The notes under the pieces: model-generated | What the model was told of the DNA's origin: nothing | The model's database searches: none | Seen by the model: only the letters and a program-made list of their open reading frames with translations | Shown here: positions 1 to 41,229 of the stretch, in pieces | Numbering within the stretch: the first letter of the stretch is position 1 | How the letters are laid out: every line of letters starts with the position of its first letter | DNA from: Patescibacteria group bacterium | Lineage (GTDB): Bacteria > Patescibacteriota > Minisyncoccia > JAHIHE01 > JAGLIN01 | DNA length: 41,229 bases | Assembly: GCA_019428855.1 (NCBI GenBank) | Contig: JAHYJV010000008.1 | Coordinates: 1 to 41,229, forward strand | Direction of reading: 5' to 3' | Made by a program: the position numbers and the translations under genes

Positions 1-6
1 CCTTGT

Positions 7-361
7 TTAACATAGCTCAAAGATGTTTCTTGTCATCTTTCCAACTAATATCTTTCTAAAATTCTTCGTTGTTCTTTTTTTATCAATTCCAATAACCTTT
101 TTTGGAAAATGCTTTTTGACATTTATTACAAAAGAATCTTCTTTGAGTCAACGAAATAATGATTTGTCTATTTTCAAAAACACTATGTTTGATTTTTCTT
201 TTACAATACTGCTGAACCTTGCTTGTGCTTTTTGTGCAATGTGGACAGAGACAATATCTTCTGGGATTGCGAGCTTTAACTATTATTTCCCTTTCTCTTG
301 TTTCATACCCATCAATCCATAAATTTTGCAAATTAAACAGTTTTTTGATATCATTTTTCAA
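7..361 (-). pseudogene. ISL3-type transposase, N-terminal zinc-binding part, frameshifted
   Basis: The first 80 or so codons read as the N-terminal zinc-binding domain of an ISL3-family transposase, with a CPHC pair followed by an RRFFCNKCQKAF segment. The annotated 92-aa frame stops at 83. If one base is dropped near 105-112 (in the TTTT or AAAAAA run), the reading continues as KKVIGIDKKRTTKNF and then meets a TAA at 7-9. Full ISL3 transposases are about 400 aa, so this is a broken 5' fragment, unless the rest lies left of the window in yet another frame. The + strand ORF 23-322 is a shadow. Family assignment is from motif recognition. The frameshift is directly visible but could be a sequencing error in a homopolymer. 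Confidence 0.6.
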
Positions 362-411
362 AGGAGTGGTGTGAATTGTTAATTTATCAATATAATTCTA
401 CCACTTCTTTA

Positions 412-441
412 GTTATCCACCACAGTTATTAGTGTAGAGCC
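412..441. repeat. Candidate ISL3 terminal inverted repeat (one end)
   Basis: Read on the - strand, this segment begins GGCTCTACACTAATAACTGT and lies about 50 bp upstream of the transposase start. ISL3-family ends typically begin with GG and a TCT-like motif, so this is a plausible outer end. The other end is not in the window, so the match cannot be confirmed by pairing. Confidence 0.35.
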
Positions 442-518
442 TCTTTTATTTTGCTAAATTGTAAAAAAATGATAGACTGTTTAGGTAGGTTATTGAGTTT
501 AGAATTAAGTCTAATATT

Positions 519-1652
519 ATGATAGACCAAGTCGTGATTACAATCTTTTCGATAATTGCTGCTTTTGTGGTTGCCTTTTTTTTGTTTAAAAAGAAGATTA
601 TCGATTATTTTGCATCTTTTAGCGAGCGAATGTCAGAAAATAATTTAAGGATGCTTGAGGAAAGAAATCGAGAAATTCTGAAAGAAGAAAGAGAAAGAAT
701 TGATGAAATGAATGAGGAGAAGATGAAGAGGAATGAACAGTATATGGAGGGAAAGAAAGATGCTATTAAGGAGATGGTAGAAAAAATTGATTTGGAATTA
801 AGGGAATCGCAAAAAAAAATTGAAAGCACTGAGAAAGAAAGAATTGGAGAATTTTCAAAAATGAAGACAATTTTAGAAGAACACAAAATCATTACCAGAG
901 AATTGCGAAATTCGACAGACAATTTGAAGAAGATTCTTTCCAATAATCAACAGCGAGGAAAATATGGAGAAGAGGTGGCGGAAAATATATTGAAAATGCT
1001 GGGATTTGTGAAAGATTTGGATTATATTGTGAATCTCAGGCAAGATACCAATGCCAACCGACCCGATATCACCATAAAGCTACCAGACAAGACAAAGATA
1101 AACATTGATGTAAAATTTCCTTATTCAGCTTTGCAAAAACTTCAAGAAGTTGACAATGAAGTGGAAAAGAATAAACACTTCGACCAGTTTAAAATTGATG
1201 TCAAACAGAAAATCAAGCAAGTGACGAGTCGCGACTATATTAATCCTGAAGAGAGGACTCTGGATTTTGTAATTATGTTTGTTCCGAATGAGAGCATTTT
1301 TAGTTTTATTTGTGACAAGCTGAATGATATCACAAGCGAGGCTCTTGAAAAAAAAGTAATTATCACTGGTCCTTTTTCATTTGCAGCAATTGCCAGAATG
1401 ATAAAGCAGTCGTATAATAATTTTAAAATTCAAGAAGATTTGCATCGTGTAGTTGGCTTGATTGGAAAATTTAAACAGGAATTTACAAAATATAGCGATG
1501 AATTTGATAAGCTGGGAGATAAAATAAGTTCAATGACCAAACAATATGACAGCGTTGCGAATACTAGGACTAGGCAACTAACAAAGGTGGTGGACCGGAT
1601 TGGTGAAGAAAATGAAGTAATCGAGAGTGATGATATCAAGAAAATAATATAA
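519..1652 (+). CDS. rmuC: RmuC-family DNA recombination protein
   Basis: This 377-aa protein has the standard RmuC plan. A single N-terminal membrane anchor covers about residues 5-24. A long, highly charged coiled coil (about 30-140) follows. The conserved RmuC nuclease-like domain starts near QQRGKYGEEVAENIL and includes RPDITIKLPD, IDVKFPY and a FVPNE segment. RmuC is known to limit inversions at short inverted repeats, and its core resembles PD-(D/E)XK nucleases; the role here is inferred from family. The ATG at 519 places the membrane segment at the extreme N terminus, as expected. No clear Shine-Dalgarno is visible. The Nudix gene follows after 16 bp, so the two may be co-transcribed. 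Confidence 0.92.
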   Translation: MIDQVVITIFSIIAAFVVAFFLFKKKIIDYFASFSERMSENNLRMLEERNREILKEERERIDEMNEEKMKRNEQYMEGKKDAIKEMVEKIDLELRESQKKIESTEKERIGEFSKMKTILEEHKIITRELRNSTDNLKKILSNNQQRGKYGEEVAENILKMLGFVKDLDYIVNLRQDTNANRPDITIKLPDKTKINIDVKFPYSALQKLQEVDNEVEKNKHFDQFKIDVKQKIKQVTSRDYINPEERTLDFVIMFVPNESIFSFICDKLNDITSEALEKKVIITGPFSFAAIARMIKQSYNNFKIQEDLHRVVGLIGKFKQEFTKYSDEFDKLGDKISSMTKQYDSVANTRTRQLTKVVDRIGEENEVIESDDIKKII

Positions 1653-1668
1653 TAGATAAAAATTCTGT

Positions 1669-2208
1669 ATGAAAAAATGGAAAACTATAAAATCAAAAGT
1701 AGTTTTTGACTGTAAGTATCTGAAAATTGTGGAAGAGGATTTTTTGTTGTCTGATAAAAAATCTGATAAATATTTTCTAGTAGAAAGACTTGATTTTGTG
1801 GTTATAATTGCTCGAAATGGAAATAATCTTTATTTAATTAAGCAATCTCGATATACAACCAAAATAAGATTAATTGAATTCGTGGCAGGAGCAATAGAGA
1901 AAGGAGAGACGCCCTTGAAAGCTGCCAAAAGAGAGCTTGAAGAAGAGGCAGGAATTAAAGCAAAAAAGTTTCAAAGCTTGGGGTGGTATTGGGCAAATAA
2001 GGGTTGTTCCAAACAAAAAGGATATGTTTTTTTGGCCGAAAATTTGAGCTTTATAGAACATAGACCAGATGAAATTGAAAGCGAAGGAGAAATTGAAACG
2101 GTTAGCTGTAAACTCTCCGAAGTTAGGAAAATGATTGAGAGCGGAAAAATAAAAGACAATGATTCTTTGGCGGCTTTTAGTTTTTTTATGTTAAAATGTA
2201 ATAGTTAA
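1669..2208 (+). CDS. Nudix hydrolase, ADP-ribose pyrophosphatase-like
   Basis: This 179-aa protein carries a perfect Nudix box (G-x5-E-x7-REUxEExGU) at about residues 74-96, seen as GAIEKGE...RELEEEAGI. Spacing and flanking sequence (VVIIARNGNNLYLIKQSRY before the box, and GWYWANKG after it) resemble the ADP-ribose/NDP-sugar pyrophosphatase subgroup. Such enzymes cleave nucleoside diphosphates linked to another group and depend on Mg2+ bound by the box glutamates. Substrate is not determined by sequence. It lies 16 bp after rmuC and is likely cytosolic, with no signal peptide or membrane segment. Confidence 0.88.
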   Translation: MKKWKTIKSKVVFDCKYLKIVEEDFLLSDKKSDKYFLVERLDFVVIIARNGNNLYLIKQSRYTTKIRLIEFVAGAIEKGETPLKAAKRELEEEAGIKAKKFQSLGWYWANKGCSKQKGYVFLAENLSFIEHRPDEIESEGEIETVSCKLSEVRKMIESGKIKDNDSLAAFSFFMLKCNS

Positions 2209-2240
2209 GAAGGAAGAAATATCACTCATATATCATTAGA

Positions 2241-3587
2241 ATGCTTATAAAAAAAATATTCAAAATTAATTTCATCACGGTTGGCATAATAATTTTTTTG
2301 TTTTTATTGATTTTTAAGTATAATAAATTTCTTGGTTACGAAGAAGAAACTTACAATGCAATGGTGACATTTTTACTTTCTCATGAAATCGTTGGTCAGA
2401 GAGCTGGTTTTATTTCCGTTTTAAGTCATTTACCATTTGCTTTTTTAGATGTTTATACAAATATAAACAATATCCAATACTTAGCAGTTCCTTTTTATGT
2501 CTCATTAACAGGATCGGTATTCTATCTGCTGATTGAGAATTTATATAAGTCAAAGAAAATTGCTTTTTATATGTCCATTCTTTTGATTTTTACGACTATG
2601 TTTCTTCCTTATTCTGTAATTGGCATGGAACATATTTTTGCCTTTACGGCACTGAGTGCCTTCACTTTCCTTTTTTTATTTTCCAAAAATAAAAATATAT
2701 ATAGCTTGGTTATCAGTGCAGTATTCGCTGGCATGACAATTCAAACAAAAGCTTATGGAGTGTTATTTTTGATACCTCTGCTTGTTTATTTATTTTTAAT
2801 TCTGAAAGAGAGAAATAACCACTTTTTCTCAAAAGGGAATCTGAAAAATATTATATTATTTTTGGGACCTATTTTCTTTTTTATAATTTTAGGATTATTG
2901 TATAACTATTTTCAATATGGCAGTATATTTTCAACTAAATATGATTTAGGTAGCGAATTGCAACCTATTAGCTTATGGGTTGGCCTGTATGGTATTTTGT
3001 TCAGTATCGGAAAAGGATTTTTCATTTACAATCCATTGTTGATTGTTTCAGTTTTTATGTTCAAAAAGTTTTTTCAACTGCACCGAAAAGAATTTATTTT
3101 TATAGTCATTTTTTTTGTAATATTTGTACCTTTTAATGCGGGATATTCTTATTGGTCAGATGAAGTTTGGGGACCAAGAAAATTATTAGTTTTAGTTCCT
3201 TTTGTTTTTTTGCCACTGGGCTTATATTTTCGAAATTTGAATAAAGAGAAAATTGGAGTATTCATTCTTGTTGCTCTCGTTGGATTATATATTAATTTTA
3301 TTGGAACTATTTATGACTACGGAAAGCAGTTAACATTGTATAGGGAAATGAATTTGGACTCATTAGAGAAAATGAGATATGTACCAGAATTGAGTCATAT
3401 AAGCATAAATTCATTACTTTTGAAATCTTATGTTAATAAAAAAATAAATGGCAGTTCATTGCAGTTTGAATATGAGGAAAAAAGCTGGATGAGAAATTTA
3501 GCAGGAAAGGAAAATGAAGTTATAAGTGGAGGCTTATTCCCCCTAGATGATTATGATAAGCCAGATATTTATTTATTTAAAAAATGA
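2241..3587 (+). CDS. Multi-pass membrane protein, probable GT-C glycosyltransferase
   Basis: This 448-aa protein has about ten to eleven predicted membrane spans and a short soluble C-terminal tail. An acidic stretch just after the first span (LGYEEETYNAM) matches the position of the catalytic acidic residues in GT-C (PMT/ArnT/GT39-like) enzymes, which transfer sugars from polyprenyl-phosphate donors on the outer face of the membrane. The family 2 glycosyltransferase next door would fit as a source of the polyprenyl-phosphate sugar. The function is inferred from topology and context; I do not recognise a specific family member. The stop TGA is followed immediately by TAG. Confidence 0.6.
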   Translation: MLIKKIFKINFITVGIIIFLFLLIFKYNKFLGYEEETYNAMVTFLLSHEIVGQRAGFISVLSHLPFAFLDVYTNINNIQYLAVPFYVSLTGSVFYLLIENLYKSKKIAFYMSILLIFTTMFLPYSVIGMEHIFAFTALSAFTFLFLFSKNKNIYSLVISAVFAGMTIQTKAYGVLFLIPLLVYLFLILKERNNHFFSKGNLKNIILFLGPIFFFIILGLLYNYFQYGSIFSTKYDLGSELQPISLWVGLYGILFSIGKGFFIYNPLLIVSVFMFKKFFQLHRKEFIFIVIFFVIFVPFNAGYSYWSDEVWGPRKLLVLVPFVFLPLGLYFRNLNKEKIGVFILVALVGLYINFIGTIYDYGKQLTLYREMNLDSLEKMRYVPELSHISINSLLLKSYVNKKINGSSLQFEYEEKSWMRNLAGKENEVISGGLFPLDDYDKPDIYLFKK

Positions 3588-3647
3588 TAGAGAATTTCCG
3601 AAGACAGATAATATTTAAATCGGAGCTAATAATCTTAAAATATATTA

Positions 3648-4334
3648 ATGAAAAAAACATCAATAATTGTTCCAGCGTTTAATGAAGAAAAAACCATTTT
3701 GACTTTAATTGAAAAGCTTAAGTCTTTAGATATGGAAAAGGAGATAATTATTATAGATGATGGATCAAGTGATGCGACTCGAAAAATTTTGTCTGAAATT
3801 GATGATGATAATATTAAAATAATTTTAAAAAATAAAAACCAAGGAAAAGGAGTGGCGATTAGAGATGGAATTAATATTTCAACTGGGGATATGATTGTCA
3901 TTCAAGATGCAGACTTGGAATATGATCCTAACGATTTGCTTGCGATGGTGAAAACGATGATTGAAAATGATTATGATGTATTGTATGGAAGTCGTTTTTT
4001 GAAAAAGAGAAAACCGGAAGGAATGTATATGGCGAACTGGATTGCTAATAAAACACTGGTTATTGTCTCGAATATGTTGTATAATTCAAATATTACAGAT
4101 GAGGCAACTTGTTATAAGCTCTTTAAGTCTGATGTAATTAAGAGCTTGAAACTAAAAGCAGAAAGATTTGAGTTTTGTCCAGAAGTAACGGCAAAGGTTC
4201 GTAAAAAAGACTATATAATAAACGAAATGCCTATTTCGTATAAAGCAAGAAAATTTTCAGATGGCAAGAAGATTGGTATAAAAGATTTTATAGTTGCTCT
4301 TTGGGTCTTGATAAAGTATAGATTTGTTGATTAA
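3648..4334 (+). CDS. Family 2 glycosyltransferase, dolichol-phosphate mannosyltransferase-like
   Basis: This 228-aa GT-A protein starts with SIIVPAFNEEKTI, continues with IIIIDDGSSDAT (nucleotide-binding aspartates) and has the IQDADLEYDP motif near residues 84-93, the DXD-equivalent. It lacks the C-terminal membrane spans of the longer DPM/GtrB forms and ends in a short basic tail. Enzymes of this group move a sugar from a nucleotide donor to polyprenyl phosphate on the inner membrane face. The upstream GT-C-like membrane protein could use that product outside, so the pair may decorate surface glycans or proteins. Which sugar is involved cannot be read from sequence. Confidence 0.85.
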   Translation: MKKTSIIVPAFNEEKTILTLIEKLKSLDMEKEIIIIDDGSSDATRKILSEIDDDNIKIILKNKNQGKGVAIRDGINISTGDMIVIQDADLEYDPNDLLAMVKTMIENDYDVLYGSRFLKKRKPEGMYMANWIANKTLVIVSNMLYNSNITDEATCYKLFKSDVIKSLKLKAERFEFCPEVTAKVRKKDYIINEMPISYKARKFSDGKKIGIKDFIVALWVLIKYRFVD

Positions 4335-4363
4335 AATATTTTTTATAAACTAAGTATAAAAAA

Positions 4364-4693
4364 ATGGGAATTAAAGATTCATTTAAAAAAGTTGTAGCCA
4401 AGGGTGCCATGAAAGTTTCCAAGACTAAAATTGGTAAAAAAGTGATGGATAAGGCTATGGAAAAGGAACTTGAAAAAATGCCAGAAGGGCAAAGAGAGAT
4501 GGCTAGAAAAGCAATGCAAGCGATGCAAAATATGAGTGTAGAGGAGCAAGAGCAAATCGCAGAAAAAATGAAAAAACTTTTAGGTGGGAAAGAAAATCCA
4601 AGCGCAGGAGAAATGATGGGAATAATGAGAAAAATGACACCAGATCAACGAAAAGAATATGAAGATTTGGCGAGAAAATTAATGGGGATGTAG
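4364..4693 (+). CDS. Hypothetical Lys/Met-rich helical protein
   Basis: I do not recognise this 109-aa protein. It is almost entirely predicted helix, with a basic N-terminal third (KKVVAKGAMKVSKTKIGKK) and a Met-, Glu- and Lys-rich remainder (MARKAMQAMQNMSVEEQEQIAEKM). There is no signal peptide or membrane span. The MTPDQRKEYEDLARKLMG ending suggests a compact helical bundle. The ORF is intact, preceded by an A-rich leader and sits 18 bp before the zinc-ribbon gene, so co-transcription is likely. Coding is supported by a clean frame and a protein-like, non-repetitive composition. The 68-aa ORF on the opposite strand is a shadow. Confidence 0.7.
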   Translation: MGIKDSFKKVVAKGAMKVSKTKIGKKVMDKAMEKELEKMPEGQREMARKAMQAMQNMSVEEQEQIAEKMKKLLGGKENPSAGEMMGIMRKMTPDQRKEYEDLARKLMGM

Positions 4694-4711
4694 TTTTTAA
4701 ATTATACAAGA

Positions 4712-5335
4712 ATGAAATGTCCAGATTGTAGAAAAATATTAAGGAAAGTTGTAGTAAAAAATAATTATGGTATGATAATTAATCTTGACCAATGTTTTGA
4801 TTGTGGCGGAATTTGGTTTGATAATGTTGAGCTATATCCAATCCCAAAAGAAGAAATTGAAAGGATTGAAAATATTGATGCAAAGAAATTACAAGAGAAT
4901 ATATCTTTTTTAAATTATGAAAAAAAATGTCCTGTGTGTGACATAAAACTTGAAGATTTTAAAGATATTAATTTTCCAAAACAGCTAGAAGTCGAATATT
5001 GTACGAAGTGTAATGGTTTTTGGATGAATAGAGGAGAGACTTCTGATTTCAAGGTATGGCAAAATAATAAAAGACAAAACAAGGAAAGCGAAGAGAATTT
5101 GAAATTTCGAGAAAATATCAAACAAATGCTTGGTGAATATAAAACTTCAGATTATAAGTCCTTAGGAGAAGTTGGAAAGTTTCTTTCAATGCCACTTGAT
5201 TCAAGAACGGGACGTCCAATTAATTATAGTGCGCTTAATGGAGGTGAAAGCAAGATAACTGATAGTTCTAACAGAGCTTCTTTTATAATTTTTGATATTT
5301 TTCAATTATTATTAAAACTTTTTTTAAGATATTAA
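4712..5335 (+). CDS. Double zinc-ribbon (zf-TFIIB-type) protein
   Basis: This 207-aa protein has two related zinc-binding modules. The first is MKCPDCRKIL...CFDCGGIWFD (residues 1-39). The second is CPVCDIKL...YCTKCNGFWMNRGE (about 72-108). Both match the zf-TFIIB family pattern CPxC-x(n)-CxxCxGxW. The C-terminal half is a charged linker that ends in a hydrophobic segment, IIFDIFQLLLKLFL, which may associate with the membrane. The family is widespread but has no agreed biochemical function. The stop overlaps the start of the next gene (TAATG), which indicates translational coupling. Confidence 0.8.
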   Translation: MKCPDCRKILRKVVVKNNYGMIINLDQCFDCGGIWFDNVELYPIPKEEIERIENIDAKKLQENISFLNYEKKCPVCDIKLEDFKDINFPKQLEVEYCTKCNGFWMNRGETSDFKVWQNNKRQNKESEENLKFRENIKQMLGEYKTSDYKSLGEVGKFLSMPLDSRTGRPINYSALNGGESKITDSSNRASFIIFDIFQLLLKLFLRY

Positions 5336-5814
5336 TGAATAGAAAGATAGATAAATTTGTTGTTATATGCGATAGCCTTCGGAGCTTACATAATGTAGGC
5401 TCTGTTTTTCGAACATCAGATGGAGCGGGAATAAGTAAAATTTATCTATGCGGAATAACGGGGATGCCGGATACGCAAAAACACGAGAGACAAATTTCAA
5501 AAGTGGCCTTGGGAGCTCAGAAATATATACCTTGGGAATATGTGAAACAGTCCTGGAGGGTTGTGGAAAAATTAAAAAAAGAAGGATATCAGATTGTTTC
5601 TCTGGAGCAAACGAAGGATAGTATTGCATACACAAAATTTAAACCAAAATTTCCTCTGGCTCTTGTGATTGGCAATGAAAACAAAGGAGTGAAGAAGGCA
5701 GTTTTGAGCAGGTCAGATGAAGTGATTGAAATTCCAATGAGAGGTACGAAAAAATCACTCAATGTTTCGGTCGCTTTTGGAATCGCAGCCTATTGGATTG
5801 GAAAATTTAAATAA
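5335..5814 (+). CDS. TrmH/SpoU-family RNA 2'-O-methyltransferase
   Basis: This 159-aa protein contains only the SPOUT catalytic domain, without the N-terminal substrate-binding domain of RlmB/TrmH. The three family motifs are clear: LHNVGSVFRTSDGAG (motif 1 with the catalytic Arg), LALVIGNENKGV (motif 2) and EIPMRGTKKSLNVSVAFGIA (motif 3 with the deep-knot loop). Members methylate the ribose 2'-OH of tRNA or rRNA using S-adenosylmethionine. The short size is like TrmL and many unnamed members, so the target nucleotide is not assigned. Its ATG overlaps the stop of the zinc-ribbon gene. A perfect palindrome lies at its 3' end. Confidence 0.9.
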   Translation: MNRKIDKFVVICDSLRSLHNVGSVFRTSDGAGISKIYLCGITGMPDTQKHERQISKVALGAQKYIPWEYVKQSWRVVEKLKKEGYQIVSLEQTKDSIAYTKFKPKFPLALVIGNENKGVKKAVLSRSDEVIEIPMRGTKKSLNVSVAFGIAAYWIGKFK

Positions 5815-5840
5815 ATTATCGAGGTTCAACCTCGATAATT
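5814..5840. repeat. Perfect 27-nt palindrome at the 3' end of the SpoU methylase gene
   Basis: The sequence AATTATCGAGGTT-C-AACCTCGATAATT has 13-bp arms around a single central base and begins at the last base of the stop codon. RNA from either strand would fold into a stable hairpin, so it could act as a transcript-end or processing element; no strong T-run follows. The right arm AACCTCGATAATT recurs at 16841-16853, at the 3' end of elp3. Confidence 0.7.
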
Positions 5841-5854
5841 AAGATAAAAATACT

Positions 5855-6565
5855 ATGGAAAAAAGTAAATCTCAAAAAATTATAGAAAAAACTAGAGATG
5901 ACTATGATTTGATTGCTAAGGAGTGGGATTTAAGCAGGAACAGGGCTTCCAAATTAAAAACAGATTTAATAGCTGATATTAATCTCGGCGATAAAGTTTT
6001 AGATATTGGTTGCGGGAACGCTCTTATGGCACCTTTTATTTTAGATAAAGGTGCTTTGTATGTTGGGCTTGATATATCAGAAAAAATGATTGAAATTGTC
6101 AGAAAAAAATATGTCAAAGAAATTAAAAATGGAAAAGTAAAATTTTTTTCAGGTCAGGCAACAGAACTTCCATTTGGTGATAAAAAATTTGATTATATAA
6201 TAAGTTATGCCGTACTTCATCATATTCCGTCAAAAAAATTGCAAGAGAAATTTTTTCAAGAAATTAAGAGAGTATCTAAGTCAAACGCAAAAGTAAGAAT
6301 TATAGTTTGGAATCTCTTAAGCGATTGGGCGAATAAGAGGTTTAACATTGAGGACCAATTAGCTGGAAAAAAAAGTGGAGATGTAATTGTTCCCTGGAAA
6401 GCAACCTCTGGAAAAGTTGTGGAGCGTTATCTTTATCAATTTTCTAAAGAAGAGCTTTTACTTCTCGCAAAAACAGCGGGATTTGAAAAGATTAAAATTC
6501 ATTATTTTAATAGAGCAGGAGAAAGGAAAGAAAATGCGGAAGAGCTGGTTTTGGAGATGGAATAA
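5855..6565 (+). CDS. SAM-dependent methyltransferase, Trm9/ALKBH8-like
   Basis: This 236-aa class I methyltransferase has motif I VLDIGCGNALMAPF, the acidic ribose-binding end of strand 2 (GLDISEKM), FDYIISYAVLHHIP and IIVWNLLSDW. Beyond the generic fold, YDLIAKEWDLSRNR, GDVIVPWK and VERYLYQFSKEEL resemble the tRNA wobble-uridine methyltransferases Trm9/ALKBH8, which have a similar start, a D-V-L-V-P-W segment and an H/E-RYYH-F segment. Those enzymes methylate cm5U34 to mcm5U34. An Elp3 homologue, which makes cm5U, is also in this window (16839-18536). The Trm9-like assignment is my inference from short motifs; a generic methyltransferase remains possible. The 78-aa ORF 6387-6623 is a shadow. 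Confidence 0.72.
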   Translation: MEKSKSQKIIEKTRDDYDLIAKEWDLSRNRASKLKTDLIADINLGDKVLDIGCGNALMAPFILDKGALYVGLDISEKMIEIVRKKYVKEIKNGKVKFFSGQATELPFGDKKFDYIISYAVLHHIPSKKLQEKFFQEIKRVSKSNAKVRIIVWNLLSDWANKRFNIEDQLAGKKSGDVIVPWKATSGKVVERYLYQFSKEELLLLAKTAGFEKIKIHYFNRAGERKENAEELVLEME

Positions 6566-6640
6566 AAGAAAACATAAGGTGGAATATTACAAAATATTAC
6601 TTTTCTTAATTTATTTGCGATAAGATATAGATATAAATTT

Positions 6641-6669
6641 TTGTAATTGATCAGTAGTTGTGTTATATT
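6641..6669 (+). promoter_or_regulatory. Possible sigma70-type promoter
   Basis: TTGTAA and TATATT are separated by exactly 17 bp. It is the best-spaced pair in the gap before hsdM, but it lies about 295 bp from the gene and similar matches arise by chance in AT-rich DNA. Confidence 0.25.
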
Positions 6670-6857
6670 AATGGTAGTTAGATGATATTATGCATTCGTA
6701 TAATATACAAATATTATTTATTAACCACTTTATTATTCGCATAATAACGAGTTAGACGACATATTTTTGAAAAATTTGTTTATTGAAATGTTTTTGGTGG
6801 GCTTTAAGAAATAAGGAATTTGATTTTTTTAATTTTTAAAGAGGGGGGGTAAAAGGT

Positions 6858-6904
6858 GTTTTCTCTACGGAGTTTATCCCGCTGAACAGCGGGGCTCCGA
6901 AAAC
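6858..6904. repeat. GC-rich imperfect hairpin (REP-like element)
   Basis: The sequence folds with an inner stem CCCGCTG-AA-CAGCGGG, a middle stem CGGAG/CTCCG across an asymmetric TTTAT bulge, and an outer GTTTT/AAAAC stem. It is far more GC-rich than its surroundings and is preceded by a G7 run. Structures like this are typical of REP elements or IS200/IS605 ends, but no transposase is nearby. It could also be a leader structure or terminator before hsdM. Confidence 0.6.
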
Positions 6905-6963
6905 GATTTATTTATTAGGGGAAAACGAATACAATACAAATACTTAACTTGGATAATAAAACT

Positions 6964-8547
6964 ATGGCAAATAAAAATACAAATTTGAATACAACAAAAG
7001 AGCAAGAACGCTCAGAATTACATCGTGCTATTTGGCAAATTGCCAATGATTTGCGAGGAAGTGTTGATGGCTGGGATTTTAAACAGTATGTTCTTGGAAT
7101 ACTTTTTTATCGTTTTATAAGTGAGAACCTTACTAGTTTTATTAATGAAGATGAGCGACGAATTCCTGGGAAAGAGCAATTTGATTATGTAAAACTCTCC
7201 GATAAAGAGGCAGAGTTTGGACGCAAAGAAACTATAATTAATAAAGGTTTTTATATTCTACCAAGCGAACTTTTTGTAAATGTTTGCAAAAATGCTCGCA
7301 ATGACGCTAACCTCAATGAAACACTTTCCATGATTTTTGATAATATCGAAAATTCCGCTAAAGGCTTTGAAAGCGAGGACGATTTGAAGGGTTTGTTTGA
7401 TGATATTGATGTAAATTCCAATAAGCTTGGAGCTACCGTGGAAAAAAGAAATCAGAGACTGGCAAAACTTATGGAATCAATCGGCGGTCTTCGCCTCGGT
7501 AATTATAGCGACAATACTATTGATGCTTTTGGTGATGCCTATGAATATTTGATGGCAATGTATGCCTCAAGTGCGGGTAAATCTGGAGGTGAGTTCTACA
7601 CTCCTCAAGAGGTAAGCGAGCTTTTAGCAGAAATCACCACTGTCGGCAAAAAAGAAGTCAATAAAGTTTATGATCCTTGTTGCGGGTCTGGTTCTCTTCT
7701 TCTTAAATTTGCTAAAGTTCTTGGCAAAGAAAATGTACGCCTTGGTTTTTTTGGTCAAGAAATAAACCTCACTACCTATAATCTTTGCCGTATAAATATG
7801 TTTTTGCATGATATAAATTATAATAATTTTGATATTGCTCACGGCGACACTCTCACTGATCCAAAACACTGGGACGATGAACCTTTTGACGCTATTGTTT
7901 CCAATCCGCCGTATTCAATAAGTTGGGAAGGTGATAGCAATCCTTTAATAATTAACGATCCTCGTTTTTCGCCTGCTGGAGTTTTAGCGCCAAAAAGCAA
8001 AGCAGATTTAGCGTTTACTATGCACATGCTTTCTTGGCTCTCAACTAGCGGAACCGCAGCGATTGTTGAATTTCCGGGAGTTCTTTATCGCACTGGTGCT
8101 GAGCAGAAAATCCGCAAGTATTTGATTGATAATAATTATATAGATACGGTTATCCAATTACCGCCCGATCTCTTTTTCGGAACAACTATCGCAACTTGTG
8201 TTGTTATTTTGAAAAAAAGTAAAAAAGATAACAAGACCTTGTTTATAAATGCCTCTGCTGAATTTGTGAGAGGTGGAAATAAAAATAAATTAAGTGAAGA
8301 AAATCGCAAAAAGATTCTTAATGCGTTTACTTCGCGCGCCGATGCAGAATATTTTGCAAAATTAGCTGATAATAAAACCATTGCTGAAAATGATTATAAT
8401 ATTGCGGTTTCAAGTTATGTTGTAGCGGAAGATACTCGTGAAGTAGTAAATATTACAGAGCTAAACAAAAAAATCACCAAAATTGTCTCAAGACAAAATG
8501 AACTCCGCACAGCGATTGATGAAATTGTGACGGATATAGAAGGATAA
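6964..8547 (+). CDS. hsdM: Type I restriction-modification DNA methyltransferase subunit M
   Basis: This protein has the HsdM N-terminal helical domain (ELHRAIWQIANDLRGSVDGWDFKQYVLG), the GGEFYTPQEVSELL signature, SAM-binding motif I (VYDPCCGSGSLLLKF) and catalytic motif IV NPPYS for N6-adenine methylation. Two M subunits join one HsdS to form the modification enzyme; adding HsdR makes the nuclease. The ORF track begins at a TTG (6949); the ATG at 6964 gives a 527-aa protein of normal family length and is preferred. The C-terminal residues RQNELRTAIDEIVTDIEG recur as a stray fragment at 9961-10011. Codon choice, with many CGC and GCG codons, seems slightly richer in GC than the neighbours, consistent with acquisition. 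Confidence 0.95.
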   Translation: MANKNTNLNTTKEQERSELHRAIWQIANDLRGSVDGWDFKQYVLGILFYRFISENLTSFINEDERRIPGKEQFDYVKLSDKEAEFGRKETIINKGFYILPSELFVNVCKNARNDANLNETLSMIFDNIENSAKGFESEDDLKGLFDDIDVNSNKLGATVEKRNQRLAKLMESIGGLRLGNYSDNTIDAFGDAYEYLMAMYASSAGKSGGEFYTPQEVSELLAEITTVGKKEVNKVYDPCCGSGSLLLKFAKVLGKENVRLGFFGQEINLTTYNLCRINMFLHDINYNNFDIAHGDTLTDPKHWDDEPFDAIVSNPPYSISWEGDSNPLIINDPRFSPAGVLAPKSKADLAFTMHMLSWLSTSGTAAIVEFPGVLYRTGAEQKIRKYLIDNNYIDTVIQLPPDLFFGTTIATCVVILKKSKKDNKTLFINASAEFVRGGNKNKLSEENRKKILNAFTSRADAEYFAKLADNKTIAENDYNIAVSSYVVAEDTREVVNITELNKKITKIVSRQNELRTAIDEIVTDIEG

Positions 8548-8567
8548 TAATTTAAAAAATAATTATT

Positions 8568-9683
8568 ATGAATAAAAAAAATGATATAGAAAACATTGAT
8601 CAGCAATTGATCAATTGGCGAAAAAAATTTAACAAAGAAATCCCTGAGCGGATTGGTCTTGCTTTCTATACAAATGATGATGGAGAAGTGGAGATTGAAG
8701 TCTATATGACTGATGAAAGTATGTGGATGAGTCAGCAAATTATGGCACAACTTTTTGGCGTAGAAGAGAATACTATTACTTATCATATTCAGGAGATATA
8801 TAAAAGTGGAGAATTGGAGGGAAATCCAACTACTCGAAAAATTAGAGTAGTTCGAAGAGAAGGAAATCGACAAGTCAACCGAGAAATTCAGTTTTATAAT
8901 CTAGATATGGTTATTTCTGTTGGCTATCGCGTAAACTCTATTAAAGCGACTCAATTTAGAAAGTTTGCAACACGAGTGCTCCACGAATATATTCAAAAGG
9001 GCTATGTTCTTAATGATGACCGATTTAAACAAGGGCGAAAGTTTGATGATGGATATTTCAAGGAAATGCTTGAGAGAATTAGGGATATTCGATTAAGCGA
9101 ACGCCGTCTTTATTTGCAAATTGCCGATATTTTTGCACTTGCTTCGGATTATGATAAAAGTAGTATCATTACAAAAGAGTTTTTTGCTTTTATTCAAAAC
9201 AAATTACATTTTGCTGTTGCAGGGGGAACCGCTGCCGAAATAATTTATAGCCGTGTAGATGCTACTAAGGAAAATATGGGCTTGACTTCATGGGCACACT
9301 CTCCCAATGGAAAAATTTATAAAACCGATATTACAGTTGCAAAAAATTATCTAAAAGAAAAAGAACTGCACAGATTAAGACTTTCGGTGAGTGCCTTTCT
9401 TGATTTAGCTGAAATGAGAGCCGAAAGACAACTGCCAACTACCATGCAAGATTGGATTGGCTTTATGAGCAGTTACCTTGATCTTAATGGCTATCCTGTG
9501 CTTGAAGGATTAGGGAAAGTGAGCAAAGAGCAAGCAGATGAAAAGGCTCTAAAAGAGCATTCAAAGTTTCGAGTGATTCAAGATCGTAATTATGAAAGTG
9601 ATTTTCAGAAAATGATTAAAGATGTTGATGAAAAGCAAACAGCAAACCCTTTAAATATAAAAAATATCAAGAAAAAACTTTGA
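8568..9683 (+). CDS. rhuM: RhuM-family (COG3943) protein
   Basis: This 371-aa protein matches the RhuM family, named for a Salmonella pathogenicity-island gene. A DNA-binding-like N-terminal region (MWMSQQIMAQLFGVEENTITYHIQEI) is followed by YNLDMVISVGYRVNS, FRKFATRVLHEYIQKGYVLND and a C-terminal domain with AGGTAAEIIYSRVDA and GLTSWAHSPNGKI. The N-terminal part resembles phage regulator (BRO/ANT-type) helix-turn-helix modules. The biochemical role of RhuM is not established; the genes often travel with type I restriction systems. It starts 20 bp after hsdM. The last residues before the TGA look unlike the rest, and the +2 frame stays open with coiled-coil-like sequence to 9766, so the C terminus may be frameshifted. 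Confidence 0.85.
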   Translation: MNKKNDIENIDQQLINWRKKFNKEIPERIGLAFYTNDDGEVEIEVYMTDESMWMSQQIMAQLFGVEENTITYHIQEIYKSGELEGNPTTRKIRVVRREGNRQVNREIQFYNLDMVISVGYRVNSIKATQFRKFATRVLHEYIQKGYVLNDDRFKQGRKFDDGYFKEMLERIRDIRLSERRLYLQIADIFALASDYDKSSIITKEFFAFIQNKLHFAVAGGTAAEIIYSRVDATKENMGLTSWAHSPNGKIYKTDITVAKNYLKEKELHRLRLSVSAFLDLAEMRAERQLPTTMQDWIGFMSSYLDLNGYPVLEGLGKVSKEQADEKALKEHSKFRVIQDRNYESDFQKMIKDVDEKQTANPLNIKNIKKKL

Positions 9684-9766
9684 GTGAGATAGAGAAAGTT
9701 TTTTTGGAAAGTGTTAAGGAGCTGGAGAAGAAAGTTAATATGAAAGCTTCTAAATCTAAAAAATAA
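9632..9766 (+). pseudogene. Possible displaced C-terminal tail of the RhuM-family gene
   Basis: In the +2 frame relative to rhuM, 44 codons are open and read as a charged helical tail (YKKYQEKTLSEIEKVFLESV, then KELEKKV) ending in a Lys/Ser-rich stretch. The rhuM frame itself ends inside this stretch at 9683. A single indel near 9625-9635 would join them. This is an inference from composition; the two ends could also be alternative natural C termini in related genes. Confidence 0.4.
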
Positions 9767-9799
9767 TATATTAAAAAATAATTTAATATTTAGACTATA

Positions 9800-9976
9800 A
9801 TGTCAAAAGCAAGATATAAAAATTTATTAGATAAATCTATTCAGTCGGCAATTTCTGCGATAGAAATATACAATAAACCAGATTTTAAATATCGTGAGGA
9901 ATCTTTTTCGATTTTGATAATAAATGCTTGGGAATTATTATTTAAAGCAAAAATTTTACAAGACAAAATGAGCTAA
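9800..9976 (+). pseudogene. N-terminal stub of a DUF3644-type gene
   Basis: A 58-codon ORF missed by the track starts MSKARYKNLLDKSIQSAISA and includes IEIYNKPDFKYREESFSIL and NAWELLFKAKIL. This is the characteristic start of DUF3644 proteins, which are normally several hundred residues long and are often found in restriction and defence loci. Homology stops abruptly after KAKIL, where the DNA becomes the 3' end of an hsdM gene. The gene was therefore cut by recombination and only its first sixth or so is left. DUF3644 recognition is from memory of the family signature. Confidence 0.65.
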
Positions 9977-10011
9977 GGACTGCTATTGATGAGATTGTGT
10001 CGGAGATTTAA
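9961..10011 (+). pseudogene. Remnant of a second hsdM 3' end
   Basis: One reading frame gives RQNELRTAIDEIVSEI followed by TAA. The intact hsdM ends RQNELRTAIDEIVTDIEG. The protein match is 13 identical residues in a row, while the DNA differs at many third positions (for example GAGCTAAGGACTGCT versus GAACTCCGCACAGCG). It is therefore not a recent duplicate of the resident hsdM but the tail of a different, diverged hsdM. It marks a recombination junction with the DUF3644 stub. Confidence 0.8.
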
Positions 10012-10024
10012 AAAAATTAAGATT

Positions 10025-11083
10025 ATGGGATTATTTGAAATATTTAAAACTTCAGAAGCAAATATCATTCAGAATAAAAAGGATGGAGTTATTTATGTTG
10101 CCGATTTTCAAGGTGGAAAAGGGAAATATTTATCAATAGCCGAAGTAGGAGTATCCGCAGATCTTGATGTAAAAATTTCGCCTAGAATACATTTGCGTGT
10201 CACATACTTGGCTAATAATGAAAAAATAAACGGAGTTGAGATTGCTAAAGTTGACGGCGAAAAGTTAGAAAAAATTCATTTTTCTACATTGGACTTTGAA
10301 AGAATCCTTCAGCTTCTCTCATTGTTTTCAGAACTTGATTTAAAAGCGGTTGTAAATAAAACCGTTATTTTCAATCAGTCTATTATTGGCAACTCAGAAG
10401 AAGTTTCAAGATTTTTAAAATTGATTGTTTTAGATTCTCAAGGAAAAGATAAGATAACTGAAATTGCAAAAAATTATGAATTAATAAAGGTTGGCGATAT
10501 AGATAGCGTAGTCCAAAAGAAAGAAGCTGTAAATTTGTTTGGTGACATTTTAAATAAAAATGAAGAATTTCAAAAATATAAAACTGAGCTTGGTGTTGGA
10601 AAAGATGAAGAAGTTTGGCAAAAATTTTTCTCAGAAAATTCTTGGATTCTTGGATCTGATTTTGTTGAAATTCTTGATGAGCGACGCATCGATGTAGAAA
10701 ATATTACGGATTATCTTTTGAAATCATTTGATGGCTTTGTTGATATCGTTGAGCTTAAATTACCATCCGCACCCTTTTGGACAAATGAATTTATCCCAAA
10801 AAGTGAATTAACTTCGGCAACAATGCAATGCAATAGATATATTTTACAAACCGAAAGAAAAATAAATGATTTAGAGTTTAATAAAAAAATTCAAAATACA
10901 CCAATAGTTAAACCACGCATAACCCTTATTTATGGTCGCTCCCAGTCTTGGCAAGAGAATGAGAAAGAAGCGTATCGTGTATTAAATTCAAGTTATACGA
11001 CTTTAAATATTATTACCTACGATCATCTTCTTGAAAGAGCAAAGAGGCTTGTTGGTATATCAGAAATAGAAAAAGATATTTAG
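10025..11083 (+). CDS. sduA: Shedu-type immune nuclease (DUF4263)
   Basis: The C-terminal half (about residues 195-345) matches the Shedu/DUF4263 nuclease domain: EEVWQKFFSENSWILGSDF, DGFVDIVELKLPSAPFW (PD-(D/E)xK-like D...ExK core), ATMQCNRYI, PRITLIYGRSQSW and YTTLNIITYDHLLERAKRLV. The N-terminal about 190 residues are a variable domain, as is typical of Shedu proteins. Shedu is a known single-gene antiphage system. The track start at 9986 lies inside the hsdM remnant; the ATG at 10025 (MGLFEIFKTSE) gives 352 aa and is preferred. The gene sits between hsdM and hsdS in the same orientation, 42 bp before hsdS, so it probably shares the operon transcript. Confidence 0.85.
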   Translation: MGLFEIFKTSEANIIQNKKDGVIYVADFQGGKGKYLSIAEVGVSADLDVKISPRIHLRVTYLANNEKINGVEIAKVDGEKLEKIHFSTLDFERILQLLSLFSELDLKAVVNKTVIFNQSIIGNSEEVSRFLKLIVLDSQGKDKITEIAKNYELIKVGDIDSVVQKKEAVNLFGDILNKNEEFQKYKTELGVGKDEEVWQKFFSENSWILGSDFVEILDERRIDVENITDYLLKSFDGFVDIVELKLPSAPFWTNEFIPKSELTSATMQCNRYILQTERKINDLEFNKKIQNTPIVKPRITLIYGRSQSWQENEKEAYRVLNSSYTTLNIITYDHLLERAKRLVGISEIEKDI

Positions 11084-11125
11084 GAGACAAAAATTAACCC
11101 AGAAAATATTCCGTTTTAAAAAATT

Positions 11126-12280
11126 ATGACAAATAATCAACCAAAAATTGAAAAGCTAATCACGGAACTATGCCCGAATGGTGTGGAGTTTTTGGATATT
11201 GAGAAGCTTTGGATTAAAGCACCAAAATCAAAACTTGGTGTTGCAAAAATCAAAGAACTTAATGATGGTGATAATATTTGTTTTACTTCTGGTAAAAATG
11301 TTTTCTATGTTGATGAATATCTTGTTGATGGTGAATATATTTTTATGAATGATGGCGGAACTGCTGACACAAAATATAACGAGGGTAAAGCATATTATAC
11401 AGATCATACTTTTACATTTACAGTCAACGAAGTTAAGCTATTTCCGAAATTTGCCTATTATTTTTTAAAAGAAAATGAAAAATATATAAATGATATTTTA
11501 TTTAAGGGAACGGGTTTAAAAAATTTAAACAAAAAAGCATTTGCAAATTTCAAAATCCCCCTCCCACCACTTGCCATCCAAGAAGAAATTGTTAAAATTC
11601 TTAATAGTTTTACAGAGCTGGAAACAGAGCTGGAAACAGAGCTGGAAACAGAGCTGGAAGCTAGAAAGAAGCAATATGAGTATTATCGAGAGGAGCTTTT
11701 GAAAGCCAAGGACAACCCACAAATAACCTTAAACGAGGTCGGAAAAGTATCAATGTGTAAGCGAATTTTTAAAAATGAAACTTTGGCAAGTGGCGATATT
11801 CCGTTTTATAAAATTGGAACTTTTGGAAAAGAGCCTAATGCTTTCATTTCACAAAAAATTTATGATGAATACCGTGAAAAGTTTTCGTTTCCCAAAAAAG
11901 GTGACATACTTTTGTCAGCGTCTGGAACTATAGGGCGAAGGGTAATTTACGATGGGGAGCCAGCATATTTTCAGGATTCAAATATTATCTGGATAGACAA
12001 TGACGAGAGCAAAGTATTGAATAAATTTTTATACTATTTATATGCAACAGTTGAATGGAAAACCGAAGGCGGAACAATTCAGCGACTTTATAATGACAAT
12101 CTAAAGAAAATTAAAATCCCAGCTCCGCCCTTCGCCGAACAAGAACGCATCGTCTCAATTCTTGATAAATTTGACGCACTTGTGAACGACATTTCAATCG
12201 GTCTCCCTGCCGAACTCAAAGCTCGCAGGCAACAATATGAATATTATCGAGGGAAACTTTTAACCTTCAAATCGCTATGA
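11126..12280 (+). CDS. hsdS: Type I restriction-modification specificity subunit S
   Basis: This 384-aa protein has two target-recognition domains (about residues 15-155 and 200-345). Each ends in a conserved segment (IPLPPLAIQEEIVKILNSF and IPAPPFAEQERIVSILDKF) followed by a helix (EARKKQYEYYREELL and LKARRQQYEYYRGKLL). The first TRD reads half of the split DNA target and the second reads the other half. The central helix contains four tandem TELE units encoded by perfect 12-bp repeats. The stop overlaps the start of the next gene (ATGA), indicating coupling. It lies downstream of Shedu rather than directly after hsdM. Confidence 0.93.
   Translation: MTNNQPKIEKLITELCPNGVEFLDIEKLWIKAPKSKLGVAKIKELNDGDNICFTSGKNVFYVDEYLVDGEYIFMNDGGTADTKYNEGKAYYTDHTFTFTVNEVKLFPKFAYYFLKENEKYINDILFKGTGLKNLNKKAFANFKIPLPPLAIQEEIVKILNSFTELETELETELETELEARKKQYEYYREELLKAKDNPQITLNEVGKVSMCKRIFKNETLASGDIPFYKIGTFGKEPNAFISQKIYDEYREKFSFPKKGDILLSASGTIGRRVIYDGEPAYFQDSNIIWIDNDESKVLNKFLYYLYATVEWKTEGGTIQRLYNDNLKKIKIPAPPFAEQERIVSILDKFDALVNDISIGLPAELKARRQQYEYYRGKLLTFKSL
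11612..11659 (+). repeat. Four 12-bp tandem repeats in the hsdS linker
   Basis: ACAGAGCTGGAA is repeated four times without mismatch and in frame, encoding TELE x4 at residues 163-178, between the two recognition domains. Gain or loss of a unit keeps the frame and changes helix length by four residues. In the EcoR124I/EcoDXXI-type enzymes, two versus three TAEL repeats at the same position change the spacer of the recognition site. Confidence 0.95.
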
Positions 12281-13104
12281 AAAACACTATTCAACTTTTT
12301 GAAAAAAAACAAGTCCGAGCTGTTTGGAATGACGACGAAGAAGAATGGTATTTCTCAGTTGTTGATATTATTGAGGTGCTGACTGATAGCAAAAATCCGA
12401 CCGATTATCTAAAAAAACTCAGAAAACGAGATTCATTACTTGGTGAGTACATAGGGACAAATTGTCCCCATGTAGATATGACTACCTTACATGGTAAAAC
12501 AAGAAAAACATTAGCGGCAAATACCAAACATGTTTTTCGCATTATCCAATCCATACCTTCCAAAAAAGCAGAACCTTTCAAGCTATGGTTGGCTGAGGTT
12601 GCAAAAAAACGGCTTGATCAAATACAAGATCCCGAGCTTTCCATTGAGCAGGCAATGTGGGATTTTAAAAATTTGGGATACTCGGAAAACTGGATCAATC
12701 AAAGATTAAAGAGTATAGAGATTCGCAAAGAGCTTACTGATGAATGGAAAAAATACGGACTGAAAGAAGGTCTGGAATTTGCAACTCTCACTGACATTAT
12801 ATACAAAACATGGGCAGGAAAAACAGCAAAAGAATACAAAAAGTTTAAAAACCTAAAAAAAGAAAATCTTCGAGATAATATGACGAATAAAGAGCTTATC
12901 TTGAACATGCTTGCCGAATTATCCACCAAAGAAATATCGGAAGTGTCTAATCCAAAGTCATTTCAGGATCATGAACATGTCGCAAAACGCGGAGGTACTA
13001 TCTCTAAAGAAGCTCGCATAAAACTGGAAGCTGAAACAGGCAAAAAGGTAATTAGCCCTTTAAACATAAAAAAAATACTCCCTTCAAAAAAGAATAAAAA
13101 ATAG
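12277..13104 (+). CDS. BRO-N / DinD-like protein
   Basis: The N-terminal part of this 275-aa protein (VRAVWNDDEEEWYFSVVDIIEVLT...NPTDYLKKLRKRD) is a BRO-N domain, a DNA-binding-like module of phage antirepressors. The C-terminal part (AKRGGTISKEARIKLEAETGKKVISPLN) matches the end of DinD-like proteins. DinD of E. coli is DNA-damage-inducible and affects RecA filaments, but this gene's role is unknown. It overlaps hsdS by 4 bp and ends 2 bp before hsdR, so it is firmly embedded in the restriction operon and may regulate it or add a defence function. Confidence 0.82.
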   Translation: MKNTIQLFEKKQVRAVWNDDEEEWYFSVVDIIEVLTDSKNPTDYLKKLRKRDSLLGEYIGTNCPHVDMTTLHGKTRKTLAANTKHVFRIIQSIPSKKAEPFKLWLAEVAKKRLDQIQDPELSIEQAMWDFKNLGYSENWINQRLKSIEIRKELTDEWKKYGLKEGLEFATLTDIIYKTWAGKTAKEYKKFKNLKKENLRDNMTNKELILNMLAELSTKEISEVSNPKSFQDHEHVAKRGGTISKEARIKLEAETGKKVISPLNIKKILPSKKNKK

Positions 13105-13106
13105 CT

Positions 13107-16100
13107 ATGACAAAATCTAACAAATACAATCTAGTCGCTGAAAGCACACAAAGCACGGTTGTTGCCGAATATGTATCCGATAAAAAGAGAGTGGTTCACT
13201 ATCAAAGCGAAGCCGAGCTTGAGTGTGCTTTTATCAAGCAATTGGAAACCCAAGCTTACGAATATTTGCCAATCACTTCAGAAAATGAATTGGTGCTTAA
13301 TTTGCGGCAACAACTTGAAAAACTAAACAATTTTACTTTTTCCGATACCGAATGGGAAAAGTTTTTTGTCAGTGTTATTGCTAATCCAAATCAAAGCATA
13401 GAAGAAAAAACTACTACAATTCAAGAAGATAGCACAAAAATATTAAACCGAGATGACGGCACTTTTAAAAATATTGATTTAATAGACAAGAAAAATATTC
13501 ATAACAATAGTTTGCAGATTATCAATCAATATACAACCGAAGACGGACAGCGTGCCAATCGTTATGATGTAACGGTGCTTGTAAATGGATTGCCGCTTGT
13601 TCATATAGAACTCAAACGCCGTGGCGTTGCTATTACTGAAGCTTTTAATCAAATTAATCGCTACCAACGAGAAAGCTTTTGGGCTTCAAGCGGTCTTTTT
13701 GAATATGTGCAGTTATTCATTATCTCAAACGGAACTCATACCAAATATTATGGAAACACTGTTCGCAAACAGCATATCAAAGAATCAAGCGATGGTAGGA
13801 TTAAAAAAGGAAAAAGATCAAGCAATAGTTTTGAATTTACAAGCTGGTGGGCGGACGCAACCAATAGACCAATTACTGATTTAATTGATTTTGCCAAAAC
13901 ATTTTTTGCCAAGCATACGATTTTAAATATTCTTACTAAATATTGTGTATTTACTACCGAAAAGCAACTTTTAGCAATGAGGCCATATCAAATTGTGGCG
14001 ACTGAAAGAATTTTAAGCAGGATTGAAGTGAGTACAAATTACAAAAAACTTGGAACTGTAGAGGCTGGCGGTTACATTTGGCATACAACTGGATCAGGAA
14101 AAACTTTGACAAGTTTCAAAACTGCTCAACTAGCTAGCAAATTGCCGTATGTAGATAAAGTGTTGTTTGTGGTTGATCGTAAAGATTTGGATTATCAAAC
14201 AATGTTGGAATATGACAAATTTGAAAAGGGTGCGGCAAATAGCAACACCAGTACTGCTATATTAAAAAAACAATTAGAAGATTCAAACTCTCGAATAATT
14301 GTTACTACAATTCAAAAATTAGACAGGTTTATAAGCAAAAATAAAAAACATACTATTTTCGGCGGTCATATTGTATTAATTTTTGATGAATGTCATCGCA
14401 GTCAATTTGGCGAAATGCATGCGAGTATTGTCAAAGCATTTAATAAATATCATTTATTTGGTTTTACTGGCACGCCTATTTTTGCCGTAAATTCCTCGTC
14501 TGGCGGACGGCTTGATTTTAAAACTACCGAACAGGCTTTCGGCGAGAAACTTCATACTTATACAATCGTTGACGCTATTGCCGATAAAAATGTTTTACCG
14601 TTTAAAGTTGATTATGTTTCAACCGTTCATGAAGCGGAAAATATCGTAGATGCTCAAGTTCGTGATATTGATCGTGAAGCTATTCTTTCGTCACCAGAGC
14701 GACTGGAAAATATTGTGCGATATATTCGGGAACATTTTGACCAAAAAACGAAACGAAACAGTTTTTATAAATTGAAGGATCGCAGACTTGCTGGATTTAA
14801 TTCAATTTTTGCAGTTTCATCTATTGATGTGGCAAAAAAATATTATCTTGAATTTAAAAAACAATTAGCCGATGAGCCAAGCGATAAACGACTTAAAATA
14901 GCGACAATTTTTAGTTTTGGGGTAAATGATGAAGATTTGGACGGGATGATTGATGAAAACTCAGAAGATACAAGCGGACTTGATGTCAGTTCACGAGATT
15001 TTCTTGAAAGTGCTATTGTTGATTATAATAAAATGTTTGGAACTTCTTATGATACTTCGTCGGATAAATTCCAAAATTACTACAAAGATGTTAGTGAGCG
15101 AGTTAAAAAAAGAGAGATTGATATTCTGATTGTAGTAAATATGTTTTTGACTGGGTTTGATGCAACCACACTAAACACTTTATGGGTTGATAAAAATTTG
15201 TGTTTGCATGGCTTGCTGCAAGCATTTTCTAGAACCAATCGTATTTTGAATAGTATTAAAACTTTCGGAAATATTGTTTGTTTCCGTAATTTGGAAAAAG
15301 CAACAAACGAATCTATTGCGCTTTTTGGAGATAAAGAAGCGAGCGGAATTGTTCTTCTTAAAGCTTACGAGGACTATTATAATGGTTATAAAGACGGCGA
15401 TAAAGAAGCTAGAGGATATAAGAGTTTGATCAAGGAGCTTTTAGAAAAGTTTCCAATAGGGAAAAGAATTGTAGGAGAGCAGAATCAAAAAGATTTTATC
15501 AAATTATACGGAGCGGTTTTGCGTGTTAGAAATATCCTGACAACCTTTGATGAATTTATGGGAAATGAAATTTTGACCGAGCGTGATATACAAGATTATC
15601 ACAGCATGTATATTGATTTGTATAATGAATTTCGCAAAAGCACAGAGGGAGAAAAAGAAAATGTTAATGATGATGTGGTCTTTGAAATGGAACTTATTAA
15701 ACAAGTTGAGATTAATATTGATTATGTCTTGGGACTTATTAAAAGATATCACGAATATCATATCAAGAATAAAGAGCTTCTGGTTGATATTAACAAAGCC
15801 GTTGATTCTAGTGTTGAGCTTCGCAACAAGAAAGATCTTATCAATCAATTTATTACCTCCCTTGATGTTCATTCAATCGTTGATGAAGATTGGCAAAAGT
15901 TTGTAGAAGAAAAGAAAATTGAGGAATTGGAAAAAATTATTGAAAATGAAAATCTTGACAAAGAAGCTACTTATAAATTTATAAACAATGCTTTTAGAGA
16001 TGGAAATGTTGCGACAACTGGCACAGCAATTACAAAAATATTACCACCCATATCAAAGTTTCGTCCCGATAATGTTTATGGTAAAAAACGAGAAAGTGTT

Positions 16101-16160
16101 TTAAATAAACTTACAATTTTTTTTGAGCGATTCTTTGATATTTCTAGTGGGAAATTATAA
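13107..16160 (+). CDS. hsdR: Type I restriction endonuclease subunit R
   Basis: This 1017-aa protein is full length for HsdR. The N-terminal PD-(D/E)xK nuclease is seen as [22 protein letters not shown] (about residues 150-172). The SF2 translocase motifs follow: Walker A [12 protein letters not shown] (about 325-336), the DEAD-box-like [21 protein letters not shown] (motif III), and [20 protein letters not shown] with [11 protein letters not shown] (motifs V and VI). A helical domain that binds the methylase closes the protein. No key residue is missing, so with hsdM and hsdS it should form an active ATP-dependent restriction enzyme. The start is 2 bp after the BRO/DinD-like gene. Confidence 0.96.
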   Translation: [1017 protein letters not shown]

Positions 16161-16270
16161 ATGAAATTAATAAATAGATGTGAAAGTTTTTCGGGCGAAG
16201 CATTTCACTCCTTTAATTCCCCTCTGCCAAAAATCCAAAAACAGAAAAAGAAAAGGAATACATCATCTAA

Positions 16271-16713
16271 CCTAGCATATCTGGTTACGGCTTTTATGCA
16301 AAAGTCTCCACTCAAATTGTTTCGTACCTTCAGATATGTCGTAATGTTAAGCGAAATTTTTTTGAAAAAATTGTTTTTTTTAAATGTTTTTCAGATGATG
16401 TATTAAAAGAGCTAATTAAAACTGTAAAAGAAATTGAAAATGGAAAAGTTAAACAACTTTAAATTTTGAATTAAGAACTTATGAAGGAATAAATAAAATT
16501 ATACTACTTAGAAAAAAAGATGAGAAAAATAGCAAGGAAGATGAAGAAAGGGCAGAGAAAGAAAAAATTTCGATTGAACAAGCGAGAATTAAATTTGCTT
16601 TCCAGAGCACAGAAAAATCTTATGAGCTGATTGAGTTAAGCTCTATTAAAGAAGATGCTATTAAGTTTCGGAATAAGCTTTGGGAAAAATATAAAGATAT
16701 TTTAGAAAAATAA
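16271..16713 (+). pseudogene. Frameshifted gene relic downstream of hsdR
   Basis: Two overlapping open frames without start codons read as real protein. The first (16271-16462) gives SGYGFYAKVSTQIVSYLQIC and, later, CFSDDVLKELIKTVKEIENG. The second (16453-16713) gives FELRTYEGINKIILLRKKDE and then EQARIKFAFQSTEKSYELIE, ending KYKDILEK. A single frame shift around 16455 would join them into a roughly 145-codon fragment. I do not recognise the family. It probably represents a lost gene at the right edge of the island. The 81-aa ORF of the track (16161-16406) runs through it in a third frame and looks spurious. Confidence 0.45.
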
Positions 16714-16734
16714 AAAGCCAAGGTTTTTGCCTTG
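16711..16734 (-). terminator. Rho-independent-type terminator, - strand
   Basis: On the - strand the sequence reads CAAGG-CAAAAA-CCTTG followed by GCTTTTTATTTTT. The stem is only 5 bp but the T-rich tract is good. It lies about 105 bp beyond the elp3 stop codon and fits the end of that transcript. Confidence 0.5.
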
Positions 16735-16833
16735 AAATTATCTTAACATCATTTTGGAGCAATCATTAGAACAACTAATTCCTTTTCTTTCCTCTATTTA
16801 ACCCTCCCTTAATCTTGTGATGATTTAAATAAG

Positions 16834-16853
16834 GAGGTTTAACCTCGATAATT
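16834..16853. repeat. Second, partial copy of the AACCTCGATAATT palindrome
   Basis: GAGGTT-T-AACCTC is followed by GATAATT. The right 13 bases are identical to the right arm of the 5814-5840 palindrome, while the left arm is degenerate beyond GAGGTT. It overlaps the last codons and stop of elp3, encoding its YRG ending. Confidence 0.6.
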
Positions 16854-18536
16854 ATTATTTATTATTTTTTTCACCATATATCCATCTTCCAGTCTATATC
16901 CCAATTTTCGATAATAATCACGAACTCCGACTCCGCTGATGACGGCGATTTTTTTTAGACCAAATTCCTTTTCAGTAATTCTTTCTGCCTCTTGGATTAA
17001 TTTTTTTCCCAGTCCAGTGTGTTGAGTATGATTTATATTTTTGGATTTTATTGATACTAATTGGCCATAAGTATGAACTTCGCGGATAATGGCTTGGAGT
17101 TCAGGTTTTAACCTGTAAGCTTTACGCTCTAAAGATTGAGGTCCAGAGTTTATTCTGAGGCGTAGCAAAGAATAGATATGCTGTCTTTTTTCATCTTCAA
17201 AGCTTAAAAATATTTCTTTGCCGTTTGAAGCATTGTAGCCTTGGCGGAATAGTTTTAGATTATTAATTTTAGCTGTTTCTATAATCTTAGATTTTCCCCT
17301 TACAGCTCGAAATGACAGCTTTTGCATCTCCTGATTTTTGTTTCTCACCTCTCGGCATCGGATGCATTTGCATTTCCAATTTTCTTCCACAGATCTCTTT
17401 TCTAAGGTTTGGCGGAGATTGGAAATTTTGTTTCCTGCCACAATACTGGTGGAAGGGATGTCGCGAATCAGGCGAGTAATACGAACATAATAGGGGATAT
17501 TTTTTTTGATTTCACAAAGCAATTGGACAAGTTTTTTATCGGAATAGGGTTTATATTTTCCAGTTTTCCACCACTTGAAAATTTCCGCATCTTTGACTAC
17601 CACACAAGGATAAATTTTGAGCATATCAGGTTGAAAATCTGGATTAGAAAAAAGTTCTTGAAACATTTTCAAATCTCGTTTATAATTTGATCCAGGAAGA
17701 TTGGGCATCATATGATAGTTGATTTTGAAGCCTGCTTCTTTGAGTAATTTTGTGGCCGTGATAACTTCTTTGCTGTTATGTCCGCGGGCATTTAACTTAA
17801 AGACATCGTCATAAATTGTTTGCACTCCGAGTTCAACTCGTGTTGCTCCTAGTTTTCTCATTCGCAGGATTTCTTTTTCATCAATATAATCAGGACGCGT
17901 TTCTAGCGTCAGTCCCACAATTCTATGGTTTGAAGTTTCGTTTTCTTTTTGGAGGCTTTCCAGCAATAAATTTTTTGATTTGTTTTTTGAATTATCTTTT
18001 TCGTTAAACTTGTTACAAGCTTTGAAGCATTCTTTGATAAACCAGGTCTGATATCTTTTTGGTAAATAGGAAAAAGTTCCGCCCATCACAATCAATTCAA
18101 TTTTGTCTGTTTTGTGACCAGTGGCCATTAGAGAGTTGATTCTCGCTTCTACTTGTTTGCGGGGATGAAAATCAGTTAGTACGGCACGCATTACAGCTGG
18201 TTCATTAGAAAGATAACTTTTGGGCATATCTTTTTCACTGGGACAAAATTTGCATTTCCCAGGACATGGATATGGTTTGGTTAAAACGGCAATTACGGCT
18301 ACCCCTGAAGAGGTGCGAATATTTTTGGTCATCAAGACATTTTCAATCTCTTTCAGAGAGTTGTCTTTTGCCATTTCCCGATAAGATTGCAGAAGTTCGA
18401 TGTTCGTTGGACATGGCATTTTGTATTCCTTTGAGGCTTTTCTTTTGAGCTTGGAAAGATACTCCGAAGAAAGCTGTCTTTTTCTGACAGAAACTTTTTC
18501 AATTAGTTCGTTAATAATATATTGGTTAATATTCAT
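16839..18536 (-). CDS. elp3: Elp3-type tRNA uridine(34) carboxymethyl synthase (radical SAM + GNAT)
   Basis: This 565-aa protein has the full Elp3 architecture. RTSSGVAVIAVLTKPYPCPG leads into the radical SAM cysteines (C91, C95 and C98 in CPGKCKFC), then SNEPAVMRAVLTDFHP, IELIVMGGTFSYLP and GLTLETRPD. The C-terminal GNAT domain shows HTGLGKKLIQEAE for acetyl-CoA binding and GVGVRDYYRKLGY at its end. Elp3 builds the 5-carboxymethyl group on wobble uridine from acetyl-CoA; bacterial and archaeal Elp3 can act without the other Elongator subunits. The gene is on the - strand, divergent from ilvE, with its own promoter. A Trm9-like methyltransferase that could use its product lies at 5855-6565. 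Confidence 0.93.
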   Translation of the reverse strand: MNINQYIINELIEKVSVRKRQLSSEYLSKLKRKASKEYKMPCPTNIELLQSYREMAKDNSLKEIENVLMTKNIRTSSGVAVIAVLTKPYPCPGKCKFCPSEKDMPKSYLSNEPAVMRAVLTDFHPRKQVEARINSLMATGHKTDKIELIVMGGTFSYLPKRYQTWFIKECFKACNKFNEKDNSKNKSKNLLLESLQKENETSNHRIVGLTLETRPDYIDEKEILRMRKLGATRVELGVQTIYDDVFKLNARGHNSKEVITATKLLKEAGFKINYHMMPNLPGSNYKRDLKMFQELFSNPDFQPDMLKIYPCVVVKDAEIFKWWKTGKYKPYSDKKLVQLLCEIKKNIPYYVRITRLIRDIPSTSIVAGNKISNLRQTLEKRSVEENWKCKCIRCREVRNKNQEMQKLSFRAVRGKSKIIETAKINNLKLFRQGYNASNGKEIFLSFEDEKRQHIYSLLRLRINSGPQSLERKAYRLKPELQAIIREVHTYGQLVSIKSKNINHTQHTGLGKKLIQEAERITEKEFGLKKIAVISGVGVRDYYRKLGYRLEDGYMVKKIINNNYRG

Positions 18537-18563
18537 TGTGGAGAAAAATGTTTTAGCTTATTT

Positions 18564-18592
18564 AGTATAATGTGATAATGTGATTTTATCAA
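18564..18592 (-). promoter_or_regulatory. Promoter of elp3
   Basis: On the - strand TTGATA and TATACT are separated by exactly 17 bp, about 30 bp upstream of the elp3 start. The match to the sigma70 consensus and the position are both good. Confidence 0.6.
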
Positions 18593-18610
18593 GCAGGGAT
18601 TAGCTTTAAT

Positions 18611-18639
18611 TTGAAAAAGTATTAAATGTTCCGTATAAT
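18611..18639 (+). promoter_or_regulatory. Promoter of the branched-chain aminotransferase gene
   Basis: TTGAAA and a perfect TATAAT are separated by 17 bp, with transcription expected to begin near 18646, leaving a leader of about 40 nt before the ATG at 18686. It is the strongest promoter match noticed in the window, and it lies back to back with the elp3 promoter. Confidence 0.7.
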
Positions 18640-18685
18640 AATAGTAGTCTAAAATAGATATGTTAATTCTTAAATTTTATAGATT

Positions 18686-19708
18686 ATGAAACCTAATCTT
18701 GATTGGAAAAATTTGTCGTTTGAGTATATCAGAACTAATTGCAATATCCGATATCAGTTTGCGAATGGTGCTTGGGGTGAGATGCAAAAATCAACTTCAG
18801 ATCACATTGATATGCATATGGCGGCGACTTGTTTGCATTATGGGCAAGAATGTTTTGAGGGGCTGAAGGCTTTCAGGGGTAAAGATGAGAAAATCAGAAT
18901 ATTCCGCCTTGACGAAAATGCCAAAAGAATTAATGAATCTGCGCGAGAAATTTTTATGCCACCTATTCCAGAGAAGATTTTCCAAGAGGCAGTTTTGAAT
19001 GCTGTGAAATTAAACCAAGAATTTGTTCCGCCTTACAAGTCAGGTGCATCATTATATATTCGGCCGCTGTTAATCGGGACAGGTCCGCGAGTAGGGCTAA
19101 ATCCAGCGGATGAGTATTTGTTTATCGTTTTTGTAAACCCCGTTGGACCATATTTTAAAAATGGATTCAAACCGATTAGCCTTTTGATTGACAGGGATCA
19201 CGATCGAGCTGCACCGTTGGGAGTTGGTCATGTGAAAGTCGGCGGGAATTATGCCGCCAGTTTGCAGTCGATGGAAAAGGCACATACGGGCGGTTATGAT
19301 TCGGTTTTATTTTTGGATCCCAAAGAGAAAAAATACATCGATGAATGCGGTCCAGCAAATTTTTTTGCAATCAAGGGAAAGACTTATGTTACACCTGAAT
19401 CAAAATCTATCTTACCGTCAATCACAAACAAGAGCTTAATGACACTTGCCGAAGAGATGGGGCTGAAAGTGGAAAGAAGAAGAATTGAGCTTAGTGAACT
19501 TGAGGAGTTTGATGAAGTTGGTGCTTGTGGTACGGCTGCTGTGATTGGACCTGTAGGAAAAATTGTGGATGAGAAAATGGAAAAAACTTATGAATATTGC
19601 CAAAATGGAAATCCCGGATTAATTTCAACGGAGCTGTACAATATATATCGCGGGATTCAAGTTGGGGAAGAGGAGGATAAATTTGGTTGGGTGACGGTGG
19701 TCGACTAA
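18686..19708 (+). CDS. ilvE: Branched-chain amino acid aminotransferase (class IV)
   Basis: This 340-aa protein follows the longer BCAT2-like form: ATCLHYGQECFEGLKAFRG, ASLYIRPLLIGTGPRVGL, the PLP-lysine segment GHVKVGGNYAAS (Lys near residue 183), DECGPANFFAI and EVGACGTAAVIGPVG. It catalyses the reversible transfer of amino groups between Leu/Ile/Val and 2-oxoglutarate in the cytosol. No other branched-chain pathway genes are nearby, so it may serve amino-acid turnover rather than a local pathway. It has its own promoter. RidA, which removes reactive imine by-products of PLP enzymes, is the next gene downstream, after a 314-bp gap. Confidence 0.93.
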   Translation: MKPNLDWKNLSFEYIRTNCNIRYQFANGAWGEMQKSTSDHIDMHMAATCLHYGQECFEGLKAFRGKDEKIRIFRLDENAKRINESAREIFMPPIPEKIFQEAVLNAVKLNQEFVPPYKSGASLYIRPLLIGTGPRVGLNPADEYLFIVFVNPVGPYFKNGFKPISLLIDRDHDRAAPLGVGHVKVGGNYAASLQSMEKAHTGGYDSVLFLDPKEKKYIDECGPANFFAIKGKTYVTPESKSILPSITNKSLMTLAEEMGLKVERRRIELSELEEFDEVGACGTAAVIGPVGKIVDEKMEKTYEYCQNGNPGLISTELYNIYRGIQVGEEEDKFGWVTVVD

Positions 19709-20022
19709 GCTTTTCAATTTTTTCATCTTTCAAGGAAAATCTAATAAACTTATAGAATTACACTTTTAGAATTTGTTTTGGGAAATTTTAGCCTAGATGC
19801 CTTCGGAATTTATACTGAGTTTTTCGAAGCAAGGTGATAACAAAAATTGTGCTTGAAAGAGGTTTCTTATATTTATGCTGAATTATGTTTTCCAACAAAA
19901 AAAATAGTTAGCAGCTAATTATCTGCGTTATTTTCATCTTTGGATAATAAATGGGCAATTGTTGCAAATCGTGGTAAAATTTGATTAAGAGGACAAAATA
20001 AATAATCATTAAGCGAAATAAT
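19709..20022 (+). other. 314-bp intergenic region between ilvE and ridA
   Basis: No ORF or clear RNA gene is visible. A TAAAAT hexamer at 19975-19980 could be a -10 box for ridA, with only a poor -35 (TGGGCA) 17 bp upstream. No terminator with a proper T-run was found after ilvE. Confidence 0.5.
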
Positions 20023-20400
20023 ATGAAAAAAATAATATTCACACAAAATGTCTACAAGCCAGTTGGTCAATATTCACAAGCAGTTGAAGCTGGAGGGTTG
20101 GTTTTTCTTTCGGGGCAAATTCCATTAAAACTAGACGGAACTATTGTTGATGGTGATATCAAAGATCAAACAAAACAAGTGCTTGAAAATATTGGAGTAA
20201 TTTTGAAATCAATTGGCTTGGGTTACGAGCATGTCGTGAAAACCACCGTTTATTTCTCTGATTTGATTGACTATCAAATAATGAACGAGGTTTATGGAAA
20301 GTATTTCAAGGATAATCCTCCTGCCAGGACCACAATTCAAGCATCTGAATTACCAAAAGAAGTCGGCATCGAAATAGATGTTATCGCAGTGAGGGAATAA
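20023..20400 (+). CDS. ridA: RidA-family 2-iminobutanoate/2-iminopropanoate deaminase
   Basis: This 125-aa protein is a complete RidA/YjgF/UK114 member: VYKPVGQYSQAVEAGGLVFLSGQIPL, VVKTTVYFSDL, and the catalytic arginine in NPPARTTIQ, ending IEIDVIAV. RidA trimers hydrolyse enamine/imine intermediates released by PLP enzymes such as threonine dehydratase, protecting aminotransferases from damage. Being downstream of the aminotransferase fits this job, though the 314-bp gap suggests separate transcription. A clear terminator follows. Confidence 0.94.
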   Translation: MKKIIFTQNVYKPVGQYSQAVEAGGLVFLSGQIPLKLDGTIVDGDIKDQTKQVLENIGVILKSIGLGYEHVVKTTVYFSDLIDYQIMNEVYGKYFKDNPPARTTIQASELPKEVGIEIDVIAVRE

Positions 20401-20412
20401 TGGCAATTAATT

Positions 20413-20442
20413 AAACTGCTCATATCTGTCGGCAGTTTTTTT
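20413..20442 (+). terminator. Rho-independent terminator after ridA
   Basis: AAACTGC and GCAGTTT form a 7-bp stem with a 12-nt loop and the second arm runs into a tract of seven Ts. It starts 12 bp after the ridA stop codon. Confidence 0.8.
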
Positions 20443-20494
20443 ATATCTATAAATATGCTATACTAAATTTAGTTTTAAATAGTATAAAAGTAAA

Positions 20495-20857
20495 ATGATA
20501 GCAGAATATGTTGTTAGTTTACCGTTGAAGATTGTTCGGGGAATATTAAATTTCTTCTATGTTTGGTATGTGCAAAGTTCTAAAGATTTTTGGCACAAAG
20601 AAATTTCCTTTATCAAGGGCATTGAACGAGATATTGGAGTTTTGATAAATTTGAAATTGTTATTTCAACCAATATTTGGTGACTATTCATATTTGGGTAG
20701 AGTTATTGGTCCAATTTTAAGAATGGGCCGTGTTTTAATTGGTCTGTTTATTGTGTTGGTGTCAATCATTGCTGTGTTGATAGTTTATTTGATTTGGATA
20801 CTTTTACCACCAATTACTTTTCTAATGGTATATTCAAATTTAATTTATGTTTTTTAA
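20495..20857 (+). CDS. Small membrane protein upstream of the ClpC-like ATPase
   Basis: I do not recognise this 120-aa protein. It has an amphipathic N-terminal segment (LPLKIVRGILNFFYVWYVQ), a central charged portion with DFWHKEISFIKGIERD, and one long or two adjacent membrane spans near the C terminus (MGRVLIGLFIVLVSIIAVLI then LIWILLPPITFLMVY). The stop lies 9 bp before the ClpC-like gene, so the two are almost certainly co-transcribed and may form one membrane complex. A TATACT box at 20459-20464 may be the -10 of their promoter, directly after the ridA terminator. Confidence 0.75.
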   Translation: MIAEYVVSLPLKIVRGILNFFYVWYVQSSKDFWHKEISFIKGIERDIGVLINLKLLFQPIFGDYSYLGRVIGPILRMGRVLIGLFIVLVSIIAVLIVYLIWILLPPITFLMVYSNLIYVF

Positions 20858-20866
20858 GAATTATAA

Positions 20867-23704
20867 ATGCCCAAAAAACAAAAAAAAGATGAAAAAAAAA
20901 TTCAAGTTGAAATAGTTGAATGTCCAAGTTGTGCAGGAAACAAAGTTACAAGAAACGGAATTGAATGTGAAGCCTGTCAAGGAATGGGAGTTTTTTTGCA
21001 TGTTGGTAGTGGAGGAATATATTATTGGGATGAGAAAATATCTGGTTTTTCACCTTTACTTCGCTTTATTACGGAATTATTTTCAAAAATAATTCGCATC
21101 TTTATTTATCTAATGATTCTGGCTACTTTCTTTTATGGCATCTATTTTATTGTAATAAACAATCCTGATTTTCTCAAATTAATTCAAGGAGAGTTAGAGA
21201 GTGTTAATAGTGACTGGATAATGACGAGTTTTTTTCTAGCAATTATTGAATCTGTTAAACATTTTTTGAGAGTATTTTTTGTTTTGTTTGAAATCAAAGG
21301 AACTGGTCCCTTGATGTTTTGGTCAGGAACGCTGGGTATGATGTACTATTATTATCATAATAAGAATAAGGATTCATCTATGAAAAAGATTAACCCTTTG
21401 TCGTCAAAATTTCAAATGTTCTATGATAAAAATGCGAATGAGCCCCAAAAGCCAGTTAATATTGCAAAATATACTTCGCCTTCTGCAAAGGAAATTTTGC
21501 TCAGAACTCTTGATCTATCCCATCAGAAACACCAGTCACCCTCAGCATTACATATGGCAAAAATTATTGCCCAAGACAGTCGTGCGGAAATATTACTAAA
21601 ACGATTAGAAATCGATTCTCAAAAATTTATCAAAGATATGAATAGCTCAATAGATAAAATGCCTGAAAACAGGGATTATAATCAAGATGGAATTTTAGGT
21701 GGTACGATAATGAGTCCCGAGATGGAAAGAATAGTTATTAATTCTTTTTATGAAACAATGGTTATTGGTTTGGAAAAAGTCGAACCAGAGAGTTTGTTTC
21801 TGGCCCTTGTTTCAAATAGTTCAGTGGGAAAATATTTCAAAGATCAAAAGATAGAAATTAAAGATGCGAGAAATACAGTTTTATGGACCAGAAATTGGTC
21901 TTATACCAAGGTGCGGTCAAGTAAACCCAGAAAAATAAAGCATTCTGTAATGAATAAAGCTTGGACTGCCAGAGTAACGCCCGAATTGGATAGATTTAGT
22001 TATGACTTGACTGACCATGCTAGGTCAGGATTGACAGGCCATGTTGTTGGTCGAAAGGCGGAGCTTGATAATTTAATGAGAATTCTTGAAAGATCCAGTA
22101 AAAACAATGCTTTGCTGATTGGAGAAGAAGGAAGTGGCAGAAAATCAATTGTGAAGCAGTTGGCTAACAGAATGGTACACGATCAAGTTTTACCAAGCTT
22201 ACAAGATAAACGTCTAGTCGTCCTTGACATTGGTGCTCTTGTGGCAGGAGCGAGAGCCGGAGGAGATCTAGAACTAAGAATAAATAATATGCTTGCTGAT
22301 ATGGGCAAAAGTGGAAATATCATTCTTTTCATTCCCGATATTCACAACATGGCAGCTGCTGGAAGCGGAGAAGGATTTGATGCCTCACGGATATTATCTC
22401 CGATTCTTGCTCAAGGGTTGTTTCAAATAATTGGCACCACAGATTTTCGAAGTTATCATAAATATATTGAGCCAAGGTCTGATTTTGCAAATGCCTTTGA
22501 TATGATTAAGGTGGATGAACTAGATGAGGAGATGACAATGAAAATCTTGGCCATTCAAGCAAAAACGATTGAAGCTAGAGAAGGAATTGTTATGACATAT
22601 GGAGCTATGAAGAAAACTGTTGAACTTTCAAAAAAATATATAACAAACAGAATATTACCAGGAAAAGCAATTGACCTCTTGAGTGAAACAGCTGTTGAGG
22701 TTCGCCGAAGGGGTCGAGGTTCGGTTTTGAGAGATCATGATATAATGACCGTCATCACTGAAAAAACAGGAATTCCCCTGACAGATGTTGATGCTAGTGA
22801 GGCAGATAAACTTTTGAATCTTGAAGACAATCTTCATGAAAGAGTAATTGGTCAGCATGAAGCAGTGAAAGCTATCTCATCTGCCATCAGAAGAGTACGA
22901 GTCGGTATGAAAAATGAAAATAGGCCTATCGGAACTTTTCTTTTTTTAGGTCCAACAGGAGTTGGAAAAACCGAACTTGCCAAAGCACTGGCAGAATTAT
23001 ATTATGGTGATGAAAATGCCATGATTAGAGTTGATATGAGTGAATATCAAACAGCAAATAGTGTTGAAAAATTAATTGGCTCTTCTTCTGATTTAAATGA
23101 ATCAAGTTCTGGAGGGTTTCTGACGGAAGCTGTTAAAAGAAAACCTTTTTCGTTGATTTTGCTTGATGAGCTTGAAAAAGCTGATAAAAATGTTTTAAAT
23201 TTATTTCTGCAAGTTTTTGATGATGGAAGATTAACAGACAATCTCGGCCGAACTGTTAATTTTACAAATACTATTATAATTGCTACTTCAAATGCAGGTT
23301 CGCAAGTCATTAGGAAGATTATTATTGATGAAGAAGGTGCGGTGAATGAGAGAATTTTTAATATGTTGGAGCCATATCTTTTGAAATATTTTGCCCCTGA
23401 ATTTCTGAATCGTTTTACGGCAAAAATTGTATTTAGGTCTCTTAGCGAAAAAGACATCATGGCTATTGCTAGACTGCAGATTAAGAGTCTGGCGAAAAGA
23501 ATGGAGCATGCTCAAGGTATTAAAATTGAGATATCAGAAGAAGCATTGAGTTTGATTGCCAAGATGGGTTATAGTGCAGAGTATGGAGCGAGATATCTGC
23601 AAAGGACAATTCAAGAAAAGGCAGAAAATCTGATTGCGACGAAATTTCTTGAAGGAGAGATAAAAAGAGGTGATATCTTTGAAATAACTGAGAAAGATAT
23701 ATAG
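20867..23704 (+). CDS. Membrane-anchored ClpC-like AAA+ ATPase with a degenerate first ATPase domain
   Basis: This 945-aa protein begins with a DnaJ-like zinc module (CPSCAGNK...CEACQGMG, residues 18-40), then two or three membrane spans (about 65-160), a Clp N-domain (about 200-340, AKEILLRTLDLSHQKHQSP) and two AAA+ domains. D2 is canonical: GPTGVGKTELAKAL (about 695), LLDELEKADKNVL (about 764), TSNAG and PEFLNRF. D1 is not: the Walker A position reads GEEGSGRKS where ClpC has GEPGVGKTA, and Walker B reads FIPDIHN instead of FIDEIHT. D1 is therefore probably unable to hydrolyse ATP. Family members unfold proteins, often for ClpP; no clpP is in the window. The zinc/TM front end suggests action at the membrane. 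Confidence 0.85.
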   Translation: MPKKQKKDEKKIQVEIVECPSCAGNKVTRNGIECEACQGMGVFLHVGSGGIYYWDEKISGFSPLLRFITELFSKIIRIFIYLMILATFFYGIYFIVINNPDFLKLIQGELESVNSDWIMTSFFLAIIESVKHFLRVFFVLFEIKGTGPLMFWSGTLGMMYYYYHNKNKDSSMKKINPLSSKFQMFYDKNANEPQKPVNIAKYTSPSAKEILLRTLDLSHQKHQSPSALHMAKIIAQDSRAEILLKRLEIDSQKFIKDMNSSIDKMPENRDYNQDGILGGTIMSPEMERIVINSFYETMVIGLEKVEPESLFLALVSNSSVGKYFKDQKIEIKDARNTVLWTRNWSYTKVRSSKPRKIKHSVMNKAWTARVTPELDRFSYDLTDHARSGLTGHVVGRKAELDNLMRILERSSKNNALLIGEEGSGRKSIVKQLANRMVHDQVLPSLQDKRLVVLDIGALVAGARAGGDLELRINNMLADMGKSGNIILFIPDIHNMAAAGSGEGFDASRILSPILAQGLFQIIGTTDFRSYHKYIEPRSDFANAFDMIKVDELDEEMTMKILAIQAKTIEAREGIVMTYGAMKKTVELSKKYITNRILPGKAIDLLSETAVEVRRRGRGSVLRDHDIMTVITEKTGIPLTDVDASEADKLLNLEDNLHERVIGQHEAVKAISSAIRRVRVGMKNENRPIGTFLFLGPTGVGKTELAKALAELYYGDENAMIRVDMSEYQTANSVEKLIGSSSDLNESSSGGFLTEAVKRKPFSLILLDELEKADKNVLNLFLQVFDDGRLTDNLGRTVNFTNTIIIATSNAGSQVIRKIIIDEEGAVNERIFNMLEPYLLKYFAPEFLNRFTAKIVFRSLSEKDIMAIARLQIKSLAKRMEHAQGIKIEISEEALSLIAKMGYSAEYGARYLQRTIQEKAENLIATKFLEGEIKRGDIFEITEKDI

Positions 23705-23788
23705 TTGTCAAATTTGAGAGAATATATTATTATAATGTTTGAACAAGGTGATAATTTGTTTTAGTGATAATATTTAGAGCTTAAAATT

Positions 23789-23938
23789 ATGCTTAAATTA
23801 AAGAAAAAAGAAGAGGGAATATTTGAATTTGCTCTGAACATCTTTATGCCTATTTGGCTACCCATTAAAGCTATTCAAATTATGCTGAAAGAAATTAAAG
23901 AAGAAAAGAAGAAAAGAGAAGAAGAAGAGAAGAAATAA
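23789..23938 (+). CDS. 49-aa amphipathic/charged small protein
   Basis: This ORF is too short for the track. It reads MLKLKKKEEGIFEFALNIFM, then PIWLPIKAIQIMLKEIKEE and a Lys/Glu tail. The central part could be one short membrane-associated helix, the rest is highly charged. I do not recognise it. It lies between the ClpC-like gene and the cyclophilin in the same orientation, with 56 bp before the latter. Support is the clean frame and protein-like sequence only. Confidence 0.5.
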   Translation: MLKLKKKEEGIFEFALNIFMPIWLPIKAIQIMLKEIKEEKKKREEEEKK

Positions 23939-23994
23939 ATTTCTTATGGAATTTATAATATAATTAATTAATAATTTACAATTAATAAAAAAAC

Positions 23995-24801
23995 ATGGGA
24001 AGAAAGCAAAAACTTAAACTTCAAAGAAAAATTGAAGAAAAAAATGAATTTATAGCCAAGAAAGAAAATAAAAAGAAAACAATAATAAGTATTGTCATTT
24101 TAGTGTTAATACTTTTTTCTGTATGGCAAATTAGTGTTGCTTTGAATAAAAATAAAAACATAGATAGAGGAAGTGTTTCTGAAGAGAATAATAGTGATAA
24201 AAATGATGAAATTAAGGTTGAAGATGTTGTAATTGAAAAAGAACAAAAATTAAATGAGAATGAAGATGCTGTAGTTGCTGATGAAGTAAGCAAAGGGGAA
24301 GCAGAGGTTATAGAAGAAAATAATAAAGCTAATGAAATTATTATGAACCAGGAAAACAAAATTGCTGTGATTGAAACCAATAAGGGTAATATAAAATTGG
24401 AGCTGTATACTAAAGACGCGCCGAAGACAGTGGAAAATTTCGTAAAATTGGCTAGTGAAAGTTTTTATGACGGAATTAAATTTCATCGAGTAATATCTGA
24501 TTTTATGATTCAAACTGGCGATCCACTGAGCAAGGATGATAATCCAGCAAATGACGGCACGGGCGGTCCTGGTTATTCTTTTGAAGATGAAATCAATTTT
24601 CACAAAGTGGATGTTGGTTCATTGGCGATGGCAAATTCCGGTCCTAACACAAATGGTAGCCAGTTTTTTATTGTTACTCAAAGAGCGCAACCACATCTTG
24701 ATGGTAAGCACACAGTTTTTGGGAAGGTACTTGAAGGAATGGATGTTGTTACGAGCATTGAACAAGGAGATGTGATGAACAAGGTTTATCTTAAAGAATA
24801 A
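23995..24801 (+). CDS. Membrane-anchored cyclophilin-type peptidyl-prolyl isomerase
   Basis: This 268-aa protein has a basic N terminus, one membrane anchor (about residues 30-50, [20 protein letters not shown]), an acidic low-complexity linker (about 55-118) and a complete cyclophilin domain. The active-site segments are [15 protein letters not shown] (catalytic Arg), [19 protein letters not shown] and [13 protein letters not shown]; the last has His where human cyclophilin A has Trp, common in bacterial forms. The enzyme speeds cis-trans isomerisation of prolyl bonds. Topology suggests it works on the outer face of the cytoplasmic membrane on secreted or cell-surface proteins. It follows the ClpC-like membrane ATPase, so this may be a protein quality-control neighbourhood. 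Confidence 0.92.
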
Positions 24802-24872
24802 AAAATTATTTTTATCACTATAATTTAATAAAAAATAATCAATCAAAATATTTGTATTAGGTTTTTTTGTTA

Positions 24873-25097
24873 ATGCTTATTCCTGAAATTTGTAAAGCGG
24901 ATATTGTAACTGGATTTCATCATTATAATTCCTTAATTACCTGGGTAATTATGTTTTTGGGTGTATGGGTTGTAGAGGCTGATGTAATTTTCAGTCGCTT
25001 AAAGCAATCATATTTCAAAGTATTTCTCTCGTCTTTTGTTGTAAATATATTGACTACATTAGTCGGATTTTATCTGGCATATTATATAACCGATTGA
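24873..25097 (+). CDS. Small membrane protein, possibly truncated by an in-frame TGA
   Basis: This 74-aa protein has two predicted spans (SLITWVIMFLGVWVVEADVI and FLSSFVVNILTTLVGFYLAYY). The track begins at a TTG (24867); the ATG at 24873 is preferred. After the TGA at 25095-25097 the same frame stays open for 48 codons with another hydrophobic span (FFLFIISFLIKAILLFLLY) and a charged end, finishing at a TGA (25242-25244) that overlaps the next ATG. It may therefore be an intact short protein or a 122-residue protein broken by a nonsense mutation. I do not recognise the family. Confidence 0.5.
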   Translation: MLIPEICKADIVTGFHHYNSLITWVIMFLGVWVVEADVIFSRLKQSYFKVFLSSFVVNILTTLVGFYLAYYITD

Positions 25098-25240
25098 TTT
25101 TTTTTATTTATCATTTCGTTTCTTATTAAAGCAATTTTACTATTTCTGTTATATAAGAAAGAGGAGATTGAGACGATATTTGGCATCGTTATTAAAATGA
25201 ATTTTATTCATATCTATTCATTTTTGTGTATGGTATTATT

Positions 25241-25342
25241 ATGATATTGCCTACGATAATTACAGCATTCCCAGCATCTTTTCTCGTTTTAGCTTATTTT
25301 TTCAAGAAACTAGATGTTTCTATAAATGAAAAAAATAAGTAA
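25241..25342 (+). CDS. 33-aa hydrophobic micro-ORF
   Basis: It reads MILPTIITAFPASFLVLAYF followed by a short charged tail. The start overlaps the TGA that closes the readthrough frame of the preceding ORF (ATGA) and the end overlaps the start of the next micro-ORF, an arrangement that favours coupled translation. It has one predicted membrane helix. Support is weak because of size. Confidence 0.35.
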   Translation: MILPTIITAFPASFLVLAYFFKKLDVSINEKNK

Positions 25343-25493
25343 TTTAAAAGATAAGAAATTAACTAAAATTATGCTATTGATGATATTCATTTTTTTTACT
25401 TCGTATACTCTAGTACAATTTATAATTATGAAGTACAAAGTCGATGAATATTATCGTGCGAAGAGTGGATTTCTGGACAGTCTCAGTAATTAA
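25326..25493 (+). CDS. 55-aa single-span membrane protein
   Basis: The sequence starts MKKISNLKDKKLTKIMLLMI, continues with a hydrophobic span (FIFFTSYTLVQFII) and ends with a charged and aromatic tail (KVDEYYRAKSGFLDSLSN). The basic start followed by a span suggests an N-in membrane protein or an uncleaved signal anchor. It overlaps the preceding micro-ORF by 17 bp. I do not recognise it. Confidence 0.45.
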   Translation: MKKISNLKDKKLTKIMLLMIFIFFTSYTLVQFIIMKYKVDEYYRAKSGFLDSLSN

Positions 25494-25574
25494 CAAATAT
25501 GCTATTATTCTAGTTCAAAGTTAAGCTAGGTTTGATTGTGTTATTTAATATTATTTATAAATTCCTTTCAAAAT

Positions 25575-26717
25575 ATGATTGATAAAAATTATATATTGGC
25601 AGTTTCTTCAATGGTTGGTACTTCAGTAGGTGTGGGAATATTTTCTCTACCATATGTTGCTTCAAAATCAGGATTTTTTTTCTTTATAATTCTTATTATT
25701 TTGTTGGGCATTGTTACAACAACTTTAAGCTTAATGTATGGAGAAATAACCTTGAGAACAAAAAATAAAGGAAGACTTGTTGGTTTTTGTGAAAAGTATC
25801 TTGGTAAAAATGGAAAGAAAATTGCAACTGTTGTTACTCTTTTTACTCTGTATTCTAGCATGCTTGCTTACATTATTATTGGAGGTATTTTTGGCAGTGC
25901 TGTATTTTCAAGTTCTTTCGGAGGGAATGAATTTTCATACAGCATAATAATGTTTTTGTTCATTTCAGTTGGTATCTATATTAGTTTGAAGCTTATCAGT
26001 GTGATTGAATTTCTGATGGTTATTTTTCTTTTTGTGGCTATTTTGGGAATTATTATTAAAGGGGTGCCAATGGTTGAAGTTGGTAATCTTATATCTAATG
26101 ATTCTTCTCAATTCTTTTTCCCATTTGGTGCAATTCTTTTTTCATTAGGAGCCCTATCTGCAATTCCAGAACTTGAACATATCATAAAAAAAGGACAAAA
26201 AAGAATCAAGGATGTTATAGTTATTGGAAATATTATTCCAATTGTTGTTTATATCCTGTTTGTATTTGTGATTCTTGGAATCACAGGAGCAGGAACATCA
26301 GAAGAGGCATTTCATGGCCTTTCTCTGAGTGTTGGAGATGGTATTGTGACACTAGGTTTGATTTTTGGGATATTTGCAATCTCGACTTCGTTTTTAATGT
26401 TGGGCGTGAACTTAAAGGAAATATTTTGGTATGACTACCATCTTAGCGAAAAAACAGCTTGGGCACTCACCTGTTTTGTTCCTTTCGCTGTTTTTGTATT
26501 AGGAATGCGTGATTTTATCACCGTTGTTAATATTGCTGGAAGCATTGCGGGAGGATTTGCTGGAATCTTGATTATAATTATATTTTATAGAGCAAAAAAG
26601 ATGGGGGATATAAAGCCAGCTTATAGTATAAAAGTCCCAATTATAATTTCAATTATTATGGTTATTATATATTCTGCAGGAATTATTTATCAGCTAATTG
26701 AAAGCATTAAGATTTAA
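25575..26717 (+). CDS. Aromatic/branched amino-acid permease-like transporter
   Basis: This 380-aa membrane protein has about eleven spans. The first, SSMVGTSVGVGIFSLPYVAS, carries the glycine-rich unwound helix typical of APC-superfamily transporters, and the sequence resembles the tryptophan/tyrosine permease (HAAAP) group. FSLGALSAIPELEHIIKKGQ is also in line with that group. Substrate cannot be assigned. The track starts at a TTG (25536), but the ATG at 25575 (MIDKNYILAVSS) puts the first span at the N terminus as expected and is preferred. Amino-acid uptake would suit an organism with few biosynthetic genes. No terminator was recognised after it. Confidence 0.8.
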   Translation: MIDKNYILAVSSMVGTSVGVGIFSLPYVASKSGFFFFIILIILLGIVTTTLSLMYGEITLRTKNKGRLVGFCEKYLGKNGKKIATVVTLFTLYSSMLAYIIIGGIFGSAVFSSSFGGNEFSYSIIMFLFISVGIYISLKLISVIEFLMVIFLFVAILGIIIKGVPMVEVGNLISNDSSQFFFPFGAILFSLGALSAIPELEHIIKKGQKRIKDVIVIGNIIPIVVYILFVFVILGITGAGTSEEAFHGLSLSVGDGIVTLGLIFGIFAISTSFLMLGVNLKEIFWYDYHLSEKTAWALTCFVPFAVFVLGMRDFITVVNIAGSIAGGFAGILIIIIFYRAKKMGDIKPAYSIKVPIIISIIMVIIYSAGIIYQLIESIKI

Positions 26718-26798
26718 AATTGTCATTTCTAGAGTGGTTGACGACCAAAACTTTTAATCAAAAAAAGACTGTTCTATTGACAAAATTATATTCACCAT

Positions 26799-27179
26799 AT
26801 GCCTGACGGAAAGTTAACAAATATAATTAATTTTTGGTTGCCAGTATTTTTATGGTGCACTTTTATCTATGTTATGTCTTCAATACCTAGTTTGAAATCA
26901 GATTTTTCAAGTGATATTGATTTTGTTTTACGAAAAATTGCCCATATGAGTGAATATGGATTTCTAACCTTTTTGTTTTTTAGAGCAAGCATAAATCAAA
27001 AGATGTATTTTCAAAAGTCTCTAGCTTATGCTATTATTTTCTCGATTGTTTTTGCTCTGACAGATGAATATCACCAGTTGTTTGTTTTTGGAAGACAAGG
27101 AAGCTTGAGAGATGTATTCATCGACAGCTTGGGAATCTTCTTTGTCGCATTCTTGATTTACAAACGAGGAAAAAAATGA
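26799..27179 (+). CDS. VanZ-like family membrane protein
   Basis: This 126-aa protein has four predicted spans and the VanZ signature residues: RKIAHMSEYGFLTFLF in the second span and LTDEYHQLFVFGRQGSLRDV FIDSLG near the end (the conserved D-E-x-H-Q and R-x-x-x-x-D-V-x-x-D-x-x-G pattern). VanZ itself raises teicoplanin resistance by an unknown mechanism; most chromosomal homologues are uncharacterised. It lies 44 bp before mraY in the same direction, at the start of the cell-wall cluster. Confidence 0.88.
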   Translation: MPDGKLTNIINFWLPVFLWCTFIYVMSSIPSLKSDFSSDIDFVLRKIAHMSEYGFLTFLFFRASINQKMYFQKSLAYAIIFSIVFALTDEYHQLFVFGRQGSLRDVFIDSLGIFFVAFLIYKRGKK

Positions 27180-27223
27180 TAATATTAATATCAGAAGGAG
27201 CTAATCAATAAACGACAACCTAA

Positions 27224-28282
27224 ATGGATAATCCCTTAATAATCATTGAAGTAATCCGAGTCTTTGCAATTTTAGCAATTACTTTTTCGGTGGCAATGAT
27301 TCTCACCCCAGTACTGACACTTTTTCTTTATAAGTATAAAATTGGCAAGCAGATTCGTGCAGACGGCGATACGCCGATTTTCACCGCACTGCATATGAAA
27401 AAGGCTGGAACTCCGACAATGGGCGGGCTTTTGATTTGGATTATAGTTCCTATTCTGGCAATGTTTTTTTGGTTTTTGTCAGTAATTTTTGAAGGATCTT
27501 TATTCGGTTATATAAATTTTCTTGATCGTTCTCAGACTTATTTACCTTTGGGAATTTTAGTTCTAGCAGGTATAGTAGGAGCAGTGGATGATCTAATGGG
27601 AGTGTTTCGTATTGGTCCTAAAGGAGGTGGTTTAGGCATTAAAGAAAGAATTCTACTATATACCTTTGTGGCAGTTGTTGGTGCCTGCTGGTTCTATTTC
27701 AAGCTTGGTTGGGATATGATTCATGTTCCAGGAGTTGGTGATTTTGTAATTGGTCTTTGGTATATTCCGCTTTTCATATTTATTATCGTGGCAACTTCAT
27801 TTTCACTTAATGAAACTGACGGACTTGATGGCTTAGCTGGGGGGACAGTATTGCCAGCTTTTGGAGTTTTTGGAGTAATCGCTTTTGCCCAAGGAAATAC
27901 TGAACTGGCGATGTTCTGTGCGGCAATCATCGGAGCTTTACTTGCTTTTTTGTGGTTCAATGTGCATCCGGCAAGGTTTTATATGGGGGATACTGGTTCA
28001 ATGGCTCTTGGTGTTACTGTCGGAGTTGTGGCCATGCTGACAAATTCATTTCTAATTCTTCCCATTGTTTGTTTTATCCTGGTGATTGAGTCTTTGTCGG
28101 TTATAATACAGTTGACATCAAAAAAATTTAGAGGAAAAAAAGTTTTCCGGAGTGCTCCAATTCATCACCACTTTGAAGCAATTGGTTGGCCAGAATGTAA
28201 AATAACAATGAGGTTTTGGATTATTGCCTGGGTGATGGCGTCAATTGGACTTGTAATCGGTTTGCTTGGAATGGGAAATTAG
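27224..28282 (+). CDS. mraY: Phospho-N-acetylmuramoyl-pentapeptide transferase
   Basis: This 352-aa, ten-span protein has all MraY landmarks: KKAGTPTMGGLL near the N terminus, GAVDDLMGV (catalytic Asp pair), NETDGLDGLAGG, FMGDTGSMALG and the cytosolic PIHHHFEAIGWPE loop. MraY moves phospho-MurNAc-pentapeptide from UDP to undecaprenyl phosphate on the inner membrane face, forming lipid I, the substrate of MurG in this cluster. Here it is separated from murD by the D-aminoacylase-like, small membrane and NlpC/P60 genes, an unusual order. No murE or murF is present in the window. Confidence 0.96.
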   Translation: MDNPLIIIEVIRVFAILAITFSVAMILTPVLTLFLYKYKIGKQIRADGDTPIFTALHMKKAGTPTMGGLLIWIIVPILAMFFWFLSVIFEGSLFGYINFLDRSQTYLPLGILVLAGIVGAVDDLMGVFRIGPKGGGLGIKERILLYTFVAVVGACWFYFKLGWDMIHVPGVGDFVIGLWYIPLFIFIIVATSFSLNETDGLDGLAGGTVLPAFGVFGVIAFAQGNTELAMFCAAIIGALLAFLWFNVHPARFYMGDTGSMALGVTVGVVAMLTNSFLILPIVCFILVIESLSVIIQLTSKKFRGKKVFRSAPIHHHFEAIGWPECKITMRFWIIAWVMASIGLVIGLLGMGN

Positions 28283-28475
28283 ATAGAGGAGTTTTCTACT
28301 CATTAGATTAAGCTCGACAGGATATAAAATAGCTGAAAATAAAAATTAAATCTATTTCTTTGAGTTAGATTCAATTATGAAAAAACAATGAAGAAAAAAT
28401 ATTTAAATAAAAAAGATTAAGAACATTGTTTTTTGTTTGAGAATATAACATTTAATAATTTAAAAAATTAATTCT

Positions 28476-30053
28476 ATGTTAGATATATTAATTAAAAATG
28501 GGACTGTCATTGATGGAACTGGGTCAAAAGGCTTTATTGCAGATATTGGTATTGAAAAGGGGTTGATTACTATCCTTGAAAAAAGTGATAAAACTAAGTC
28601 TGCTGAGACAATAGATGCCTTAGGGAAAATTGTGTGTCCAGGGTTTATCGATATTCAGGATCATTCAGATAATTTTTGGACTATTTTTACATTACCTCGA
28701 ATGGACAGTAAAGTTATGGATGGCGTGACAACAATAATCGGAGGGAACTGTGGAACATCACTGGCACCAATATTAGGTGAGGGTTCTGTTGAGTCTATGA
28801 GAAAATGGGTTGATATTGGTAATGTTTATATAAACTGGGATAGGATGAGTAGTTTTTTTTCAGAATTATATAAGAAAGAGTTAGGATTAAATTTTGGTAC
28901 TCTGGTTGGGCACGAGACACTGAGAAGAGGGTTAATGGGAGATCAGGTGAGAAAGATTTCAGAGGAAGAAATTCAAATGATAGGCAGAATGCTTTCTGAG
29001 AGTTTGGATGCTGGTGCTTTCGGTTTTTCTACTGGACTCGTTTTTTCTCACGCTCGTATGGCAACTATTGAAGAAATTAGAAACATTGTTCAAATACTAA
29101 AAGAAAATAATTCATTTTATGCTAGTCATATACGAGGTGAATCTGAAGAGCTCTTGCCTAGTATAAATGAAACAATACAAATAGGAAGAAGAACAGGAGT
29201 CCCGATTCAAATATCTCATTTGAAAGCAGTTGGGGAAAAATATTGGTCTGACATGCAAAAGGCCATTGAGATGATAAATATTGCGAATGAAGAAGGAGTT
29301 GATATTAGTTTTGATATATATCCGTATGATACTACAGGATCAGTACTTTATATTTTGCTTCCAGATTGGGTTTCTCAAGGTGGTAGAAAAGAAATGATAC
29401 TGAGATTGAAAAATGTAGATTTGCGGGATAAAATTATAAAAGAGATGAGAGAGATGAATTATAACTACAATAATATTACTGTTTCTATTTGTCCAAGGCT
29501 AAAAGAAGCAGTCGGTAGAAAAATTACTGACCTTGCCTCAAGTCAAGAAATCAGTCCTGAAGAAGCTATAATCGAGCTTTTAATAAGTGCCAACGGTCAT
29601 GTTGTTGTATTTAATCGAGAAATATTAAGTGAAGATAATATCAGGCTAGCCTTGCAATCTCCTTACTCAATTGTTTCATCTGCAGATGCTGCATATAATG
29701 TCGAGTATGCAAGGACGGGAGAGTTTGTTCATCCGAGATGTTTCGGAACTTTTTCGAGAGTCCTGGGAAGATATGTGAGAGAACAAAAAGTTTTAAGTCT
29801 GGAAAGTGCAATTCAAAAAATGACCTTTGCACCAGCAAAAAAAATTGGATTAAAAGACAGAGGTATTTTGAAAAAAGGTTTTCTCGCAGATGTTGTTGTC
29901 TTTGATGAAAATGAAATCATCGATAAAGCAAATTTTGAAAATCCTTACCAGTATTCTCAAGGAATTGAACATGTTATAATCAATGGTAAAGTAGTTGTAA
30001 AAAACGGGAAACACACTGGAGAACTAGCAGGAAAGGTTCTCAGACATAAATAA
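28476..30053 (+). CDS. D-aminoacylase-like amidohydrolase
   Basis: This 525-aa protein matches N-acyl-D-amino-acid deacylases: DILIKNGTVIDGTGSKGF at the N terminus, CPGFIDIQDHSDN, GVTTIIGGNCGTSLAPI (metal-binding Cys), YASHIRGESEELL and IQISHLKAVGEKYW (metal-binding His residues), and FAPAKKIGLKDRG at the end. The family hydrolyses the amide of N-acyl-D-amino acids. In classical members the first motif is D-x-H-x-H; here the first His is Gln-Asp (DIQDHSD), so the secondary metal site is altered while the tight site is kept. Its position among wall genes suggests turnover of D-amino-acid-containing material. It starts 193 bp after mraY; nothing was recognised in that gap. Confidence 0.88.
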   Translation: MLDILIKNGTVIDGTGSKGFIADIGIEKGLITILEKSDKTKSAETIDALGKIVCPGFIDIQDHSDNFWTIFTLPRMDSKVMDGVTTIIGGNCGTSLAPILGEGSVESMRKWVDIGNVYINWDRMSSFFSELYKKELGLNFGTLVGHETLRRGLMGDQVRKISEEEIQMIGRMLSESLDAGAFGFSTGLVFSHARMATIEEIRNIVQILKENNSFYASHIRGESEELLPSINETIQIGRRTGVPIQISHLKAVGEKYWSDMQKAIEMINIANEEGVDISFDIYPYDTTGSVLYILLPDWVSQGGRKEMILRLKNVDLRDKIIKEMREMNYNYNNITVSICPRLKEAVGRKITDLASSQEISPEEAIIELLISANGHVVVFNREILSEDNIRLALQSPYSIVSSADAAYNVEYARTGEFVHPRCFGTFSRVLGRYVREQKVLSLESAIQKMTFAPAKKIGLKDRGILKKGFLADVVVFDENEIIDKANFENPYQYSQGIEHVIINGKVVVKNGKHTGELAGKVLRHK

Positions 30054-30080
30054 ACTGTTTAATTAATTAAAATATATACT

Positions 30081-30401
30081 ATGTTTGAATCTATTTATTT
30101 CGCAATTTTGATTGCTGGTTTTGGAGGTGGTGCTGTGAGAGGTTTAGTTGGTTTTACAAAGCATCAATTTGCCTATAAGAATGTTGAGTTCAATTTGTCA
30201 TATTTTGTGGCCATGATGTTGATTTCGGGAGTAATCGGACTTCTATCTGCTATTGTTGTCAAAGAGCTGGGAGTGACTTTTATGGAGTTAAATTATACTC
30301 CAGCATTGGCTTTTGTGGTAGGTTATGCTGGTGGTGATTTCCTAGAGAATTTGTATAAAATTATTGTCAAAAAACCTTCAATCTATTCCATTAGCAAATA
30401 A
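30081..30401 (+). CDS. Small membrane protein of unknown function
   Basis: This 106-aa protein has about three spans: AILIAGFGGGAVRGLVGF, a central FVAMMLISGVIGLLSAIVV and a third, FVVGYAGGDFLENLY. Glycine-rich first and third segments resemble packing motifs. I do not recognise the family. It begins 27 bp after the D-aminoacylase-like gene and is likely in the same transcript. Confidence 0.7.
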   Translation: MFESIYFAILIAGFGGGAVRGLVGFTKHQFAYKNVEFNLSYFVAMMLISGVIGLLSAIVVKELGVTFMELNYTPALAFVVGYAGGDFLENLYKIIVKKPSIYSISK

Positions 30402-30482
30402 TTCAAAGCAGAAGAATTTTAATATTTTTTTAAACAAGGACAGTCCTGCAATGTGTTGTGAGATTTAACTAAAAAGAGAGAA

Positions 30483-30500
30483 AATTTTAGTGCTAAAATT
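30483..30500. repeat. 18-nt palindrome before the NlpC/P60 gene
   Basis: AATTTTAG-TG-CTAAAATT is a near-perfect inverted repeat ending 8 bp upstream of the ATG. It may be a hairpin in the leader or an operator, but it is short and AT-rich and could be chance. Confidence 0.3.
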
Positions 30501-30508
30501 AATGAAGA

Positions 30509-31579
30509 ATGAAAGATTTGAATAATGCTTTAGAAAAATACAAAAAACAAAATCAGCAAGACTACGGCATTGCTGTTTTTGATGTTGATTTGAAAGTAAC
30601 AGCGGAAGGAATTTTTATTTTTGGAGAAGTTTTAACTGAGAATCAAAAAAATAAAATTATTGAATTGTTAAAAGAAAAAAAAATAAAATTTGTTAATGAG
30701 AAAATAAAAGTCCTTAGTGATGCAAGTAAACGATATGAGATTGGTTGGGTTGTTGTGAAAACTAAGATTGCAGATTTAAAGTCGCGATTTGTTTCAAGTA
30801 AAATTATAAATGAAATAATTTTGAAAAGGATTAGATGTTCGCAGGTTTTTCAGGGAGAAATTTTGCGAGTTTTATATAAAAATGAAGACCAGTTTTTGGT
30901 TCAGCAAAATGATTTAACCATAGGCTGGGTCAATCGAAGTGAGGTTATTGTTAAGAAAAATAATTTGTTAAAAGAATGGAAAAAAGGGGTTTATGCGATT
31001 AAGGGTGAGTTAATAAAAATTAAGAATGAAAAAATTGAAAAAAAGTTCCACGGTCGTGATGGGATTGTAGAATCATCGGAGACTTGTAATTTTGAACTTG
31101 TTTCAGAATCTGCTGTATATTTTAGGGAAGATAACAATATAAAAAACAAGCAACAGACATCACAACCACAATTTGAAATTATAAAAGAGGTAGAAAAATA
31201 TCTTGGCACAAAATATCTCCTTGGAGGAAAAACAGAAAAAGGAATTGATTGCTCGGGCTTGGTTCAAAGGGCGTATAAAAATTCTTTAGGAATTATTTTA
31301 CCAAAACACTCTTGGGATCAAAAGGAGATAGGTGTGAAAGTTTTACTGGAAGATGTGAAAACGGGGGATTTAGTGTTTTTGATAAAAAAATCAAATCAAC
31401 ATAAACATGTTGGAATTGTTGAAGTAATTTCCAGTTGTCATAGTGAGCTTGTCGAACCACTGCAATCTAATATAAATTTAATTCACGCTTCGCTAGATGA
31501 AAAGAAGGTTGTCGGGCAAAAGCTGCAAAATGTTTTAGAAAGATACGAGTTTGTGGAGGCGAGAAGGATTGTGGAATAG
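30509..31579 (+). CDS. NlpC/P60-family cell-wall peptidase with repeat-derived insertions
   Basis: The C-terminal NlpC/P60 domain of this 356-aa protein starts near residue 225 (EVEKYLGTKYLLGGKTEKGI), with catalytic Cys in DCSGLVQRAY, His in HKHVGIVEV and the third polar residue probably the His of IHASLDE. The preceding region (about 110-190) resembles two SH3-like domains (LRVLYKNEDQFLVQQNDLTIGWV). No signal peptide is evident at the given start, which is odd for a wall hydrolase. The family cuts D-Glu-DAP type bonds in peptidoglycan peptides. Two in-frame stretches, FELVSESA (about 197-204) and CHSELVEPL (about 311-319), look like translated copies of short palindromic repeats, the second inside the catalytic domain after the active-site His. 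Confidence 0.85.
   Translation: MKDLNNALEKYKKQNQQDYGIAVFDVDLKVTAEGIFIFGEVLTENQKNKIIELLKEKKIKFVNEKIKVLSDASKRYEIGWVVVKTKIADLKSRFVSSKIINEIILKRIRCSQVFQGEILRVLYKNEDQFLVQQNDLTIGWVNRSEVIVKKNNLLKEWKKGVYAIKGELIKIKNEKIEKKFHGRDGIVESSETCNFELVSESAVYFREDNNIKNKQQTSQPQFEIIKEVEKYLGTKYLLGGKTEKGIDCSGLVQRAYKNSLGIILPKHSWDQKEIGVKVLLEDVKTGDLVFLIKKSNQHKHVGIVEVISSCHSELVEPLQSNINLIHASLDEKKVVGQKLQNVLERYEFVEARRIVE
31084..31112 (+). repeat. Repeat-like segment inside the NlpC/P60 gene, copy 1
   Basis: TTTTGAACTTGTTTCAGAATC closely resembles the dispersed element ATTCTGAACTTGTTTCAGAATC seen in many bacterial genomes. It lies in frame in the linker before the peptidase domain and encodes NFELVSES. Confidence 0.5.
31437..31462 (+). 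repeat. Repeat-like segment inside the NlpC/P60 gene, copy 2
   Basis: GTCATAGTGAGCTTGTCGAA followed by CCACTG has the same layout as copy 1 (CAT-x-GTGAGCTTGTCGAAC type) and the partial symmetry AGTG...CACT. It is in frame and encodes CHSELVEPL within the peptidase domain. Confidence 0.5.
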
Positions 31580-31636
31580 AAGGTTACAAAGTCCTTACTC
31601 AATATATTCCGTCATAATTTATTACAAATTATAAAT

Positions 31637-33118
31637 ATGTTAATAGTAGAACAACTTAAACAATATAAAAACAAAAATATTCACATCGTTGGAATTGGGG
31701 GAGCGGAAGGGAGTGCGATTGCGGAGTTTTTAGTGAGCAATTGTATTTCCTCAATTACAGGACACGATTTTTCTGCCAAGGCAGATTTTAAAAAAGCTTT
31801 TTTCAATACGCATTTGAGTTTGAAATCGAAGGAGCGAGATGAAGCCTTGGATCACCTATTAAATTTGCCAATTAAAATTAATTTCAAGGATCATTATTTG
31901 GAAAATATTGAGGAGGCGGATGTAGTTTTTGTTTCACAAGTCTGGTTTAAATATTTTCAGAATATGCCGATTTTAGAAAATCTCAAAGATAACAGAATTC
32001 CTTTTAAGACTATTACAAATTTATATTTTGAACTTTCCCCCTGTCAGATTATTTCTGTAACGGGAACAAATGGAAAAACAACCACTGCAAGATTAATATA
32101 TATTATTTTTGAAAAATGGGAGAAGGAAACTAGCCAGTTTAAATTATTTTTTGCTGGAAATGATCGGGAAAATTTACAAGTTTTGGATAAATTACAGGAT
32201 ATGAAAAAAGAAGATGTTTTGATTCTAGAGACAAGTAGTACTCAACTTCTCTTAAATTCTGACATAAGTCCTCATCTTGGAGTGATTACAAATATTTCTC
32301 CAAATCATTTGGATGATCATGGTAGTTTTGAAAATTATCTTGAAGCCAAGAAAAATTTAATTCGATATCAGAAAAAAGGAGATTTTGCGGTTTTGAATTA
32401 TGACAATAAATCGACTAGAAAAATTGCCGCAGAATTTCGGGGTAATGCCTTTTTATTTAGCGCACAGAAGAAGCTAGAGGAGGGTTGTTTCATTAGAGAC
32501 AGCGAAGTAGTGATTAGAGTAGATGGCAGAGAAACGGTTTTGATGCGAGTAGACGATATAAAGATTCCAGGAAAACATAACTTAGAGAATGTTTTGGCAG
32601 CTGTGAGCTGTGCTTATCTTTATGGAATTAGTTCGAATATTATCAAAGAGGGAATTTCAAAATATACAGGCATTAAACACAGACTTAAATTTATTTATAA
32701 TATAAATGGAATCAAATATTATGATGATACGCAGGCGACGACTCCAGAAGCGACGATTGCTGGGATAAACTCCTTTGGTAATAATATAATCTTATTGGCT
32801 GGTGGGGATGATAAAGGGATGAATTATGAAGAGTTGGGAAAGAATATAAATAGCAAAGTCAAATTTTTAATATTGTTTCCGGGAGATGCGTCAGATAAAA
32901 TTGAAAAGTTTGTGGACAAGAAAAAAAATGATTTTGTGAAAGTGAATACTTTTCAAGAGGCGATTGAGGAATTAAAAAAATATTACAAAAAAACCGACCT
33001 AAAAAAAGACGGCACGGTTTTGATTTCTCCCGGTGCAGCACATTTCTATTCCAGATTTGTGGAAAGCTCTGGCAAAGATTTGAAGCAGTGGGTTAGGTTA
33101 TTATCAAGTATTAAGTAG
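31637..33118 (+). CDS. murD: UDP-N-acetylmuramoyl-alanine--D-glutamate ligase
   Basis: This 493-aa Mur ligase has the N-terminal Rossmann-like domain (NIHIVGIGGAEGSAIAEFL), the ATP loop VTGTNGKTTTARL, ETSSTQLL, TNISPNHLDDHGSFENY, PGKHNLENVLAA and IKYYDDTQATTPEATIAGI, the last typical of MurD. It adds D-glutamate to UDP-MurNAc-L-Ala in the cytosol. It is about 40 residues longer than typical MurD, mostly from an expanded N-terminal domain. It begins 57 bp after the NlpC/P60 gene. A 10-bp inverted repeat overlaps its stop codon. Confidence 0.92.
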   Translation: MLIVEQLKQYKNKNIHIVGIGGAEGSAIAEFLVSNCISSITGHDFSAKADFKKAFFNTHLSLKSKERDEALDHLLNLPIKINFKDHYLENIEEADVVFVSQVWFKYFQNMPILENLKDNRIPFKTITNLYFELSPCQIISVTGTNGKTTTARLIYIIFEKWEKETSQFKLFFAGNDRENLQVLDKLQDMKKEDVLILETSSTQLLLNSDISPHLGVITNISPNHLDDHGSFENYLEAKKNLIRYQKKGDFAVLNYDNKSTRKIAAEFRGNAFLFSAQKKLEEGCFIRDSEVVIRVDGRETVLMRVDDIKIPGKHNLENVLAAVSCAYLYGISSNIIKEGISKYTGIKHRLKFIYNINGIKYYDDTQATTPEATIAGINSFGNNIILLAGGDDKGMNYEELGKNINSKVKFLILFPGDASDKIEKFVDKKKNDFVKVNTFQEAIEELKKYYKKTDLKKDGTVLISPGAAHFYSRFVESSGKDLKQWVRLLSSIK

Positions 33119-33129
33119 TTACTTAATAC
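33108..33129. repeat. Inverted repeat overlapping the murD stop codon
   Basis: GTATTAAGTA-GT-TACTTAATAC has perfect 10-bp arms and contains the murD TAG. It could form a hairpin at the end of the murD transcript, but no T-run follows on the + strand and it is AT-rich, so terminator function is doubtful. Confidence 0.45.
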
Positions 33130-33232
33130 GATTATCAAAAATGGAGTTCTCTTCAGAGTTTAAGTTGGTTGCGACAAATATGATTTTACAGGTTAAATCT
33201 TGTTCTCTAATTGCATAATACTTAATACTATT

Positions 33233-33385
33233 TCACTTTTCCTCCTCAATCAACTCCAATTCAATTGGATCTGTAGAAATTACTTCATTTTCTGCGCCAC
33301 AAGCAGGGCAAATTAGAACTTCCCCAATCTCAGGTATTTCTTCTTCGATTGGAATTTCACAACCACATTCTTGGCAATTTGTCAT
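33233..33385 (-). CDS. LysW-like small zinc-ribbon protein
   Basis: This 50-aa ORF, missed by the track, reads MTNCQECGCEIPIEEEIPEI, then GEVLICPACGAENEVISTDP and an acidic end. Two CxxC pairs (CQEC and CPAC) and the ExGE-x-x-x-CPxCGAE layout match LysW, the amino-group carrier protein of lysine/arginine biosynthesis in Thermus and archaea. Canonical LysW ends in EDWGE with a C-terminal Glu to which the substrate is attached; this protein ends IEEEK, so carrier activity is doubtful unless the terminus is processed. It lies antisense between murD and a PLP enzyme/ATP-grasp pair. No LysX-type context in the same orientation is present. Confidence 0.68.
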   Translation of the reverse strand: MTNCQECGCEIPIEEEIPEIGEVLICPACGAENEVISTDPIELELIEEEK

Positions 33386-33437
33386 ATATTTGATTTAATG
33401 ATTATATGCTAATTATAGTAAGATTATTTTAAAAGTC

Positions 33438-33468
33438 AAAAAAATAAGATGCTATGATTTTGCATCTT
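33438..33468 (-). terminator. Rho-independent-type terminator, - strand
   Basis: On the - strand AAGATGC and GCATCTT pair across a 9-nt loop and are followed by ATTTTTTT. It would end transcripts from the small - strand ORFs at 33452-33751, upstream of the LysW-like gene. Confidence 0.65.
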
Positions 33469-33598
33469 TGGACTTTGAAATTATTTGATAGATTATGTTT
33501 CCAATTATAATTAATATCATAGCAACTGTAAAATATAGTGCAAAGTGTTTAGCAACATTGACATAGGTTGTGTAGTAGATGCCATAACAAAAGAGAAA
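33452..33598 (-). pseudogene. Start-less open frame encoding one membrane span
   Basis: The frame reads FLFCYGIYYTTYVNVAKHFA, then LYFTVAMILIIIGNIIYQII and a short charged end before TAG. There is no ATG at the left; an internal ATG begins at AMILIII. It looks like the tail of a small membrane protein that lost its start through a frameshift, but it could be noise. The stop lies within the terminator hairpin. Confidence 0.25.
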
Positions 33599-33628
33599 TC
33601 AGAAAACAAATATCTCAATTAGTATTTT

Positions 33629-33751
33629 TTATAAGTCCATTTTTTTAAATTTATCAACTACTTTTACTATAGTCATAAAACATTCTATGAATGCAACTAT
33701 TCCTGAAATAAATAACATAATTTTTAATGTTTCTTGGCTGATTGGTTCCAT
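33629..33751 (-). CDS. 40-aa single-span membrane protein with strong ribosome site
   Basis: The ORF reads MEPISQETLKIMLFISGIVA, then FIECFMTIVKVVDKFKKMDL. It has one predicted membrane helix and a basic C terminus. A consensus GGAGG sits 7 nt upstream of the ATG, unusual in this window, where most large genes show no Shine-Dalgarno. This supports real translation. The function is unknown. Confidence 0.55.
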   Translation of the reverse strand: MEPISQETLKIMLFISGIVAFIECFMTIVKVVDKFKKMDL

Positions 33752-33798
33752 ACTAATTCCTCCATATATATATTAAAATCCTAATACATTAAAAATAA

Positions 33799-34863
33799 AT
33801 GTTAAATTTTCAAGATAAAATTAATAAAGAAGAAAAAGGTATCTGGAGATATGCTGATTTTTATGATGAGTTTATAAAATCAGAAAATCGTTTATATCTC
33901 AAAGATGGTGATTCGGAATTATTAGAAAATACAGATTTGAATAAAATCAGTCAGATAGATTATTTGTTTTTTTTAAGAGAAGATAAAAATGAAACAGAAT
34001 CATTAAAAGGTAGGAGTTTGGCTTTTCAAGTTGCGCTTGCCAAACAAAATGGAAAAAAAGAGCTTGTAATTTCAACTTCGGGAAATGCGGGGATTGCGGC
34101 GGCTGCATATTGTGAAAAAGCGAAAATTAAATTATATATTTTTATTTCCCCGGAAACCGAAAGGGCAAAAATTGCACAAATGCAAAAGCATAATCCTATA
34201 ATAATCAAATCCAAAAAAGCAATTCGGTTAGCAAATTATTTATCAGCAAGATATAAAATTGAAAATTTGAGACCGTCTGCGAATGAATCTTCTATTGAGG
34301 GTTTTAAATCAATTGCTTTTGAAATATTTGAGAAATTAGGAGAAATCGATGCACTTTTTACCTATGTGACCAGTGGAAGTTCGTTTGTGGGAATTGGCAG
34401 AGCTTATAAATTTTTACATGAAATTGGCGAAATCAAGACAATGCCAAAATTGTTTGCTGTTCAAAGTGGCGAGATTTCATCAATTTCCGAAGAATTTGAA
34501 AAAATTAATCAGCAAGAAAATTCTAGGGCAGGGAAATTGGGAGTGAAAAATACTCGAAGAAAAAATGAAATTTTACAGTTTATCAAACAAAGCGGAGGAA
34601 GAGGAATATATATAAAAGAAAATGAGTTTGATAAATCGAAAAAAATACTAGAGAAAAATAATATATATACATCGGCAGAAGGTTGTGCAAATTTTGCAGC
34701 TAGTTTACGAGAAGGAAAAAAAAATAAGTTAAATAAAATAGTTTGCATACTTTCGGGAAGGGAAAGAGAGAAAGATAAGCTGATTAAAGAAGATAAAATA
34801 AAAAGAGCGGAAAATTTTAAGGATGTAGATAATATAGTCGTCGGAAAATTTAATTGTTGCTGA
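33799..34863 (+). CDS. Fold-type II PLP enzyme, threonine-synthase/cysteine-synthase superfamily
   Basis: This 354-aa protein has the fold-type II core. The PLP-lysine segment is ETESLKGRSLAFQVALA (consensus P-T-G-S-F-K-D-R), followed by the substrate loop VISTSGNAGIAAAAY and SSIEGFKSIAFEIFEKLG. The phosphate-binding loop appears as TYVTSGSSFVGIGRA, less glycine-rich than usual. The end is cysteine-rich (KFNCC). The superfamily performs beta- or gamma-replacement and elimination on amino acids such as O-phosphoserine, O-acetylserine or O-phosphohomoserine. The substrate is unknown. It stands 42 bp before an ATP-grasp gene and within the mur cluster, so it may make an amino acid for wall-related ligation. 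Confidence 0.82.
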   Translation: MLNFQDKINKEEKGIWRYADFYDEFIKSENRLYLKDGDSELLENTDLNKISQIDYLFFLREDKNETESLKGRSLAFQVALAKQNGKKELVISTSGNAGIAAAAYCEKAKIKLYIFISPETERAKIAQMQKHNPIIIKSKKAIRLANYLSARYKIENLRPSANESSIEGFKSIAFEIFEKLGEIDALFTYVTSGSSFVGIGRAYKFLHEIGEIKTMPKLFAVQSGEISSISEEFEKINQQENSRAGKLGVKNTRRKNEILQFIKQSGGRGIYIKENEFDKSKKILEKNNIYTSAEGCANFAASLREGKKNKLNKIVCILSGREREKDKLIKEDKIKRAENFKDVDNIVVGKFNCC

Positions 34864-34905
34864 TAATCTTTTTGTCACTTTAAACCTTCTAAAAATATAA
34901 AATTT

Positions 34906-36267
34906 ATGATAAGGGAAATTAATAAAATTAATGATTTGATAAATCAAGAAAAAACTGGTCCAATCTTTTTTGTCACTCCAAATCCAATATACGCAGTGGG
35001 GATAGAGAAAATTATTAGAGATTATTATGTAATTTGTGCACAGGAATATGACATTATTAAATTTTTAAGAAAAGAAAACATCCCAGTTTTATCTTTGAAT
35101 GATAATAGTATAAAAAATGCTGGAAAAATTTTGACTAACAAGAAAGCCCTTGAATATATAAAGAGAAAATCAAAAAAAAGGAAGGCAAATATAATTACTT
35201 TCAAGCCAAGTCCGATGATTCAAAAAGCATGTCTTGATAACGATTTTAATTATTTAGGCAATGATTGGAAGCTGAGTGCGAAATTGGAAAATAAGATTGA
35301 ATTTATTGAGGTAACAAAAAAATTAAAAATTCCTAATGCTGAATGCAAAATAATAAAATTAGACAATAACAAAGATTCTTTAAATTTCTCTGGGAAGCAT
35401 AAATTTGTTTTACAGCTACCGCGAGGACATGCTGGAAATTCAACTTTTTTAATTAAGAATGAGAATGATTTCAAAAACCTTTCTGAAAAATATAAAAATA
35501 GAACCGTTAAAGTTTCAAAGTATTTTAAAGGAGAGACATATACAATTAATGCTTGTGTCGTCGGTAATAAGATATTAATTAGTAAGCCAATCTTCCAGAT
35601 AACAGGATTTTCTTTATATAATAAAAATAGTTTTGGAGGAACATGCGGCAATGATTATGCTTATCCTAAAAAACTTTCCAGAGTACAAAGAAAAAAAATT
35701 TTTGATTACACCAATAAAATCGGGAATTATATCAATAAACTTGGATATAGGGGAATTTTTGGTTTAGATTTCGTGGTAAGTGGTGGAATAGTCAATCTAA
35801 TAGAAATAAATCCGCGTATTATCGGATCGATGTCGCTTTTCACAAAACTTCAAATTCAAAGCAAGCAACCCCCTTTTTTACTTTTAAGTATTCTAGAATT
35901 TATAAACCCCGTCAAGATTCGGAGCACTAGTTTTGAAGAGTGGGACAAGGAGGATTGTTTTGTTGCTTCCCAACTAATGCTAAGAAATACTAAGAATAAA
36001 TCAATTGAAATTATAAAAAGTATACAATCTGGAATTTATGAAATGAAAGGAAATAGATTATTTTATAAAGAAAAAGTGTATAGCACAGAGCGAAAATTAG
36101 GGGTTGAGGAATTTTTAGTGCAATGCTCTTCAATAGGTCGTTTAGTAAGTTCTGATTTAGAGTACGCAAATATACAATTTGGACATGGAATTATGGAGAA
36201 TGATAATATCAAGATGGAAGATGAAGTAATAATAAACAAAGTGTTAGATAGTATAAAAATAAAGTAG
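34906..36267 (+). CDS. ATP-grasp ligase-like protein in the mur cluster
   Basis: This 453-aa protein shows ATP-grasp features: FVLQLPRGHAGNSTFLI (glycine-rich loop and nucleotide-binding Lys region), KVSKYFKGETYTINACVV, and the metal-binding end FGLDFVVSGGIVNLIEINPRI (conserved E and N). The N-terminal about 110 residues form a Rossmann-like pre-ATP-grasp domain. The C-terminal about 120 residues are an added domain resembling those of carboxylate-amine ligases. Family members join a carboxylate to an amino group via an acyl-phosphate. This is not a recognisable Ddl, which is absent from the window. It follows the PLP gene by 42 bp and precedes ftsW by 10 bp, so it is transcribed with wall genes. 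Confidence 0.8.
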   Translation: MIREINKINDLINQEKTGPIFFVTPNPIYAVGIEKIIRDYYVICAQEYDIIKFLRKENIPVLSLNDNSIKNAGKILTNKKALEYIKRKSKKRKANIITFKPSPMIQKACLDNDFNYLGNDWKLSAKLENKIEFIEVTKKLKIPNAECKIIKLDNNKDSLNFSGKHKFVLQLPRGHAGNSTFLIKNENDFKNLSEKYKNRTVKVSKYFKGETYTINACVVGNKILISKPIFQITGFSLYNKNSFGGTCGNDYAYPKKLSRVQRKKIFDYTNKIGNYINKLGYRGIFGLDFVVSGGIVNLIEINPRIIGSMSLFTKLQIQSKQPPFLLLSILEFINPVKIRSTSFEEWDKEDCFVASQLMLRNTKNKSIEIIKSIQSGIYEMKGNRLFYKEKVYSTERKLGVEEFLVQCSSIGRLVSSDLEYANIQFGHGIMENDNIKMEDEVIINKVLDSIKIK

Positions 36268-36277
36268 TAATTTTTTT

Positions 36278-37378
36278 ATGAAATTAAAAAACATCGATAA
36301 ATCATTATTTATCACAGTCATCGCCTTGTCTGTTTTTGGTTTGATTATAATATCAAGTGCTAGTGTAGTGATGAGTTATAATAAATTTGGATATAATAAT
36401 CATTATTATTTATTGCACCAGTTTTTATATGGTTTTCTTCCAGGAATCATATTACTATATCTAATCCAAAAAATTGATTATAAAATTCTAAAAAACTATG
36501 CCCCTTTGTTTTTAGTAGCAACTTTAATCTTGTCATTGATAGTCTTTATTCCAGGAGTAGGTTACGGTTTAAAAGGTGCCAACAGATGGATAGATATTGC
36601 TGGAATAAGTCTACAGCCGTCGGAATTTATAAAATTAACCTTTGTTATATATTTAGCTGCATGGCTTGAGAATAATAAAAAAGATAAAGAGAAATTTTCG
36701 AAACTATTAATTCCTTTTATTATAATAACTTCAGTAATCGCACTGCCTCTGATATTACAGCCAGATGTTGGGACCTTAAGTATTATTATACTTACGGCGG
36801 TGATAATGTATTTTATGTCTGGTGCAAGAATTAGTCATATACTGATTATTGTTTCGGGTGGAATTATGGGATTGTTATTTTTGATAAAAGTTGCCCCATA
36901 CCGCATGAATAGATTTATAGTTTTTTTACATCCAGAACTAGATCCTCTAGGGATTGGGTATCAAATTAATCAGGCTTTATTAGCCATTGGTTCTGGAGGT
37001 TTTTTGGGGCTTGGATTTGGGAGAAGCAGGCAGAAATTTAATTATTTGCCAGAACCTATTGGTGACTCAATTTTTGCAGTAACCGGAGAAGAATTAGGCT
37101 TTGTCGGATTGTTTATTCTTTTAACACTTTTTCTTATATTTGCACTAAAAGGTTACAAGATAGCAAGCAAGGCACCAGATGATTTTGGAAAACTGGTTGC
37201 CATTGGAATTACTTCTTGGATTATTTTTCAGGCTTTTGTCAATATAGCCGCTATTATATCATTAATCCCTCTAACAGGTATTCCTTTACCTTTTATAAGC
37301 TATGGTGGATCGGCCTTAATTACTTCTTTGGTCGGATGCGGAATTTTACTTAGCATATCTAGACAAACAACAAAATAA
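36278..37378 (+). CDS. ftsW: SEDS-family peptidoglycan polymerase FtsW
   Basis: This 366-aa, ten-span protein has the SEDS signature segments: GLKGANRWIDIAGISLQPSE, LILQPDVGTLSIIIL, PYRMNRFIVFLHPELDPLG, YQINQALLAIGSGGFLGLGF, LPEPIGDSIFAVTGEELGF and GIPLPFISYGGSALI. SEDS proteins polymerise lipid II together with a class B penicillin-binding protein, at the septum for FtsW. The neighbourhood (murD, murG, murC, murB) points to FtsW rather than RodA, though sequence alone does not decide. It starts 10 bp after the ATP-grasp gene. Confidence 0.93.
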   Translation: MKLKNIDKSLFITVIALSVFGLIIISSASVVMSYNKFGYNNHYYLLHQFLYGFLPGIILLYLIQKIDYKILKNYAPLFLVATLILSLIVFIPGVGYGLKGANRWIDIAGISLQPSEFIKLTFVIYLAAWLENNKKDKEKFSKLLIPFIIITSVIALPLILQPDVGTLSIIILTAVIMYFMSGARISHILIIVSGGIMGLLFLIKVAPYRMNRFIVFLHPELDPLGIGYQINQALLAIGSGGFLGLGFGRSRQKFNYLPEPIGDSIFAVTGEELGFVGLFILLTLFLIFALKGYKIASKAPDDFGKLVAIGITSWIIFQAFVNIAAIISLIPLTGIPLPFISYGGSALITSLVGCGILLSISRQTTK

Positions 37379-37384
37379 AATTTC

Positions 37385-37413
37385 TTGTTAAAAGCTGTGA
37401 AATCTTATATTAT
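37385..37413 (+). promoter_or_regulatory. Possible internal promoter before murG
   Basis: TTGTTA and TATTAT are separated by 17 bp, about 28 bp before the murG ATG. AT-rich sequence makes chance matches common, so this is only a candidate. Confidence 0.3.
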
Positions 37414-37441
37414 ATGATTAATAAGAATTTAATAAAAAATT

Positions 37442-38554
37442 ATGAGAATATTATTTGTAGGAAGGCCATTAAAAGGTCACTTGTATCCATTGATTGCGAT
37501 ATATGAGGAGTTCAAAAAGACAATGAATCTAGAAGATTTTAATTCCATGGAATTCAAGCTAGTAACCGCAAAAAGCGAGTTTGTGCCTGATGTTCTACAG
37601 GGAATTGATATCCCATATAGTTTTGTAGTTTCTGCGAAAGAAAGAGATTCTTTCTCTCCACTGATTGTCCTAGACATTTTTAAGTCTTTTATCGGATTTA
37701 TCCAATCTATTCTAGTGCTTTTTATCTACATGCCAGATGTTATTTTTTCAAAAGGTAGCGTTGTCTCTTTTCCTGTTGTGTTGGCTGGTTGGATATTGAG
37801 GATTCCGATTATTATTCATGAGTCAGATGCTATAGCTATTCCAATTGATAAATTTATGTTCAGACTTGCAAAAAAAGTAGCCGTTTCGTTTCCTGTCAGT
37901 AAAGATGTTTATGTTTCTAAGAAAGTTTTTTTCTCTGGAAATCCGACAAGGAGTTTTATTATTCCAGGAGATAAAATGAAAGCGAAACAAAGCTTTATTT
38001 TGCATGACGAAAAACCTGTTTTGTTTATTATGGCAGGAACTGAGGGAGCTGAACTTATTAATAGATTGGTGGTTGAGATTTTACCAAATTTGTTAAAAAA
38101 GTATCAAATCATCCATCAATGTGGATCAGCAAACTATAATTATGTCCGAGCAGTTGTTCAGAAAATGAATGTTCCTGATTTGAATGATTATCATATATTT
38201 CCGTATTTCAGAGAAAGAGCTGCTGATGCATATAATGCTAGTGACTTAGTAATTAGTAGGGCTGGAGCAAATACGGTTTCTGAAATTATGACAATGAACA
38301 AGGCAAGCATTTTAATACCTCTTTCAATAGGAGGTAGTGATAAACAGCAAAAAAATGCTTATCATTATTCTCAATCTGGAGCAGCTGTTATTGTTAGTGA
38401 AAAAAACCTAAAACCTCACTTGCTTTTGAATGTTGTTGATGATTTATTTAAAAATCATTTAAAAATTATTGAGATGGAACGAGCATCAAGAAAATTATCA
38501 TATAACGATGCTGGACAAATAATTATTGAATCCATAAAGGAGCTAGGGGATTAA
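37442..38554 (+). CDS. murG: UDP-GlcNAc--undecaprenyl-pyrophosphoryl-MurNAc-pentapeptide transferase
   Basis: This 370-aa GT-B protein starts MRILFVGRPLKGHLYPLIAI; the usual MurG GGTGGHxxPA loop is replaced by GRPLKGHLYPL, keeping the key GH-x-x-P. Further landmarks are SKGSVVSFPVVLAGWIL, IIIHESDAI, FFSGNPTR, and DLVISRAGANTVSEIM for UDP-GlcNAc binding, followed by IPLSIGGSDKQQKNA. MurG adds GlcNAc to lipid I on the inner membrane face to form lipid II. It precedes murC by 14 bp. Confidence 0.9.
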   Translation: MRILFVGRPLKGHLYPLIAIYEEFKKTMNLEDFNSMEFKLVTAKSEFVPDVLQGIDIPYSFVVSAKERDSFSPLIVLDIFKSFIGFIQSILVLFIYMPDVIFSKGSVVSFPVVLAGWILRIPIIIHESDAIAIPIDKFMFRLAKKVAVSFPVSKDVYVSKKVFFSGNPTRSFIIPGDKMKAKQSFILHDEKPVLFIMAGTEGAELINRLVVEILPNLLKKYQIIHQCGSANYNYVRAVVQKMNVPDLNDYHIFPYFRERAADAYNASDLVISRAGANTVSEIMTMNKASILIPLSIGGSDKQQKNAYHYSQSGAAVIVSEKNLKPHLLLNVVDDLFKNHLKIIEMERASRKLSYNDAGQIIIESIKELGD

Positions 38555-38568
38555 AATTGTAAATTTTC

Positions 38569-39957
38569 ATGGAAATTGACTTCGAAAAAATTAATAAAAT
38601 TCATTTTATAGGAATTGGTGGTATTGGCTTAAGTGCGATTGCCAGACTTATGCAAATGAATGGAAAAAAAATAAGCGGTTCGGATTTGAATCGTTCTTTG
38701 ATTGTTGATAACCTTGAAAGAGATGGGCTGGAGGTTTTTATCGGACAGTCAGGCAAAAATATAGCTGATGACATTGAGCTGGTTATCCATACAATGGCAA
38801 TTTCTAAAGAAAATCCAGAATTGAAAAAAGCAAAAGAACTGCATATAAAAACAATTACATATCCAGAATCACTTGGGCTTATCTTTAATGGTAGGTATGG
38901 GATTGCGGTTTGTGGCACTCATGGAAAATCTTCTACAACGGCGATGGCAGGGTTAATGCTGGACGATGCAGAACTTGATCCTTCAATTATTGTCGGTAGT
39001 ATTTTGCCAAGATATAAAAGTAATTTGCGAATTGGAAAAAGTAAATATTTTTTGATTGAGGCTTGTGAGTATAAAAGAGCATTTTTGAATTATTATCCGA
39101 AAATAATTTTATTAAACAACATTGAGCTTGATCATACGGATTATTATAAAGATTTAAATGATTTTAAAGGGGCTTTTACGGAATTTGTTTCGCATTTGCC
39201 AGAAGATGGGATTTTGATATGTAACGGAGATGATGAAAATATAGTTTGTATCAAGCATCAAGCATTAAAAGTCATAAAGTTTGGTCTGAAAGAAAATAAT
39301 GAAGTGAGAGCTATAAATATAATATTCACAGATGGACGGACAAGATTTGAAGTTATTTATCAGAATGAAAATTTAGGAGAATTTGTATTAAAAGTTCCTG
39401 GACTTTTTAATATTTTTAATGCGTTGGGAGCGATTTCTTTAGGATTAAATTTGAAAATTCCAGTTGAGCAAATTAAAAAATCTCTGGAAAATTATGCAGG
39501 GATTTGGAGAAGATTCGAAATCAAGGGGGAGTATAAAAGTGCTTTGGTAATTTCTGACTATGCTCATCATCCGACAGCAGTTAAATCAACAATTGAAGCG
39601 ACAAAAAATTTTTATCCTGGGAAAAGAATATTTACGGTTTTTCAACCTCATCAACACAATCGCATAAAAGAATTATACCAAGATTTCTTGAAAAGTTTTG
39701 ACAAGGCTGATGTTTTGATTTTGGCGGAGATTTTTGATGTTACGGGAAGAGAAGAGGCAAAAGACCAAACTGTAGGTTCTTTAAATTTGGTCAATGATAT
39801 CAAAAAACAAGGCAAAGTGATATCAAAAAATATATGTTATGCAAAAAATTTACAAGAAGCACGGAAATTGATTGATGAGAAAATCAAGCCAGATGATATA
39901 TTGCTGATTATGGGTGCAGGTGATATCTATAAAATAGCCGATGAGTTGGTTGAATAA
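38569..39957 (+). CDS. murC: UDP-N-acetylmuramate--L-alanine ligase
   Basis: This 462-aa Mur ligase starts with the nucleotide-binding HFIGIGGIGLSAIARLM and GSDLNRS, then has the ATP loop VCGTHGKSSTTAMAGLM (Ser where Thr is usual), EACEYKRAFLNYYP with NIELDHTDYYKD, VPGLFNIFNALGA and the MurC-typical DYAHHPTAVKSTI. It adds L-alanine to UDP-MurNAc in the cytosol. It follows murG by 14 bp. The stop codon sits within the A-tract of a - strand terminator hairpin. Confidence 0.94.
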   Translation: MEIDFEKINKIHFIGIGGIGLSAIARLMQMNGKKISGSDLNRSLIVDNLERDGLEVFIGQSGKNIADDIELVIHTMAISKENPELKKAKELHIKTITYPESLGLIFNGRYGIAVCGTHGKSSTTAMAGLMLDDAELDPSIIVGSILPRYKSNLRIGKSKYFLIEACEYKRAFLNYYPKIILLNNIELDHTDYYKDLNDFKGAFTEFVSHLPEDGILICNGDDENIVCIKHQALKVIKFGLKENNEVRAINIIFTDGRTRFEVIYQNENLGEFVLKVPGLFNIFNALGAISLGLNLKIPVEQIKKSLENYAGIWRRFEIKGEYKSALVISDYAHHPTAVKSTIEATKNFYPGKRIFTVFQPHQHNRIKELYQDFLKSFDKADVLILAEIFDVTGREEAKDQTVGSLNLVNDIKKQGKVISKNICYAKNLQEARKLIDEKIKPDDILLIMGAGDIYKIADELVE

Positions 39958-39987
39958 AAAAGAACATCACTTGTCTTTAGTGATGTT
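39956..39987 (-). terminator. Terminator-like hairpin after murC
   Basis: AACATCACT (39963-39971) and AGTGATGTT (39979-39987) form a 9-bp stem with a 7-nt loop. On the - strand it is followed by CTTTTTT, the layout of a Rho-independent terminator in that direction; on the + strand only a weak T-rich sequence follows, so it may be bidirectional. A diverged copy lies at 40117-40149. Confidence 0.65.
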
Positions 39988-40081
39988 TGATATTGTTTTC
40001 ATGTCTTAGAGAGTTTTGTTTTTTGTATCCTTAAATCTTAGTGGTGTTGTCATAATTAAATAATAAAACTAAATATTATCT

Positions 40082-40096
40082 ATGTCAATTGAAATT
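40082..40096 (+). repeat. Copy of the murB start (direct repeat with 40308-40322)
   Basis: ATGTCAATTGAAATT is identical to the first 15 bases of murB at 40308-40322. Here it is followed by TAA, so it encodes only MSIEI. The two copies flank a 211-bp segment that carries the small - strand ORF and its terminator. Confidence 0.85.
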
Positions 40097-40116
40097 TAAT
40101 AAAAAAGTCTCTGAAT

Positions 40117-40149
40117 AAAAAAGAACACCACCCATGCCTAAGTGATGTT
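40117..40149 (-). terminator. Rho-independent terminator of the small - strand ORF
   Basis: On the - strand AACATCAC and GTGGTGTT pair (one G-U) around a 10-nt loop and are followed by CTTTTTT. The hairpin overlaps the end of the 39-aa ORF. Confidence 0.7.
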
Positions 40150-40257
40150 TAATTTGGCAATTAGAATTTTTAGTAATCTTTTTATTACAACAATTGCCTC
40201 CTCCGTGGTAAAACTTAACCACTTCTTTCCCGTTATATCGTAAACTTTTTTTGTCAT
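40138..40257 (-). CDS. 39-aa small protein between murC and murB
   Basis: The ORF reads MTKKVYDITGKKWLSFTTEE, then AIVVIKRLLKILIAKLNIT. A GAGG lies 8 nt upstream of the ATG and a terminator overlaps the 3' end, so it has all parts of a small gene. Part of the sequence is an amphipathic helix rich in Ile/Leu/Lys. I do not recognise it; a toxin-like or membrane-active peptide is possible but is not shown. The track's 62-aa ORF (40085-40273) covers the same DNA in another frame and looks less protein-like. Confidence 0.5.
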   Translation of the reverse strand: MTKKVYDITGKKWLSFTTEEAIVVIKRLLKILIAKLNIT

Positions 40258-40307
40258 TGATATTACCTCGCATTTATTTTATGCTTAGTATAAATTAATT
40301 TGAAATT

Positions 40308-41229
40308 ATGTCAATTGAAATTCAAAAAAATATCTCACTTTCAAAATATACCTCTTTTAGAATCGGCGGTCTGGCGAAGTTTTTTTGTGTCGTGGAAAAT
40401 ATTGATGAAATTCAAGAGGTTATGGAATATGCAAGAGAAAATAATTTAGCAGTTTTCGTTTTAGGAAGTGGAAGTAATATTCTTATTTCAGATAAGGGGT
40501 TTAATGGACTAGTTATAAAGATACAAGATATAAGATGCGAGATTCAAAATAGTGATAAAATATTTGTCGGTGCTGGGTTACCTTTGGCAAAATTAGTTAG
40601 TGAGTCAGTGAAGAATAATTTTACTGGGCTTGAATGGGCAGCAGGAATTCCTGGAACGGTCGGAGGAGCAATTTGTAATAATGCAGGGGCTCATGGAAAA
40701 TCTATGGAAGATGTTGTAGAAGAAGTGGAGGCTATTGAAATTATCCCTATGGGCAAGTCTTGGCGAGTTGAAAAACTTGCTAAGCAAGAATGTAATTTTA
40801 CATATCGCAACAGCATTTTCAAATCAGATAAAAAATATATCATTTTGAGTGCGGTTTTGAAATTGGTAAAAGAAGGTGAATCTGATAGCAGAAAATTAAT
40901 TGCAGAATATCTTCAAGCCAGAAGAGAAAAACAACCACTGGAATATCCAAGCGTGGGCAGTATTTTTAAAAATCAGAAAATTGAGGATGATGTTCTGAAA
41001 AAAATATTCATTAAATACCCAGAGTTGAAAGAAATAGTAAAAGACAATATAGTTCCCGTGGGATGGTTTGTAGAGGAGCTTGGTTTAAAAGGAAGGAAAA
41101 TAGGTGGAGCAATGATTTCCCAAAAGCATGGAAATTTTATCGTCAACACAGGCAATGCCCAAGCTGAAGATGTTGTGATTTTAATTAGCTTAATTAAGCA
41201 AAAAATTCGAGATCATTTTGGAGTTCAAC
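40308..41229 (+). CDS. murB: UDP-N-acetylenolpyruvoylglucosamine reductase, 3' end outside window
   Basis: The ORF runs off the right edge, so it is absent from the track. The 307 codons seen include YTSFRIGGLAKFF, LGSGSNILISD (FAD binding), GAGLPLAKLV, GLEWAAGIPGTVGGAICNNA, CNFTYRNSIFK, YPSVGSIFKN (catalytic Ser) and GLKGRKIGGAMISQKHGNFI near the end. MurB reduces UDP-GlcNAc-enolpyruvate to UDP-MurNAc with NADPH. Nearly the whole protein is present. The ATG at 40308 is preceded by an A/T-rich leader with no clear Shine-Dalgarno. Its first 15 bases are duplicated at 40082. Confidence 0.94.
   Translation, partial: MSIEIQKNISLSKYTSFRIGGLAKFFCVVENIDEIQEVMEYARENNLAVFVLGSGSNILISDKGFNGLVIKIQDIRCEIQNSDKIFVGAGLPLAKLVSESVKNNFTGLEWAAGIPGTVGGAICNNAGAHGKSMEDVVEEVEAIEIIPMGKSWRVEKLAKQECNFTYRNSIFKSDKKYIILSAVLKLVKEGESDSRKLIAEYLQARREKQPLEYPSVGSIFKNQKIEDDVLKKIFIKYPELKEIVKDNIVPVGWFVEELGLKGRKIGGAMISQKHGNFIVNTGNAQAEDVVILISLIKQKIRDHFGVQ

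Follow-up and report, generated by a model that had tools for sequence, protein, structure and literature searches.

The stretch of DNA analysed here (the window; 41,229 nucleotides) is contig C44 of G000, a Patescibacteria genome of 0.98 Mb in 52 contigs. Relatives from the same order bear the name Moraniibacteriota, and relatives from the same family a Paceibacterota/Parcubacteria label. Two forward-strand open reading frames between murD and ftsW encode PALP (354 residues) and an ATP-grasp protein (453 residues). Matches to PF00291 and PF02655 (36.6 bits for the latter, over cut-off) bear out the original prediction that a fold-type II PLP enzyme and an ATP-grasp protein occupy this interval. 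PALP and the ATP-grasp gene are separated by 42 bp, the tight linkage predicted for the ATP-grasp gene and ftsW was measured at 10 bp, and the extra C-terminal domain ascribed to the ATP-grasp protein comprises about 120 residues. Also as predicted, no murE, murF or ddl was found inside the window. The murD-PALP gap of 680 bp encloses, on the minus strand, an ORF that was overlooked in the first reading and encodes a LysW-like carrier of 50 residues (33236-33385, with the stop codon at 33233-33235). The features are collected in Table 1.

Table 1. Cell-wall genes and neighbouring features at the window's mraY-murB locus.
Feature	Position	Strand	Profile or structure match
MraY	27224..28282	+	PF00953 and MraY_sig1
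D-aminoacylase / N-acyl-D-glutamate deacylase homologue	28476..30053	+	PDB 1rjq 5e-73, 3gip 2.8e-69
NlpC/P60-like protein	30509..31579	+	PF00877 3.5e-18
MurD, convergent with carrier	31637..33118	+	TIGR01087 268.9 bits, over cut-off
LysW-like carrier, 50 aa, MTNCQECGCEIPIEEEIPEIGEVLICPACGAENEVISTDPIELELIEEEK, C-terminal Lys	33233..33385	-	PF21344 Zn_ribbon_LysW 2.1e-10
Intergenic region common to divergent carrier (-) and PALP (+)	33386..33798	.	
PALP, fold-type II PLP enzyme	33799..34863	+	PF00291 2.9e-39
ATP-grasp ligase with C-terminal domain (carboxylate-amine ligase)	34906..36267	+	PF02655 ATP-grasp_3 6e-9
FtsW	36278..37378	+	TIGR02614 369.9 bits, over cut-off
MurG	37442..38554	+	TIGR01133 192.7 bits (below cut-off); Pfam glycosyltransferase 28 domains
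MurC	38569..39957	+	TIGR01082 447 bits, over cut-off
MurB, incomplete at window edge	40308..41229	+	PF02873 and PF01565

Upstream of mraY, positions 25536-26717 encode an aromatic amino-acid permease-family protein, which is kept in the close relatives L050, L052 and L054. A hydrophobic 40-residue ORF lies between the carrier and PALP (33632-33751, minus strand); a short-motif search of the collected loci returned no relative of it, so it probably stands outside the module described below. Elsewhere in the window, positions 6949-16160 hold a defence-like island with HsdM, a RhuM-like protein, a Shedu SduA_C-domain protein, HsdS, a Bro-N protein and HsdR.

A LysW-like carrier with a C-terminal lysine

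The carrier scores 40.5 bits against PF21344, the LysW zinc-ribbon globular domain (cut-off 27), and 39.5 bits against the lysW equivalog TIGR01206, below its cut-off of 53.2. A carrier-family profile run against the PDB placed LysW on top (5k2m, 2.6e-10; 3wwl, 4.6e-10), with the next matches at 0.0018 or worse. Four Cys and the zinc ribbon of LysW are retained and the protein is acidic (pI 4.05), but its tail reads IEEEK, and the LysW-type EDWGE with terminal Glu is not present. Since it has neither the LysW tail nor a score above the equivalog cut-off, the protein is classed apart from LysW, though as amino-group-carrier-like. LysW is loaded on the side chain of its C-terminal Glu, within the motif EDWGE (PMC10433800), so the attachment chemistry must differ in a carrier lacking that Glu.

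Across 11 carrier-family homologues, dN is about 0.01-0.35 and dS mostly about 1 or above, an estimate that is unreliable when saturated; dS lies well above dN in most pairs compared. The EEEK tail is invariant among the homologues, and codon changes within it are synonymous only. The low dN and these purely synonymous changes indicate that the carrier is a real protein under strong constraint. The computed charge of the G000 proteins is -14.5 for the carrier, +26.7 for the ATP-grasp protein, +12.7 for PALP and +11 for the NlpC/P60-like protein, a complementarity that is not universal, as the ATP-grasp protein of L217 has a pI of 6.8 and the PALP of L221 one of 6.1. Recognition in known amino-group carrier systems is partly electrostatic (PMC9303977).

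It is very improbable that the small protein is instead a zinc-ribbon regulator or scaffold next to an ordinary uncharacterised enzyme pair. The carrier does lie on the opposite strand, always divergent from PALP, and divergent orientation is typical of many regulators. Yet no DNA-binding feature was seen in it, zinc ribbons associated with nucleic acids ranked well behind the LysW carriers when the PDB was searched with its family profile, and the invariant terminal Lys and acidic tail would suit a tethering tail.

The PALP and ATP-grasp enzymes

Foldseek comparison of the AF2 model of PALP (pLDDT 89) gave threonine synthase at a TM of 0.76-0.79 and serine racemase at about 0.75-0.79 (target-normalised). 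The PLP lysine K70 and G95 are kept in 41 of 41 aligned sequences, and S94 and N96 in 40 of 41; the lysine and asparagine loop that are hallmarks of fold-type II PLP enzymes are both present. By sequence and fold, the nearest relatives of PALP are threonine synthases (ThrC, fold type II), in which the Arg of NPYR-EGQKT binds the phosphate of phosphohomoserine. Assignment of PALP as a threonine synthase was nevertheless ruled out, because it scores far under every equivalog cut-off (138.9 versus 421; 64.5 versus 167.1 for TIGR00260) and the substrate-phosphate Arg is absent, with none at aligned positions 161-165 in any of the 41 sequences. Judged from sequence and model, PALP would be compatible with a serine/aspartate racemase, a PLP fold-type II enzyme of similar fold which likewise has the Lys and the SGN-loop Ser, the latter taking what we assume to be the place of the second base in these racemases. 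Identity between the two is low, however, and the same Ser also occurs in cysteine synthases.

The AF2 model of the ATP-grasp protein (pLDDT 91) was aligned by Foldseek over its full 453 residues with biotin carboxylase and the L-amino-acid ligase BL00235 (3vot). Both share with it the ATP-grasp fold with a C-terminal domain (TM 0.55-0.65), but identity is 10-13% and the acyl-CoA/pyruvate carboxylase context is absent here. Of 45 sequences compared, 44-45 retain the ATP/Mg residues K130, E300 and N302, and every one has a Gln at position 170; in its ATP/Mg residues and fold, the window protein agrees with an ATP-grasp ligase. Its profile matches are PRK06524, carbamoyl-phosphate-synthase-like and BesA models, with LysX not among them. 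The Ddl domain PF07478 (Dala_Dala_lig_C) did not match the window protein, and its G009 orthologue reached a sub-threshold 22 bits.

A second branch of the ATP-grasp family was seen in relatives of the same class (L016, L017, L018, L019 and L021), where it mostly adjoins another ATP-grasp-like protein. This branch (G077, G025, G060, G037:C6 and G030) lies in unrelated neighbourhoods outside mur clusters and was set aside.

Conservation of the module and its relation to Mur ligases and Ddl

Conservation was followed in a sample of 92 relatives and in a phylum sample of 380 genomes drawn evenly across Patescibacteria. The ATP-grasp search matched 21 of the 92 relatives, and the PALP search likewise 21. 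Throughout the window's family and order, the two genes stand together before ftsW-murG-murC wherever contigs allow; in G016 they are apart. In 16 of the 92, the carrier scored at least 69 bits (next score down, 36.5 bits), and 15 of these 16 genomes have close PALP and ATP-grasp, the exception being G011, whose assembly is 70% complete. The gene order mraY-NlpC-murD-carrier-PALP-ATPgrasp-ftsW-murG is retained in Wirthbacteria at 31-36% identity: both L217 and L221 run from mraY to the ATP-grasp gene, and L217 has ftsW-murG in addition. The pair is thus conserved inside the mur clusters of relatives, which argues for a peptidoglycan-linked pathway, one that is unnamed in the annotation libraries used.

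A match to the carrier profile was obtained in 39 of the 380 phylum genomes. These genomes, together with other loci, yielded 47 distinct Patescibacteria carriers, 44 of which end in Lys. PALP lies within 2 kb of 38 of the 44 Lys-terminal carriers, in divergent orientation in 38 of 38 cases, whereas none of the three carriers with other tails (VEES, DEV and EDWGQ) has PALP nearby. The VEES tail belongs to a LysW-like protein of L311 (G015:C36), a member of the order that has neither PALP nor ATP-grasp; it is perhaps a decayed or re-purposed carrier. When 26 clusters were examined in full, the carrier, PALP, ATP-grasp, NlpC/P60-like protein, murD or murC, mraY and murB recurred in varying order. 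Four of these, the carrier, PALP, the ATP-grasp protein and the NlpC/P60-like protein, constitute a module that turns up repeatedly across Patescibacteria next to murD/murC, mraY and murB.

The NlpC/P60-like protein of the window has no obvious signal peptide, as judged by eye, and is a predicted cytoplasmic amidase and candidate release enzyme. Its counterparts are fused to the ATP-grasp protein in L367 and to a MurC-like ligase in L362. ATE_C-like proteins (arginyl-tRNA-protein transferase C-terminal domain) occur between mraY and murC in L354, L355, L356, L370 and L372, and in L354 such an aminoacyltransferase is fused to a MurC-like ligase. The D-aminoacylase homologue, placed between mraY and the NlpC-like gene, might serve as an alternative release enzyme in some lineages; among the loci searched, it occurs only in four f1 genomes (those of the window, L050, L052 and L054) and in the distant G062 and G037 clusters.

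These neighbours bear on two further explanations. The module may build a non-standard amino acid, not necessarily D, on the carrier, destined for position 3 or for a cross-bridge; PALP could, for instance, form a diamino acid or a lanthionine-like residue by beta-replacement. Such chemistry is common among PALP enzymes, several modules contain, or have fused into them, an ATE_C-like aminoacyl-tRNA transferase, and the predicted MurE motif is TNEDPYSEDP, which is neither the DNPR of DAP-type nor the DNPA of Lys-type enzymes. We regard this explanation as unlikely, as the clusters have no conserved leaving-group donor enzyme and the D-aminoacylase homologue indicates D-amino acids in some lineages. 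Still less probable is salvage, in which the amidase, the D-aminoacylase and the ligase would recycle muropeptides imported from a host, with the carrier storing or shuttling the fragments. Patescibacteria are host-dependent, the amino-acid permease, amidase and D-aminoacylase are neighbours, and the MurC-like ligase of some clusters scores nearly as high for the murein peptide ligase Mpl (253 versus 238 bits). The universal core of ligase, PLP enzyme and carrier nevertheless follows a biosynthetic logic, and the permease and D-aminoacylase are lineage-specific.

The pair had also been proposed to replace missing steps of precursor synthesis. For murE and murF, this was ruled out by the presence of both on other contigs of G000: MurE on C33 (412 bits, over cut-off) and MurF on C14, adjoining a PBP (255 bits, under the cut-off of 288.6). 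A second MurF-like ligase of 524 residues (234 bits, hydrophobic N-terminus) is encoded on C49 (L267:4938-10285), with an alpha/beta hydrolase on one side and DegT and FemAB-like genes on the other, and a similar MurF-like/DegT/FemAB-like set is present in G062 (L273).

Replacement of Ddl fared differently. Family searches, on which the absences in G000 rest, found no Ddl in this genome or in its PALP/ATP-grasp relatives, and no Alr or MurI/Asp-Glu racemase in G000. ATP-grasp and Ddl almost never occur together among the 92 relatives (both in 1 of 21; Fisher 3e-7, not kinship-corrected), and the sole co-occurrence is an 826-aa tandem protein. Tandem ATP-grasp proteins of 825-829 aa with a Ddl-like C-terminal half were observed at L288:3012-5489 and in the Wirthbacteria G092, G093 and G094. 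The Ddl-like half scores 199.8 bits, below the cut-off of 243, and apart from the tandem proteins no Ddl-like gene was found in these genomes, which bear the module. Such a pattern, together with the fold likeness to the L-amino-acid dipeptide ligase 3vot, would favour an ATP-grasp protein acting as a non-orthologous D-Ala-D-Ala (or D-Ala-D-X) ligase in place of Ddl, and PALP acting as a free racemase in place of Alr, with the carrier incidental. In the phylum sample, however, a stand-alone Ddl accompanies the module in 12 of the 39 carrier genomes, and seven of them (G158, G225, G287, G349, G366, G382 and G426) combine it with carrier, PALP and ATP-grasp. The phylum-wide test gave a Fisher p of 0.04 with and 0.0035 without tandem proteins counted as Ddl, again not kinship-corrected. 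Lack of Ddl is also common by itself, as about two dozen of the 92 relatives have neither ATP-grasp nor Ddl, many of them with a MurF-like ligase. Since the full module and a Ddl occur side by side in other lineages, a simple replacement of Ddl is unlikely, and it is not the function that the modules have in common. The substitution of both Ddl and Alr, which leaves the linked carrier unexplained, is accordingly considered rather improbable.

Alr was detected in 0 of 16 carrier genomes and in 27 of the 76 others among the 92 relatives (Fisher 0.0024, not kinship-corrected). Many carrier-free relatives likewise have neither Alr nor MurI, which weakens a D-amino-acid reading. MurI/aspartate racemase was rejected as a missing partner, as PF01177 occurs among carrier genomes only in G008 and G010; of these two proteins, one was scanned and proved to be an aspartate/glutamate racemase rather than MurI, and the other resembles it. 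A D-amino-acid transaminase was rejected as well, since the class-IV aminotransferase at 18686 is of the branched-chain type (361.7 bits, over cut-off).

Proposed load-modify-release scheme and related systems

In known carrier systems, an ATP-grasp ligase loads an amino acid onto the C-terminus, the tethered substrate is modified, and a hydrolase releases it (PMC10433800, PMC9303977). By analogy, the ligase, PLP enzyme and amidase of the module would fit this logic. The chances are somewhat better than even that peptidoglycan synthesis here includes an amino-acid pathway running on a carrier protein, with PALP and the ATP-grasp protein as its core enzymes. The original prediction that the pair could make an unusual amino acid and attach it to a wall precursor, in an undescribed pathway, keeps its link to peptidoglycan and its conservation in mur clusters. 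The LysW-like carrier and the NlpC/P60-like amidase are needed to complete the pair, so the likely mechanism shifts to loading on the carrier, modification and release. A bolder reading, held at a probability of about one half, is that Patescibacteria have a dedicated amino-group-carrier pathway in which a LysW-like protein with a functional C-terminal Lys allows an amino acid for peptidoglycan, perhaps of the D form, to be made while protein-bound.

We infer the loading, chemistry and product of the module as follows. With ATP, the ATP-grasp protein would couple a small molecule, most probably an amino acid, to either the carboxylate or the epsilon-amine of the carrier's terminal Lys. PALP would act on this molecule through PLP chemistry, either ahead of loading or, with the alpha-amine free, once it is tethered to the carrier. 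An amino acid attached via its carboxyl to the Lys epsilon-amine would keep its alpha-amine free, making PLP chemistry on the carrier possible; if attached via its amine to the Lys carboxylate, PALP would have to act before loading. The amidase, and in some lineages possibly the D-aminoacylase homologue too, would free the product and regenerate the carrier, and the product would pass to a neighbouring Mur ligase. More tentatively, what is released would most likely be a stem-peptide D-amino acid, as suggested by the D-aminoacylase homologue in the cluster and the missing racemases; otherwise, it would be an unusual stem or bridge residue.

Amino-group carrier proteins are known to serve in the synthesis of lysine, of arginine and of a small number of natural products. 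The LysW/ArgW pathway (LysX, LysZ, LysY, LysJ and LysK; Thermus, Sulfolobus and Thermococcus) has a homologous acidic zinc-ribbon carrier, an ATP-grasp ligase partner and a presumably similar load-modify-release logic. Its carrier tail is EDWGE with a terminal Glu, in contrast to EEEK or similar with a terminal Lys in the module, whose ligase is larger and of a different ATP-grasp family than LysX/ArgX. In place of LysZ/Y/J/K, none of which was recognised among the identified cluster genes, the module has PALP and the NlpC/P60-like protein, within mur clusters.

Streptomyces carrier clusters (Vzb22) and the pearlins (TglA, PEARL ligase) resemble the module in the proposed tether-modify-release logic, but they make secondary metabolites with other modifying enzymes. 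In these systems, single amino acids are amide-linked to a small protein or peptide, modified and released; for pearlins, the amino acid comes from aminoacyl-tRNA, and the paper does not liken their carrier peptides to LysW (PMC9303977). By description, the D-aspartate ligase Aslfm and its racemase (Enterococcus faecium) are comparable as an ATP-grasp enzyme and an amino-acid-altering enzyme dedicated to peptidoglycan. Aslfm attaches its amino acid to the epsilon-amine of Lys. This system has no carrier protein, and its racemase is not a PALP.

In the open-licence literature, no paper was found that connects the walls of Patescibacteria with LysW, threonine-synthase-like enzymes or D-aminoacylase, and no description was found of a protein-tethered amino-acid route for cell walls. 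The module suggests that Patescibacteria synthesise or handle an amino acid for the wall in protein-bound form and, as it consists of four small proteins, it is amenable to direct reconstitution. If true, cell-wall synthesis would be fed by a protein-tethered route, which would help to explain how wall residues are supplied in host-dependent bacteria without recognised Ddl, Alr or MurI. A conserved carrier version in the mur clusters of several Patescibacteria lineages would tie carrier-bound chemistry to cell-wall synthesis.
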